This document shows, one piece after another, positions 1-47,082 of a stretch of DNA of 47,082 nt (positions are counted from its first letter, which is position 1; each line of letters opens with the position of its first letter). Made by a program: the position numbers and the translations under genes. The stretch spans positions 1 to 47,082 of the forward strand of contig NZ_JACCWG010000435.1 in assembly GCF_013697775.1 (NCBI RefSeq). Reading direction: 5' to 3'. A model generated the notes under the pieces. The model searched no databases. It was not told the DNA's origin and was given only the letters and a program-made list of their open reading frames with translations. The stretch comes from Ramlibacter sp. Its GTDB lineage: Bacteria > Pseudomonadota > Gammaproteobacteria > Burkholderiales > Burkholderiaceae_C.

Positions 1-1023
1 GGTCCAGGCCGCGCAGCCGGCCGGGTCCAGCGTGCTGGAGCCCAGCTTGCCGCCGCGCGTGCACACCTGCCCGTCGCGGTACTGGCGCGCGTCCAGCAAC
101 ACCAGGCGCGCCAGCCGGCCGTAGGCCTGGCGCGTGTAGATGCGCATCTCGGCGCCCGCCGCGAGCCCGGCCAGCGCGCGCGTCAGCACCGACGCGCGCA
201 GCGGCATGTGCTCGTAGTAGGCCTGGTAGGCGCCAGCGCGGCGCGCGGCGAAGTCGGCGACCTCGGGGCCCGAGTTGCCGGCCTGCAGGCCGGCATAGTC
301 GTTCTGCACCTCGTGGTCGTCCCAGGTGAACAGCCAGGGGCAGGCGTGGTGCATGGCCTGCAGGTCGGGATCGGTCTTGTACAGCGCGTAGCGGCGGCGG
401 TAGTCGTCCAGCGTCAGCACGTCGTTGCCGCCGGGCGAGCGCACCTGGCTGGTGGCGCCGGGGTATTCGTAGATGTAGTCGCCCAGGAACAGCACGGCGT
501 CCGGGTCGTCCTGGCGCATCTGGCGATAGGCGTTGAAGTAGCCGTGCTCCCAGCGCTGGCAGGAGGCATAGGCCAGCCGCAGCCGCTGGGGCATGGCGTC
601 GGCCGCGGGGAAGGTGCGTGTGCGGCCGACCGGGCTGGTCCACTCGCCCGCGATGAAGCGGTAGAAGTAGCCGCGCTCCGGCTCCAGGCCGGCCACCTCC
701 ACGTGCACGGAATGCGCAAGCGCCGCCACGGCGCGCGCTTCGCCGCGCTGCGCGATGCGCGCGAAGCGCTCGTCGTGCGCCACTTCCCAGCGCAGGCCGA
801 CATCGCCGCCTTCCAGCGCCTGCGCACCGGCGCCGACCAGGCGCGTCCACAGGACGACGGAGTCGTGCGCCGGCGAGCCGCTGGCCACGCCCAGCGCGAA
901 CGGGTTGTCGGCGAGCCTGGGTTGCGCGCCGGCGGGCAGCACGAGGCCGCAAGACACGGCGGCGGCCAGCTGCAGCATGCGGCGGCGCGACAAGGAGAGA
1001 TGGGGAGGATTGGAAGCGGCCAT
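1..1023 (-). CDS. PhoD-type alkaline phosphatase, Tat-exported, 3' end cut by window
   Basis: The 341 codons read leftward from the ATG at 1023 stay open to the window edge, so the ORF track omits this gene. It starts with a Tat-like signal (LSRRRMLQLAAA), followed by the PhoD N-terminal domain (NPFALGVASGSPAHDSVVLW) and the metallophosphatase core with FLGDYIYEYPG and FTWDDHEVQNDYAG, the metal-binding Asp/His segments of the PhoD family. These enzymes are periplasmic phosphodiesterases/phosphomonoesterases used in phosphate scavenging. The C-terminal part lies outside the window. It is divergent from pssA with only about 55 bp between them. Family assignment is secure; the substrate is inferred. 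Confidence 0.9.
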   Translation of the reverse strand, partial: MAASNPPHLSLSRRRMLQLAAAVSCGLVLPAGAQPRLADNPFALGVASGSPAHDSVVLWTRLVGAGAQALEGGDVGLRWEVAHDERFARIAQRGEARAVAALAHSVHVEVAGLEPERGYFYRFIAGEWTSPVGRTRTFPAADAMPQRLRLAYASCQRWEHGYFNAYRQMRQDDPDAVLFLGDYIYEYPGATSQVRSPGGNDVLTLDDYRRRYALYKTDPDLQAMHHACPWLFTWDDHEVQNDYAGLQAGNSGPEVADFAARRAGAYQAYYEHMPLRASVLTRALAGLAAGAEMRIYTRQAYGRLARLVLLDARQYRDGQVCTRGGKLGSSTLDPAGCAAWT

Positions 1024-1078
1024 GAGCCGGCCAATATAGGGCATGCTGTCAGGTGGGACACAACACAAAGGATCAGGT

Positions 1079-1708
1079 ATGCAGCCCAGCGCGCGGCCCC
1101 GTCATTTTTCCATGCTCCGGGAATTCCACCTGGCCGATTTCTTCACCCTCGGCAACGCCGCCTGCGGCACCGCCGCGGTGCTGCTGGCCATGCTGTACAT
1201 GGCCAGCGGCAGCCGCACGCATTTCCTGTGGGCCGCGGCGCTGGCACCGGCGGCGTTCCTGTTCGACGTGCTGGATGGACGCATCGCGCGGGCGCGGCAC
1301 GAGCATTCGGCGCTCGGGCGCGAGCTGGACTCGTTGTCGGACGTGATTTCCTTCGGCGTCGCCCCGGCCGCACTCGGCTTCGCGGCCGGCATGCAGGGCG
1401 GCTGGGACGCTGGCGCCCTGATCTATTTCGTCTGCTGCGGCGTCAGCCGGCTGGCGCGCTTCAACGTCACCGCCGAGAGCATGGCGGACGACGGGGGCAA
1501 GGTGAAGTATTTCGAAGGAACGCCAATTCCCACCAGCGTCGTGCTGACCGGCGTGCTGGCATTCGCCGCCTGGCAAGGGCGGCTGGGGGACGCACTCTAC
1601 GGCGGCACGCTGGTGCTGGGTCCATGGCAGCTGCATCCGCTGGCTGGGCTGTTCGTGCTCTCCGGCAGCCTGATGATCAGCAAGACGCTGCGAATCCCCA
1701 AGTTCTAA
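1079..1708 (+). CDS. pssA: CDP-diacylglycerol-serine O-phosphatidyltransferase
   Basis: This 209-residue integral membrane protein of the CDP-alcohol phosphatidyltransferase family would make phosphatidylserine, the precursor of phosphatidylethanolamine. The family signature D-x2-DG-x2-AR...G...D...D is visible as DVLDGRIARARHEHSALGR followed by ELDSLSDVISFG. Several hydrophobic segments follow (GALIYFVCCGVSRLARF, VVLTGVLAFAAW and a C-terminal helix). The start at 1079 is chosen over the track's 1043 because AAGGA lies six bases before it. The short MLREFHLADFFTLGNAACG N-terminus is typical of PssA type II. Another CDP-alcohol transferase is possible but less likely. Confidence 0.8.
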   Translation: MQPSARPRHFSMLREFHLADFFTLGNAACGTAAVLLAMLYMASGSRTHFLWAAALAPAAFLFDVLDGRIARARHEHSALGRELDSLSDVISFGVAPAALGFAAGMQGGWDAGALIYFVCCGVSRLARFNVTAESMADDGGKVKYFEGTPIPTSVVLTGVLAFAAWQGRLGDALYGGTLVLGPWQLHPLAGLFVLSGSLMISKTLRIPKF

Positions 1709-1825
1709 GTCCAGGCTCCGAGTTCCTTCCGCTGCACCCGCGTTTTCCCTCTCACGAAACCGGGGCCGGCGCACTACATTGACTTGGTGTGGGAACGGCA
1801 TTGTCCAGACCCTCCACGAGCGATT

Positions 1826-1851
1826 CGAGCCCTTCGGGGCTCGTTTTTTTT
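1826..1851 (+). terminator. Rho-independent terminator
   Basis: A perfect 7-bp stem (CGAGCCC / GGGCTCG) with a TTCG tetraloop is followed at once by eight T residues. It lies about 120 bp after pssA and 105 bp before the DUF6502 gene, so it either ends pssA transcription or a short transcript starting inside the 1709-1825 gap. Apart from this hairpin the 1709-1956 gap shows no gene. Confidence 0.85.
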
Positions 1852-1956
1852 CGCTCCGCCATTTGCGCCATCGCTTTTGCAACCCGCAGGAGTAGCGAAA
1901 AGGGCTGCGTCCAGCGCATAATCCCCGCCACACGCAGTGTTGGGCTGCGTTGTACG

Positions 1957-2805
1957 ATGTCTGAAGTTTTGAACAACAGCGATCCCGTCGGCGATTTCAT
2001 GCAGCAACGGCTGACCTGGGCCCAGGCGGCCTGCGCACGCGCCATGCGCCCCCTGATCCGCTTGGCGCTGTGGGTCGGCCTGAAGCACCCGCAATTGGAA
2101 GAACTGCTGCGCGAGCTGTTGATCGCTGAAGCGCAGCGGCTGTGGCGCGCCAAGGGCGTCGCCGAGCCCAACATCAGCCAGCTGGCCGTCACCACCGGCC
2201 TGAACCGCAAGCAGGTCACGGCGCGTGTGCGCGGTAGCGGCCCCGATCCCCTGCTGCACACCGAAATGTCCGCCGCGGCCAAAACCTTCACCCGCTGGCT
2301 GCAGCTTGCGCAGGAGCAGCCGGCCTTGCGCCGCTTGCCGGTGGCATCCCAGGCGGACGCGCTGTCCTTCGAAGAAGTGGCCCGCCAGGCCAGCCGGGGC
2401 GACGTGCACCACCGCTCGGTCCTGGATGAGCTTGTCCGCCTGGGCATGTGCGACGAGGATCGCGGCTGGGTCGAGCTGCAGGCCGACAGCTTCGTGCCCA
2501 GCGCCGACCTGCAGAACACATTGGCCTTCCTGGGCGACAACCTGCGCGACCATGCGGCGGCGGCGGTGTCCAACACGGCCGCGGCGGCTGCGCCTTTCCT
2601 GGAACGCGCCGTGTTTGCCGATGGGCTGTCGGCGGACGATTGTGCGGCTGTGCACCAATTGGCACGTGAGCGCTGGAACGACCTCCACCGCGAATTCGTG
2701 CATACACTCACGGATGCCGTGGAACGTTCGCGCGGCAGCGGGTCCAAGCGGATGCGGCTGGGCATGTACGTGTATTTCGAAGACCAGGAAGGAACCGGCG
2801 AATGA
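1957..2805 (+). CDS. DUF6502 family protein
   Basis: This 282-residue soluble protein matches the DUF6502 pattern: an N-terminal helical region (ARAMRPLIRLALWVGL), a winged-helix-like segment (NISQLAVTTGLNRKQVTARV at about residues 70-90), and a C-terminal end of the form GMYVYFEDQE. The start is ATG 1957 (MSEVLNNSD), not the track's 1789, because the upstream extension runs through the terminator and has no family character. It overlaps the following DUF5666 lipoprotein gene by ATGA, so the two are translationally coupled. The HTH-like segment suggests a regulatory role, but the function is unknown. Confidence 0.8.
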   Translation: MSEVLNNSDPVGDFMQQRLTWAQAACARAMRPLIRLALWVGLKHPQLEELLRELLIAEAQRLWRAKGVAEPNISQLAVTTGLNRKQVTARVRGSGPDPLLHTEMSAAAKTFTRWLQLAQEQPALRRLPVASQADALSFEEVARQASRGDVHHRSVLDELVRLGMCDEDRGWVELQADSFVPSADLQNTLAFLGDNLRDHAAAAVSNTAAAAAPFLERAVFADGLSADDCAAVHQLARERWNDLHREFVHTLTDAVERSRGSGSKRMRLGMYVYFEDQEGTGE

Positions 2806-4040
2806 ATCGGATGCGCCGCCGCCTTGGGGCCTGTGCACTGCTGCTGGCCCTCACCGCCTGTGGCGGTGGATTGGGCTCGGGCGGCACCGGCATCGACTCC
2901 GGTGTCGGCTCGGGCGGCACCGGCCACGCCATGGGCTTCACCATAGGCACGATCACCGGCACCGACGGCCTGGTGGTCAACGGCACGCGCTTCAACACCA
3001 GCCAGGCCAGCTTTCAGCTGGAGGACGCCACCTCGCTGCAACCGGGCATGACGGTGCGGGTGATCGGCGAGATCTCCGACGACCGCAGCCAGGGCACCGC
3101 CACCAACGTGATATCGGCCGCCGACCTGCGCGGGCCCGTCGGCGCGCTCGACGCGGCTGCTGGCCGCTTCAGCGTGCTGGGCGTCGCTGTGGGCGTGGAC
3201 AGCGAAACCGTCTACGCCGGCTTCGCCACGCTTGCCGAGCTGAACAACGGCGGCAACGTGATCGTCTATGGCCTGCCGGGCGCCCAGGGCACGCTGCGCG
3301 CCACCCGTGTCGAGCGGACCGCCGACGCCGGCGTGGCCGTCGTGAGCGGCGTGGTGCAGGATCTGGATCCGGTGGGACGCACCTTCCGCGTCGGCGCCGC
3401 GACGGTGCTGTATGCCACCGCCGCCGCCGTGCAGGTCGACCTGGCCAACGGCGTTGCGGTGCGTGTGCGCGGCGGTGCAACCGTCCAGGGCGTGCTGGTC
3501 GCCACGAAGGTGCAGGCCTGGTACGACCTGCCGCGGGCGCAGACACCGAACGTCACGCTCGCCGGGCTGGTGGCCAACTTCACCGCCCCGGCGTCGTTCA
3601 CGCTGGCCGGCGTGACGGTGCAGGCCGGAGCTGCCGTGCTCACTGGCGGCACGCTCGGCAACGGCGTGCGCGTCGAGGCCACTGGCACCCTGACCGGCGG
3701 CGTGCTGGTCGCGACCAGCATCCGTGTGTCGCCCGCGCACACCGACGGACCGCAGAACGACGGCAACAACGGCGGCACGGGCAACAGCGGCAACAGTGGC
3801 ACGGGCAATAACGGCAACGACAACGGCGGCTCGGGCAACAACGGCAACGGTAACGGCGGCTCGGGCAACAACGGCAACGGCAACGGCGGCTCGGGCAACA
3901 ACGGCAATGGCAACGGTAACGGCGGCTCGGGCGGAAACGGAAATGGCGGCAACGGCAACGGCCATCTGCAGGCTTCCGCCAGCATTTCGGCTCCGTCGCA
4001 GCGCGGCGCTGTCGTCAATCCGGGCGTGGATACCGCCTGA
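2802..4040 (+). CDS. DUF5666 repeat lipoprotein with Gly/Asn-rich tail
   Basis: The 412-residue product has a lipoprotein signal (MNRMRRRLGACALLLALTAC, lipobox LTAC). A short Gly/Ser linker is followed by repeated beta-rich DUF5666 modules (for example IGTITGTDGLVVNGTRFNT, FSVLGVAVGVDSETVYAGF, FTLAGVTVQAGAAV), with the recurring GxVxATKV/ATSI endings of this family. The last 90 residues are a low-complexity NGGSGNNGNG repeat with a short Ala/Ser-rich end. It starts inside the DUF6502 stop codon (ATGA). The lipobox implies anchoring in the envelope, with the repeats possibly forming a surface or cell-wall spacer. Molecular function is unknown. Confidence 0.8.
   Translation: MNRMRRRLGACALLLALTACGGGLGSGGTGIDSGVGSGGTGHAMGFTIGTITGTDGLVVNGTRFNTSQASFQLEDATSLQPGMTVRVIGEISDDRSQGTATNVISAADLRGPVGALDAAAGRFSVLGVAVGVDSETVYAGFATLAELNNGGNVIVYGLPGAQGTLRATRVERTADAGVAVVSGVVQDLDPVGRTFRVGAATVLYATAAAVQVDLANGVAVRVRGGATVQGVLVATKVQAWYDLPRAQTPNVTLAGLVANFTAPASFTLAGVTVQAGAAVLTGGTLGNGVRVEATGTLTGGVLVATSIRVSPAHTDGPQNDGNNGGTGNSGNSGTGNNGNDNGGSGNNGNGNGGSGNNGNGNGGSGNNGNGNGNGGSGGNGNGGNGNGHLQASASISAPSQRGAVVNPGVDTA
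3822..3947 (+). repeat. In-frame 30-bp tandem repeat in the DUF5666 gene
   Basis: About four copies of a 30-bp unit (aacggcggctcgggcaacaa + cggcaacggc) lie head to tail from 3822, the third and fourth separated by a 6-bp insert. Each copy encodes NGGSGNNGNG. Length is a multiple of three throughout, so copy-number change would keep the frame. Confidence 0.85.
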
Positions 4041-4058
4041 GCGGGGGGAGCCACCGCC

Positions 4059-4658
4059 TCAGAGCGGCGTGCCAGGCTTTCTTCCGAGCGCTTCACTCGG
4101 CTGCAGCAGCGCCGCGTCGCGGATGGCGAACAGCGCTTCCAAATCCTGCTTTAGTTCTTCGTCCTCCAGCGGCGCAGGCAGGGTGTCCGGCGCGTCCGGG
4201 GTTGCGGCGCCGGCTGCCTGGCTCCACACGCCCGGGTCGGGCATGGCGGCAGGGCCGGCAGGCGCGTCGCCGCTGAACTGCCACGACAGGCTGAGGATCC
4301 AGCCCAGCGCGCGCGGCTCGAATTCGCGCATCTTGCGGATGAAGCTTTCCTCGAAGGCATGCACGTACGTGAGCAGCGTGTCCTCGCCCTGGCGCACGAC
4401 GAAGGTCACATGCACGCCGGAGCTGCCGCCGGTGCCGGTGCTGACCACCGAGAGCACGCGGCAGTCGATCCACCCCGTGGGAATGCCGTGCTGGCGCATG
4501 GTTTCGCGCAGCACCACTTGCACCAGTTCGCGTCGCCGCGCGGTCTTCGACGGCGGGCCGGAATGCGCTTCGCTTTCCTGGAACTGCGCGCTCAGCGGCG
4601 GCGGTGTCGTCGAGGGTGCACCGTCCTTGTGGCGAAACAGTTTGCCGATCAAGCTCAT
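4059..4658 (-). CDS. Hypothetical protein
   Basis: A 199-residue cytosolic protein with no signal peptide that I do not recognise. It has a disordered Pro/Ser-rich N-terminus, a central folded region (about residues 40-125) with alternating strands (HGIPTGWIDCRVLSVVST, SGVHVTFVVRQGEDTLLTYV) and an acidic helical tail (LEDEELKQDLEALFAIRDAAL). ATG 4658 (MSLIGKLF) is preferred over the track start at 4676. Neither has a clear Shine-Dalgarno, so the start is uncertain. It converges on the DUF5666 gene with an 18-bp gap and is separated from the wall-enzyme pair upstream by about 100 bp. Confidence 0.65.
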   Translation of the reverse strand: MSLIGKLFRHKDGAPSTTPPPLSAQFQESEAHSGPPSKTARRRELVQVVLRETMRQHGIPTGWIDCRVLSVVSTGTGGSSGVHVTFVVRQGEDTLLTYVHAFEESFIRKMREFEPRALGWILSLSWQFSGDAPAGPAAMPDPGVWSQAAGAATPDAPDTLPAPLEDEELKQDLEALFAIRDAALLQPSEALGRKPGTPL

Positions 4659-4762
4659 GCGGACATTGTGCGGCAAAACCCGCGCAGCCCGGCTTTATGC
4701 ATACAGCGCAGTGCATGCCGCGCAACAGCGGCCGTGCGGTGTGCACGCGAGCGCCGAGCTTC

Positions 4763-5302
4763 CTAACGTGCCGCTTGCGGCGCCGCCTGCCGCAATGCGG
4801 CGTACGGGTTGACCGGCTCGCCCTTCCACCAAAGCTTTTCCGGCCCGAGACGGAACACCGCGAAGTGCAGGTGCGGGCCGTCGGGTGCGGCATTGCCGGT
4901 GCTGCCGACGTAGCCGATCACCTGCCCACGCTTGAGCATCGTGCCTTCCTTCAAACCGTCTGCATAGTGGTCCAGGTGGGCGTAGTAGTAGGCCAGCTGG
5001 CCCGAAGGATCGAACTGGTAGATGGTGAGGCCACCCGGCACGCTCCTGAACAGCTTGACCAGCTTGCCGTCGTCCACCGCCACCACCGGCGTGCCGCGTG
5101 CCGCCATGATGTCCATGGCCTCGTGCTGGCGCCCGCCGCGCGCCTGCGTGTAGGTGTCGGCCAGCGCCTGCGGCGCGATGCCCTGCACCGGGACCAGCAG
5201 CGGGCGAGCCGCCAGCAGCGCGGCGCCGTCGGATGTGGCAGCGATGGCGCCCGCGGCGCCCAGCACCGCGAGCACGCCCAGGAACCGGTTGCGCATCCGC
5301 AT
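4763..5302 (-). CDS. M23 family peptidoglycan endopeptidase (LytM/LasA type)
   Basis: This 179-residue exported protein has a hydrophobic N-terminal signal (RFLGVLAVLGAAGAIAA) and a compact M23 domain. The zinc ligands are visible as HEAMDI (His and Asp of HxxxD) and HLHFAV (HxH), with YYYAHLDHY between them. M23 enzymes cut peptide cross-bridges in peptidoglycan or act as amidase activators when degenerate; here the ligands look complete. It starts eight bases after the stop of the L,D-transpeptidase gene, so both wall enzymes are probably made from one transcript. Confidence 0.88.
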   Translation of the reverse strand: MRMRNRFLGVLAVLGAAGAIAATSDGAALLAARPLLVPVQGIAPQALADTYTQARGGRQHEAMDIMAARGTPVVAVDDGKLVKLFRSVPGGLTIYQFDPSGQLAYYYAHLDHYADGLKEGTMLKRGQVIGYVGSTGNAAPDGPHLHFAVFRLGPEKLWWKGEPVNPYAALRQAAPQAAR

Positions 5303-5309
5303 CGCCTGC

Positions 5310-6380
5310 TTACCCCTGCACGTCGACCACGGTGCCGGCCTTGACGATGCGCGACAACCGCTCCACGTCCCAGTTGGTCAGCCGCACGCAGCCGTTGGTG
5401 TCCACCTTGGCCATCTGCGACGGCTCGCTGGTGCCGTGGATACCCCAGTGCGGCTTGGTCAGCGCCAGCCACATCACGCCCACCGGGCTGTTGGGCCCTG
5501 GCGGCAGCCTGAGCTTGGTGTCGGCCTTGGGATTGCGCAGCAGCGCGGGGTTGTAGGTGTAGTTCGGGTTGGCCTGCTTGCCGGTGATCTTCATGCGCCC
5601 GAGCGGCAGCGGGTCCTGCTGGCCGCCGAAGCTCACCGGGAACGCGCCCATCACCTTGTTGTCCTGGCCCAGGATGTAGAGCACCTTGTCGGACTTGTCG
5701 ATGCGCAGCGACGTGGCTTCGGGCAGCTGCGTGCTCTTGGTCGTATCGGCCAGCACCAGCTGCGCGCCCGCTTCCAGCTTGCGGCCCTTGTTCATCTGCT
5801 CGATCAGCTTGGGGCTCATGTGGTAGCGCTCGCCCAGCGCTTCCAGCAGCGTGCGGAAGGCCAGCGCCGGCAGCTTCGACTGCGCCACCGGATCGGGCGG
5901 GATGTCCGCGTACGGGCCGGCGACGTCCTGTTCGGTGACGGTATAGGTGCCGAAGGCCGGGGCGGGTGCCTGCTGGCCCTGCAGCGCCTGCCAGGTGGCG
6001 GCGTCGATCTTGCCGGTGTCGGACAGCCCCCGCGCGAGCTGGAAGGCCGCCACCGCGCGCACCATGTTGCTGCCATAGCCGGCGTCGATCTCGCCCACCG
6101 AGAACCAGGCGCGGTCCAGCAGCACCTGCGCGCGCATCACGGCGACGCCCTTGGCGCCGCGCGAAAGCTCCGGCGTGCCGGTGTCGGCATTGAGCTGGTT
6201 CATGTGCGCCGTTGCGTCGGCCGGTGCGGCGGGCATGGCCGGCGCACCGGCGGCGTGTGCCGAATGGCCCTTGGCGTGGGCGGACTTCGCGATGGCGGCT
6301 GGCGCGACGCCAGTGGACAGGGCAGCGACGAGCAGCGCGGCGGCGCTGGAGAGAGGAAAACGCAAACGGCTCACGGGCAT
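5310..6380 (-). CDS. L,D-transpeptidase (YkuD) with peptidoglycan-binding domain
   Basis: The 356-residue periplasmic protein has a signal peptide ([19 protein letters not shown]) and a PG_binding_1 module (about residues 80-145: [20 protein letters not shown]...[13 protein letters not shown]). A LysM-like stretch may occupy the middle, and the C-terminal YkuD domain ends in [20 protein letters not shown] with catalytic Cys in NGCVR. The start at 6380 is chosen because GGAGG precedes it by seven bases. YkuD enzymes form 3-3 crosslinks or attach proteins to peptidoglycan. It is operonic with the downstream M23 gene. Confidence 0.9.
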
Positions 6381-6504
6381 GGAAAGGCCTCCAGACAGGA
6401 TGGGTTCCACGTTAGGGCCGGGGCGCGCCCCGCCCTGTCGGCCTGCGCCGATGGCGCGGGTCAGCCGCCCCGGTCAGTCCCGCCCGCCGGAGCGGCCGCG
6501 GCGC

Positions 6505-7089
6505 TCAGCCTGCCTGCACTTCGATGTGGTACAGGCCCCAGGGGCACAGGGCGAAGCGCTGGTCGATCGGCTTGGCCATCATCTCGGGGAAGCGGTCGGC
6601 GTCGTACACCGCCCACAGCGGGCCCAGGCCGCCCAGCGGCATCGGCTTGCCATCGAGCTGGGTGGCGACGATGTAGCGGTACTTGCGCGCGTCGGCGATG
6701 CTGATGGCGGGCGCATAGCCGTCGACCGCGCACATCGCCAGCTTGCCGTTCTCGGGCGCGCCGGCGGCCTTGAGCACGTCGGCCAGCAAGGGGCCGGCGA
6801 GCGTGTGGACCTTCTTGTCGTATTCCACCGTGGGCTTGATGGTGGTGGCCGGCATCGCGGTCAGCGCGGCGTAGTCGAACGCGTAGGCCTTGTCGAAGGC
6901 GAGCTTCTGCTTGGCCATCATCTGGTCCAGCACCGGGTCGAGAGCGCCCCGGTTGGTCCTGGAGAGGGCGCCGGTGACCGTCAGCAGCGCCGGGCCGTGC
7001 AGGCCCTTGGCCGCGTTGTCGGCGCGCGCCAGCATCGGCAGGGACACGCCGCCGGCGACGGCGGCGGCTAGGAAATCGCGCTTGTTCAT
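6505..7089 (-). CDS. Small molybdopterin-dependent oxidoreductase-like protein
   Basis: The 194-residue protein has a twin-arginine-like or Sec leader (MNKRDFLAAAVAGGVSLP) preceded by GGGAGAA. Its single domain resembles the sulfite-oxidase Mo-cofactor fold of the small stand-alone subfamily (LAGPLLADVLKAAGAP and MCAVDGYAPAISIADA). It is much shorter than YedY/MsrP or SorA. Family knowledge places these proteins in the periplasm, often with no known partner. The only cysteine near the cofactor region is in MCAVDGY, and its role as Mo ligand is uncertain. Gene neighbours suggest no pathway. Confidence 0.75.
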   Translation of the reverse strand: MNKRDFLAAAVAGGVSLPMLARADNAAKGLHGPALLTVTGALSRTNRGALDPVLDQMMAKQKLAFDKAYAFDYAALTAMPATTIKPTVEYDKKVHTLAGPLLADVLKAAGAPENGKLAMCAVDGYAPAISIADARKYRYIVATQLDGKPMPLGGLGPLWAVYDADRFPEMMAKPIDQRFALCPWGLYHIEVQAG

Positions 7090-7149
7090 GGGTTCTCCCT
7101 GAGTGCAAAGCTGCCGATGATAGCCAGCGCGCAGCGGCCCCTTCGCCCG

Positions 7150-7950
7150 TCAGGTGAAGCGCACGGCCAGCGGCGCCAGCGGCGCGTCGAAGCGCGCGGT
7201 CCAGGTTTCGCCGGCGCGCACCGGCCACGCATCGGTCCAGGTGCCGGTGGTCACCACGTCGCCGGGCAGCAGCTGCGGCGCGCCGGGGCAGGCATGCAGC
7301 GCCTGCACGAAGTGATGCAGCGCGTGCAGCGGGCCATCGAGCACGTTGGCGCCCACGCCCTGCTCCACCGCTTCGCCGTCGCGCAGCAGCGTGACGTGGG
7401 CCGTGGCCAGGCGCTGTTCGAACGCGCCAGCGTCGCCGGCAACCTGCGCCACGGGTACCGGCCGCCCGACCAGCAGGCGCGCGTGCAGGCCGCCATCGGC
7501 CACCGTGTCGGCGGCGCTGAACTTCCAGTCGGGCATGTGCGACTGCACCACCTCGAAGCCGGGCGCCACCCAGTCCAGGCAGGCGAACAGCGCCTCCAGC
7601 GAGGCGCCGGCCGGCGGCGTGGCGCGGATGCCGAACACCGCCTCCGGCTCCAGCCGCGGCTGGCAGGCCTGCGCCAGCGAGAGCTCGCCCTCGCCGTCGC
7701 AGTGCCGCAGCCCGGTGTCCCAGACCGTGCCCCAGATCGGCGCGAACACCTGGTAGCGCGGCCAGATGTTGCGATTGGTGAAGCCCACCTTGTAGCCGCG
7801 CGGCTGCTCGCCGCGTGCCTGGCGCAGGCTGCGCACTTCCAGGGCCAGCGCATAGGCCGCTGCCAGGTTCAGGCCGCTGGCAGCGGGCCAGAGCTTGCCG
7901 CCGTCGTGGTGGCCGAGCAGCAGATCGGGAGCGGGGAACCGTGTGGTCAT
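7150..7950 (-). CDS. 2-keto-4-pentenoate hydratase / FAH-family enzyme
   Basis: The 266-residue cytosolic protein resembles MhpD-type hydratases of aromatic meta-cleavage pathways: GYKVGFTNRNIWPRY near the N-terminus, a metal-binding EPEAVFGI segment, and the ending DVVTTGTWTDAWPVRAGETW. The family acts on 2-oxo acids with Mg2+ or Mn2+. ATG 7950 (MTTRFPAPDLLLG) is preferred; the track start at 7986 adds 12 unlikely residues. No other meta-cleavage genes are adjacent, so the exact substrate is open. It is divergent from 8033. Confidence 0.8.
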   Translation of the reverse strand: MTTRFPAPDLLLGHHDGGKLWPAASGLNLAAAYALALEVRSLRQARGEQPRGYKVGFTNRNIWPRYQVFAPIWGTVWDTGLRHCDGEGELSLAQACQPRLEPEAVFGIRATPPAGASLEALFACLDWVAPGFEVVQSHMPDWKFSAADTVADGGLHARLLVGRPVPVAQVAGDAGAFEQRLATAHVTLLRDGEAVEQGVGANVLDGPLHALHHFVQALHACPGAPQLLPGDVVTTGTWTDAWPVRAGETWTARFDAPLAPLAVRFT

Positions 7951-8032
7951 GACAGAGCGGTAACCAGTGGTAATCGATGGCTTCACATCTTGGCATGCTT
8001 CCTACAATCCCGGCACTTTTCGCCGCTCGACC

Positions 8033-8482
8033 ATGCCCAGCCACCACACCAGCGACTCCCCCTCCGGCCGGCCCGCCCGCGCCGGCTGGACCAGCTGGCT
8101 GGGCCTGCGCAAGCCGCAATCCGGTCCGGCCTCCATCCCCGCCACCGAGCCGATGCAGCGCCTGCCGGGCATGGACGGCGTGCGCCTGTGCTTCTGGGAC
8201 GCCTTCAAGCCGATCTTTCCGCCGCACGCGATGGCGGCGCAGACGGCCGGCGGCTCGCTGGTGATTTCCTGGTCGACCCAGGGCGACCCGCATGCCACCT
8301 ACCGCCACGCCACGCCGGTGGTGCTGCGCTTCGAAGCCGAACTGGTGGAGATGATGCTGCGCGCCGATGCCGAGCAGCGCCGCCGCGTCGCCGCCCAGCA
8401 GGAGCAGGTGCTGCGCGCCGGGCTGGTCGGCTACGACCCCTACGCCACGGTGCCGAACGCGCGGGTGGTGGTGCTGGGCTGA
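8033..8482 (+). CDS. Hypothetical protein coupled to dienelactone hydrolase
   Basis: A 149-residue soluble protein that I do not recognise. It has a basic, Pro-rich N-terminus, a central region with GMDGVRLCFWDAFKPIFPPH, and a C-terminal helix rich in Arg/Glu (DAEQRRRVAAQQEQVLRAG). The start is ATG 8033, since the upstream extension in the track overlaps the divergent promoter. Its TGA shares a base with the ATG of the next gene (TGATG), so it is translationally coupled to the dienelactone hydrolase and probably functions with it. Confidence 0.65.
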   Translation: MPSHHTSDSPSGRPARAGWTSWLGLRKPQSGPASIPATEPMQRLPGMDGVRLCFWDAFKPIFPPHAMAAQTAGGSLVISWSTQGDPHATYRHATPVVLRFEAELVEMMLRADAEQRRRVAAQQEQVLRAGLVGYDPYATVPNARVVVLG

Positions 8483-9360
8483 TGATGGATTTCGATCCCG
8501 AAGTGCTGGTCCTCTTCGACGCCTACGTGCACGGCCGCATCGACCGGCGCGGTTTTCTCGACCGGGCGCAGAAATTCGCCACCGCCGGCATCACCGCCAC
8601 CGGCCTGCTGGCTGCGCTCAGCCCCAATTTCGCTGCCGCCCAACAGGTCAAGCCCGAAGACGCCCGGCTGCGCGCGCAGCGCGTGGACGTGCCCTCGCCC
8701 GCCGGCTCCGGCAGCGTCAAGGGCTACCTGGTGCGCCCGGCCTCCGCCGCGGCCACGGCGAAGCTGCCGGCCATTCTGGTGATCCACGAGAACCGCGGGC
8801 TGAACCCGCACATCGAGGACATCGCGCGCCGCCTCGCGCTGGACGGCTTCATGGCCTTCGCGCCCGACGCGCTGACGCCGCTGGGCGGCTACCCGGGCGA
8901 CGAGGACCGCGCCCGCGCACTGTTCGCCCAGTTGGACCGCGCGAAGTCCGAAGAGGATTTCATCGCCGCCGGCAAATGGCTGCAGGCCCGCGCCGACGGC
9001 AATGGCAAGCTGGGCGCGGTCGGCTTCTGCTGGGGCGGCGGCACCACGCACACGCTGGCCACGCGCATGCCCGAACTCACCGCCGCCGTGCCGTTCTACG
9101 GCCCGGCGCCGGCGCCGGCCGAAGCGGCCAAGGTCAAGGCCGCGCTGCTGGCGCACTTCGCCGAGAAGGACGACGGCGTCAATTCCACCTGGCCGCCCTA
9201 CGAGGCCGCGCTGAAGCAGGCCGGCGTGCGCCACACCGCCTACACCTATCCCGGCACGCTGCACGGCTTCAACAACGACACCACGCCGCGCTTCGCCGAC
9301 GCGGCGGCAAGGGAAGCCTGGGGCCGCACCGTGGCGTTCTTCAGGCAGCAGCTGGCCTGA
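8482..9360 (+). CDS. Dienelactone hydrolase family protein, Tat-type leader
   Basis: The 292-residue alpha/beta hydrolase has an unusual N-terminus typical of the exported subgroup (DRRGFLDRAQKFATAGITATGLLAAL), ending near FAAAQQ. The core shows the Cys nucleophile in GAVGFCWGGG, the oxyanion region VIHENRGLNPHIED and the catalytic His in TLHGFNND. Classical dienelactone hydrolases open lactones in chlorocatechol degradation, but exported relatives are often general carboxyl hydrolases. It overlaps the upstream hypothetical gene by one base. Family is secure, substrate unknown. Confidence 0.88.
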   Translation: MMDFDPEVLVLFDAYVHGRIDRRGFLDRAQKFATAGITATGLLAALSPNFAAAQQVKPEDARLRAQRVDVPSPAGSGSVKGYLVRPASAAATAKLPAILVIHENRGLNPHIEDIARRLALDGFMAFAPDALTPLGGYPGDEDRARALFAQLDRAKSEEDFIAAGKWLQARADGNGKLGAVGFCWGGGTTHTLATRMPELTAAVPFYGPAPAPAEAAKVKAALLAHFAEKDDGVNSTWPPYEAALKQAGVRHTAYTYPGTLHGFNNDTTPRFADAAAREAWGRTVAFFRQQLA

Positions 9361-9387
9361 GCGGCCGGCACCGCGGCGGCGCCTGCA

Positions 9388-11433
9388 TCACTGCAGGATC
9401 TTGAACAGCCGCCCGATCAGGTCGTTGATGACGTTGTCCACCGCGCGCGGCAGGCTGTCGCCCGGCTCCTCGCGCGGCTTGGGCCGTGGGCGCGGAATGT
9501 CGAACTCCGCCTGGGCGTCGATCCAGCGCGCGCGCAGCGACTGCTGGAACACGTCGCCCACGATCGGCAGCGCGCTGCGCGCGCCCGGCCCCCAGGTGTC
9601 GCCCATGGTGATGCGGTTGTCGTCGAAGCCGACCCAGGCCCCCGCCACCAGCTGCGGGTGCATCAGGATGAACCAGCCGTCGGTGTTGTCCTGGGTGGTG
9701 CCGGTCTTGCCGGCCACGTCGGCCTGGATGCCGTAGCGCGCGCGGATCGCCGTGCCCGTTCCCTGGTCGATCACGCCGCGCATCACGTCGGTGAGCCGCA
9801 GCGCCTGCGCGCGCGACATGGCGCGGTCCTGCGGCGGGTCCTGGGGCGCAACCACCTGCAGCACCTGGCCCTTGCGGTTCTCCACCTGCGTCACCAGTAC
9901 CGGCTCGATGAAGCGCCCACCGTTGGCGATGCTGCCGTAGGCGGCCACCATCTCCTTGAGCGTCACCGGGCTGGTGCCCAGCGCCAGCGACGGCACCTCG
10001 TCCAGCTTGCTCTGGCGAATTCCGAGCCCGCGCGCCAACTGCGCCACGCGCTGCGCGCCCACGCGCTGCATCAGCTGCGCGGTGATGCGGTTGCGCGAAT
10101 GGGCCAAGCCGTCGCGCAGCGTCACCGGCTGGCCGGTCGGCGGCTCGGGGTCGGACGGGCTCCAGACGCCGCCGCCGCGCTCGCGGATTTCCACCTGCTG
10201 GTCGATGAAGGTGTCCTCGGGGCCGAACCCCATCTCGAACGCGGCGCCATAGACAAATGGCTTGAAGGTCGAGCCCGGCTGGCGCCGCGCCTGGTTCACG
10301 TGGTCGAACGGCTCGGAGGCGAAATCGGGGCTGCCGACCCAGGCCTTCACGTGCCCGTTGCGCGGGTCCAGCGCCAGGAAGCCAGCCTGCAGCGGCGTGC
10401 GCTCCTCGCCGCGCTGGCGCCTGCGGTCGGCGTGCGGCTGCAGCTGCGCCACCTGCCGCGCCACCGCCTGGTTGGCCACCTTCTGCAGGCGCGACTGCAC
10501 GGTGGTGCGCACCACCAGGCCGTCGGAGTGGATGTCGTAGCCGCGCCGGTCGGCCCAGTCGATCAGCCACTTGCGCACCTGCTGCGCCACGTGCGGCGCG
10601 ATGCCGGGCGACGCGACCTGGCGCTCGAAGTCCAGCCGCAGCGGCCGCTGCGCCAGGGTGTGCATGCGCGCGTCGTCGAGCTTGCCGGCCTTGACCATCT
10701 GCGCCAGCACGACATTGCGGCGCGCCAGGGCGCGCTCGGGGTTCAACACCGGGTTGTAGTAGCTGGTCCCCTTGAGCATGCCGATCAGCGTGGCCGCCTG
10801 CAGCACGTCCAGCTTGTCGGCCGAGGTGTCGAAATAGGTGCGCGCCGCCATCTCGATGCCGAAGGCGTTGTAGAGGAACGGCACCGTGTTGAGGTAGATC
10901 TCCAGGATCTCCTGCTTGGAATAGATCGCCTCGATCTTCAGCGCGGTGATCGCCTCCTTCATCTTGCGGTTGACCGTGGGCGCGCGGCCGATGTCCTCGG
11001 GGTACATGTTGCGCGCCAGCTGCTGCGTGATGGTGGAGCCGCCCTGGCGGTCGCCCTTCAGCGTGGCCAGCACCGCGGCCGCGGTGCGGCGCAGGTCGAT
11101 CCCGTGGTGCTCGTAGAAGCGCCGGTCTTCGGTGGAGATCAGCGCGTCCACCACCTTGGGCGAGATGCGCGCGAGCGTGACCCACTGGCGGTTCAGGCGC
11201 TTGAATTCGGCCAGCACCACGCCGTCGGCGGACATCACAACCGAAGGCACTTCCGATTTGGCCTTGCGCAGGTCGGTGGTGCTGGGCGTGAACGGCAGCA
11301 GCACCAGCGCATAGGCCAGGAACAGCGCGGGCGGCAGCAGGGCCGTGCGCACGGGATGCCGCCGCGCCAGCGCCCAGAGGCTGCGCAGCCGCTCTGCGGC
11401 CCACGCGCGGGCATGGGCGATGGCCGGTGTCAT
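9388..11433 (-). CDS. Class A penicillin-binding protein (transglycosylase/transpeptidase)
   Basis: The 681-residue bifunctional enzyme polymerises and crosslinks peptidoglycan at the membrane. It has an N-terminal transmembrane helix (LLPPALFLAYALVLLPF), a GT51 domain with STEDRRFYEHHGID and GGSTITQQLARNMYP, and a transpeptidase domain with the SxxK motif in PGSTFKPF, SRN in HSRNRIT and KTGTT. The track start at 11442 is a TTG; ATG 11433 (MTPAIAHA) is taken instead. It converges on the dienelactone hydrolase gene with a 27-bp gap. It lacks the extra C-terminal domain of PBP1C. Confidence 0.92.
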   Translation of the reverse strand: MTPAIAHARAWAAERLRSLWALARRHPVRTALLPPALFLAYALVLLPFTPSTTDLRKAKSEVPSVVMSADGVVLAEFKRLNRQWVTLARISPKVVDALISTEDRRFYEHHGIDLRRTAAAVLATLKGDRQGGSTITQQLARNMYPEDIGRAPTVNRKMKEAITALKIEAIYSKQEILEIYLNTVPFLYNAFGIEMAARTYFDTSADKLDVLQAATLIGMLKGTSYYNPVLNPERALARRNVVLAQMVKAGKLDDARMHTLAQRPLRLDFERQVASPGIAPHVAQQVRKWLIDWADRRGYDIHSDGLVVRTTVQSRLQKVANQAVARQVAQLQPHADRRRQRGEERTPLQAGFLALDPRNGHVKAWVGSPDFASEPFDHVNQARRQPGSTFKPFVYGAAFEMGFGPEDTFIDQQVEIRERGGGVWSPSDPEPPTGQPVTLRDGLAHSRNRITAQLMQRVGAQRVAQLARGLGIRQSKLDEVPSLALGTSPVTLKEMVAAYGSIANGGRFIEPVLVTQVENRKGQVLQVVAPQDPPQDRAMSRAQALRLTDVMRGVIDQGTGTAIRARYGIQADVAGKTGTTQDNTDGWFILMHPQLVAGAWVGFDDNRITMGDTWGPGARSALPIVGDVFQQSLRARWIDAQAEFDIPRPRPKPREEPGDSLPRAVDNVINDLIGRLFKILQ

Positions 11434-11493
11434 GAGCGCCAATCTAGGGCCGGGCAGCTCAGCGGACTGTAGGACGGCGGCTCGTCAGTCCCA

Positions 11494-11928
11494 TCAGGCT
11501 GCCAACTTCTCGGCCGCCTCGCGCTTGCCCATGTTGCGCAGCGTGGCGATGGCTTCGAGCTGCTTGGCGCGCGGGCGCGTCTTGCCGCTTTCCCATTTGT
11601 AGACCGACAGCGCCGACACGCCCAGCAGCTTGGCCACCGCGGCGGCCGACAGGCCCAGGCGGCGGCGCTGCGCGGCCAGGCCCTTGGCGCTGAAGCGCAA
11701 GCGGGCCTGGGCATCGTCGTCGGACTCCTCCACCGGTGCGGCGCTGCGTGTTCCCGGGCGGCCCTGGCGCTTGATCTGGCGCTCCAGCGTCTGCAGGCGG
11801 CGCTTGAGTTGCGCGATCTGGCGGCGGTACTGGGTGACTGATTTTTTGAGCGCCTGGGTTTCTCCGCGCAGCTCCCTGCGGGCGATGCGAGCAATCTCGC
11901 TTTTCAGGATGGAGCCAATGTTCGGCAT
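11494..11928 (-). CDS. Xre-family helix-turn-helix protein with coiled-coil N-terminus
   Basis: The 144-residue protein has a long charged helix (about residues 15-60, LKKSVTQYRRQIAQLKRRLQ) followed by a disordered stretch and a C-terminal Xre-type HTH (LSAAAVAKLLGVSALSVYKW, then ESGKTRPR). The coiled coil probably gives dimerisation. DNA target unknown. It is encoded 60 bp upstream of the penicillin-binding protein on the same strand and divergent from the M15 peptidase gene, which it could regulate. Confidence 0.8.
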   Translation of the reverse strand: MPNIGSILKSEIARIARRELRGETQALKKSVTQYRRQIAQLKRRLQTLERQIKRQGRPGTRSAAPVEESDDDAQARLRFSAKGLAAQRRRLGLSAAAVAKLLGVSALSVYKWESGKTRPRAKQLEAIATLRNMGKREAAEKLAA

Positions 11929-12165
11929 GCAGTCTCAACCTTCGATGGTGCGCGTTTCTCCGACGCGATTCGCTTGTGCTTTGGTTGCTCCCAGCGCACA
12001 TCTTATCCGCAAGCCGTCCACGCCCCGTCGGGTTGCATAGAAACCGCCGCGCCTTATCCGCCATTGCGGCACGTCGGCAGCTGCGGCGAAGACGGTTGCA
12101 TTTATTTGTTTGCAACCCCGCTGCGCCCGGACGCTGGCTACACTTCGAATTCCCCAGGAGCCCCA

Positions 12166-12753
12166 ATGATGCGCACACTGGCGCTGCTGTTGCTGCTTGC
12201 CGCCCTCCCCGCCGCCGCCGCCCCCGAAGAAGACGACGCAGCGCTGTTCGACGCCTGGGTCAAGACCCACAGCGTTGCCGATTTCGAGGAAGACCTGGCC
12301 AAGAGCGAACTCAACGGCGTGGTGCCCACGCGCCAGCTGCTGCGCACCGCGACCGACTGGAAGAAATGCGGCGCCGAACGTTTCGAGATCCCGCCGCGGG
12401 CGCAGTGGGCGGACGTCAAGAAGGTGCTGAAGCTCGTGGCCGAGCTGAAGAAGCGCAAGGTGCTGGAGGACTTCGAGGGCGCCTCGGGCTACCGCAACCC
12501 GGCGCTCAACCGCTGCGCCGCCGGCGCTCCCAAGAGTTCGCACACCATCAGCTTCGCCCTGGACATTGTTCCCAAGGGCGCGGGCGGCGCCGACGAGCAG
12601 CGCTTGTGCGAGTTCTGGCGCAAGGAAGGCCAAGCCTGGAACATGGGCCTGAGCAAATACCCGAGCGGGCGCATCCACCTGGACGTGAGCGGCTGGCGCA
12701 GCTGGGGCGCCGACCACACCCGGGCGACCTCGTTCTGCGCGGTGCGGCGCTAG
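12166..12753 (+). CDS. M15-type D-Ala-D-Ala carboxypeptidase-like protein
   Basis: The 195-residue exported protein has a clean signal peptide (MMRTLALLLLLAALPAAAA) and a peptidase M15_3 (YcbK/DUF882-like) domain. SGYRNPALNR is followed by SSHTISFALDI, which carries the first His and Asp zinc ligands, and by GRIHLDVSGW with the last His. Such proteins trim or bind peptidoglycan peptides in the periplasm. CAGGAG six bases before the ATG supports the start, so the track's 11974 start is rejected. The gene stands alone, divergent from the Xre gene. Confidence 0.85.
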   Translation: MMRTLALLLLLAALPAAAAPEEDDAALFDAWVKTHSVADFEEDLAKSELNGVVPTRQLLRTATDWKKCGAERFEIPPRAQWADVKKVLKLVAELKKRKVLEDFEGASGYRNPALNRCAAGAPKSSHTISFALDIVPKGAGGADEQRLCEFWRKEGQAWNMGLSKYPSGRIHLDVSGWRSWGADHTRATSFCAVRR

Positions 12754-12830
12754 CCGTACGCGCTGCGCGCCTACAAGGCGCACCGTCCAGCCTGCCTAGA
12801 CTCTGCCATTCTCACTAGGAGGAGAAGACG

Positions 12831-14093
12831 ATGGGTGGGCCTTTTTGGGGCGGGTTGCTGCTGGCGCTGGTGATCGTGCTGGGCATCGTGGTCTGGTCGA
12901 TCCGGCGCCACCGCGACCCCGACCTGCACATTGAATGCGATGCGCCGATCGACGAGCTGATCGACTCGCTGGCCGGGCTCACGCTCAACACCGCCGTCGC
13001 CGGCAACCGCTGGGAGGTGCACGAGAACGGCGCCTTCTTCGACGTGCTGCTGGAGCGCATTCGCGCCGCGCGCAAAACCGTGCACTTCGAAACCTTCCTG
13101 TGGAAGGACGGCACGCTGGGCCGCCGCGTCGCCGCCGCGCTGTCCGAACGGGCGCGCGCCGGCCTGAAGGTGCGCGTGCTGCTGGACGCGCAGGGCTCGC
13201 AAAAAGCCGGCAAGGAAGTGGTGCAGCAGATGCGCGACGCCGGCTGCCGGGTGGAGTTCTTCCACAAGCGCGCGCTGCGCAACCTGGGCGTGCTCAACGA
13301 CCGCGACCACCGCAAGATCGTCGTCATCGACGGCAGCGAAGCCTTCGTCGGCGGCCACTGCGTCACCGACGAGTGGCTTGGCAACGCGGAGGACGGCAAG
13401 CATTTTTCCGACGTCAGCCTGCACCTGCACGGCCCGATCGTGCACAGCCTGCAGGGCGCATTCAGCGAGAACTGGGGCGGCGAGACCGGCGAGCTGTTCG
13501 TCGGCAATGACGTGTTCCCCAGGCTGGAGCCGGCCGGCGACGTGCTGATGCACGCGGTGTTCGCCAAGCCGGAGAACTCCGCGCCCGCGGTGAAGATCCT
13601 GCACCACACGGCGATCTGCATGGCGCGCAAGCGCATCTGGATCCAGAACCCCTATTTCATTCCCGAGCCCGACGCCATCGACGCCTTCGGCTGCGCGGTG
13701 AAAAAAGGCGTCGACGTGCGCGTGCTGATGCCGGCCATCGCCGGCTCGGACAACCCCATGGTGCAGCACGCGGGCCACCGCAACTTCGAGAAGCTGCTGC
13801 GCTGCGGCGTGCGTCTGTTCGAATACCCGCACACGCTCTTGCACCAGAAGATCATGACGGTGGACAGCGTGTGGTGCGCCGTCGGCTCCAGCAACTTCGA
13901 CGACCGCTCATTCGAGACCAACGACGAGATCAGCATGGGCATCCGCGACCCCGCGCTGGCCGAGCGGCTGGACGGCATCTGGGAAAAGTACGCGGCGCGC
14001 GCGCAGGAAATCAAGCTGGAGGAATGGGTGCGCCGCAGTCCCTGGGAAAAGCTGAAGGACAACGCCACCTACCTGATCAACGAGCTGCTCTGA
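12831..14093 (+). CDS. Cardiolipin synthase-like phospholipase D protein
   Basis: The 420-residue membrane-anchored protein has one N-terminal helix (GGLLLALVIVLGIVVW) and two HKD active-site motifs: HRKIVVIDGSEAFVGG near residue 160 and HQKIMTVDSVWCAVGSSNFD near residue 340. The IQNPYFIP segment precedes the second motif, as in bacterial cardiolipin synthases. These join two phosphatidylglycerols or PE plus PG. A strong AGGAGGAG precedes the ATG. The length is close to ClsB-type enzymes. Assignment to a specific Cls class is uncertain. Confidence 0.85.
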   Translation: MGGPFWGGLLLALVIVLGIVVWSIRRHRDPDLHIECDAPIDELIDSLAGLTLNTAVAGNRWEVHENGAFFDVLLERIRAARKTVHFETFLWKDGTLGRRVAAALSERARAGLKVRVLLDAQGSQKAGKEVVQQMRDAGCRVEFFHKRALRNLGVLNDRDHRKIVVIDGSEAFVGGHCVTDEWLGNAEDGKHFSDVSLHLHGPIVHSLQGAFSENWGGETGELFVGNDVFPRLEPAGDVLMHAVFAKPENSAPAVKILHHTAICMARKRIWIQNPYFIPEPDAIDAFGCAVKKGVDVRVLMPAIAGSDNPMVQHAGHRNFEKLLRCGVRLFEYPHTLLHQKIMTVDSVWCAVGSSNFDDRSFETNDEISMGIRDPALAERLDGIWEKYAARAQEIKLEEWVRRSPWEKLKDNATYLINELL

Positions 14094-14131
14094 GCCATGG
14101 CGCGGCCGCGCCCTCGGCTACATTGCGGGCG

Positions 14132-15337
14132 ATGTCCGACGTTCCCGCGCCGCCGCCCTCTTCTTCCTCCCTGCCCCGCGCGCTGCTGGTGATCTTCGCC
14201 GGCGTCTGCGGCGCGGTCCACGTGGCCAAGCTGCCGCCGGCCATCCATGCGCTGCAGCAGCAGATGGGCCTGTCGCTGGTGGATGCCGGCTTCCTGCTGT
14301 CGATGGTGCAGCTGGCCGGCATGACGACCGCCATCGCCATGGGCGCCTGGGCCGACAGCCTGGGCGGCAAGTGCAGCATGGTGCTCGGCCTGCTGGTGCT
14401 GGCCGCCGCCAGCACGGCGGGCGGCTTCGCCGGTTCGGCATCCATGCTGCTGGCGCTGCGCGCGCTGGAGGGCTTCGGCTTCCTGCTGGTGGTGGTGCCG
14501 GCACCGGCGCTGGTGCGCCAGCCGCCCGGGCGCGTCAGCCGGATGCTGGGGCTGTGGGGTTCCTACATGCCGCTAGGCACGGCGATAGCGCTGCTGGCCG
14601 GCCCGCTGTGGATCGACCACTGGGGCTGGCGCCACTGGTGGTGGAGCGCGGCGGCGCTGTCGGCCGCCATGGCCGTGGTGCTGATGCTGGCGCTGCCGGC
14701 GCGGCCGAACGACGTGCCGGCGCAGGCGTCCGCCGGGCTGCTCGCTCGTCTGCACGGGACGCTGTCGCGCGGCGGCCCCTGGCTGCTGGCCGTGGCCTTC
14801 GCCACCTACTCCAGCCAGTGGCTGGCCGTCGTCGGCTTCCTGCCGACCATCTACCAGCAGGCCGGCGTGGAGTCCAGCGCGCGCGGCGTGCTGACGGCGC
14901 TGGCAGCGGCGGTGAACATCATCGGCAATGTCGGCGCCGGCCGGCTGCTGCACCGTGGCACGGCACCGGTGCGGCTGCTGTCCATCGGCTTCGTCGCCAT
15001 GGGCCTGAGCGCGGTGGTGGCCTTCGCCGGCGCCGAGGGCGCGGGCGCGCCGCCGGCGGTGCGCTACATCGCGGTGCTGTGCTTTTCCATGGTGGGCGGC
15101 CTGGTGCCGGCCACGCTGTTCGCGCTGGCCATGCGCCTGGCGCCGGACGAACGCACCATCTCCACCACCATCGGCTGGATGCAGCAGTGGTCCGCCTTCG
15201 GGCAGTTCGCCGGCCCGCCGGTGGTGGCCTGGGTGGCAAGCCACGCCGGCGGCTGGCACTGGACCTGGGCGGCCACTGGCACGGCGGCGCTGGTGGGCCT
15301 GGGGCTGGCCCAGCGCATCGGCCGGCTCGCGCGCTGA
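14132..15337 (+). CDS. MFS transporter (CynX/NimT-like)
   Basis: The 401-residue protein has about 12 hydrophobic helices, with the MFS loop-2 motif degenerated to GAWADSLGGKCSMVLG and WGSYMPLGTAIALLAGPLWI in the fifth helix region. This arrangement resembles cyanate/nitroimidazole-type permeases rather than drug efflux pumps. The start at ATG 14132 is 38 bp after the PLD gene, so co-transcription is possible. Substrate unknown. Confidence 0.8.
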   Translation: MSDVPAPPPSSSSLPRALLVIFAGVCGAVHVAKLPPAIHALQQQMGLSLVDAGFLLSMVQLAGMTTAIAMGAWADSLGGKCSMVLGLLVLAAASTAGGFAGSASMLLALRALEGFGFLLVVVPAPALVRQPPGRVSRMLGLWGSYMPLGTAIALLAGPLWIDHWGWRHWWWSAAALSAAMAVVLMLALPARPNDVPAQASAGLLARLHGTLSRGGPWLLAVAFATYSSQWLAVVGFLPTIYQQAGVESSARGVLTALAAAVNIIGNVGAGRLLHRGTAPVRLLSIGFVAMGLSAVVAFAGAEGAGAPPAVRYIAVLCFSMVGGLVPATLFALAMRLAPDERTISTTIGWMQQWSAFGQFAGPPVVAWVASHAGGWHWTWAATGTAALVGLGLAQRIGRLAR

Positions 15338-15345
15338 AAAAGAAT

Positions 15346-15366
15346 TTCGCGGTGCGCGAATCCTTT
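15346..15366 (+). terminator. Weak terminator-like hairpin
   Basis: A 6-bp stem (TTCGCG / CGCGAA) with a GTG loop is followed by TCCTTTT just after the MFS gene stop. The stem and T-run are short, so termination would be partial. Confidence 0.35.
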
Positions 15367-15429
15367 TGCCCCACCCGGCCCTCCTTGCCTGCGATGCCGC
15401 ATATTGCGCGGCAGCCAGGAGAAACGGTG

Positions 15430-15639
15430 ATGTGGTATCGCAAGAACATGGGTCCCAAGGAACGCGCGCTGCGCATCGCGGCAGGCGCCGGTGCGGTGGC
15501 GATCGGTTTCACGCAGTTCGGCTTCACGCCGCTGGGCTGGCTGGTTGCCGGCAGCGGCGTCGTGGGCGTGCTCACCGGCATGGTCGGCTTCTGCCCGGCC
15601 TGCGCCATGGTGGGCCGCAAGCCGGTGGAAGGCGGCTAG
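15430..15639 (+). CDS. DUF2892 (YgaP transmembrane-like) small membrane protein
   Basis: The 69-residue protein fits the DUF2892 pattern: MGPKERALRIAAGAGAVAIG, two hydrophobic helices, and an ending GFCPACAMVGRKP that carries a CxxC motif. In YgaP this module anchors a rhodanese domain, absent here. AGGAG eight bases before the ATG at 15430 supports the start over the earlier in-frame ATG. The stop lies two bases before the GTG of the sigma-factor gene, so the two are coupled. Confidence 0.82.
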   Translation: MWYRKNMGPKERALRIAAGAGAVAIGFTQFGFTPLGWLVAGSGVVGVLTGMVGFCPACAMVGRKPVEGG

Positions 15640-15641
15640 CC

Positions 15642-16181
15642 GTGGCGGCGCTGGACGCGGCGGTGTTCCGCGCGGCGCAGGCCGGCGACCCGGCCGCGCT
15701 GGACCGCATGCTGCGCGAGCTGCAGCCGGACATCCGCCGCTACGCGCGCCGCCAGTGCCACCGCGGCTCCGCGCTGGAGGACGTGGTGCAGGAGGCGCTG
15801 ATCGTGCTGTACCGCCGCGTGGGCACGGTGCGCGACGGCGCGGCGCTCGCCGGCTGGCTGCTGAAGGTGGTGGCGCGCCTGTGCATGCTGCCGGTGCTGG
15901 GCCTGCTGCGCGGCGCCGACGCGCTGACCGAGGCGCACGAAGCGAAGCATTTCGCCGCAATGCCCACGCACGAACTGCGCATCGACGTGGTCCGGGCGCT
16001 GGAGTCGCTGCCGGCCATGTACCGCGACATCCTGCTGCTGCGCGACATGGAGCAGCTGACCATCGGCGAGGCGGCCGCGCGCCTGGGCATCACGCGCGAG
16101 GCCGCCAAGAGCCGGCTGCACCGCGCCCGCACGCTGGTGCGCGAGTACCTGCAGCCTACTTCTTCTGCCCCAGCAGGCTGA
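15642..16181 (+). CDS. ECF-type RNA polymerase sigma factor
   Basis: The 179-residue protein has a sigma-2 region (LEDVVQEALIVLYRRVGTVR at about residues 45-65) and a sigma-4 helix-turn-helix (MEQLTIGEAAARLGITREAA, then KSRLHRARTLVREYL). The start is the GTG at 15642, two bases after the DUF2892 stop. No anti-sigma gene follows; instead the 3' end overlaps a convergent dehydrogenase gene by 26 bp. The small DUF2892 membrane protein may act as its sensor or inhibitor, which is an inference from coupling only. Confidence 0.85.
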   Translation: MAALDAAVFRAAQAGDPAALDRMLRELQPDIRRYARRQCHRGSALEDVVQEALIVLYRRVGTVRDGAALAGWLLKVVARLCMLPVLGLLRGADALTEAHEAKHFAAMPTHELRIDVVRALESLPAMYRDILLLRDMEQLTIGEAAARLGITREAAKSRLHRARTLVREYLQPTSSAPAG

Positions 16182-16830
16182 AGCCGTGGGTCCAGTGGTT
16201 GTTGCGTACGCCGTATTCGATCCACACCATGGCCAGCGGCTCCAGCAGCCGGCTGGCCGCGATGCCGCCCATGTCGATGGCGCGGCGCCAGCCGAAGGCT
16301 TCCAGGATGCGGCCGGTCTCGAGCTTGGCGTCTTCGTCGTCGCCGGCGATGAACATGTCCGGCGTGCCGTCCGGCAGGCTGGGATGCACCATGTGCGCCG
16401 CGGTGATGGTGTTGAACGCTTTCACCACCTTCGCTTCGGGCAGCAGCCGCTGCACGATCTCGCCCGCCGAATCCGAAAAGCCCAGCACCATTTGCGGCGC
16501 ACCGGAGGAGAAATCCAGCGGATTGCTGGTGTCGATCACCAGCTTGCCCGCCAGGTTGCCGGCGCCCGCGGCCTCCACGCCTTCGCGCAGGCCGGCATAG
16601 GGCAAGGCGACGACCGCCAGGTCGCCCGCCTGTGCGGCGTCGCGGAACGAAGCCGCCCGCGCGCCCGGGACCGCGGCCAGCGCCTCGCGCGCCTTGGCGC
16701 CGTTCACGTCGCGGGTGCCGAACACCACGCGAAAGCCGTGGGCGACGAAGCCCTTGGCCAGCGCGATGCCGACGGCGCCGTTGCCCAGAATGGCGACGGT
16801 GCGCTGCGGGTTGGATGGATTGCTGCTCAT
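16156..16830 (-). CDS. NADPH-dependent F420 reductase-like NAD(P)-binding protein
   Basis: The 224-residue cytosolic protein has an N-terminal Rossmann motif (TVAILGNGAVGIALAKGF), a phosphate-binding GTRD turn suggesting NADPH preference, and the KLVIDTSNPLDF and VVKAFNTITAAHM segments typical of the Fno/STEAP-like reductase family. In bacteria that lack F420 these proteins are generic NADP oxidoreductases of unknown substrate. It is divergent from a LysR gene 114 bp away, which probably controls it. Confidence 0.85.
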   Translation of the reverse strand: MSSNPSNPQRTVAILGNGAVGIALAKGFVAHGFRVVFGTRDVNGAKAREALAAVPGARAASFRDAAQAGDLAVVALPYAGLREGVEAAGAGNLAGKLVIDTSNPLDFSSGAPQMVLGFSDSAGEIVQRLLPEAKVVKAFNTITAAHMVHPSLPDGTPDMFIAGDDEDAKLETGRILEAFGWRRAIDMGGIAASRLLEPLAMVWIEYGVRNNHWTHGFSLLGQKK

Positions 16831-16915
16831 GGTGTTGTCCTGTCTTCAGGTGGTTGCGATGGAATGGATTCTGGCCGCGGCACCTCGCGAAGGGAACGCC
16901 ACCAATGGTCCTGGC

Positions 16916-16938
16916 ATTCACAACCTGGTGTTTAGAAT
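16916..16938. promoter_or_regulatory. Possible LysR operator in divergent promoter
   Basis: An ATTC-N15-GAAT inverted pair lies just upstream of the LysR start codon, between the divergent reductase and LysR genes. It has the size expected of a LysR binding site but no further symmetry, so this is a weak call. Confidence 0.3.
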
Positions 16939-16944
16939 CCGGCC

Positions 16945-17901
16945 ATGGATGCCACCCATCGCGTACGCGCCATGCTCTCCTTCGTGCAGGCCGCCGACCA
17001 CGGCAGCTTCGCGGCCGCCGCGCGCAGCCTGGGCATCTCCGCCGCCGCGGTGGGAAAGAACGTGGCGGGCCTGGAAGGCGCGCTGGGCGTGCGGCTGATG
17101 AACCGCAGCACGCGCTCGCTGCAGCTCACCGGCGAAGGCCAGGCCTTCCTGGAGCGCGCCCGCGACGCCATCCAGGCGCTGGACCTGGCCATCGACACCG
17201 TCGCCGCGCAGCGCGCCGCCCCCGCCGGGCGCGTGCGCATCTCGGTCAGCAACGCGTTCGGCCACCGCTACGTGCTGCCGCTGCTGCCCGGGCTGGTCAA
17301 GCGCCATCCCGCGCTGGTGCCCGAACTGGATTTCGACGACCGGCAGGTGGACATCGTGCGCGGCGGCTACGACATCGCCATCCGCGGCGGCCGCATCGCG
17401 GACTCCAGCCTGGTGTCGCGCCGCATCTGCGACCTGCACACGGTGCTGGTCGCCTCGCCCGCCTACCTCAAGGCGCACGGCACGCCCGCGCGGCCGGACG
17501 AACTGCGGCAGCACCGCCTGATCGCCGTGCGCTACCTCAACGGAACAACGTCTCCGTGGAGCCTGCGCAAGGCGCCGGGCGCGCCGGTGGACGACTGGCT
17601 GCCCGAGCCCCCAGCGCTGGTGGTGAGCGATCCCTGGGCCGTGGTGGAAGCGGCCGCCGCCGGCATGGGCATCGCCCAGTCCGGCGCGCACCACGCCTGG
17701 CCCTACCTGCAGGCCGGCAAGCTGAAGGTGCTGCTGCCGCGCCACCACGATTCCGGCCGCCGCGCCATGGTGCTGCAGTATCCGCACCGCGCCCTGGTGG
17801 CGCCGCGGGTGAAGGCCACGGTGGATTACCTGCTGGAGCAGCTGCAGCGGCACCCGGCGCTGTGCCTCACACTGGCGCAGCTGCGCGGCCTGTCGGCGTG
17901 A
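16945..17901 (+). CDS. LysR family transcriptional regulator
   Basis: The 318-residue protein has an N-terminal winged HTH (SFAAAARSLGISAAAVGKNV followed by LEGALGVRLMNRSTRSLQLT) and a full-length substrate-binding domain starting near residue 90 (GRVRISVSNAFGHRYVLPLL). The CrgA/DsdC-like subgroup is common in Burkholderiales. Its divergent position makes the F420-reductase-like gene the most likely target. Confidence 0.92.
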   Translation: MDATHRVRAMLSFVQAADHGSFAAAARSLGISAAAVGKNVAGLEGALGVRLMNRSTRSLQLTGEGQAFLERARDAIQALDLAIDTVAAQRAAPAGRVRISVSNAFGHRYVLPLLPGLVKRHPALVPELDFDDRQVDIVRGGYDIAIRGGRIADSSLVSRRICDLHTVLVASPAYLKAHGTPARPDELRQHRLIAVRYLNGTTSPWSLRKAPGAPVDDWLPEPPALVVSDPWAVVEAAAAGMGIAQSGAHHAWPYLQAGKLKVLLPRHHDSGRRAMVLQYPHRALVAPRVKATVDYLLEQLQRHPALCLTLAQLRGLSA

Positions 17902-17952
17902 GGGCGTGACGGTGCGAGCGGCCTTTCTTCAACCTTGACCAGGGCATTGCGA

Positions 17953-18597
17953 ATGAAGCAGATCCTCGTGTACAGCGACAGCGTGGGCTGGGGCATGGTT
18001 CCCGGCACCCGAGAACGTTTCCCCTTCGACCAGCGCTGGCCCGGTGTGCTGGAGAACGCGCTCGACGGCCTGGGCGCCGGCGTCCGGGTGATCGAGAACA
18101 GCCTGGCCGGGCGCAAGACCGTCTGGGACGACCCGTGGCGTCCCGGCCGCAACGGCGCCGTCGGCCTGGCCGAGGTGATCGAAATCAATTCGCCGCTGGC
18201 GCTGGTGGTGATCCAGCTGGGCACCAACGACTTCCAGGCGCCGCACGACATCCCGGCGTGGGCCTCCGCCGCCGGCGTCGGCCGGCTGGTCGACATCATC
18301 CGGCAGGCGCCCATCGAACCGGGCATGCCCCGGCCCGGGATCCTGGTGCTGGTGCCGCCCGACATCGTGGAGCCCAAGGGCGCCAATGTCCTGAAGTTCC
18401 AGGGAGCACCGGCACGCAGCAAGGGTTTCGGCGACGCGCTGAAGGCCATGGCTGAGCAGAAGCAGGTCGGCCTTTTCGACCTCAACCGGGTGACCGCCGC
18501 CAGCACACTGGACGGCATTCATCTGGACCGGGACCAGCACGCCGCCATCGGCCAGGCACTCGCGCCCGTGGTGGCCCGCATGCTGGCCGCAGCCTGA
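17953..18597 (+). CDS. SGNH/GDSL-type hydrolase (arylesterase-like)
   Basis: The 214-residue cytosolic protein carries the SGNH blocks: YSDSVGWG (nucleophile Ser, GDS-like), the Gly block near ENSLAGRKT, Asn in GTNDF and the Asp/His pair in DGIHLD. It resembles lysophospholipase/arylesterase relatives that act on small acyl esters, such as deacetylating sugars or glycerol esters. ATG 17953 (MKQILVYSD) is preferred over the track start six residues upstream. There is no signal peptide. Confidence 0.85.
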   Translation: MKQILVYSDSVGWGMVPGTRERFPFDQRWPGVLENALDGLGAGVRVIENSLAGRKTVWDDPWRPGRNGAVGLAEVIEINSPLALVVIQLGTNDFQAPHDIPAWASAAGVGRLVDIIRQAPIEPGMPRPGILVLVPPDIVEPKGANVLKFQGAPARSKGFGDALKAMAEQKQVGLFDLNRVTAASTLDGIHLDRDQHAAIGQALAPVVARMLAAA

Positions 18598-18612
18598 CCG
18601 CGCCGAAGGCCC

Positions 18613-19245
18613 CTAGCAGAACACCTGGCGCGCCAGGTCCCAGCGGTCCAGCCGGTCCTGCATGCCGTTGTTGCCGCCGTTGATGATGCGGCTGATCTGG
18701 CGGAAGGTGTCCTCGTCGTCCTTGTCGGCCAGCGGGTTCAGGCCCTTGGAGTTCCAGAACCAGGCCGCCGACAGCGTCGCGCCGACCGGTGTGATGAGCC
18801 CGCCGGGGTTCTGCACCACGGTCCCATCGCTGATCCCCTTGCCGTAGGCCGTGTAGTTGCTCCTGCCGGTCACCTGGATCAGGCCGCGCCCGCGGAAGTT
18901 CCAGCCGTCGCCCGAGGCGGTGTTGCCGTTGCCGTTGCGGCTGGCATACACGTAGTTGGCGATCTTCTGCGGCTGGCGGTCGTAGGGCTGGGCGAAGGCG
19001 TCGCTGGTGAAGCGCGAAGGCCAGGTCTTGCGCAGGCCCTGCCACGAATAATTCAGGTTTTCCTCGACGGCGCGAAAGCTGCCCGACTCGTGCGCGATCT
19101 GCGCCACGAAGGCGGCGACCCGCACGCCGCTGTTGATGCCGAAGCGCACCATGGCGGCATTGAGCGCATCGACGTACATGGCGGCGACGTCCGGCTTGGC
19201 GTCGGGCACTGCGTCTTGCAGCTGGCTGGCTGTGATCGGTTGCAT
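18613..19245 (-). CDS. Glycoside hydrolase family 19 lysozyme/chitinase-like protein
   Basis: The 210-residue protein matches the short bacterial/phage GH19 type: FVAQIAHESGSFRAVEENLN contains the catalytic Glu pair region, followed by NYSWQGL, GDGWNFRGRGLIQVTGRSNY and the ending NGGNNGMQDRLDRW. Such enzymes cleave chitin or peptidoglycan glycan. The start at 19245 is supported by GGGGAG upstream. There is no signal peptide, as in phage endolysins, but no other phage gene is near, so it may be a domesticated endolysin or be released by lysis. Confidence 0.85.
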   Translation of the reverse strand: MQPITASQLQDAVPDAKPDVAAMYVDALNAAMVRFGINSGVRVAAFVAQIAHESGSFRAVEENLNYSWQGLRKTWPSRFTSDAFAQPYDRQPQKIANYVYASRNGNGNTASGDGWNFRGRGLIQVTGRSNYTAYGKGISDGTVVQNPGGLITPVGATLSAAWFWNSKGLNPLADKDDEDTFRQISRIINGGNNGMQDRLDRWDLARQVFC

Positions 19246-19402
19246 GGCGGTCTCCCCTATTTCGGCGTGTTCAGCACGCGTTGTAAGCAAAGACCGGCCC
19301 GGCCGCAAGCCCCGCGTGCGCGCAGGCGGCGAATGCGTCACGCAGGCCGCGCCTGGCGTTGTTCGCGCGCCGCGCCGATCGTCATGGCGCCCGACGAAGA
19401 CG

Positions 19403-20509
19403 CTACGGCACGTTCCTGACCAGCGCCGCCGCCATGTCGATCACCACCACCTGATGCGGCTGCAGCCGCTGCGTGGGCTTGTGGATGTGGAAACCGAACG
19501 GGTCGCCCACCTCGGTCTTGATGCCAGAGAGTTCTTCCATCACGGCCAGCCCGCAGTACGGCGCATAGAAATCGGAATAGCCGCCCTCGTGCGTCATCAG
19601 CAGCCGCCCGCCGCACAGGCGTTCGGCGGCGTCCTTCAGCGCGCGCGTCATCAGCCGGTAGGTTTCGGCCATCGCCATCTGCCGGCCCAGCGGATCGTAG
19701 AGGCAGCTGTCGAAACCCGAGGCCACGAAGACCATCTCGGGCCTGAATTTCTCCAGCGCCGGAAGCACCACGCGCTCGACCACCGCCAGGTAGGTGTCGT
19801 GCCCCGACCCCGGCGGCAGCGGCACGTTGATGTTGCCGCCGCGGCCTGCGCCTTCGCCGGTTTCGGTCAGCGTGCCGGAATTCACCGGGTAGTTGCTCTC
19901 CTCGTGCACGGACATGGTCAGCACGTCCGGGTCGTGGAAGTACAGGCCCTGCACGCCGTTGCCGTGGTGCACGTCCCAGTCGAACACCGCGATGCGCTTC
20001 ATGCCATGCACCGCGCGCAGGTGCTCGATGGCGATGGCCGTGTTGGCCAGCAGGCAGAAGCCGCGCCCGCGGTCGCGCTCGGCATGGTGGCCGGGCGGAC
20101 GCACCAGCGCGTAGGCGTTGCGGATTTCGCCGTTCACGATGGCGTCCGCGGCGGCGATGCAGCCGCCGGCCGACAGCTGCGCGATCGGCCACGAATCGGG
20201 GCCGACCGGCGCGCGCTCGCCGGCGTCGCCGTGGCCCTGCCTGCTCATCGCCTTCAGCCGCTCGACATAGCCCGGCGTGTGGATGCGCAGGACCTCTTCC
20301 TCCGTCGCGGGACGCGGGCGCACCAGGGCCAGTTCGTCCAGCAGGCCCGACACCTCCAGCAGGTTGCGGATGCGCCGTTTGCTGGTCGGCTCCTCGATGT
20401 GGAACAGGCCGGGCTCGATGAAGCCGCCCGCCGGCATGGCACCGGCGGCGATGCCGGTGATGTGCCACATGTAGCGTTCATGCCAGACCAGGCCGGTCTT
20501 CGCAGCCAT
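19403..20509 (-). CDS. HDAC / acetylpolyamine amidohydrolase-like deacetylase
   Basis: The 368-residue zinc hydrolase of the arginase-deacetylase fold shows all catalytic segments: RPPGHHAERDRGRGFCLLAN (tandem His), FDWDVHHGNGVQ (zinc Asp and His), ASGFDSCLYDPLGRQ (second zinc Asp) and THEGGYSDFYAPYCG (in place of the Tyr loop). Bacterial members remove acetyl groups from acetylpolyamines or other N-acetyl amines. It is the last gene of the operon, starting two bases after the PLP decarboxylase stop. Paired with the GNAT in the same operon it could remove a protecting acetyl group, which is an inference. Confidence 0.88.
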   Translation of the reverse strand: MAAKTGLVWHERYMWHITGIAAGAMPAGGFIEPGLFHIEEPTSKRRIRNLLEVSGLLDELALVRPRPATEEEVLRIHTPGYVERLKAMSRQGHGDAGERAPVGPDSWPIAQLSAGGCIAAADAIVNGEIRNAYALVRPPGHHAERDRGRGFCLLANTAIAIEHLRAVHGMKRIAVFDWDVHHGNGVQGLYFHDPDVLTMSVHEESNYPVNSGTLTETGEGAGRGGNINVPLPPGSGHDTYLAVVERVVLPALEKFRPEMVFVASGFDSCLYDPLGRQMAMAETYRLMTRALKDAAERLCGGRLLMTHEGGYSDFYAPYCGLAVMEELSGIKTEVGDPFGFHIHKPTQRLQPHQVVVIDMAAALVRNVP

Positions 20510-20511
20510 GC

Positions 20512-21771
20512 TCAATCGCAGGACAGTTCGAGCGCCAGCAGTTCGTCCATGCGCTGGCGGCGGCGGATCAGCCGGCGGCTGCCGCCGTCCAGCAGCACCT
20601 CGGGCGCCAGCGTGCGGCTGTTGTAGTTGGAGGACATGCTCGCGCAGTACGCGCCGGCGTCGTTGAACACCGCTAGGTCGCCCACCTCGGGCTCGGGCAT
20701 GTCCTGCGTGACGATGCCGCCGCCCGCCTCCTGCGTGAACAGGTCGCCGGCCTCGCACAGCGGCCCGCCCACGATGGTGGGGCGCACGTTGCCGCGCGCC
20801 GGCGCGCCGGCCTGCGGCACGATTTCGATCTGGTGGAAGCTGCCGTACATGGACGGGCGCATCAGGTCGTTGAAGCCGGCGTCCACCAGCACGAACTGGT
20901 TGGCCCCTACGCTCTTCTTGGCACGCACCTCCGACACCAGGCAGCCCGAATTCGCCACCACGTAGCGGCCCGGCTCGATCTCCAGCGAGACCGGATGCCC
21001 CAGGTGCGCCTCGATGGTGGCGCGCGCCGCGCTCCACACGTCGAAAATTTCGCCGACGTCGAGCTCCTTGTCGCCCTCGCGGTAAGTGGCCGGCAGGCCG
21101 CCGCCGGCCGACACCGCCTGGATGTCGATCGGGCACTTGCGCACCTCGTTGACCATCGCGTCGCACACGCGCCGCAGGTGGCCGACGTCGGCGCCGGAGC
21201 CGATGTGCATGTGCAGCCCGACCAGCTGCAACTCGTGCCTGCGGATGAGGCCGTAGCACTCCTGCACGTTCTCGTGCCAGATGCCGTGCTTGCTGAACTC
21301 GCCGCCGGTGTTGGTCTTGCGGTTGAAGCCGCTGCCGAAACCGGGGTTGATGCGCAGCCACACCGCATGGCCAGGGCTGGCCTGCGCCAGCTGCTCCAGC
21401 ATCTGCGGCGAGCCGATGTTCACCGGGATCTTCAACTGCGCGATGCGTTGCAGCACCGTGCGGTCGAGGATGTCCGACGCATAGACGATGCCGGCCGGCT
21501 CGCCCGAGCCAACGAAGCCGGCCGCCACCGCGCGCTCGATCTCGCCCAGCGACACCGCATCGACCACCACGCCCAGCTCGCGCAGCAGCCGCAGCACGTG
21601 CACGTTGGAATTTGCCTTCTGTGCGTAGCGGACCACGCCGAACTTCTTCAGCCGCTCGATCCGCCCGCGGATCGCCGCCGCGTCGTAGACCCAGCACGGC
21701 GTGCCGTGCTGCTGCGCGACCTCCCGCAGCGTGTCGTCGGGGATGGTATGCCTGGTTGTGGGTGCGTTCAT
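20512..21771 (-). CDS. Diaminopimelate decarboxylase-like PLP enzyme (fold type III)
   Basis: The 419-residue protein has the alanine-racemase/LysA barrel with the PLP lysine in RYAQKANSN, the HMHIGSGAD segment, the phosphate-binding glycine run QAVSAGGGLP, EIEPGRY and the C-terminal domain with GGPLCEAGDLF, the substrate-side Cys of decarboxylases. Family members decarboxylate D-centre meso-diaminopimelate, carboxynorspermidine, ornithine/arginine or citryl-diaminopropionate. The operon context suggests a dedicated paralogue rather than housekeeping LysA. AGGAGACACCG precedes the ATG. Confidence 0.85.
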   Translation of the reverse strand: MNAPTTRHTIPDDTLREVAQQHGTPCWVYDAAAIRGRIERLKKFGVVRYAQKANSNVHVLRLLRELGVVVDAVSLGEIERAVAAGFVGSGEPAGIVYASDILDRTVLQRIAQLKIPVNIGSPQMLEQLAQASPGHAVWLRINPGFGSGFNRKTNTGGEFSKHGIWHENVQECYGLIRRHELQLVGLHMHIGSGADVGHLRRVCDAMVNEVRKCPIDIQAVSAGGGLPATYREGDKELDVGEIFDVWSAARATIEAHLGHPVSLEIEPGRYVVANSGCLVSEVRAKKSVGANQFVLVDAGFNDLMRPSMYGSFHQIEIVPQAGAPARGNVRPTIVGGPLCEAGDLFTQEAGGGIVTQDMPEPEVGDLAVFNDAGAYCASMSSNYNSRTLAPEVLLDGGSRRLIRRRQRMDELLALELSCD

Positions 21772-21804
21772 CGGTGTCTCCTGGGTGTTCGGAAAATCTG
21801 TTTT

Positions 21805-22860
21805 TCAGGCCCGCGCACCGGCCGGCGCGATCTCGACGATCACGTAGGCCAGGTCGTTGAAGCCCTGCGCGATGAAGCGGTCGCTCAGCGCCGCGTAGCG
21901 GGTGCGCGCGGCCACCGGGTCGGGGTGGTACAGCCGGCAGCCGCCGGCCATGTCCAGCGCGGGCCGCAGCGGCGACGGGTTGGCCATGGTCCGGCGGCCG
22001 TCCACGCGCAGCAGGCCCTCGTGGGCCGGCACGTCGAACACCACGCTGTCGGCGCCGACGATGGACTTCGCGAGATCCACCAGCTCCCACTGCTTGGTGG
22101 CGGCGTTGCCGAGCGAATAGCCCAGCAGCACCGCATGCGCATGCGCGCCCTGCGGCGTCTGCCGGAACGCCGCGATGGCGCGGAACGCGGCGCCTTGCAG
22201 CTGCAGCCCGTTGTCGCCGCCGTTGGAGGTCAGCGCCAGCATGTCGCGCGTGGACGCCAGGCCGAACGGCAGGTTGCCCAGCACCAGCGTGCGGCTGCCG
22301 GCCGCGCCGCCGACGACGCCGGCGAAACCGTCGCGGATGTCGTTCAGCATGCCCACGCGATCCGTCTGTTCGTTCAGCACATGGTTGCAATGGAAGTACG
22401 CCAGCGCGCGCGGATTGATGTCCATGCCGATGCGGCGCACGCCGTTGCCGAAAAAGGCCAGGTTGTGGCCGCTGCCGGTCGCCAGGTCGATCACCGTGTC
22501 GGCCCAGTGCACCAGCCCGCGCCGGCGGCAGTACGCGAGGATCGCCTCGCTCTCGTCCGCGAACGGGAACACGCGGATGCGCGCATCGACCCACACGCCG
22601 TCCGTCAGCACGGTTGACTGCCCGATCAGGTTGACGCGCACGCCCAGGGCGCCGTCCTGCACCAGGCCCAGTGTGTTGAGCGCGTCCACCGTGAACGAAG
22701 CCGGCAGCTTGAACGGCCGCAGCTGCGACGGGCTGGACTGCCAGTCCCGGTATGCCGGGCTGCCGCAGACGGCCTTCAGTTGCGCGACGGCGGCGGCGCG
22801 CAGAGCCCCATCTTCCGCGAGCCTGGAGGTCGCCAGGAAGATGCTGTCGGTGTCGATCAT
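21805..22860 (-). CDS. SAM-dependent methyltransferase with NLPFG active-site motif
   Basis: The 351-residue class I methyltransferase has an N-terminal helical/strand domain of about 120 residues (FKLPASFTVDALNTLGLVQD), then the SAM motif VIDLATGSGHNLAFFG, RIGMDINPRALAYF and LVLGNLPFGLAST. NLPFG corresponds to the (D/N)PP(Y/F) motif of enzymes that methylate planar nitrogen such as glutamine amide or adenine N6. The track start at 23454 runs through the neighbouring gene; ATG 22860 overlaps the carbamoyltransferase stop (ATGA). Specific substrate is unknown; coupling to the carbamoyltransferase suggests the same pathway. Confidence 0.8.
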   Translation of the reverse strand: MIDTDSIFLATSRLAEDGALRAAAVAQLKAVCGSPAYRDWQSSPSQLRPFKLPASFTVDALNTLGLVQDGALGVRVNLIGQSTVLTDGVWVDARIRVFPFADESEAILAYCRRRGLVHWADTVIDLATGSGHNLAFFGNGVRRIGMDINPRALAYFHCNHVLNEQTDRVGMLNDIRDGFAGVVGGAAGSRTLVLGNLPFGLASTRDMLALTSNGGDNGLQLQGAAFRAIAAFRQTPQGAHAHAVLLGYSLGNAATKQWELVDLAKSIVGADSVVFDVPAHEGLLRVDGRRTMANPSPLRPALDMAGGCRLYHPDPVAARTRYAALSDRFIAQGFNDLAYVIVEIAPAGARA

Positions 22861-23864
22861 GGCGCCCTGCCCAGCATCAGGCCCAGCAACGCGCAGCGCA
22901 GCCACACGCAGTCGCGCGCCTGCTTGAAGTAGTGCGCCTGCGGCATGGGGTCCAGCGCGCGGTCGATGTGGTCGGCGATCGGCCCGATGTGCAGCACGGC
23001 GATCGGCCGCCCGAGCTGCGCCACCGCCTGCGCGGTGATGCGGTAGTTGTCCGGCGTGGGCGTACTCTGCTTGGACGCTACGTTGGCCTTGTCGTCGAAG
23101 TCGGCGTGGAAGTTCGAGTGGTACACGCCCAGCGTGGTGACCAGGTCGGCCCGCGCCAGGATCTCGCCGATGCCACCGCACATCTCCACCGCCGTGCCGC
23201 GCTGCCGCAGCAGCTGCGCCACGTCGTCGGGCATGCTGGAGCCCGGCGGTTCCAGGACCAGCAGGCGCACGCCGAACAGCGACAGGCCCATCACCAGCGA
23301 CCGGTGCGCGCGCCAGCCCAGGTGGCCGACGATGCCGACGGTCAGCCCGTCCACCCGGCCGAAGTGCTTGTGGATGCGGTACAGGTCGCCCATGGCCTGC
23401 GTCGGGTGCTCGCCGTAGCCGTCGCCGGCGTTGACCACCGGCACCGGCGAACATTGCGCGGCGCGCGCGGCGGAGCCGGTCTCGGGGTGCCGCAGCACCA
23501 GCAGGTCGGACATCTGCGCGGTGAAGCGCACCACGTCCTCCAGCGTCTCTTCGTAGAAGCCGACGGCGCGGGTGGTGGCCGGGTCGGCGAAGCCGATCAC
23601 GTGGCCGCCCACGCGCAGCATCGCCGCCTCGAAACTCATGCGGGTGCGCGTGCTCTGCTGGTAGAACATCACGGCCATGGTGCGGCCCGCGATCACGCCG
23701 GCGCAGGAGGTGCGCGGCGCCTGTTCCAGCAGGGCCGCCATGCGAAAGCAGTGCTCCAGCATCGGCCGCGTCACGTCCAGCATCGAGACGATGCTGCGCG
23801 GCAGCGCCGGCCCGTCGGCCAGGGCGCCGCGCAGGTCGCCGGCGGTCATCTGCGCTTCGGACAT
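22857..23864 (-). CDS. Aspartate/ornithine carbamoyltransferase-family protein, altered substrate site
   Basis: The 335-residue protein keeps the carbamoyl-phosphate site (QQSTRTRMSFEAAM) and HPTQAMGDLY of the ATCase branch, plus an ATCase-like ending (AHYFKQARDCVWLRCALLGL). Residues that bind aspartate look replaced: the usual RVQxER loop aligns with LGVYHSNFH, the HPLPR motif with HIGPIAD, and the S..KGE loop with VGFYEE. I therefore infer carbamoylation of a different amine. Start at 23864, six bases after the GNAT stop codon; the stop overlaps the methyltransferase start. Confidence 0.85.
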   Translation of the reverse strand: MSEAQMTAGDLRGALADGPALPRSIVSMLDVTRPMLEHCFRMAALLEQAPRTSCAGVIAGRTMAVMFYQQSTRTRMSFEAAMLRVGGHVIGFADPATTRAVGFYEETLEDVVRFTAQMSDLLVLRHPETGSAARAAQCSPVPVVNAGDGYGEHPTQAMGDLYRIHKHFGRVDGLTVGIVGHLGWRAHRSLVMGLSLFGVRLLVLEPPGSSMPDDVAQLLRQRGTAVEMCGGIGEILARADLVTTLGVYHSNFHADFDDKANVASKQSTPTPDNYRITAQAVAQLGRPIAVLHIGPIADHIDRALDPMPQAHYFKQARDCVWLRCALLGLMLGRAP

Positions 23865-23869
23865 GGAGG

Positions 23870-24373
23870 TCACTTCGCGCCGGGCGAACCCTCGGCCAGT
23901 GCGCCGACCGCCTCCCGCGTCATGCGAAAGACATGCCAGCCCTCCATGGGCGCCGCGCCCAGCGATTTGTAGAAGTCGATGGACGGCGTGTTCCAGTCCA
24001 GCACCGACCATTCCATGCGCGCGCAGTCGCGCTGCACCGCGATCTGCGCCAGGCCGCGCAGCAGCCCCTTGCCCAGGCCGTGGCCGCGCGCCTCGGGCTT
24101 GACGAACAGGTCTTCCAGGTAGATGCCCTTCTTGCCGAGGAAGGTGGAGTAGTTGTGGAAGAACAGCGCGAAACCCACGCCCTTGCCGTCGAGTTCCGCG
24201 ATCAGCACCTCGGCGGGCGGCCGCTCGGACGCGAACAGCGCCTCGCGGATCACCGCCGGCGTCGCGACGAACATGTCCTCCAGCTTCTCGTAGACGGCCA
24301 GGTCGCGGACCAGCTCAACGATCAGGTCGGTGTCGGCCGCGGTGGCGGGGCGGATGTGGGTCGAAGATGCCAT
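23870..24373 (-). CDS. GNAT acetyltransferase (diamine/thialysine-acetyltransferase type)
   Basis: The 167-residue protein resembles the SSAT/thialysine branch of GNAT enzymes: YEKLEDMFVATPAVI near the N-terminus, the acetyl-CoA loop LEDLFVKPEARGHGLGKGLL, and WSVLDWNTPSIDFYKSLGA. Relatives acetylate terminal amines of spermidine, putrescine-like diamines or lysine analogues with acetyl-CoA. Its place in an operon with an HDAC-like deacetylase and a LysA-like decarboxylase supports an amine substrate. Start ATG 24373 lies 36 bp after the FAD gene. Confidence 0.85.
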   Translation of the reverse strand: MASSTHIRPATAADTDLIVELVRDLAVYEKLEDMFVATPAVIREALFASERPPAEVLIAELDGKGVGFALFFHNYSTFLGKKGIYLEDLFVKPEARGHGLGKGLLRGLAQIAVQRDCARMEWSVLDWNTPSIDFYKSLGAAPMEGWHVFRMTREAVGALAEGSPGAK

Positions 24374-24409
24374 GTGCTTGTTGCCTTGCTGAAATGTTGT
24401 CGTGCCGGA

Positions 24410-26215
24410 TCAGGACAGCGCGGCGGACGGCGCTGGTGCGCGCGCGGACCAGAAGTCCTCGAAGCGCTTGGGGTGGTACAGCGTGTGCATGGGATGCTGC
24501 CGCCCCTGCAGCGCATCGAGCGTGGCACGGGCCACGCCCGTGGCCTGCGAGAAGCCGCCGGTGTTGTGGCCCGAGGCGACCACCAGCATGCCGTTGCGCG
24601 CCTTCTTCATCTCGAACACGCCCAGGCTGCTGGCCGTCCAGGGCCGCACGCAGTAGCGCCGGCTGGCGCGCAGCTGGCCGGTGTCCATGGCCTGGCGGTA
24701 CGCGGCAGGGAACAGGTGCTCGATGTAGTCCTCCATCGAGGCGAAGAGTGCTTCCATCTGCGCCTCGTCGATGTTGGACAGGTCGCGCCCGACGTAGCCG
24801 AAGCCGGAGCCGAAGATCAGCACGTGCTCGCCCTCGCGGTTCTTCGCGGGAATGATGTTGCCGCTGTTGGCCAGGTGGCCCGGGCGCGAGATCTTCAGCG
24901 AGCGCTGCAGCCGTGGTTCCAGGTTCGGGAAACTCATCCAAGCACCCAGCACGCCGTGCACCTTGTTGTCCGACAGCGTGCCGCTGAGCAGGTCGGCGCC
25001 GTACACGCCCGGCGACAGGAAGTAATGGTCGCTTTGCATCAGCTCGCCGTTGACCGCCACGCCGGTGACGGTGCCGCCCTCAGTGGCGATGCGCTGCGCG
25101 TCGGCGCCCCAGTGGAACGCCACGCCATTGGCATCCAGGTAGGCCACCAGGTTGCTGACGAAGCTGTGCACGTTGACCGAGAAGCCCGCCACCTCGATGC
25201 CGCCGACGATTTCGCCGTTGCGGCAGCCGTCGGCCAGCGCGGGGTAGCCGGCCATCACCGCGGCCTGGTCCAGCTCGCGCTGGTAGGAGCCCACCCATTT
25301 CTGCCGCTTGAGCTGCTTGTGGTGGTAGGCGCCGGTGGAAGCGATGCGCAGCAGGCCCTGCTTGAACTCCACCTTGTCGAACAGGGCGGGCCGCGCCTCG
25401 ATCAGCTGGTTCCAGTACTTGAAGCTCTCGTGGTTGAGCGCGAAGATGTCCTCGTTGTACTTGTTGGCCAGGAAGATCGGCACGTCGGCGAACTCGCGCA
25501 TCCACGCTTCCTCGCGCGGGGCGTAGCGCGCGCGGTGTCCCACCTGCCAGCCGCCCTGGTCGATCGGCGTGCGGATGTGCCCGTGCAGCTGCGCGCCGGG
25601 CGCGGCTTCGCGGTCGTGGTAGTTGTCGCACTCGGTCAGCGAGAACATGCGCGCGTTCTCGCCGCCGTGGGTGCACCCGAGCGAGCTCCAGTCCGGTCGC
25701 GCGCGCGGATCGGCGGTTTTCTCGACGATCTCCACGCGCAAGCCGCTGTCCGCCAGGTGCATGGCCGTCATCAGGCCGACGATGCCCGAGCCGACCACCA
25801 GCACCCGCTGCGCCTTCTTGCCGGACGCCGTGCGCAGCAGGTCCAGCGCCTGGCGGCCGGTGACCTCGCGCGCATGGATGCCCTCTGCGGCGGCCAGCGC
25901 CTTCTCCACCGGCGTGGTGCCGCGGGAAAAGAACACCACGATGGCGCCGTCGCCGTGGCTGGCCATGCACTCCGCGGCGCCGAAGGTTTCGGCCACCAGG
26001 ATCACGACGGTGGCCCCGCGCGCCTCCCGCCAGGCCCGCACCAGGTGGGCGGGCGGCATGCGTTCGGCCACCAGGATGTCGGCGCCCGCGTCCACCAGCA
26101 GCTCCAGCAGCAGCGCGTCGTCCCGGGCCGCCGCGCCGGGCACGGGCACCAGCGTGGCCGGCATCAGCTGCTCGGCCTCCCGCGCGGACAGTTCAAGGGT
26201 CGATGCGATTCTCAT
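24410..26215 (-). CDS. FAD-dependent amino acid/amine oxidoreductase with extra N-terminal domain
   Basis: The 601-residue protein begins with about 130 residues I cannot assign (DDALLLELLVDAGADILVAE ... VVFFSRGTTPVEKALAAAEG), a likely alpha/beta domain. A DAO-type FAD domain follows, with the dinucleotide motif RVLVVGSGIVGLMTAMHLAD and EIVEK, and ends with YCVRPWTASSLGVFE and ASGHNTGGFSQATGVARATL typical of D-amino-acid dehydrogenase/sarcosine-oxidase relatives. It would oxidise an amine or amino acid. GGGAGACAACA precedes the ATG. The fusion is unusual and its partner domain unknown. Confidence 0.85.
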   Translation of the reverse strand: MRIASTLELSAREAEQLMPATLVPVPGAAARDDALLLELLVDAGADILVAERMPPAHLVRAWREARGATVVILVAETFGAAECMASHGDGAIVVFFSRGTTPVEKALAAAEGIHAREVTGRQALDLLRTASGKKAQRVLVVGSGIVGLMTAMHLADSGLRVEIVEKTADPRARPDWSSLGCTHGGENARMFSLTECDNYHDREAAPGAQLHGHIRTPIDQGGWQVGHRARYAPREEAWMREFADVPIFLANKYNEDIFALNHESFKYWNQLIEARPALFDKVEFKQGLLRIASTGAYHHKQLKRQKWVGSYQRELDQAAVMAGYPALADGCRNGEIVGGIEVAGFSVNVHSFVSNLVAYLDANGVAFHWGADAQRIATEGGTVTGVAVNGELMQSDHYFLSPGVYGADLLSGTLSDNKVHGVLGAWMSFPNLEPRLQRSLKISRPGHLANSGNIIPAKNREGEHVLIFGSGFGYVGRDLSNIDEAQMEALFASMEDYIEHLFPAAYRQAMDTGQLRASRRYCVRPWTASSLGVFEMKKARNGMLVVASGHNTGGFSQATGVARATLDALQGRQHPMHTLYHPKRFEDFWSARAPAPSAALS

Positions 26216-26249
26216 TGTTGTCTCCCTGCCTGCAATCGGACGCGCCCGC

Positions 26250-27047
26250 CTACGGCTGCAGCCGCCGCCGCGCGATGAGCGGGTAGCCCCGGTACTCGGT
26301 CATGCGGCGGTGCAGGGTCTCGCGGTCCTCGACCGAGATGTAGCCCAGCCGGCCGTTGCCGTGCAGCACACGCTCCTGGTCCAGCGCCATCACGCAGTGC
26401 GCGGAATAGAAAAGGAAATCGCCGCGGCGCAGCGGCTCGTCCGGCTCCAGCTTGCGGCCCAGGTGCTCGCTCATGTCGCTCATGGCGCGCGGCGACTCCA
26501 GGCCGCACAGCGACAAGGCCAGCTGGATCATTCCGGAGCAGTCCTGCCCCAGCGTGGAACGGCCGCCCCAGATGTAGGGCGTGCCGGCGAACGAAGCCAT
26601 GGTGTCGACGAAGTCCGCTTCCTTGTGCGCCAGGTCGCCCGCGTGCTCCTTGAACACCCAGCCGCGCGGCCACACGCGGAAATGCTCCTCGGTTTCGCCG
26701 ATCACGCGCAGCAGGCTGCCGCGGCTGAGCATCTCCACGTGCAGCGCCTTGAGCGATGGTGCGGAAACGATCTGCGCGACGTGGGCCTGCACGCGGTGCG
26801 TGGCCTCGCCCGGCGGTTCGGCGACGTCTTCGATGCGGACGTAGCCGGTGTGGCAGAAGCCGGAGAACTCCACGCTGGCCTGGTACCAGGCGCCGACCTG
26901 CGCGCGGATGCCCAGCGTTTCGCCGTAGAGCACCTGCGTCTCCAGCGGCGCCGACTCGGCCGGCTCCTCGCGCAGCGGCGTGATGCCCTTGATGGCAACC
27001 ACCCGCTTCAGGCCGGCGGGCAACGGTTCGATGGTTCTGTTGGTCAC
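26250..27047 (-). CDS. Cytosolic NlpC/P60 cysteine peptidase with SH3-like domains
   Basis: The 265-residue protein has two bacterial SH3-like segments (about residues 15-75 and 85-135) and an NlpC/P60 domain with the catalytic Cys in YIWGGRSTLGQDCSGMIQLA and catalytic His in SAHCVMALDQERVLHG. This layout matches YkfC-type gamma-D-glutamyl-diamino-acid endopeptidases that cleave murein peptides in the cytosol. There is no signal peptide. The start is a GTG at 27047, eight bases after the ligase stop. In this operon it could instead hydrolyse or transfer a gamma-glutamyl-type bond of the pathway intermediate. Confidence 0.85.
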   Translation of the reverse strand: MTNRTIEPLPAGLKRVVAIKGITPLREEPAESAPLETQVLYGETLGIRAQVGAWYQASVEFSGFCHTGYVRIEDVAEPPGEATHRVQAHVAQIVSAPSLKALHVEMLSRGSLLRVIGETEEHFRVWPRGWVFKEHAGDLAHKEADFVDTMASFAGTPYIWGGRSTLGQDCSGMIQLALSLCGLESPRAMSDMSEHLGRKLEPDEPLRRGDFLFYSAHCVMALDQERVLHGNGRLGYISVEDRETLHRRMTEYRGYPLIARRRLQP

Positions 27048-27054
27048 GGCGGCC

Positions 27055-28854
27055 TCAGCTGTACAAAGTTTCGATGTGCTGCCGGCGCAGCGCGCGGAAG
27101 CGTTTGAGGTGGATGGTTCCCTTGTCGGTCAGCTCGCCCTCGGCGGCGGACGGCGGGTCGGCGAGGACGCACCAGCGCGCCAGGCGCTCGCTGCTGCCCA
27201 GGCACTGGCCGTTGTAGCGCCCGAGCAGGTTGGCCAGATGCGTGTGCAGCAGCGCGGCGCGCGCATCGTCCCAGGCAAGGTCGTGGGTCCAGCCGAAGTC
27301 GCGCAGCGCGATCTCGTCGTTCAACCAGACCAGCGCCGCCAGGTGCGGCCGGTCCGGGCCTTCGAGCACCACGTCGCGCACCAGCGGCCCGGTGATGGCG
27401 AACAGCGCGCGCTTGATGCGGTTGGGGATCACCCAGGTGCCGGTGGCCAGCTTGAACTGCTCGGCGAAGCGGCCTTCGAAGCGCAGCCCGCGGTCCGGGT
27501 TGGCAGCATCGGCGAAGGACACCGCGTCGCCGGTAATGAAGAAGCCCTCGCCGTCGAACGCGGCGGCCGTCGCGGCGTCGTCGCCCAGGTAGCCCGGCGT
27601 GACGTTGGGCCCCTGCACCGCGATGGCATACAGGCCGTCGCGCTCCGTCAGCCTGCAGCGCATGCCCGGCAGCGGCGTGCCGATGTGGCCCGCTGCAGCC
27701 ACCGGGAAATGCGTGATGGTGGTGGTGGAGGTGGTCTCGGTCAGGCCCCAGCCGCTGGCCCAGGGCGCGGGTGCCCCGGTGGCCACGCGGGCCATCTCGT
27801 CGATGCCGGTCCACACCTCGGCCGACAGCACGGCGCCGCCGTACACCAGCAGGTCCAGCCGGGAGAAGAAGCGTTCGGCCAGCGCCCGGTCCTGCTGCAG
27901 CAGCGGCAGCAGCGCCGAATAGCCGAGCGGCACGTTGGTGTACCAGGTCGGCCGCACCTCGGCCAGGTTGCGCGCCGTGGCGGCGATGCCCTCCAGCGAG
28001 GGTCGGCCATCGTCGATGTAAAGCGTGCCGCCGTTGCGCAGCGTCATGTTGAAGCTGTTGTTGCCGCCCGAGGTATGGCTCCACGGCAGCCATTCGCACA
28101 GAACCGGTGGATGGTCGTTCAAAAACTGCCACAACTGCGCCATCTGCTGCTGCTGCGCGCACAGCATGCGCTGCGTGTTGATCACGCCCTTGGGCGTTCC
28201 CGTGGTGCCGGAGGTGAACAGGATCTTGGCAACCGTGTTGCCGTCGACCGCACGGCGGCGGTCTTCAAGCGCCGCCGTCAGCGCGAGCGGCGTGTCGGCC
28301 TCGGTTTCGGCGCGGCAGGCCTGCAGGTCAGGCGTAAGAATCTCCCGGGCGTCCTCGGCCCGCACCGGCCCGGCCGCGGCGGACAGCGACAGCGGGCTGA
28401 CGTACAGGAAGGCCGGCCGCGCGATGCGCACCACGTCGCCGACCCTCTCCAGGCCAGTGGCGCTGCCCAGGTACGTGGGCGACAACGGCACCACTGCCAC
28501 GCCGACCGACATGGCGGCCAGCGACAGCACGCCATGCGCGATGCTGTTCTCGCTGATCAGCAGCAGGCGGTCGCCGTGCGTGCATTGCAGCCGCAGCAGG
28601 TGGCGCGCCACCGCGTCCACCCACTGCCTGGCTTCACCATAGGTCAGCGTCGCCCAGTCGCCGTCCGCCGCGCGCTCGGCAAGGAACACGCTGGACGGCG
28701 TGGCCGCAGCCCAGTGCGTGAGATGCGCCAGCAGCGACGCGGGGAACGACCGCAGCGGGTCGTCGCAGGAATACAGCAGGTCGCCCGCGCGCCGCACCAG
28801 CGTTGTGGCCGGCCTGGCGAGGCGCGTGCGGGCGGGTGCGGCGGCGCGAGACAT
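27055..28854 (-). CDS. Feruloyl-CoA synthase-like AMP-dependent acyl-CoA ligase
   Basis: The 599-residue ANL-superfamily enzyme carries the P-loop KILFTSGTTGTPKGVINTQR, the A5 region WASGWGLTETTST, ITGDAVSF and an ending (ELTDKGTIHLKRFRALRR) like feruloyl-CoA synthases. TLYIDDGRPSLEG and VRPTWYTNVPLGY also fit that subgroup. It would activate a carboxylic acid with ATP and CoA. ATG 28854 (MSRAAAPART) is preferred; a GTG two codons upstream (28860) is an alternative with a closer AGGA. No enoyl-CoA hydratase (vanillin pathway) is nearby, so ferulate use is doubtful. Confidence 0.85.
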   Translation of the reverse strand: MSRAAAPARTRLARPATTLVRRAGDLLYSCDDPLRSFPASLLAHLTHWAAATPSSVFLAERAADGDWATLTYGEARQWVDAVARHLLRLQCTHGDRLLLISENSIAHGVLSLAAMSVGVAVVPLSPTYLGSATGLERVGDVVRIARPAFLYVSPLSLSAAAGPVRAEDAREILTPDLQACRAETEADTPLALTAALEDRRRAVDGNTVAKILFTSGTTGTPKGVINTQRMLCAQQQQMAQLWQFLNDHPPVLCEWLPWSHTSGGNNSFNMTLRNGGTLYIDDGRPSLEGIAATARNLAEVRPTWYTNVPLGYSALLPLLQQDRALAERFFSRLDLLVYGGAVLSAEVWTGIDEMARVATGAPAPWASGWGLTETTSTTTITHFPVAAAGHIGTPLPGMRCRLTERDGLYAIAVQGPNVTPGYLGDDAATAAAFDGEGFFITGDAVSFADAANPDRGLRFEGRFAEQFKLATGTWVIPNRIKRALFAITGPLVRDVVLEGPDRPHLAALVWLNDEIALRDFGWTHDLAWDDARAALLHTHLANLLGRYNGQCLGSSERLARWCVLADPPSAAEGELTDKGTIHLKRFRALRRQHIETLYS

Positions 28855-28866
28855 GGCCACGCGTTC

Positions 28867-30054
28867 CTAGACCGCCGCCCGGGACGCGCGGCCCGGTACG
28901 TGCCAGGCCGCCAGCGCCAGGCAGGCAAGCAGATTGGCGGCGCCCAGCACGCCCACGAATGCCGAGGCCCTGAAACCCTCGCTGCCCGTGCCCAGCGCCG
29001 CCACATGCGCGCCGAACACCGCACCCGAGAGGTGCAGGCAGCCCACGATGGCACCGGCCGCACCGGTGGACCGGTCAGCCAGCGACAGCGCCAGGCTGGT
29101 CGAATACGCCGTCAGCACGCCGTTGCACATGGAGCACAGCGTGGCGGCAAGGTAGAACAGCACCAGCGTCAGCAACCCATGCGACCACGCGGCATACAGC
29201 GCCGCGCCGACGGCTGCCTGCACCGCCGCCGCGACGCTGGTGAGCGCGGGCAAGTGCAGCTTGCCGGCGAAGCGGCGCACCGTGAGCGCCACCAGCACCG
29301 TTGCCACCGATGGGATCGCGCTCACCGTGCCGTAGAACGCGGCCGAGCGGCCCCAGTCGCGCATCACCAGGAAAGGCGCGGCATTGATGAAGATATAAGC
29401 CGCGCCGAGACCTGCCGCGCCGACCAGCGACGCCAGCCACAGCCGCGGCAGCAGCAGGTTGGCGCCCAGCCCGCGCACGCTGCCCGCGAGCGAGCTGCGC
29501 GCGCGCAAGGTCTCGGGCACGAAGCGCCAGCACAGGTAGAGCGCGGCACAGGCCAGCACCGCGATCCACACGGCGCCGGCACGCCAGCCCAGGCTCGATT
29601 CGAACAGCGCACCGGTGGGCGCACCCAGGGTGGGCCCGAGCGCTGTGCAGATGCCGACCAGTAAATTCCCCCGCGCCAGCGCCACGAAGTCATCGGGGTA
29701 CAGGTCGCGAAAGATCGGGCCGATGAGGATCAGCGACGCGCCGCCCGCGGCGGCCTGCAATATGCGCAGCCGCAGGAAGGTTTCGAAGTCTGCCACCGCG
29801 GCCTGCAGCAGCGACGCAATCGCGAACACCGCCAGGCCGCCCAGCAGGATGCGCCTGCGCCCGAACCGGTCCGACACCGTGCCGGCCAGCAGGTAACCCA
29901 CGCCGATGCCGGCGAGGCTGGCCGACACCAGCCAGCCGACCGGCCGGCCACCCGTGTCCAGTTCGCGCTGGATGGTGGGCAGCGACGCGGTCAGCACCAG
30001 CACCGCGTAGAACGGCAAAAAGGCGGTCAGGCCGAGCGCGAACGGCAGGCGCAT
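28867..30054 (-). CDS. MFS exporter, Bcr/CflA (DHA1) type
   Basis: The 395-residue protein has 12 hydrophobic helices, a start FALGLTAFLPFYAVLVLTAS, LAGTVSDRFGRRRILLGG (motif A) and RILQAAAGGASLILIGPIFR in helix 4 (motif B/C-like), as in Bcr/CflA drug and metabolite exporters. It is the first enzyme-sized gene of the operon and starts three bases after the stop of a 33-codon ORF, so its translation is probably coupled to that leader. It likely exports the pathway product. Confidence 0.88.
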   Translation of the reverse strand: MRLPFALGLTAFLPFYAVLVLTASLPTIQRELDTGGRPVGWLVSASLAGIGVGYLLAGTVSDRFGRRRILLGGLAVFAIASLLQAAVADFETFLRLRILQAAAGGASLILIGPIFRDLYPDDFVALARGNLLVGICTALGPTLGAPTGALFESSLGWRAGAVWIAVLACAALYLCWRFVPETLRARSSLAGSVRGLGANLLLPRLWLASLVGAAGLGAAYIFINAAPFLVMRDWGRSAAFYGTVSAIPSVATVLVALTVRRFAGKLHLPALTSVAAAVQAAVGAALYAAWSHGLLTLVLFYLAATLCSMCNGVLTAYSTSLALSLADRSTGAAGAIVGCLHLSGAVFGAHVAALGTGSEGFRASAFVGVLGAANLLACLALAAWHVPGRASRAAV

Positions 30055-30057
30055 GGG

Positions 30058-30159
30058 TCAGGCCCCGATGCGCGCGATCGGCCGCGGCATGACGGCCACG
30101 CCGGGCGGCATGGCGCTTTCCTGCCGCGCACGGCGGCAGGAGCAAACATGGCTGCTCAT
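30058..30159 (-). CDS. 33-residue putative leader peptide upstream of MFS exporter
   Basis: A 33-codon ORF, too short for the track, reads MSSHVCSCRRARQESAMPPG and ends GVAVMPRPIARIGA-stop. An AGGGAG sequence lies nine bases before its ATG. The stop lies three bases before the exporter ATG. The Cys codons at positions 6 and 8 and the Arg run fall in the 5' arm of a perfect 9-bp hairpin. This arrangement is typical of attenuation or translational-coupling leaders. It could also be a small functional peptide or a chance ORF. Confidence 0.5.
   Translation of the reverse strand: MSSHVCSCRRARQESAMPPGVAVMPRPIARIGA
30119..30141 (-). promoter_or_regulatory. Hairpin inside leader ORF (possible attenuator)
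   Basis: On the minus strand TCCTGCCGC pairs perfectly with GCGGCAGGA around a 5-nt loop. The 5' arm covers the Ser-Cys-Arg codons of the leader peptide, so a ribosome stalled at the Cys/Arg codons would open the hairpin. No T-run follows, so any effect would be on translation or Rho access rather than intrinsic termination. Confidence 0.45.
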
Positions 30160-30312
30160 TTTTATCGACTCCCTGCTCTACCACTGGCTCACACCGGCAA
30201 CGCACGGAATCTCTGCGCCCAAGAAGATAGTGACAGCTACCTTCCTGGCGTTATGACGATATTCCGCCAAGCAAAGTTAAGCGATGGACTTTGCGCTGTC
30301 AATCGCGTGCGC

Positions 30313-30327
30313 GTCTCAGTTTGAGAC
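30313..30327. promoter_or_regulatory. Palindrome upstream of the operon (possible operator)
   Basis: GTCTCA-GTT-TGAGAC is a perfect 6-3-6 inverted repeat about 155 bp upstream of the leader start. It lies in the AT-richer 30160-30418 gap, which holds no gene and must contain the operon promoter and the end of the helicase transcript. It is too short, and lacks a T-run, for an intrinsic terminator. Confidence 0.4.
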
Positions 30328-30418
30328 AGCTGCCAAAGTGGGGAGAAGTAACCTGGCGTCACTCTTTTCTTGCTGCGGAGAGTGCGGGTTCGTGCTTTCG
30401 CCTCATGCAGACGCACCG

Positions 30419-33400
30419 CTACCTGGCCTTGTAGACACCAGCTGACAATTCGATGTCGTTAGCCTTATGAAGATGGTCGATTTGCATCTCAATCGTTTCG
30501 CGCAACTGGCTGCTCACCACCGCGAATCCAAGCGTCTTTGCGACTGCCGGAGGGATCTCCCCGCGATCTCCTCCCAAGTTCTGTTTCAGCAATAAGCGAA
30601 TTGCCTCCTGGATTTCAACAGGCGACAGGTACTCGGGTTTCCTCAACGCCGGAGACGACACCGCGGCGCGATTGCGAACACGAACTTTCCGGGTTGGAAT
30701 GTCGATGAACGATTCCCTTTTCTCGATACTCTTGTCGCGGATGAGGTGACCGAGGCTGGCCTCGACTGCATCGCGGATGCGATTCCCGGCTCGCTGCAGC
30801 CCCCACAGCGTCCGCAAACGAGTGACAAGTTCGTCTGTGTGGATCGGCCCTTCCTCCTGGACGATCTTGTAGACAAACTCGGCAAGCCGGTAGGCAGGAA
30901 CTTCGTGCAGTTCCTTGTGCTTCGGCACGTCGAAACTCGCCTCCGAATACGTTTCGCCGGGGCGGTTGCCGAACCCCACCTGCATCTCCGACGTGTTGTC
31001 TTCGCGATCGAGAAACCCGAACTGCATAACCGGCGTGGCGGCATTCGCACGCAATTCCTCGCGAGCCGCCAATTCGCCGCGCGCGGCCGCTACCGCCGCG
31101 AGCAGTTTGTCCAGCTCGATCTGCGGTTGCCTGAACCAGTCGCTTGCCCAAACCCTGTGAAGGATCCAGCCGTGATCTTCCAGGACAGCCTGCCGAAGAC
31201 GATCTCGGTCACGCGCGGAACGCGAAGAGTGATACGAGTCACCGTCGAGTTCGATCCCCAACAGGTAGCGGCCAGGATTGTCCTTGTCGAGTACGGCGAG
31301 ATCGATGAAAAACCCCGCAATCCCCACTTGCTGGTGGACAGTCAATCCTGTTTTCTCGACAGCACCCTTTAGATCGGTTTCCAGCGCGGAGCCTGCCTCC
31401 TTGCTGGTGCTCGTGGCAATCGACAGCTTTCCTGTCTCCGCGTACTTGAGAAATACCTTGAGCGCCGCGACTCCCTTGCCCTTCGCGCGCTCCAGGTCAA
31501 TGTCGTCGGCCGTGATCGACGAGAACACCTCGCACCGCAACTTGGCACGGGAAATCAGGACGTTCAGCCGGCGTTCTCCACCATCAGCGCCTATGGGGCC
31601 GAATCGCATTGCGAGGTAGCCGCTTGCGTTTCGCGCGTAGGCAACCGAGATGAAGATGACGTCCCGCTCGTCGCCCTGCACGTTTTCCAGGTTCTTGATG
31701 AAGAACGGTTCGTTGGGATGCGCCGTGAAGAAGGATTCCGTTTCCGGAAACTTGCGCCGCAGTACTTCAAGTTCGTCCTGGATGGCGATCTTCTGCTGGA
31801 GCGAGAACGATGCCACGCCCAGCGAGAGTGCGGGTGACTGCACCGCGTGTTCCATAATCGCGTGCGCGATGGCCTTCGCCTCTTCCCGGTTGACGCGCGT
31901 CCCACCCGTGTCGAAGACACCGTCCTTGACATAGTTGAATCGCAGCCCCTGTCCGCCAGCAGCAGTTGTGGGGCTCGGCACGACAAACAGCCTGCTTTCG
32001 TAGAACTGCTGGTTGGACACGGCGATCAGGGATTGATGGCGGCTGCGGTAGTGCCACCGGAGCATCTTTTGAGGCATGCCCTTGGAGACGCACAGGCTCA
32101 GGATGCTCTCGACATCCGCAGTTCCCGCAATGTGCGCCTCGTCGTCCTCGTCGTCACGTTCCGCGTCGCTTGTCATTCTCGAAAAGAATCGGGTCGGCGG
32201 CAATTGCTTGTCGTCTCCCACGACGACGATCTGCTTGCAACGCGCGACCGCACCCAGTGCATCCACCGGCTCAATCTGGCTCGCCTCGTCGATGACCAGC
32301 AAGTCGAACTCGATCGCTCCCGGCTCGAGGAACTGCGCCACGGAGAGCGGGCTCATCATGAAGACGGGCTTGATCGCTTGCACCGCCGGCGCCGCATGCC
32401 GAAACAAGCGGCGCAGCGGCATATGACCGCGTTTGCGCGCAATCTCTCCGTTCAACACGCCCATGGGGCCGATACCAGTCGCAGCGCGTGGAATGCCTTC
32501 GAAGTGGCGCAGCGCGGCCTCGGCACGCGCGATTTCGATCCGCTTTTTGTCAAGGCTTCGGAACTGCTCCACGTGCCGCGAGTGCTGGCCGCCGTCGAAT
32601 TCGACCAGTTGCGGCATCTGTCGGCACAGATCGCGCAGCACGGTTTCGTAGCTTGCCTTGAGGAACGCGGGAACAAGCTGGGCTACAGTCAAGCGCGCCT
32701 CTTCGATCTGCGTCACCAGGCCGGTGAGCCCAAGACCCTTTGCCTGTTCCCTGACGCTGAAATAGTGTGTCCACGCGAACAGGCCAACAGGCTCGCTTTG
32801 CCACCGCTCCAGCCGCGACGCAATTTCCCTCAGCGCGATCGCTTCAGATGAAGGAACACCGAAGGCCTCCGGAACATTCAGCGCGTAGTTGGCGGCGATC
32901 TTGCTCCAACTGACCTCGAACGACTGAAGCTTCACGCTGCAGTCCCGCGTGGTCGATCCGCATTCAGAAGGATCGGCAACACGCGAGTAGAGCTGCCTGA
33001 ATCGTTCCGGGACCACATTTCCGTCCGAACCCCGCATCCATTCGATCACGGCCTGCAGGTGCGACCAGTTGCTTCCCTCTCCTTGCCACGCGGCCCCGAA
33101 AGCGCTGCGCGCGAAATCGGCCTGGGCTGCCACTTCCTTGCGCAGCCGTATGGATTCCGAGATCGTATCGAGGAGCGCCAGTTGCTCGTTCCGGGTTTTG
33201 GGCAAGGCTGTGCGCAATTGGCCCTTCAATGATCTGACCGCCGCCCGGTATTCCCCTGAGAAGATCCGAAACAGCGAGTCGCCCCGCTCCGCGATGGCAC
33301 GGCGTGCAAGTGCGAAGTCCTGGTCCCATGCGCTTTCCAGGAATGCCTTCTCCAGTTTTTCCCGGCTCAGCGCATAGCTCAACCCTTTGTCGACGATCTG

Positions 33401-35155
33401 GGTCAGGGCGCCGAATCCTGCTGACCACACGGCGTGCGCAACGGCGCCTCTGTCCAGGTGCGGCGCATTCGCAATCTTCTCGCCCACACGCAGCTGCTTC
33501 TTGAGTTCGTGCAGCGTGGGTGCTTCGGGAAGTCCCAGGCTTTGTGCCACGCAAGCCGATGCAAGCTCGGTCGCTTGCAACAGCTCCAGCGTAATTGCAA
33601 CCTCCTCCTGCCACCGATCGGCGTCAAGTTTGAGGACGGCACGGTGCGAAACGCCGCGCCATGAGTGGCCGGCGATGTCACCGATCTCGTCCGCCTTTCT
33701 TGCCAGCTCCTGCAGGAGCTGGCGACGCTTGGCGAACTCATCCGGCGTCCACGTCGCCGCCTCTGGCACTAACTCGGACACCCCGCCGATCGCGTGTGCG
33801 TTCAAGCACGAGAGCATGCCGAGCACCTCGTAAGGTTTTAGGCGGTGCGGCTCGAGCCGCCTGTGCATCGCATCAGCATGCGCATTGAGATGCACGCGCA
33901 CGGCATCGAGCCGAGAAACGACCTCGTCGCGTAGCTCGAGCTTCGGCCTGCCAAGATCCTTGGTGGCCTTCAATTCTTCCAGCACGCGTCGCTTGTTCGA
34001 TCGGTTGCTGTGCAGCTCAAGGCATGCCTCACCCAGACCGATCGCGTTCAGCCGCCGGAACACCACCTCGAGGGCCGCCATCTTCTCGGATACGAAAAGC
34101 ACTTTCTTTCCGTCCGCCACGGCTGCGGCGATCACGTTGGTGATCGTCTGTGACTTGCCTGTCCCGGGCGGCCCCTGGATGACCAGATGCGCGCCGTTGC
34201 GGACCGCCTCCATGGCCAGGGTCTGCGAGCTGTCCGCGTCGACAACGTGTCGTTGCGCATCAACCGTCACCACCGCATCAATGCGGTCCGGCTCCTCCAA
34301 CAGGTCTTCACGCGATGCGAAGCCGTCCTGCATGACGGCGCGGATCAGAGGCTGTTCATCAATGCGCTTGTCGACAGGCCAGTTCGCCGGATCGAGATCC
34401 CGGTACATGAGGAATTTTGCAAAGCTGAAGAACCCGAGCGCAATCGCGTCCGGAAAGACCTCCCACCCTTTCTGTGCTTTGGCGACTTCTGCAACCTGGG
34501 AGATATAACCCATCGGCTCGAAGTCGTCGCCAGAGTGGAACTCGGGAAGCAGCAGGCCGAAATCCGCCTTGAGCTTGGCGGCGAGCGACAGGTTTTCGGC
34601 TGCGTCTTCCTGCATCCACGACAGGTGGAACCGGTCTGCCGCACTCTTGCGCGACAACATCACCGGGACAAGAACCAGCGGCGCCAAGCGGTCCTTCTCG
34701 ACTCCCTTTGGATCAATCCATTTCAGCTGGCCCAGGGCGAGGTAAAGGATGTTGACGCCCTGCTCCTCGATGAAAGTTCTCGCGTCGTAGAACATCTCGA
34801 GCAAGCGGTGTTGCAACGTATCCGACGCGAGCTTCGTCTGAAGCTTGAGATCGCGGTGCCTCGTTGCGGTGCCACCCAGCTGTTCGTCATCGTCATCGGG
34901 CTGCGACAACAGCACTCCGGCTTCGTCGTCGCCGGTTTTTTCATTCGACTTCTCGCCTTCGATCTCGCGGCCGGGCAGGAATGTCATGGATTTTTCTGTT
35001 TTGACGAGCGCTTCGTAAACGTACTGCGTCTTCTCGTCATAGATATTGATGAGCTTGCTCGACGCTCGCTTGGGGATGCTGAGGAGCCTATTGCGCGTCG
35101 AGAGATCGAGAAGCGATAGCCTGCTTTGCTCCAGTTTTTGCGCAATCGTGACCAT
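30419..35155 (-). CDS. DUF4011 / SF1 helicase / Vsr-like nuclease / DUF3320 protein (putative defence)
   Basis: A 1578-residue multidomain protein. The N-terminal DUF4011 signature is LLDLSTRNRLLSIP. SF1 helicase motifs are Walker A GPPGTGKSQTITN (near residue 330), Walker B LVIDEASQIEP (about 955), GDDKQLPPTRFF, HYRSRHQSLI (about 1035) and NVQGDERDVIFISVAYAR. A PD-(D/E)xK nuclease of Vsr/MTES_1575 type follows (GIELDGDSYHSSRSARDRDR, about 1300), then a DUF3320 domain (about 1410-1470). The second ATG (35155) is chosen because AGGGG lies six bases upstream. Codon use is clearly less GC-rich than its neighbours, suggesting transfer. Proteins of this type occur in defence islands (Hhe-like, from memory). 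The role is inferred. Confidence 0.88.
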   Translation of the reverse strand: MVTIAQKLEQSRLSLLDLSTRNRLLSIPKRASSKLINIYDEKTQYVYEALVKTEKSMTFLPGREIEGEKSNEKTGDDEAGVLLSQPDDDDEQLGGTATRHRDLKLQTKLASDTLQHRLLEMFYDARTFIEEQGVNILYLALGQLKWIDPKGVEKDRLAPLVLVPVMLSRKSAADRFHLSWMQEDAAENLSLAAKLKADFGLLLPEFHSGDDFEPMGYISQVAEVAKAQKGWEVFPDAIALGFFSFAKFLMYRDLDPANWPVDKRIDEQPLIRAVMQDGFASREDLLEEPDRIDAVVTVDAQRHVVDADSSQTLAMEAVRNGAHLVIQGPPGTGKSQTITNVIAAAVADGKKVLFVSEKMAALEVVFRRLNAIGLGEACLELHSNRSNKRRVLEELKATKDLGRPKLELRDEVVSRLDAVRVHLNAHADAMHRRLEPHRLKPYEVLGMLSCLNAHAIGGVSELVPEAATWTPDEFAKRRQLLQELARKADEIGDIAGHSWRGVSHRAVLKLDADRWQEEVAITLELLQATELASACVAQSLGLPEAPTLHELKKQLRVGEKIANAPHLDRGAVAHAVWSAGFGALTQIVDKGLSYALSREKLEKAFLESAWDQDFALARRAIAERGDSLFRIFSGEYRAAVRSLKGQLRTALPKTRNEQLALLDTISESIRLRKEVAAQADFARSAFGAAWQGEGSNWSHLQAVIEWMRGSDGNVVPERFRQLYSRVADPSECGSTTRDCSVKLQSFEVSWSKIAANYALNVPEAFGVPSSEAIALREIASRLERWQSEPVGLFAWTHYFSVREQAKGLGLTGLVTQIEEARLTVAQLVPAFLKASYETVLRDLCRQMPQLVEFDGGQHSRHVEQFRSLDKKRIEIARAEAALRHFEGIPRAATGIGPMGVLNGEIARKRGHMPLRRLFRHAAPAVQAIKPVFMMSPLSVAQFLEPGAIEFDLLVIDEASQIEPVDALGAVARCKQIVVVGDDKQLPPTRFFSRMTSDAERDDEDDEAHIAGTADVESILSLCVSKGMPQKMLRWHYRSRHQSLIAVSNQQFYESRLFVVPSPTTAAGGQGLRFNYVKDGVFDTGGTRVNREEAKAIAHAIMEHAVQSPALSLGVASFSLQQKIAIQDELEVLRRKFPETESFFTAHPNEPFFIKNLENVQGDERDVIFISVAYARNASGYLAMRFGPIGADGGERRLNVLISRAKLRCEVFSSITADDIDLERAKGKGVAALKVFLKYAETGKLSIATSTSKEAGSALETDLKGAVEKTGLTVHQQVGIAGFFIDLAVLDKDNPGRYLLGIELDGDSYHSSRSARDRDRLRQAVLEDHGWILHRVWASDWFRQPQIELDKLLAAVAAARGELAAREELRANAATPVMQFGFLDREDNTSEMQVGFGNRPGETYSEASFDVPKHKELHEVPAYRLAEFVYKIVQEEGPIHTDELVTRLRTLWGLQRAGNRIRDAVEASLGHLIRDKSIEKRESFIDIPTRKVRVRNRAAVSSPALRKPEYLSPVEIQEAIRLLLKQNLGGDRGEIPPAVAKTLGFAVVSSQLRETIEMQIDHLHKANDIELSAGVYKAR

Positions 35156-35293
35156 CCCCATCCCCTAAGAGTCCAACGCGGCATCTTTAGCCAAGAGATT
35201 GAGCTTACGATTGGTAACTTCCCTAACTAGACCTTAGAAAGACCTTTGACTAAGGCCCTGCCCCTCACTTCGTCGTTTCAGCCTACGCCGCCC

Positions 35294-36145
35294 TCATGCT
35301 TGCCCTTTTCGCGCCTTAATCACCCAGCAAGCAGCAATCAGGCGAACCTCTTCCGCATGCACATAGGCATCGAATGCCGCGCGCACGGTGTCGGTGACTT
35401 GCGCGCGCGTCTGCGCATCCAGCGTATGGAGCATCTGGCCGAGCGGGCCGAGCCGGGTGACGTAGCGGACCAGGTCTTTTGCCGGAAACGTGCAGGCGAT
35501 GTCGATCGGCCGGATGTCGATCTCATTCCATCCGCTGTCCTGCAGGATGCCGCGCACGCGGCGCGCATTGGCGAACGCGAACTGGCCGGGCGCATCGGGG
35601 CGGCGCGCAGGCATGTCCGGCAGGAACGGCGCCGCCGCGCGCTCGGCGGCCGTCATGAACGGGTTGTCTTCGGGGCTGCGCCATGCAAGGCAACGCAGGT
35701 CCGCGCCGGCCGCGGCCGCGTGCCGCAGGTTGGCGAAGGCCTGCACCGGATCGTCGAAGAACATCACACCGAAGCGCGAGACGACCATGTCGAAGCCATC
35801 GGCCGCGAAGGCATGCCGCTGCGCATCGGCGCGGAGGAAGGTTGCCGGTGTTCCATCGCGCAGCGCGCGCGCACGCGCTGCAGCGATCAGCGGTTCGGAA
35901 ATGTCGATGCCGGTGCAATGCCCTTGCGCGCCGAGCAGCCGCGCGGCGGCCAGCGTGGTGGCGCCGGCGCCGCAGCCCACGTCGAGCACGCTGCGCGGCG
36001 CGCGCGCGGCGACGGCCTGCGCGAGCAGGTCCTCCATCGGCTGGAACAAACCATCGAGCAGGTCCTGCGTGTCCACCCAGGCCTGCCCGGCAAGGCCGTT
36101 CCACATCCGCGCCTGCGGGCTGTCGTCATCAAGCGTGCCGCTCAT
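35294..36145 (-). CDS. Class I SAM-dependent methyltransferase
   Basis: The 283-residue protein has the SAM-binding motif SVLDVGCGAGATTLAAARLL, CTGIDISEPLIAAARARA and DMVVSRFGVMFFDDP, a UbiE/Methyltransf_11-like pattern. ATG 36145 (MSGTLDDDSPQ) is supported by AGGAG upstream; the track adds 18 doubtful residues. It is divergent from a MerR regulator with an operator-like promoter in the gap, so it is probably induced by that regulator. Substrate unknown. Confidence 0.85.
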   Translation of the reverse strand: MSGTLDDDSPQARMWNGLAGQAWVDTQDLLDGLFQPMEDLLAQAVAARAPRSVLDVGCGAGATTLAAARLLGAQGHCTGIDISEPLIAAARARALRDGTPATFLRADAQRHAFAADGFDMVVSRFGVMFFDDPVQAFANLRHAAAAGADLRCLAWRSPEDNPFMTAAERAAAPFLPDMPARRPDAPGQFAFANARRVRGILQDSGWNEIDIRPIDIACTFPAKDLVRYVTRLGPLGQMLHTLDAQTRAQVTDTVRAAFDAYVHAEEVRLIAACWVIKARKGQA

Positions 36146-36184
36146 AATCATTCTCCTGTGCATGGATGAAACATCGAAAGCAGC

Positions 36185-36215
36185 ACTGTGCCAATTCAAG
36201 TCGGCTTGAGGTCAA
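36185..36215 (-). promoter_or_regulatory. MerR/SoxR-type promoter for the methyltransferase gene
   Basis: Read on the minus strand, TTGACC (-35) is followed by TCAAG-CCGA-CTTGA, an inverted repeat inside a 19-bp spacer, then CACAGT as a poor -10. A long spacer carrying a CTCAAG...CTTGA palindrome is the hallmark of MerR-family promoters. The divergent gene encodes a MerR regulator. Confidence 0.6.
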
Positions 36216-36218
36216 GAG

Positions 36219-36653
36219 GTGGGTGAGCTGGACATCGCGGCCGTGGCGCGGCACGCGGGCATTCCCGCGTCGACGCTGCGCTACTACGAAGAGAAGGGCC
36301 TGATCGCCTCGATTGGCCGGCGCGGGCTGCGCCGGGTGTTCGACGGCAGCGTGTTCCAGCGGCTGGCGCTGATCGCGCTCGGGCGCGCCGCCGGCTTCTC
36401 GCTGGACGAGATCGCGCGCATGTTCGGGCCCGATGGGCAGCCGCGCATCGAGCGGCCCCTGCTCGACGCCAAGGCGGACGAGCTGGACCGGACGATTCGG
36501 CAGTTGAGCGCCGTGCGCGACGGCCTGCGCCATGCGGCCGTGTGCCCCGCGCCGAGCCACATGGAATGCCCCACGTTCCGCCGCATCCTCGGCGTTGCCG
36601 CGGCTGCGAACGGGCGCGGCGCCAGGGGTGCGAGGAAGCCTCCGACCGGCTGA
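36219..36653 (+). CDS. MerR family transcriptional regulator
   Basis: The 144-residue protein has the MerR winged helix (DIAAVARHAGIPASTLRYYE, EKGLIASIGR, then FQRLALIALGRAAGFSLDEI), a dimerisation helix, and a C-terminal VCPAPSHMECP segment with two Cys and a His that could bind metal or sense thiols. The start is a GTG at 36219. It sits divergent to the methyltransferase, with a MerR-type operator between them. The effector is unknown. Confidence 0.88.
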   Translation: MGELDIAAVARHAGIPASTLRYYEEKGLIASIGRRGLRRVFDGSVFQRLALIALGRAAGFSLDEIARMFGPDGQPRIERPLLDAKADELDRTIRQLSAVRDGLRHAAVCPAPSHMECPTFRRILGVAAAANGRGARGARKPPTG

Positions 36654-36764
36654 CGGCGCCGGCGAAAGCGCTGGCTCATGTGGGGTCGCGGACGATGAAG
36701 AAGCGTACGATCATGCCGCCCCTCCATTGCGTCTTCACAGGCTATCTTTGGCCAGGAATACTCC

Positions 36765-37391
36765 ATGCATCTCCGCCTTGTTTTGCCGCGCCGCACGCTT
36801 CTTGCTGCAACCCTCGTCGCCTGCTTGCTGTCTGCCTGGGCGTCGGCGCAAACCACCGCCGCGCCCATCCGCCTGCGCGGCACCATCGAGAGCATCGCGG
36901 CCGACCGGCTGGTGATGAAGGAACGCAGTGGCGAGCGCGTGGAACTCGCCCTGGCGCCCAACCTGACAGTGACCGAGATCTTTCCGGTGGGCATGGACAC
37001 GGTCACGCCCAACAGTTTCGTCGGCGTGGGCGCGACGCCGCAGGCGGATGGCACGCAGCGCGCCATCGCCGTGCTGGTGTTTCCCGAAGCGATGCGCGGC
37101 ACCGGTGAAGGCCACCGGCCGTTCGATTTCCTGCCGCAAAGCACGATGACCAATGCAACGGTCGCGGGCCAAGCCACCGCCGCGGACGGCAACCGGCTGA
37201 CCCTGGCCTATCCCGGCGGCGAAAAGACCGTCGTGGTCGCGCCCGGCACGCCCATCGTGAGCCTGCGCCCCGGCAGCCGCGAACTGCTGGTGCCGGGTGC
37301 CGGCGTGTCGGTGACGGCGCAGGTGGTTGGGGAGAAGGCGACGGCCACGCGCATCAGCACGGGGCGCAACGGGTTCGCACCGCCGTACTGA
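36765..37391 (+). CDS. Secreted DUF5666-like beta-rich protein
   Basis: The 208-residue exported protein has a signal peptide (LLAATLVACLLSAWASA). Its mature part resembles DUF5666 modules (PIRLRGTIESIAADRLVMKE, GVGATPQADGTQRAIAVLVF). Periplasmic location is likely; function is unknown. It recalls the DUF5666 lipoprotein at the other end of the window but lacks a lipobox and Gly/Asn repeats. The 111-bp gap from the MerR gene shows no other gene. Confidence 0.7.
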   Translation: MHLRLVLPRRTLLAATLVACLLSAWASAQTTAAPIRLRGTIESIAADRLVMKERSGERVELALAPNLTVTEIFPVGMDTVTPNSFVGVGATPQADGTQRAIAVLVFPEAMRGTGEGHRPFDFLPQSTMTNATVAGQATAADGNRLTLAYPGGEKTVVVAPGTPIVSLRPGSRELLVPGAGVSVTAQVVGEKATATRISTGRNGFAPPY

Positions 37392-37403
37392 CGGCTGCCC
37401 GGC

Positions 37404-37583
37404 TCATTTGCCTTCCCGGCGTTCCCTGGCCCGCCGAACCTGGCGGGTCTCGGCGGCGCGGGCTGCGTGCGCGGTGCGCTCGCGGCGGCGCGCACGCCAG
37501 CGCGCTCCGAGGATGCGCGCGCTGATGAAAGCGAGCACAAAACCGAAAAGGACAACGAGCAATTTGCCGGAATCGATGGGCAT
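37404..37583 (-). CDS. Small single-pass membrane protein (59 aa)
   Basis: This ORF is below the track cutoff. It reads MPIDSGKLLVVLFGFVLAFI followed by an Arg/Ala-rich cytosolic tail ending ARERREGK. One hydrophobic helix (residues 8-24) followed by a strongly basic stretch gives N-out/C-in topology. It converges on the secreted protein gene with a 12-bp gap and lies 93 bp after the aminotransferase gene start side. I do not recognise the family; absence of any competing gene in the region supports it. Confidence 0.6.
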   Translation of the reverse strand: MPIDSGKLLVVLFGFVLAFISARILGARWRARRRERTAHAARAAETRQVRRARERREGK

Positions 37584-37676
37584 GGAACGCGGACGCCGAG
37601 TGCGCAGGGGCGTCCATTCTCGCCTTCAGCCGATCTTCGGTGGAAGCAGCTCCCACACCTCCAGGCAGTCAGTCCC

Positions 37677-38876
37677 TCAAATCGCCCGCCCCAAGCGCCC
37701 CACCCCCTCCTCGATCTTTCCCACATCCGCAGTCGCAAAACTCAAGCGCAGCGTAGACGGATCAGGCTCCGTCGCATAGAACGGCGTGCCCGGCACGAAC
37801 GCCACGCCCTGCTCGATGGCCCGCTTCGCGAGCTCCGCGGCGTCCTTCACCTTGCCGCCCGCGCCGGTCAGCTTCGCCCAGAAGAACATGCCGCCTTGCG
37901 GCTGCGTGAATTCGATGGCGTCGCCCAGCTCCCGCTTCAGCGCCTTGCCCATCGCCAGCGCGCGCTCGGCATACGCCGTGCGCACGGTCTGCAGGGCGGC
38001 GGGCATGCGGCCGCTTTTCAGGTACTGCGCGGCGGTGGCCTGCGCGAAGGTGCTGGTGTGCGCGTCGCTGAACTGCTTGCACATCACCGCTTTGGCCAGC
38101 AGCTCCGGCGGCGCGATCATCCAGCCCACGCGCAGGCCGGGGCTCAGCACCTTGCTCAGGCTGCCGCAGTACGCCAGCCACTCGCGGCTGCCAGGCACGT
38201 CCTTGCTCAGGGCCAGCATGGAAGGCGGCGGCGGCTCGCTGCCGAAGTACAGCTCGCCGTAGGGGTCGTCCTCCACCACCAGCGTCTTGTACTTGGCGGC
38301 GATCTCCAGCACCTTCATGCGGCGCTCGCGCGTGAGCAGCGCGCCGCTCGGGTTGCCGAAGCTGGGGATCAGGTACACCAGCTTGGGCTTGTGCTCGGCC
38401 ACCAGCTGCTCCAGCCTGTCGGTGTCCACGCCGTGCGCGTCCACCGGCGCGCTGACCAGATCGGCGCCGTACAGGCGAAAGCACTGGATGGTGGCCAGGA
38501 AGGTCGGGCCTTCCACGATCACCTTGTCGCCCGGGCCGATCATGGTCTTGCCCAGCAGGTCCAGCGCCTGCTGGCTGCCGGTGGTCACCATCAGCTGCTG
38601 CGGCTCGATGTCGCCCACGCCCTTGCGGCGCATGAACTCCGCCAGCTGCGTGCGCAGCGGCTCATGGCCTTCGGTGGCGCCGTACTGCAAGGCGGCGCCC
38701 GGCTCCTCGGCCAGTGCAGCGTTCACGGCCTGCTGGATGCCCGCCACGTCGAACATCGCGCTGTCCGGAAAGCCACCGGCAAAGCTGATGATGCCGGGCT
38801 TGCCCAGCAGCTTGAACAGCTCGCGGATGGCGGAGGTTTCGACGTTGTTGAGGCGATCGGCAAACGGCAGGGACAT
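37677..38876 (-). CDS. PLP-dependent aminotransferase (LysN/2-aminoadipate type)
   Basis: The 399-residue fold-type-I aminotransferase has the PLP lysine in YCGSLSKVLSPGLRVGW, IPSFGNPSGALLTRERR and VVEDDPYGELYF. It resembles 2-aminoadipate and aromatic amino-acid aminotransferases of the MocR-domain family without an HTH. The cytosolic enzyme would transfer amino groups between amino acids and 2-oxo acids. It sits downstream of a GNAT gene on the same strand with a 69-bp gap. Confidence 0.88.
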   Translation of the reverse strand: MSLPFADRLNNVETSAIRELFKLLGKPGIISFAGGFPDSAMFDVAGIQQAVNAALAEEPGAALQYGATEGHEPLRTQLAEFMRRKGVGDIEPQQLMVTTGSQQALDLLGKTMIGPGDKVIVEGPTFLATIQCFRLYGADLVSAPVDAHGVDTDRLEQLVAEHKPKLVYLIPSFGNPSGALLTRERRMKVLEIAAKYKTLVVEDDPYGELYFGSEPPPPSMLALSKDVPGSREWLAYCGSLSKVLSPGLRVGWMIAPPELLAKAVMCKQFSDAHTSTFAQATAAQYLKSGRMPAALQTVRTAYAERALAMGKALKRELGDAIEFTQPQGGMFFWAKLTGAGGKVKDAAELAKRAIEQGVAFVPGTPFYATEPDPSTLRLSFATADVGKIEEGVGRLGRAI

Positions 38877-38945
38877 GGCGGTTCTCTGGACTTCAAGAAA
38901 GGGAAATGCACGAATTCAGGCATTGTGGCGCCGTGCCGCGCAGGA

Positions 38946-39419
38946 TTAAAGCGTCTTGCGGTACACGATGAAGCCCGAGCGCTCGGCCAGCTGGTTGTAC
39001 AGGTGCTGCGCCGTGCCGTTGCTCTCGTGCGTCTGCCAGTACACGCGCGCGCACTGCGCGGCCTGGGCGCGGCCGTACACCGCCTCGATCAGCTCGCGGC
39101 CGATGCCGCGTCCGCGCGCCGCTTCCACGGTGAACAGGTCCGACAGGTAGCAGCTGGGCGCCACCGCGATGGTGCTGGGGTGGAACAGGTAGTGGGCCAG
39201 CCCAAGCAGCCGGCCATCGGCTTCGGCCACCAGCGCGTGCATCGGTTGTTCGGCATCGAGAAAGCGCGCCCAGGTAACGCGCGTCACGTCCTCCGGCAAG
39301 GCAGTGGCGCCATCGCGCTCGTAGAAGGCGTTGTAGCCGTCCCAAAGGACTTTCCACTGCGCATAGTCGTCCGGCTGGACGAAGCGGATGACGACGGGCG
39401 ACGACGGATCGGATGGCAT
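38946..39419 (-). CDS. GNAT family N-acetyltransferase
   Basis: The 157-residue protein has the GNAT acetyl-CoA loop in CYLSDLFTVEAARGRGIGRE and a C-terminal THESNGTAQHLYNQLAERSG segment. It resembles generic bacterial GNATs acting on small amines or amino acids. It is likely co-transcribed with the downstream aminotransferase. Substrate unknown. Confidence 0.85.
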   Translation of the reverse strand: MPSDPSSPVVIRFVQPDDYAQWKVLWDGYNAFYERDGATALPEDVTRVTWARFLDAEQPMHALVAEADGRLLGLAHYLFHPSTIAVAPSCYLSDLFTVEAARGRGIGRELIEAVYGRAQAAQCARVYWQTHESNGTAQHLYNQLAERSGFIVYRKTL

Positions 39420-39470
39420 GGTGCGGCCTCTCGGGAGCTTCGCGCCATTATCGGCGCGGCCCCGCGCGGC

Positions 39471-40397
39471 TCACTGCGTGGCGGTGGCGCCGCTGCCGCG
39501 CCGCCAGGCGCCCGGGCCCATGCCGCGTTCGCGCTTGAAGGCCTTGCTGAAGGCGGCTTCGGATTCATAGCCGACTTGCGAGGCCACCTGCCCGAGCGAC
39601 AGGCCGTCCTGCCGCAGGAGGTTCGCCGCCTTGAACATGCGCCAGCGCGTCAGGTACTCCAGCGGGCTCTGGCCCACGCGCTGGCGAAAGCGCAGCGCGA
39701 AGGCCGACCGCGAAAGCAGCGCCGCGGACGCCAGCGTGTCCACCGTCCACGGCCGCGCCATGTCCTTGTGCATGGCGCGCAGCGCCGGGCCGATGCGCGC
39801 GTCGGCCAGCGCGCCCAGCCAGCCCGATTCCTCCTCGCCCGCCGAGGCCACGTGTGCGCGCACCGCCTGCACAAAGAGGATGTCGGCCAGCCGGCTCACC
39901 ACCAGGCCCGAGCCCAGCCCCGGCTCGCCGGTTTCCATGGCCAGCAGCTGCAGCGTGCCCTGAAGGGCGTGCGCGCGGGCCTGGTCCATGCGCACGTGCA
40001 GCAGCGTGGGCAGCAGGTCCAGCAGCGGCGTTGCGGCCGTGCGGTCGAACAGGAACCAGCCGCACAGCACGGTGGCCGCCGTGCCGCTGCCGCCCAATTC
40101 CACCGTGCCGCCGATGCGGTCGCGCACGGCGGAGGCGCAGCTCACCGTGGGCGTGAGCGGGTGGTCGCGCAGCACGTGCGCGCTGCCGTGCGCCAGCACG
40201 AAGCAGTCGCCGGCGGCCAGCGGCACCGGGTCGTCGAAGCCCTCCACCTCCAGCAGGCAGCTGCCGCGCACCACCAGGCCGAAGCGCGCGGAGGTGCCGC
40301 CGTTGAGGCTCAGGCCCCAGGGCGCGCGCGCCTCCAGGCGGGCGTAGAGGGCGCTTTGCACGCGCATGGCGGCGAAGATGTCGTCGAGCGGGTCCAT
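39471..40397 (-). CDS. AraC family regulator with cupin sensor
   Basis: The 308-residue protein has an N-terminal cupin-like AraC_binding_2 domain (LVVRGSCLLEVEGFDDPVPL, AAGDCFVLAHGSAHVL) and two C-terminal HTH motifs (VDTLASAALLSRSAFALRFR; LSLGQVASQVGYESEAAFSK). ATG 40397 (MDPLDDIFAAMRVQSAL) fits the family start; a further ATG at 40451 is possible. It is divergent from the SnoaL-like and MFS genes, its probable targets. Confidence 0.88.
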   Translation of the reverse strand: MDPLDDIFAAMRVQSALYARLEARAPWGLSLNGGTSARFGLVVRGSCLLEVEGFDDPVPLAAGDCFVLAHGSAHVLRDHPLTPTVSCASAVRDRIGGTVELGGSGTAATVLCGWFLFDRTAATPLLDLLPTLLHVRMDQARAHALQGTLQLLAMETGEPGLGSGLVVSRLADILFVQAVRAHVASAGEEESGWLGALADARIGPALRAMHKDMARPWTVDTLASAALLSRSAFALRFRQRVGQSPLEYLTRWRMFKAANLLRQDGLSLGQVASQVGYESEAAFSKAFKRERGMGPGAWRRGSGATATQ

Positions 40398-40499
40398 GGA
40401 TGGCTGTTCGGTGGATCGGACGGTGGGATTGGACGAACGGACAGGAATCATGGTGCATTGCGCATTCACCGTCCGGGCTGCCGGGGCAAAGATACACGC

Positions 40500-40919
40500 A
40501 TGAACCCAATTGCCGCAACCACCCCGGTCCCGATGCTGTCCCCGGAAGCACTCGCCGCCCTCGCCGGGCGCTACATCGAGATGTGGAACATCGCCGATGC
40601 CGCCGAGCGCCGCCGGGCCGTCGAATCCGTCTGGGTGCCCGAGGGCTGCCACTCGGTGCGCACGCTGCAGGCCCGCGGGTATGAGGAACTGGTGCAGCGC
40701 GTGGCGTCTTCGCACGAGAAGAACGTGCGCGACAAGGGCTTCCGCTTTCGCCTGAGCGGCCAGCCGCAGCAGCTGCAGGGCGCCGTGCTGCTGCACTGGG
40801 ACATGATGTGCCCGCCCTCGCCCGCGCTGGAAGCCTACGGCCTGGTGTTCGCGCACCTGGCGCCCGATGGGCGCATCGCCGCCGACTACCAGTTCGTGCT
40901 GCCGACACCGCAGGCCTGA
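40500..40919 (+). CDS. SnoaL-like / NTF2-fold small protein
   Basis: The 139-residue cytosolic protein has the NTF2 fold pattern: LAGRYIEMWNIADAAERRRA, WVPEGCHSV, a middle helix (YEELVQRVASSHEKN) and a C-terminal strand pair (LLHWDMMCPP, AADYQFVLP). SnoaL-like proteins are hydrolases, isomerases or ligand binders. It is divergent from the AraC gene and 94 bp upstream of an MFS gene, making a likely regulated unit. The 1150-residue track ORF ending here is a shadow except for this part. Confidence 0.75.
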   Translation: MNPIAATTPVPMLSPEALAALAGRYIEMWNIADAAERRRAVESVWVPEGCHSVRTLQARGYEELVQRVASSHEKNVRDKGFRFRLSGQPQQLQGAVLLHWDMMCPPSPALEAYGLVFAHLAPDGRIAADYQFVLPTPQA

Positions 40920-41013
40920 AGCAGGGCCCTTACCTCCCACGTCATTGTCCGGCCGCAGGTGGCGCGGCCACACTGCGGGGGCACCGCTCGCACTCTCGCT
41001 TTTTGGATCCGCC

Positions 41014-42459
41014 ATGAGCAACCCAATCGCATCCGCTTCCCTCGCTGGCGCACCGGCGCACGCCACGCAGCAGCAGCCCGGCCGCCTGGCGCTGCTGGTC
41101 ATGCTGTCCGGCACTTTCATGGTGGTGCTGGATTTCTTCATCGTGAACGTCGCCCTGCCCGCGCTGCAGGCCGACCTGCGCGCGAGCACGGGCACCGTGC
41201 AGATGGTGGTGGCCGGCTACGGCCTGGCCAATGCCGCCGGCCTCATCACCGGCGGGCGCCTGGGCGACATCTTCGGGCGGCGCCGCATGTTCATGCTGGG
41301 GCTGCTGCTGTTCACGCTGGCGTCGCTGGCCTGCGGCCTGGCGCCCAATGGCGACGTCCTGGTGGCGGCGCGCGTGCTGCAGGGCATGGCCGGCGCGGTG
41401 CTGCAGCCGCAAGTGCTGGCGATGATCGCGCTGGTCTACACCGGCGAGTCGCGCGCCAAAGCCTTCGGTGCCTACGGGCTCGCGCTGGGCCTGGGCGCGG
41501 CGCTGGGCCAGCTCATCGGCGGCGTGCTGATCCACCTGGACATCGCGCACCTCGGCTGGCGCAGCTGCTTTCTCATCAACATTCCCATCGGCGTCGCCGG
41601 CCTGCTGCTGGCGCCGCGCTTCATTCCACCGCTGGCCAACACCGGCGCGAGCCGGCTCGACTTGGTGGGCATGCTGCTCGCCGCGGCCGGTTCGGTGGCC
41701 GTGGTGCTGCCGCTGGTGGAAGGCCGGCAGCAAGGCTGGCCCGTGTGGAGCATCGCGATGCTGGTGGCCGCGCTGCCCCTGCTGGCGCTGTTCGCCTGGT
41801 ACCAGCGGTGGCTGGCCGCGCGCGGCGGCGCGCCGCTGGTGGCGCCCGCGCTGCTCGCGCACCGGCGTTTCGTGCGGGGGCTGCTGGCCACGCTGGCGTT
41901 CTACGTGGGCAACGCGTCGCTGTATCTCGTGCTGGCGCTCTATCTGCAGCAAGGCCTGCACATCGCGCCGATGCATTCGGGCCTGGTGTTCACGGCCATG
42001 GCCGTGGGCTTTTTCCTGGCGTCGATGGGCTCGGCGCGGCTGGCCAAACGCTTCGGCGGCGCGCCCATCGCGCGCGGCGCGCTGCTGCTGGCCGCCGGCC
42101 ACGTGCTGCAGCTTGGCAACGTGCTGTGGGGTGGCCAGCACATGCTGGCATTGATGGTGCCGATCCTGTTCGTGCAGGGCCTGGGCCTGGGCGTGGTGAT
42201 GGCGCCGCTGGTCTCGGCCGTTCTCGCCGGCCTGCCGCCGCAGCACGCGGGCGTGGCATCGGGCGTGCTGGCCATGGTGCAGCAGACCGGCAACGCGCTG
42301 GGTGTGGCGCTGATCGGCCTGCTGTTCTACGGGCAGCTGCACGGGGCGGTAACACCGGCTGCGTATGCCGATGCGTTCGCGGCGTCGCTTGTGTACCTGA
42401 CGGTGTCGGCGCTGGGGGTGGCACTGCTGTATCGGCGGCTGGTGCGCGTGGGGGCGTGA
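41014..42459 (+). CDS. MFS efflux transporter, DHA2 (EmrB/QacA) type
   Basis: The 481-residue protein has about 14 hydrophobic helices. It shows FMVVLDFFIVNVALPALQAD (motif D1), GGRLGDIFGRRRMFMLG (motif A) and ARVLQGMAGAVLQPQVLAMI (motif B), all typical of the DHA2 family. These export drugs or metabolites by proton antiport. The start at 41014 (MSNPIASASLAG) has a normal N-terminus; the track start in the neighbouring gene is rejected. It is probably under the divergent AraC regulator. Confidence 0.88.
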   Translation: MSNPIASASLAGAPAHATQQQPGRLALLVMLSGTFMVVLDFFIVNVALPALQADLRASTGTVQMVVAGYGLANAAGLITGGRLGDIFGRRRMFMLGLLLFTLASLACGLAPNGDVLVAARVLQGMAGAVLQPQVLAMIALVYTGESRAKAFGAYGLALGLGAALGQLIGGVLIHLDIAHLGWRSCFLINIPIGVAGLLLAPRFIPPLANTGASRLDLVGMLLAAAGSVAVVLPLVEGRQQGWPVWSIAMLVAALPLLALFAWYQRWLAARGGAPLVAPALLAHRRFVRGLLATLAFYVGNASLYLVLALYLQQGLHIAPMHSGLVFTAMAVGFFLASMGSARLAKRFGGAPIARGALLLAAGHVLQLGNVLWGGQHMLALMVPILFVQGLGLGVVMAPLVSAVLAGLPPQHAGVASGVLAMVQQTGNALGVALIGLLFYGQLHGAVTPAAYADAFAASLVYLTVSALGVALLYRRLVRVGA

Positions 42460-42482
42460 TTGCGTTGCTTGGGTGGCAGCGA

Positions 42483-42629
42483 CCGGCGGTCGGGGTGGGC
42501 CAGGCTCCGGGATCACGCTCGCGGGCGTCTGCCTTGGTACGCACAGATCACGTCGTCAACACCGCTGTGCCGTGCTGCCTCTGTGGCGACCGCGAATGGA
42601 CCCTGCGCCTGGCCCACCCCGACCGCCGG
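42483..42629 (+). repeat. Structured intergenic repeat, copy A
   Basis: This 147-bp element is bounded by a perfect 23-bp inverted repeat (CCGGCGGTCGGGGTGGGCCA + GGC). Its core (minus strand) GGCGCAGGGTCCATTCGCGG ... GCGGTGTTGACGAC ... GCCCGCGAGCGTGATCCCGG matches copy B, which lies inverted 108 bp away. It starts 24 bp after the MFS gene stop. No coding sign was found. Confidence 0.8.
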
Positions 42630-42673
42630 CCGCACGTGTCGCTTTCACTTTCGAACGCCCCCTCACCCCGGCC

Positions 42674-42693
42674 CTCTCCCCCTGGGGGGAGAG
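42674..42693. repeat. Short perfect hairpin between repeat copies
   Basis: CTCTCCCCC pairs perfectly with GGGGGAGAG around a 2-nt loop, preceded by CCCTCACCCCGGC. It resembles the common proteobacterial CCCTCACCCC-type palindromic spacer and may help termination between the two convergent genes. The 42630-42737 spacer holds nothing else recognisable. Confidence 0.6.
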
Positions 42694-42737
42694 AGAGGAA
42701 GTCCGGTCCCGGGCGGAACGCTCCGGTGCAACGTGGA

Positions 42738-42886
42738 GGGCAGTGGTTGGGGTACCCGGGCGCAGGGTCCATTCGCGGCCGCTACAGAGGCTGCACGGCA
42801 CCGCGGTGTTGACGACGGGCCGGCAGCATGCCGGGGCAGTCGCCCGCGAGCGTGATCCCGGAGCCCGGGTACCCCGGCCACTGCCC
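42738..42886 (-). repeat. Structured intergenic repeat, copy B (inverted)
   Basis: This 149-bp element is bounded by a 24-bp inverted repeat with two mismatches (GGGCAGTGGTTGGGGTACCC + GGGC). Inner sequences match copy A in the opposite orientation, with a few substitutions and a different 22-25-bp centre. The arms differ from those of copy A yet still pair. It ends 22 bp from the gamma-glutamyltransferase stop. Confidence 0.8.
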
Positions 42887-42907
42887 GATGCCACCCAAGC
42901 CAAAGCG

Positions 42908-44518
42908 TCAAAACCCCGCCGCCAGCCCGTCCCTTCGCGAATCGCTGGCCGCCACATACCCTTCCACCTTCGGATCCCCCAGCCGCCAGATGAACTGCCC
43001 CGCGCCGAAGTCCTGGTAGCTGTCGTTGATGACTTCCATGTGGTGGCCGCGGTTGGCCAGCTCCTGCACGGTAGCCGGGTCCATCTGCGCTTCCACGTTG
43101 ATCTCCAGGCCCTGGTTGAAGCGCCAGCGCGGCGCGTCGCACGCGGCCTGCGGGCTCTGGCCGTAATCCAGCATGCGCACCAGCGTCTGCATGTGGCCCT
43201 GCGGCTGCATGTTGGCGCCCATCACGCCGTAGCTCATGACCGGCTGGCCATTCTTGGTGAGGAAGGCCGGGATGATGGTGTGGAACGGCCGCTTGCCGGG
43301 CGCCACCTGGTTCGGCCCGGGCGACACGCTGAAGCCGTGGCCGCGGTTCTGCAGGCTGACGCCGTACTGCGGCTCCACGCAGCCCGAGCCGAAGCCCATG
43401 TAGTTGCTCTGGATGAAGCTCACCATCATGCCGTTCTCGTCCGCCGCGGTCAGGTAGATGGTGCCGCCCTTGGCCACGTTGCCGGCGCCGAAGTCCTGCG
43501 CGCGCTTCATGTCGATCAGCTTCGCGCGGCTGGCCAGGTAGGCGTCGTCCAGCATCTGTTCGGGCGTGACCTCCATCGCCGAGGGTTCGGCCACGTACTT
43601 GTAGATGTCGGCGAAGGCCAGCTTCATGGCCTCGATCTGCAGGTGCTGCGAATCGGCGCCGTCCACCGGCATGCCGGCCACGTCGAACTTGTCCAGGATG
43701 CCGATGGCGATGAGCGCGGCGATGCCCTGTCCGTTGGGCGGGATCTCGTGCAGCGTGTGGCCGCGGTAGTTCTTGGCGATGGGTGCCACCCACTCCGGCT
43801 TGTAGGCCGCGAGGTCTGCCGCCGTGATGGCGCCGCCGTGCTCGCCAGCAAAACGCGCGATGGCCTGCGCGATCTCGCCGCGGTAGTAGGCCTCGCCCTT
43901 CGTCTGCGCGACCAGCCGCAGCGCGCGCGCCGCCGCCTTGAACTGGAACAGCTCGCCCGCGCGCGGCGCGCGGCCCCAGGGCAAAAAGCTCTGCGCGAAG
44001 CCGGGCATGGAGCCCAGCTCCGGCGTGGCCGCGGCCCACTTCTGCTGCACCACCGGCGGCAGCATGTAGCCGCGCTCGGCGATGTCGATGGCCGGCTCCA
44101 TCAGGTCGGCGAAAGGCAGCTTGCCGAAGCGCTCCGACAGCGCCGCCCAGCCCGCCACCGCGCCCGGCACGGTGACGGAGTCCAGGCCCCGCTTGGGCGG
44201 CTTGCGCACGTCGGCGCCGTACTTGCCGCGGAAGTAGTCGGGCGTCCAGGCCGCCGGTGCCTGGCCGGACGCGTTCAGGCCGTGCAGTTCCTTGCCGTCC
44301 CACAGGATCGCGAAGGCGTCGCTGCCCAGGCCGTTGCTGACCGGCTCGCACAGGGTCATGACGGCCGCGGCGGCGATGGCCGCATCGACCGCGTTGCCGC
44401 CCTTCCACAGCATGCGCAGGCCGGCCTGTGCGCCCAGCGGGTGCGAGGTGGACACCACATTGCGCGCGAACACCGGCAGGCGCGTGGTCGGATAGGGGTT
44501 CTGGTAGTTGAAAGTCAT
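42908..44518 (-). CDS. Gamma-glutamyltransferase family protein
   Basis: The 536-residue Ntn-hydrolase has the GGT layout: SHPLGAQAGLRMLWKGGNAVD near the N-terminus, NGLGSDAFAILWDG, the catalytic Thr in GGTIYLTAADENGMMVSFIQ, and the ending AASDSRRDGLAAGF. Autocleavage before Thr would split it into two subunits. Unlike secreted GGT it has no signal peptide, so it is cytosolic and may act on gamma-glutamyl or cephalosporin-like amides. It is convergent with the MFS gene and followed upstream by a decayed Bug gene. Confidence 0.88.
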   Translation of the reverse strand: MTFNYQNPYPTTRLPVFARNVVSTSHPLGAQAGLRMLWKGGNAVDAAIAAAAVMTLCEPVSNGLGSDAFAILWDGKELHGLNASGQAPAAWTPDYFRGKYGADVRKPPKRGLDSVTVPGAVAGWAALSERFGKLPFADLMEPAIDIAERGYMLPPVVQQKWAAATPELGSMPGFAQSFLPWGRAPRAGELFQFKAAARALRLVAQTKGEAYYRGEIAQAIARFAGEHGGAITAADLAAYKPEWVAPIAKNYRGHTLHEIPPNGQGIAALIAIGILDKFDVAGMPVDGADSQHLQIEAMKLAFADIYKYVAEPSAMEVTPEQMLDDAYLASRAKLIDMKRAQDFGAGNVAKGGTIYLTAADENGMMVSFIQSNYMGFGSGCVEPQYGVSLQNRGHGFSVSPGPNQVAPGKRPFHTIIPAFLTKNGQPVMSYGVMGANMQPQGHMQTLVRMLDYGQSPQAACDAPRWRFNQGLEINVEAQMDPATVQELANRGHHMEVINDSYQDFGAGQFIWRLGDPKVEGYVAASDSRRDGLAAGF

Positions 44519-44552
44519 GTTCCGTTCCTGCGGCCGGCGCCCGGGCAGCGAT

Positions 44553-45249
44553 TCAATCTGCGGTGAGCTTGCGCTCGGTGATGATCTTCTTCCACTTGGC
44601 GCGGTCGGCTTCGGCCATGCCAGCGAACTGCTGCGGCGTGCCGCCCACCGGCTCGATGCCCAGGCGCGCCAGCCGGTCCTTCACGGCCTGCTCCTGCAGC
44701 GCCTGGTTCAGCGCCGTGTTGAGCCGCATCACGACGTCGGCCGGCAGGCCCTTGGGGCCGTACAGGCCGGACTACGACTTGAACGCTTCGGCCGTGAGGT
44801 GCACGATGGTGGCGTTGCCGCTGCTGGCGTAGTTCAGCTTGCCGGGGTTCTTGCGCGCGTAATCGATCCATTCCTTCACGGTTTTGGCGGGCGCGCTGTT
44901 GGGCACCAGCATGATGCTGGGCGCGTTGCCCACATGGGCGACCGGCGTGAAGTCGGCCACCGCGTCGTAGGGCAGCTTGTTGCCGAAGCTCGGGCCGATG
45001 CTGTGCGTGCTGCTGGTAGCCAGCAGCAGCGTGTAGCCGTCGGGGGCTGCCTTGGCAACGACGTCCGAGCCGATGGTGCCGCCCGCGCCGGGCCGGTTCT
45101 CCGCCACCACCGCCTGCCCCAGCCGCTCCGACAGGCGCTGCGAGATCGCGCGCGCGAAGATGTCGGTGGCGCCGCCCGCGGGGAACGGCACGATCCAGCG
45201 CACCGGCTTGGCCGGCCAGGGCCAGGGCGGTGAGCACGCGTCTGTTCAT
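44553..45249 (-). pseudogene. Decayed Bug-type (TctC) solute-binding protein
   Basis: Remnants of a tripartite tricarboxylate binding protein are clear: signal peptide MNRRVLTALALAG, mature part RWIVPFPAGGATDIFARAIS to YASSGNATIVHLTAEAFKS, and C-terminus SGLYGPKGLPADVVMRLNTA to ERKLTAD-stop. Three lesions are seen. The signal peptide is one frame off the mature part (about 45205). About 80 residues normally between TAEAFKS and the SGLYGPKG segment are missing. A TAG at 44772-44774 sits at the junction, where families have Trp (TGG). The remaining C-terminal frame is otherwise open. It is not expected to be functional. Confidence 0.85.
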
Positions 45250-45313
45250 GGCACCCATTATCGAAACCGACATGGAAAAGCCAAAGCAAATATTCGTTTA
45301 GCCACGCTAAAGG

Positions 45314-46072
45314 CTGGAGGCCGAGCTGCGCCGGCCGCTGTTCGAGCGCCAGGGCAAGTCGGTCACGCTCAGCAGCACGGGACGCGCGCTGGTGCCGGGC
45401 GTGCGCAAGCTGGTCGCCACCTACGAGCAGACGCTGCAGGCGCCCGCCGCCGGCATCATGTCGGGCACGGTGCACCTGGGCGCGGTGGTGTCGGCGGTGC
45501 GCCCGCTGATCCAGGCCACGCTGGCGCTCAAGCGCAGGCACCCGCTGCTGGAACTGCACGTGTCGGCGGCCAAGTCGATGGAGCTGGTGGCGCGCGTGGC
45601 CGGCGGCGAGCTGGACGCCGCCATCGCCGTGCGCGAGCCGGGGCCGCACCATCCGGACCTCGGCTGGACCGCGCTGTACGGCGAGCCGATGGTGCTGGTC
45701 GCGCCGCGCAAGGCCGAGGAGGCGCCGCTGCGCACGCTGCTGCAGCGCCACCCGTTCATCCGCTTCGACCACACGCAGCACACCGGCCAGCTGGTGGAGC
45801 GGGCGCTGCGCAAACTGCGCGCCGCGCCGCAGGAGTTCCTGGAGCTCAACGCCATCGAGAGCATCGTCGAGCTGGTGCGCTCGGGCCTGGGCGTGACGGT
45901 GCTGCCGCAGCTGCGCGAGAGCCGCTGGAGCGCCGACGCGCGGCTGCGCGTGCTGGAGATCCCCAACACCGAGGAGCGCCGCATCGCGCTGGTGCAGCGG
46001 CGCGACGGCGCCAACGCGCCGGTGGTGGGCGCGCTGGTCCAGGCCCTTACACTCGCCGGCCATGAAGGATGA
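45314..46072 (+). pseudogene. 5'-truncated LysR regulator
   Basis: The 252-codon open frame begins inside the LysR winged helix (LEAELRRPLFERQGKSVTLS) right after an in-frame TAA, and continues through an intact substrate-binding domain (GTVHLGAVVSAVRPLIQATL to LVQALTLAGHEG). About 45 N-terminal residues, including the recognition helix and start codon, are missing, so it cannot bind DNA as a normal LysR. The track's GTG start at 45392 is internal. It is divergent from the decayed Bug gene, matching the usual LysR-Bug pairing; both look lost together. Its stop overlaps nth by 11 bases. Confidence 0.8.
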
Positions 46073-46706
46073 GGACGTCGCCCCGTTTTTCGCCACGCTG
46101 CGCGCGGCCAACCCGATGCCGGCCACCGAGCTGGAGTTCAGCACGGTGTTCGAGCTGCTGGCGGCCGTGCTGCTGTCGGCGCAGGCCACCGACGTGGGCG
46201 TGAACAAGGCGACGCGCAGGCTGTTTCCGGTGGCGAACACGCCCGAGGCCATCCTGGCGCTGGGGCGCGACGGGCTGGAGAGCTACATCAAGACCATCGG
46301 CCTGTACCGCATGAAGGCCAAGCACCTGATGGAAACCTGCCGCATGCTGGTGGAGCGGCACGGCGGCGAGGTGCCGCGCAGCCGCGAGGAACTGCAAGCC
46401 CTGCCCGGCGTGGGCCGCAAGACCGCCAACGTGGTGCTCAACGTGGCTTTCGGCGAAGAGACCATGGCGGTGGACACGCACATCTTCCGCGTGGGCAACC
46501 GCACCGGCCTGGCGCCGGGGCGCAATCCGCTGGAAGTCGAGCAGGTGCTGCTGCGCCGCATCCCCCGGGAGTTCATGGTGGACGCGCACCACTGGCTCAT
46601 CCTGCACGGCCGCTACGTCTGCGTGGCGCGCACGCCGAAATGCTGGCAGTGCGCCGTCGTGCAGTACTGCGATTACCAGCCCAAGACGCCGACGCCGCCC
46701 GGCTGA
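46062..46706 (+). CDS. nth: Endonuclease III (DNA glycosylase/AP lyase)
   Basis: The 214-residue base-excision-repair enzyme removes oxidised pyrimidines and cuts abasic sites. It shows the helix-hairpin-helix LPGVGRKTANVVLNVAFG with catalytic Lys, the catalytic Asp in AVDTHIFRVGNRTG, and the iron-sulfur loop C-x6-C-x2-C-x5-C in VCVARTPKCWQCAVVQYC. Length is normal. It begins within the last codons of the LysR remnant. Confidence 0.95.
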   Translation: MKDEDVAPFFATLRAANPMPATELEFSTVFELLAAVLLSAQATDVGVNKATRRLFPVANTPEAILALGRDGLESYIKTIGLYRMKAKHLMETCRMLVERHGGEVPRSREELQALPGVGRKTANVVLNVAFGEETMAVDTHIFRVGNRTGLAPGRNPLEVEQVLLRRIPREFMVDAHHWLILHGRYVCVARTPKCWQCAVVQYCDYQPKTPTPPG

Positions 46707-46867
46707 GGCATGCGCGGTGCATCGCCGCGTCCTACCGCGCGAAGTCCTGCCGCCCACGCAGCACGTAGGTGCTCTCCGACGCGGCACGTGCGGAAATCAT
46801 TGCAAGGTGGCCTCAACGACTTCTGAAGGCGTTGCTTTCCACTTTCCAAGAGACAAGGATCCCAAGC

Positions 46868-47082
46868 ATGAACAAGCTCCTCATGACGCTGCTGTCGGCG
46901 TTTCTCGCAGCCGGCGTGTCCGCGCAGACGACCGGCACCACCGGGACCACCGCGGGCAGCACCACGCCGTCGTCGACGGCCTCGGGCAGCGCGTCCCCGC
47001 GCACCGGCACCGGCACCCGCACCGCGCCCCGTGCCGGCACGGACACGGGCACCACCGCCGGCACCGGCACGAGCACCACCAC
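46868..47082 (+). CDS. Secreted Thr/Gly/Ser-rich protein, 3' end cut by window
   Basis: The frame opens with a signal peptide (MNKLLMTLLSAFLAAGVSAQ) after AAGGAT seven bases upstream, followed by low-complexity TTGTTGTTAGSTTPSST and RTGTGTRTAPRAG stretches to the window edge. The same DNA gives a long minus-strand ORF (46813-47082) of Val/Pro repeats, which is a shadow. No domain is visible. Function unknown. Confidence 0.65.
   Translation, partial: MNKLLMTLLSAFLAAGVSAQTTGTTGTTAGSTTPSSTASGSASPRTGTGTRTAPRAGTDTGTTAGTGTSTT

Follow-up and report, generated by a model that had tools for sequence, protein, structure and literature searches.

The window analysed here is a stretch of 47,082 nucleotides from Ramlibacter sp. 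(Burkholderiaceae_C; assembly GCF_013697775.1, contig NZ_JACCWG010000435.1, positions 1-47,082, forward strand). Its minus strand carries nine tightly packed genes between positions 19403 and 30054:

28867..30054, minus strand: MFS transporter of the Bcr/CflA drug-efflux type (Pfam MFS_1; best NCBIfam model TIGR00710)
27055..28857, minus strand: AMP-binding acyl-CoA/acyl-adenylate ligase, PRK12582/feruloyl-CoA synthase-like (PF00501, 9e-52; NF009232)
26250..27047, minus strand: SH3b plus NlpC/P60 protein (PF00877, 2e-13)
24410..26215, minus strand: FAD-dependent oxidoreductase (FAD/DAO) of the glycine/sarcosine-oxidase superfamily, a core gene (PF01266, 6e-30)
23870..24373, minus strand: GNAT N-acetyltransferase of the thialysine/diamine-acetyltransferase type, a core gene (PF00583)
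22857..23864, minus strand: ATCase-like carbamoyltransferase (CTase) with an altered second-substrate pocket (PF02729/PF00185; TIGR00670)
21805..22860, minus strand: orphan class I SAM methyltransferase (MT) with the motifs DLATGSGHN and NLPFG, without a Pfam match
20512..21771, minus strand: LysA-type (meso-DAP) decarboxylase, a dedicated paralogue and core gene (TIGR01048)
19403..20509, minus strand: class II histone-deacetylase-like amidohydrolase (HDAC), a core gene (PF00850, 1e-86)

These enzyme families had been named in a preliminary description of the locus, and all nine reading frames were confirmed by Pfam or NCBIfam, or by the SAM and NLPFG motifs in the case of the MT. Counted from the MFS gene towards HDAC, neighbouring genes are 9, 7, 34, 36, 5, -4, 33 and 2 bp apart, such that the spacing described earlier (gaps or overlaps of at most 36 bp) stands. 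However, the tenth frame of the operon as then described, a 33-codon leader ORF (30159-30058, minus strand), has neither a counterpart nor any support and was rejected. The nine genes are likely to form a single transcript, because a scan of the locus found no sigma-70-type promoter and terminator-like matches occur there only at the level of shuffled background. Rfam and tRNA scans were empty, and Pfam detected no carrier protein, condensation or ketosynthase domain among the nine proteins. Contamination of the contig is unlikely, since its nth gene is 86% identical to that of a sister species and gene order along the right flank is conserved within the genus. In an empty-site comparison, no counterpart of the left flank turned up in the stretches examined.

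When 85,462 species genomes were searched with the flavoenzyme family as query, the number of known clusters rose to three, one of them truncated at a contig end. The flavoenzyme, LysA, HDAC, GNAT and an MFS protein stand together in three genomes from two classes, two of which also have CTase and MT. The gene order is FAD-GNAT-CTase-MT-MFS-LysA-HDAC in a Polaromonas MAG (L021) and FAD-LysA-HDAC-GNAT-GNAT-MFS in the alphaproteobacterium Pelagibius (L020), and the window genes that recur together number six of the nine in Polaromonas and four in Pelagibius. The 4 bp overlap of CTase and MT is the same in the window and in Polaromonas. It had been proposed to look for CTase, LysA-like, HDAC-like and GNAT genes within 15 kb of each other in other Burkholderiales; all four are present in Polaromonas, whereas Pelagibius lacks CTase, as well as MT, and has a second GNAT. 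The ligase, the NlpC/P60 protein and the Bcr/CflA transporter were seen in the window only. Thus, the idea of one unit of amine- and amino-acid-modifying enzymes with a transporter gains support from the co-occurrence of the core, but neither a fixed set of ten genes nor a "complete" pathway can be upheld. Across the three genomes, FAD, LysA, HDAC and GNAT form the core, and the modules for capping and transport are exchangeable.

The core is more than a chance row. A flavoenzyme of this family occurs in few genomes of the class (3 of 369 at E<=1e-40) and an E. coli-type LysA is similarly rare (2 of 321 genomes at 1e-100), yet the two lie near each other, and near HDAC and GNAT, in all three cluster genomes, which come from two classes. 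All six genes shared by the window and Polaromonas are under purifying selection (dN/dS ~0.2-0.36). The flavoenzyme is missing from 59 sister species of the window host, both other clusters adjoin transposase or recombinase genes, and the cluster has apparently been spread horizontally between bacteria.

The decarboxylase belongs to the LysA family (365.8 bits against the TIGR01048 cut-off of 297.9), and its nearest PDB entry is E. coli LysA (1knw, 520 bits, ~55% identical). Binding of the L-end of DAP involves the distal Glu, the EPGR Arg and the RPxxYG Arg/Tyr of LysA (PMC8277567). All three cluster copies keep these residues (CE-GD, EPGR and RPxMYG), and the catalytic residues are likewise shared with E. 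coli LysA. However, the cluster copies form a clade of their own (support 100/100) and differ from the E. coli enzyme by S341A, by H147S and H149F in the lid, and by S227P. The active-site Ser of the CESGD motif is Ala in all three, but Ser in 12 E. coli-type and three housekeeping LysAs. A role of the cluster copy in lysine supply is unlikely, because all three hosts retain a housekeeping lysA, which in the window host lies on another contig. The genes also cannot be taken for housekeeping orthologues, as had been considered, since the host has separate lysA, pyrB and argF genes, to which the LysA-like and ATCase-like genes of the cluster are additional. While other E. coli-type lysA loci adjoin a LysR regulator, the cluster lysA adjoins HDAC, which follows it immediately in all three clusters.

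The HDAC-like protein contains the motifs RPPGHH, DWDVHH, SGFD and EGGYS, as seen in alignment with 5li3. Its best PDB entries are 5li3 and 5g0x (HDAH), with roughly half of the residues identical, followed by propanil and dimethoate hydrolases. It thus shares fold and active-site motifs with class II HDAH/acetylpolyamine-type amidohydrolases (P. aeruginosa 5g0x, propanil hydrolase 9gku), but identity is 62-69% inside the cluster clade and at most 54% to plasmid homologues, and its fixed place beside LysA distinguishes it from known HDAHs. The GNAT (73% identical to the Polaromonas and 63% to the Pelagibius copy) resembles characterised thialysine/diamine acetyltransferases of the SSAT2 type over its full length. 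Its best PDB relatives are 2fe7, the thialysine acetyltransferase 12jc (9e-45), SSAT1/2 (~1e-27 to 1e-29) and ornithine NATA1.

For the flavoenzyme, the AF2 model (pLDDT 91, pTM 0.91), built from an alignment that left out a plasmid-derived row, among others, shows a DAO fold. The best folds found by Foldseek in the PDB are glycine oxidase (4ysh, 6.6e-18), CmiS2 (TMt 0.81) and sarcosine oxidase, and the enzyme belongs to a superfamily which includes the natural-product enzymes CmiS2 and NikD. By sequence, however, nothing in the PDB is related to it at E<=0.001, and it carries an extra N-terminal part of ~130 residues. It falls short of the ThiO model (62.5 bits against the TIGR02352 cut-off of 250.8) and is part of a separate sequence family with 38 loci, within which it forms a clade with the Polaromonas and Pelagibius copies (100/100). 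Elsewhere, genes of this family have NRPS, GST, LysE, DMT or MFS genes as neighbours.

The CTase has the fold of aspartate transcarbamoylase (PyrB) and keeps the carbamoyl-phosphate residues S52/T53/R54/T55/R105/H134/Q137 and R167 (STRTR, RH and HPTQ). However, it remains below the curated TIGR00670 cut-off of 236.95 bits (203.7 bits; 197 bits for the Polaromonas copy). Comparison with a published table of ATCase substrate residues (PMC4581275) revealed the substitutions S80A, K84Y, R229G, Q231Y, P266I and L267G, which are identical in Polaromonas. Three of these changes (K84, R229 and Q231) remove residues on the aspartate side, such that the acceptor amine would be expected to differ from that of PyrB. 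The MT has NLPFG/NMPFG as motif IV besides its SAM motif, matches no Pfam or NCBIfam model, and has a full-length relative in Polaromonas only among all genomes searched, which makes it a family of two genomes; a scan of genome contigs and plasmids found nothing. Between these two, dN/dS is ~0.36. A possible kinship with PrmC-like N-methyltransferases was considered; the PDB gave a weak match (E=0.8), and the AF2 model is poor (pLDDT 44, from an alignment of two sequences).

These observations suggest that the cluster probably makes a small molecule from the lysine branch of the cell. Our preferred reading, to which we assign a probability of about 50%, is a horizontally spread, carrier-protein-free pathway that is fed by this branch and proceeds stepwise; the substrates of all enzymes are deduced from family and residues, as are the order of steps, the product and the direction of transport. 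The specialised LysA would act on meso-diaminopimelate, or on a closely similar compound, and remove the carboxyl group at its D-centre to leave a diamino acid of the lysine type; the thialysine-type GNAT would then acetylate the side-chain amine of the latter to a protecting acetamide. The glycine/sarcosine-oxidase-type flavoenzyme would oxidise a C-N bond next to a carboxylate. In the window and Polaromonas only, the altered CTase would carbamoylate an amine of a non-aspartate substrate, and the orphan MT would probably methylate a planar nitrogen, perhaps that of the ureido group made by CTase. In Pelagibius, the second GNAT stands where this capping module is missing. Finally, the HDAC-like amidohydrolase would remove the acetyl group, and the product would cross the membrane by way of the MFS protein. 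A further acyl group may be added in the window by the CoA/adenylate ligase and the enzyme with the NlpC/P60 fold.

In favour of this scheme we count the core common to three genomes, the purifying selection, the fully supported FAD and LysA clades, the residue changes in LysA and CTase, the grouping of the GNAT with thialysine, ornithine and diamine enzymes, and the predicted likeness of the flavoenzyme fold to the natural-product amino-acid oxidases CmiS2 and NikD. The housekeeping lysA in every host, the neighbours of the flavoenzyme family in other genomes, the mobile-element genes beside both other clusters and the absence of the flavoenzyme from the sister species are counted likewise. 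Against it stand the small number of clusters, with one truncated, and the monocarboxylate-type MFS of the two others, which could equally serve import; moreover, a flavoenzyme acting on the alpha-amine would be hard to fit with capping of that amine. We tentatively extend the scheme to a hitherto unseen class of NRPS-free exported metabolites, in which a DAP/lysine diamino acid would bear an N-methylated ureido cap. Such a mobile pathway would combine a re-specialised LysA, GNAT and HDAC as a protect/deprotect pair, and a new CTase/MT pair.

An unlikely rival is that the genes serve to take up a lysine-like compound bearing an N-acyl or N-carbamoyl group and to break it down or detoxify it, with the MFS protein importing it, HDAC deacylating it, the flavoenzyme oxidising it, and LysA and GNAT channelling the intermediates. 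The breakdown of N6-acetyl-lysine is a known route, related HDAHs (with propanil and dimethoate hydrolases among the solved relatives) lie in catabolic neighbourhoods, and a feruloyl-CoA-synthase relative of the ligase sits in a catabolic operon. The ligase is 36-40% identical to feruloyl-CoA synthases and other plasmid-borne AMP-binding proteins (547 bits against the NF009232 cut-off of 777), and no homologue was seen in L020 or L021. The transporters also leave room for import. The earlier picture of a single exporter does not hold, and the direction is not fixed as export, because the window protein is of the drug-exporter type (165.8 bits, below the TIGR00710 cut-off of 200.9), whereas those of Polaromonas and Pelagibius belong to an unrelated SfMCT/OFA-like family of lactate/oxalate-formate, monocarboxylate type, which could equally import. 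However, the drug-efflux type of the window transporter speaks against breakdown, as does the spending of carbamoyl phosphate, acetyl-CoA and SAM on group transfers, which is unusual for catabolism. Furthermore, relatives of the flavoenzyme accompany amino-acid exporters, and neither an aldehyde dehydrogenase nor an aminotransferase nor a CoA-lyase was detected among the genes of the operon.

Less probable still is that LysA and GNAT confer self-resistance, i.e., that the product is a DAP/lysine antimetabolite which hits DAP decarboxylase, with the cluster LysA as an insensitive copy and the GNAT inactivating the product. A dedicated second LysA with active-site changes alongside the housekeeping copy in three of three hosts would suit this, as would the thialysine-acetylating type of the GNAT. 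However, LysA is always joined to HDAC, which could reverse the protection by GNAT in the same compartment, and the residue changes in LysA fit altered substrate handling as readily.

Salvage of murein peptides (Dap/Lys), led by the NlpC/P60 protein and the decarboxylase, had been put forward as an alternative and is very improbable. The two genes do share the operon, and the NlpC/P60 protein has the SH3b plus NlpC/P60 architecture of YkfC-type murein-peptide endopeptidases and their catalytic triad (Cys170, His217 and His229, invariant in the alignment with relatives). In YkfC, Asp256 defines specificity and a small residue at 257 makes room for D-Glu (PMC2954226). The window protein has PRAM where relatives from Sinorhizobium and Halorussus have PRDS or PRDA, which replaces this Asp by Ala and places Met at 257; its SH3b part aligns poorly around the position equivalent to YkfC Tyr118. 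Salvage is unlikely because the protein thus lacks the residue that defines YkfC and is absent from the core: the Polaromonas genome has no homologue, and that of Pelagibius one of 30% outside the cluster. Moreover, a peptide permease, LdcA, MpaA and an aminopeptidase are all absent from the operon, whereas the relatives in Sinorhizobium and Ruegeria lie near M17/leucyl aminopeptidases.

That unrelated genes merely stand in a row is barely credible: this is possible for the three genes restricted to the window, but contradicted for the six shared ones by their recurrence in Polaromonas and, for four of them, in Pelagibius, and by the purifying selection.

As the preliminary description had held, the published literature that was searched describes no cluster of this composition. 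Cluster-finding software may miss pathways that carry no NRPS, PKS or RiPP signature. If a product is made, its chemistry would link cell-wall and lysine metabolism to carbamoylation and acetyl protection, and the orphan MT family, the CTase with a predicted new acceptor and the putatively re-specialised DAP decarboxylase are candidates ready for assay. In this context, tabtoxin-type antimetabolite clusters contain a LysA-like protein (TabA), a GNAT and an MFS protein. They put enzymes of the DAP/lysine branch to new use, along with an acetyltransferase and an MFS protein, for a small exported metabolite, as may be the case here. However, genes resembling beta-lactam synthetase or clavaminate synthase are absent from the nine, which instead comprise HDAC, CTase and the orphan MT.

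Nine consecutive genes occupy the minus strand of the window, bearing out the row of enzyme and transporter genes that the preliminary description had reported:

30054 down to 19403, minus strand: MFS transporter, AMP-binding ligase, NlpC/P60 protein, FAD-dependent oxidoreductase (flavoenzyme), GNAT acetyltransferase, ATCase-like carbamoyltransferase, methyltransferase, LysA-like decarboxylase, class II HDAC-like amidohydrolase

The distances between them, read from the sequence, are 9, 7, 34, 36, 5, -4, 33 and 2 bp, and because these are so short, they suggest a single transcript. A consensus promoter scan at the operon gave no match above background, and the 33-codon leader frame previously counted as a tenth member found no support. 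Pfam and NCBIfam provided family names for eight of the nine proteins, and no match for the methyltransferase.

The set is rare. Searches of 200 further genomes from the family, 368 from the class and 398 from a phylum sample gave no full-length relative of the methyltransferase, and an assembled-genome contig scan with this protein alone, sensitive to close relatives only, gave no match; none of 59 other species in the genus has the flavoenzyme. A flavoenzyme-family alignment searched against 85,462 species genomes returned 38 loci, and at two of these the rest of the set recurs. The cluster in a Polaromonas MAG (L021) has the order FAD-GNAT-CTase-MT-MFS-LysA-HDAC (identities to the window: FAD 57, GNAT 73, carbamoyltransferase (CTase) 66, methyltransferase (MT) 56, LysA 67 and HDAC 69%). 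That of the alphaproteobacterium Pelagibius sp. Alg239-R121 (L020) reads FAD-LysA-HDAC-GNAT-second GNAT-MFS (shared genes: FAD 48, LysA 63, HDAC 62, GNAT 63%). LysA, HDAC and GNAT stand together with the flavoenzyme in both; the carbamoyltransferase and methyltransferase are present in Polaromonas and absent from the Pelagibius gene order, and the ligase and NlpC/P60 genes are in neither. Every compared gene is under constraint, with dN/dS of 0.18-0.36 between window and Polaromonas and 0.10-0.30 against Pelagibius, values that are rough because some pairs approach saturation at their synonymous positions. Transposase or resolvase genes adjoin both clusters.

The operon LysA has E. coli LysA as its closest match, scoring above the curated cut-off, and all three host genomes carry a separate, distant lysA (31-38%). 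Placed in a tree alongside 12 E. coli-type LysAs and these three housekeeping copies, the three cluster LysAs form a single clade (support 100/100). They retain the Glu and two Arg for the L-end of DAP (residue roles: PMC8277567), have Ala in place of Ser next to this Glu, and carry Ser and Phe for the two His of the NPGFGHGH loop, which in our alignment matches the substrate lid described in that paper. The operon LysA is a dedicated, remodelled copy; judged by these residues, the cluster enzymes would still read a DAP-like L-end, with an altered substrate or context.

The carbamoyltransferase was aligned to solved ATCases and read with the residue table of PMC4581275. Like them, it has R167 and a largely intact carbamoyl-phosphate site; it differs at S80 (Ala), K84 (Tyr), R229 (Gly), Q231 (Tyr), P266 (Ile) and L267 (Gly), with identical residues at all six positions in Polaromonas. 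From these substitutions, the largely kept site and a score below the curated ATCase cut-off, we infer an amine other than aspartate as acceptor; by its sequence, the enzyme is not an ATCase.

The nearest relatives of the GNAT are thialysine, ornithine and diamine acetyltransferases, whose targets are side-chain amines of diamino acids, or diamines, and those of the HDAC-like protein are HDAH amidohydrolases. The AlphaFold2 model of the flavoenzyme is reliable (pLDDT 91), and this predicted fold matches those of glycine oxidase, sarcosine oxidase and CmiS2, an enzyme of natural-product biosynthesis. The NlpC/P60 protein shares Cys/His/His with YkfC-type murein endopeptidases, but lacks their defining Asp and has Met at a usually small residue.

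Most likely, these genes encode a pathway in which LysA would convert meso-DAP to a lysine-type diamino acid, GNAT would protect the side-chain amine by acetylation, and the flavoenzyme would oxidize a C-N bond next to a carboxylate. An optional N cap would come next: the beta-proteobacterial clusters would add carbamoyl and methyl, and in Pelagibius the second GNAT might supply an acyl group. Deprotection by the HDAC-like enzyme and transport by the MFS protein would follow; in the window, the ligase and NlpC/P60-fold protein could join a further acid. Gene content, conservation, clades, residues and the mobile-element genes beside the other two clusters are observed, and we infer every substrate, how the steps are ordered, what is made and which way the transporter works. 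Uptake and breakdown, instead of biosynthesis and export, stays the main rival, because the transporter is not of one family across the clusters. The literature searched, which covered few subscription papers, yielded no cluster with this gene set, as the preliminary description had held. There are precedents for LysA-type enzymes being reused in small-molecule pathways (TabA, BtrK).

The window is one entire contig of a genome in 480 contigs. It is not obvious contamination, because its right flank is syntenic within the genus and its endonuclease III gene matches a sister species at 86% identity. Two neighbours of the operon are:

18613-19341, minus strand: GH19 chitinase/lysozyme-like frame (PF00182, 4e-6), just downstream of the HDAC-like gene
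30419-35161: 1580-aa protein with DUF4011, AAA helicase, MTES_1575 nuclease and DUF3320, adjoining the operon

The GH19 frame probably lies outside the unit, since it is missing from the Polaromonas and Pelagibius clusters. Around the DUF4011/helicase protein, G+C drops to 0.60-0.62 (versus 0.70) over 6 kb, and this looks like a defence-type insert.

In other bacteria, the wider flavoenzyme family has NRPS, GST, HAD, LysE, DMT or MFS genes as neighbours. It marks further unnamed gene sets (loci L009, L010, L011, L012, L013, L027, L044, L045, L048, L056 and L057), with FAD/NAD(P)-binding protein, GST and HAD genes at L009 and in part at L012 and L013, and with gamma-glutamylcyclotransferase, aminotransferase, LysE and GNAT in Rhizobiales/Rhodobacterales. 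A second member (~30% identity) lies on the 3.3-kb contig C62 of the Ramlibacter genome (L008, 374-2245); after it comes an AMP-binding protein of which the contig end leaves just the beginning, possibly another pathway in this genome. E. coli-type lysA also occurs on plasmids, namely small ones of Acinetobacter (8.7-38 kb) and one of Pseudomonas aeruginosa (49 kb) (L088, plasmid matches H97-H104). On Rhizobium and Sinorhizobium plasmids (L059, L089), it directly follows genes for a PLP-dependent transferase and a MATE exporter, a possible second LysA-fed pathway.

What the first reader, a model, noticed from the sequence alone, without database searches (positions are those of the whole stretch)
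42483..42886. Two inverted ~148-bp repeats whose terminal stems covary while the core is conserved
Copies A and B share cores (GGCGCAGGGTCCATTCGCGG..., GCCCGCGAGCGTGATCCCGG) but have different terminal arms: CCGGCGGTCGGGGTGGGCCAGGC in A, GGGCAGTGGTTGGGGTACCCGGGC in B. In each copy the two arms still pair with each other (23/23 and 22/24). Changing sequence with preserved pairing indicates selection or a copying mechanism for a hairpin. They sit head to head around a third hairpin, exactly between two convergent genes. No TIR/TSD of a known IS or MITE is seen.
Basis: seen in the sequence. Interest (0 to 1): 0.7.

Follow-up and report, generated by a model that had tools for sequence, protein, structure and literature searches.

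The report
Mobile cassette with covarying hairpin ends
Two matching DNA hairpins between two bacterial genes turn out to be the ends of a small mobile element found in many related genera, which keeps its folded shape while its sequence changes and in some species carries swappable genes, although the enzyme that moves it is unknown.

Summary
Two ~150-nt hairpins (42481-42631, 42738-42886) sit head to head between the stops of a convergent MFS gene and a gamma-glutamyltranspeptidase gene. The same pair, whole or broken, lies at about 14 places in this genome. Diverged relatives occur in 13 of 59 genomes of the genus and 24 of 141 genera of the family; none was found outside the family in ~365 genomes of the class. 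The covariation is real: in 92 units over ~22 genera, 27 of 33 pairs show compensatory change. Wobbles are G·U rather than A·C (A1: 97 vs 4), so one defined strand folds. All 72 neighbouring unit pairs point away from each other. One composite is absent from sister species at the same gene junction. Some pairs enclose a gene (ParDE, HARE-HTH, cupin, unknowns). At two loci relatives keep the same hairpin end(s) but hold different cargo. I read it as a transposase-less mobile cassette with strand-specific folded hairpin ends, MITE-like or mobile-insertion-cassette-like, moved in trans by an unidentified enzyme. RAYT and integron integrase were tested and do not track it. The mechanism is inferred; the anatomy, mobility and cargo variation are shown.

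The parts
42467..42478 (+). left terminal inverted repeat GCTTGGGTGGCA, 7 nt after the MFS stop codon
   Evidence: inverted match I4; shared outer edge of other copies
42481..42631 (-). unit A (type-1 arms), 147-position structured hairpin; the folding strand is the minus strand
   Evidence: R1 match 127.2 bits on - versus 52.1 on +; fold; alignment A1
42483..42505 (.). outer arm of unit A, pairs with 42607-42629 (23/23)
42607..42629 (.). inner arm of unit A
42632..42737 (.). spacer of the composite (106 bp); the position where other members carry cargo genes
42660..42699 (.). third hairpin, copy of a separately dispersed CTCACCCCGGCCCTCTCC-type repeat; not an obligatory part of the element
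   Evidence: other genome copies; absent from the L014 spacer
42738..42886 (+). unit B (type-2 arms), 147-position structured hairpin; the folding strand is the plus strand
   Evidence: R1 match 122.8 bits on + versus 40.2 on -; fold
42738..42761 (.). inner arm of unit B, pairs with 42863-42886 (22/24 plus two G.T)
42863..42886 (.). outer arm of unit B
42889..42900 (-). right terminal inverted repeat (TGCCACCCAAGC on +), 7 nt before the complement of the gamma-glutamyltranspeptidase stop
   Evidence: I4

Best explanation
It is a small, transposase-less mobile element of one bacterial family. Two inverted ends, each with a short outer terminal repeat and a ~150-nt hairpin that must fold on one defined strand, enclose a spacer that is either short (about 50-150 bp, as here) or carries one or two genes. 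Shown: multicopy dispersal, obligate divergent pairing of the ends, strand-specific covarying structure, presence or absence between sister species at one gene junction, and different cargo between the same ends at orthologous loci. Inferred: an enzyme supplied in trans recognises the folded strand (most likely single-stranded DNA exposed during replication or transfer) and moves or swaps the segment. Intergenic sites between convergent genes are preferred because insertion there costs the host least.
For: About 14 places in the own genome, with complete composites at C121, C55, C427, C18 and C221. 13/59 genus genomes and 38/300 family genomes, 24/141 genera; many copies in G149, G158 and G059 (34, 56 and 34 unit matches) with a genome-typical spacer length (48-49 bp in G149 and G158). 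72/72 neighbouring units are divergent. Composite in G149 (L114) absent from G357, G250 and G359, where the same convergent genes are 8-23 bp apart. Structure: A1 97.6% of cells paired, 18 pairs with double changes, 0/500 shuffles; A2, 95.5% paired, 27/33 pairs with double changes, covariation 0.570 versus 0.149 shuffled and at most 0.064 when slid. G.U versus A.C: 97:4 in the A1 outer stem, where strand was set by a motif outside the stem, 333:13 in A2. Cargo between the ends: HARE-HTH protein (L098), ParD/ParE (L097), Cupin_2 (L245), DUF6678 (L095), ABC_sub_bind (L036), several unknowns; in eight cargo-bearing pairs measured the segment is lower in GC than its flanks. Same locus, different cargo: L096, L095 and L227 share left flank and left unit, homology stops at the inner edge ACCCTGCGGCTTGG; L098 versus L233 share both units (right unit 91% identical) but hold 971 bp with an ORF versus 210 bp.
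Against: No transposase or recombinase linked to the units was found, and no target-site duplication was established. The G149 insertion also includes locus-specific sequence, so its exact edges are uncertain. Cargo-bearing pairs are a minority (about ten found) and could in part arise by ordinary homologous recombination or by decay of neighbouring copies. Wobble bias is equally expected if the folded strand is an RNA. Units were not found on plasmids or phages with this query, so movement between cells is not shown.
Confidence: 0.5

Rival explanations
1. The hairpin acts as RNA: it is a structured 3'-end, small RNA or processing element, and its spread is a by-product of a MITE-like element carrying it.
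For: Strand-specific G.U wobbles, conserved asymmetric internal loops and a conserved GTGTTGACG apical motif are typical of RNA. Location next to gene ends.
Against: Each composite holds the folding strand of one unit in each direction, so a read-through transcript of either neighbour meets a wrong-strand unit first. No Rfam family matches the units. Members also lie between tandem genes and around cargo. No expression data were available.
Confidence: 0.22
2. Bidirectional terminator or insulator between convergent genes, kept by selection on the neighbours.
For: Among called contexts of paired units, 32 convergent, 24 tandem, 2 divergent, counting some places twice. Two composites carry a perfect hairpin with A/T runs or a strong hairpin in the spacer (L082, L090).
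Against: No U-tract follows the units themselves; 24 of 58 called contexts are tandem; relatives do without any element at the same convergent junction; it does not explain cargo or swaps.
Confidence: 0.1
3. Relative of integron attC sites: single-strand hairpins recombined by an integron integrase, with cargo as gene cassettes.
For: Strand-specific hairpin with covarying stem plus small cargo of toxin-antitoxin or unknown genes is the way attC cassettes look; integron integrase genes exist in many of these genomes.
Against: Units face each other in opposite directions, not in direct arrays. No RYYYAAC/GTTRRRY pair was seen in the units by eye (not scanned by program). Integrase presence does not track units: above cut-off in 12 of 28 unit-bearing and 13 of 20 unit-free genomes, and below cut-off in this genome. 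In G149 the integrase lies over 170 kb from the nearest listed unit.
Confidence: 0.07
4. REP/BIME-type element mobilised by a RAYT (Y1_Tnp) transposase.
For: Inverted pairs of hairpins in intergenic regions; this genome has one Y1_Tnp gene.
Against: G149 and G357, rich in copies, have no PF01797 match; no unit lies within the fetched loci of the 11 Y1_Tnp genes checked; units are about four times longer than typical REPs (general knowledge).
Confidence: 0.04
5. No selection: quasi-palindrome correction by template switching keeps the arms complementary.
For: Such correction is known to restore complementarity in imperfect palindromes (general knowledge) and would create apparent covariation.
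Against: It predicts no strand preference among wobbles, but G.U exceeds A.C 97:4; internal-loop positions and the 7-bp inner helix stay conserved over genera.
Confidence: 0.04

Closest known systems
Mobile insertion cassettes (MIC) and MITEs
   Same: Transposase-less, bounded by inverted ends, multicopy, intergenic; a MIC carries a passenger gene where the transposase would be (papers found, e.g. PMC3913671).
   Different: The ends here are ~150-nt hairpins that covary on one strand; no parent transposon with matching ends was found; cargo differs at the same site between relatives.
Integron gene cassettes / attC sites
   Same: Folded single strand with conserved unpaired features and variable stem; small diverse cargo including toxin-antitoxin genes.
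   Different: Ends inverted, not direct; no attC consensus pair noticed; no association with integron integrase.
REP/BIME elements with RAYT
   Same: Pairs of inverted hairpins between genes, with a spacer hairpin.
   Different: Far longer units, no RAYT link, cargo-bearing forms.
ERIC, NEMIS/Correia and similar MITE-like palindromes
   Same: 100-160 bp intergenic palindromes in many copies (background in PMC3110155).
   Different: Those are single palindromes; here two divergent units with distinct arms form the element.
BRE, Betaproteobacterial repeat element (PMC3110155)
   Same: Dispersed intergenic repeat of betaproteobacteria, including Comamonadaceae, with mobile features; one copy is transcribed.
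   Different: 75-91 bp, often in tandem arrays; sequence not held here, so identity with these units could not be tested.
Burkholderiales-1 motif (PMC2864571)
   Same: A candidate structured motif of Burkholderiales marked ambiguous as an RNA and without an Rfam accession.
   Different: Its sequence is only in the supplement, not readable here; relation unknown.

Membership tests
MITE / mobile insertion cassette | terminal inverted repeats | tested here: met
   GCTTGGGTGGCA at both ends in the window; analogous outer repeats in G149 and other genera
MITE / mobile insertion cassette | dispersed copies and empty sites | tested here: met
   empty site
MITE / mobile insertion cassette | target-site duplication | tested here: inconclusive
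   G149 edges listed show no clear duplication by eye; insertion carries extra locus-specific sequence
MITE / mobile insertion cassette | ends matching a transposase-bearing parent element | tested here: inconclusive
   only units already found were inspected; no transposase lay between any pair examined, but no exhaustive search for a parent was possible
REP/BIME with RAYT | Y1_Tnp gene in genomes with active copies and near units | tested here: not met
   none in G149 or G357; no unit near 11 Y1_Tnp loci
Integron cassette / attC | association with integron integrase | tested here: not met
   12/28 unit-bearing versus 13/20 unit-free genomes
Integron cassette / attC | direct repeats of the recombination site around each cassette | tested here: not met
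   72/72 neighbouring units are divergent
Known Rfam structured RNA | match to a covariance model | tested here: not met
   no unit matched among 4227 families at E up to 1 or 0.5
BRE (PMC3110155) | sequence identity to the Bordetella repeat | not testable with these tools
   sequence only in figures and supplement; unit length and arrangement differ

The most novel reading that the evidence does not exclude
A chromosomal gene-cassette exchange system of one bacterial family that works without integron integrase or a linked transposase: two inverted hairpin sites, recognised as folded single strands, hold a cargo slot whose contents are exchanged at fixed loci.
Probability: 0.2. Interest if true: 0.85.

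Novelty: new variant of a known kind. Interest (0 to 1): 0.6.

Why it matters
If right, the family links two things usually seen apart: MITE-like spread and integron-like cargo turnover, with ends selected for folding of one strand. The strand bias of the wobbles gives a direct handle on whether a mobile DNA end is recognised as a single strand. The cargo slots (toxin-antitoxin, HARE-HTH, unknown genes) are a place to look for new small functional genes, and the G187/G277 locus pair makes cargo exchange testable.

Tried and rejected
RAYT mobilisation: rejected as general helper. Integron integrase association: a first set looked promising (5 of 12 above cut-off), but unit-free genomes carry it at least as often. 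Insertion into pre-existing palindromes: G149 flanks show no more self-complementarity than mismatched flanks (own 7.14, other 7.19, p 0.52); an excess across genera probably reflects genome-specific terminal repeats. Plasmid, phage and viral-contig searches: one short chance-like match in a Streptomyces plasmid, otherwise none. A larger element in G158 (L280, units 3 kb apart) holds a hybrid histidine kinase, not a transposase. L094 versus L234 is the same locus with different content, but L234 keeps only one unit, so I do not count it as a clean swap. First HMM iterations mixed strands because the unit is a palindrome; orientation was then fixed by the CCATTCGCGG motif.

Full report
Observation. 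The window holds two inverted ~150-nt units head to head at 42481-42631 and 42738-42886, between the stop codons of a convergent MFS gene (40867-42459 +) and a gamma-glutamyltranspeptidase gene (42908-44518 -). The arms pair 23/23 and 22/24 as stated. Folding is far stronger than in shuffles. A short terminal inverted repeat, GCTTGGGTGGCA, lies just outside both units.

Copies in this genome. BLAST of the element finds about 14 places. Five hold two units (C121, C55, C427, C18, C221); others hold one unit or a remnant, four of them at contig ends, where assemblies break at repeats. Two arm types recur, and the complete composites join one of each.

Relatives. Diverged units occur in 13 of 59 genomes of the genus. 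A covariance model (R1) from 46 units finds 38 of 300 family genomes and 24 of 141 genera, a lower bound because only ten candidates per genome were scored. In 369 genomes of the class the only matches are in the own family. Matches on plasmids, phages and viral contigs were absent or chance-like.

Structure. In alignment A1, 97.6% of cells in 33 pairs are standard pairs, 18 pairs show changes on both sides, and no shuffle of 500 reaches this. In A2, aligned to the model and so leaning towards its structure, 27 of 33 pairs show double changes and the covariation score is 0.570 against 0.149 in shuffles and at most 0.064 with slid partners. Sequences are related, so counts are not independent events. 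The wobble test is more telling. In the outer stem of A1, with strand set by a motif outside the stem, G.U cells outnumber A.C cells 97 to 4. In 92 A2 units it is 333 to 13, of which 90 G.U come from one invariant pair. The strand used in A2 agrees with the motif in 89 of 92 units. 43 of 46 A1 units fold better on that strand. A dsDNA palindrome, or neutral correction of palindromes, would not show this; a folded RNA or single DNA strand would.

Geometry and context. All 72 neighbouring unit pairs in non-redundant loci are divergent. In a codon-score gene calling, pairs with both neighbours called lie between convergent genes in 32 cases, tandem in 24, divergent in 2; some places are counted twice there, and no background rate was measured.

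Mobility. In G149, a complete genome, near-identical composites with a 48-bp spacer lie at many sites. At one of them (L114) the sister species G357 and the relatives G250 and G359 keep the same convergent genes 8-23 bp apart. The extra sequence in G149 includes locus-specific bases besides the element, so the exact insertion edges and any target duplication stay open.

Cargo. Some pairs enclose a gene: HARE-HTH protein in L098, ParD/ParE in L097, a cupin in L245, DUF6678 in L095, an ABC substrate-binding protein in L036, and unknowns in L093, L094, L096, L132. In eight such pairs the enclosed DNA has lower GC than its flanks. In one genus, three species share the flank and left unit at one locus but differ completely beyond the inner edge of that unit (131 aa, 101 plus 85 aa, and 279 aa ORFs); in G263 no second unit was recognised. 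In another genus, L098 and L233 share the flanks and both units, with 971 bp including an ORF in one and 210 bp without an ORF in the other. L098 also has 733 bp more outside its right unit. These loci show that what lies between the ends changes while the ends stay.

Mechanism. I favour a mobile cassette whose ends are recognised as folded strands by an enzyme supplied in trans. The helper is unknown. RAYT genes are absent from G149 and G357 and never near units. Integron integrases are common in the family, but not more so in genomes with units: 12 of 28 against 13 of 20. The RNA reading remains open, since G.U wobbles fit RNA equally well. No Rfam family matches.

Known work. Literature searches found no description of this element in the held library. 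The nearest are BRE, a 75-91 bp betaproteobacterial repeat (PMC3110155), and an ambiguous Burkholderiales-1 motif (PMC2864571); neither sequence could be compared. Hence novelty is stated as a new variant of a known kind, not as categorically new.

Noticed in passing
window 42660-42699 and L029 and other places: The CTCACCCCGGCCCTCTCC...GGGGAGAGGG hairpin is a separate dispersed repeat in this genome; a similar one sits in the spacer of a composite from another genus (L100).
   Followed up: partly
L082 1407-1500 and L090 1379-1500: Composite spacers hold a perfect hairpin; in L082 it is flanked by A and T runs and looks like a bidirectional intrinsic terminator.
   Followed up: no
L098 2831-3280: Next to the cargo-bearing pair lies a further 733-bp segment with a 149-aa ORF, absent from L233, as if a second cassette had been added.
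   Followed up: partly
L098 198-319: Match above the gathering score to Rfam RF02835 (Bcj11), within the region of the neighbouring MFS-like ORF.
   Followed up: no
L247-L270: Integron integrases (TIGR02249) above cut-off are very common in this family, in 22 of 38 and 5 of 12 genomes tested.
   Followed up: partly
L145-L153 (G059): Outer flanks of composites in G059 contain further partial unit ends in tandem, suggesting repeated insertion or duplication next to existing copies.
   Followed up: no
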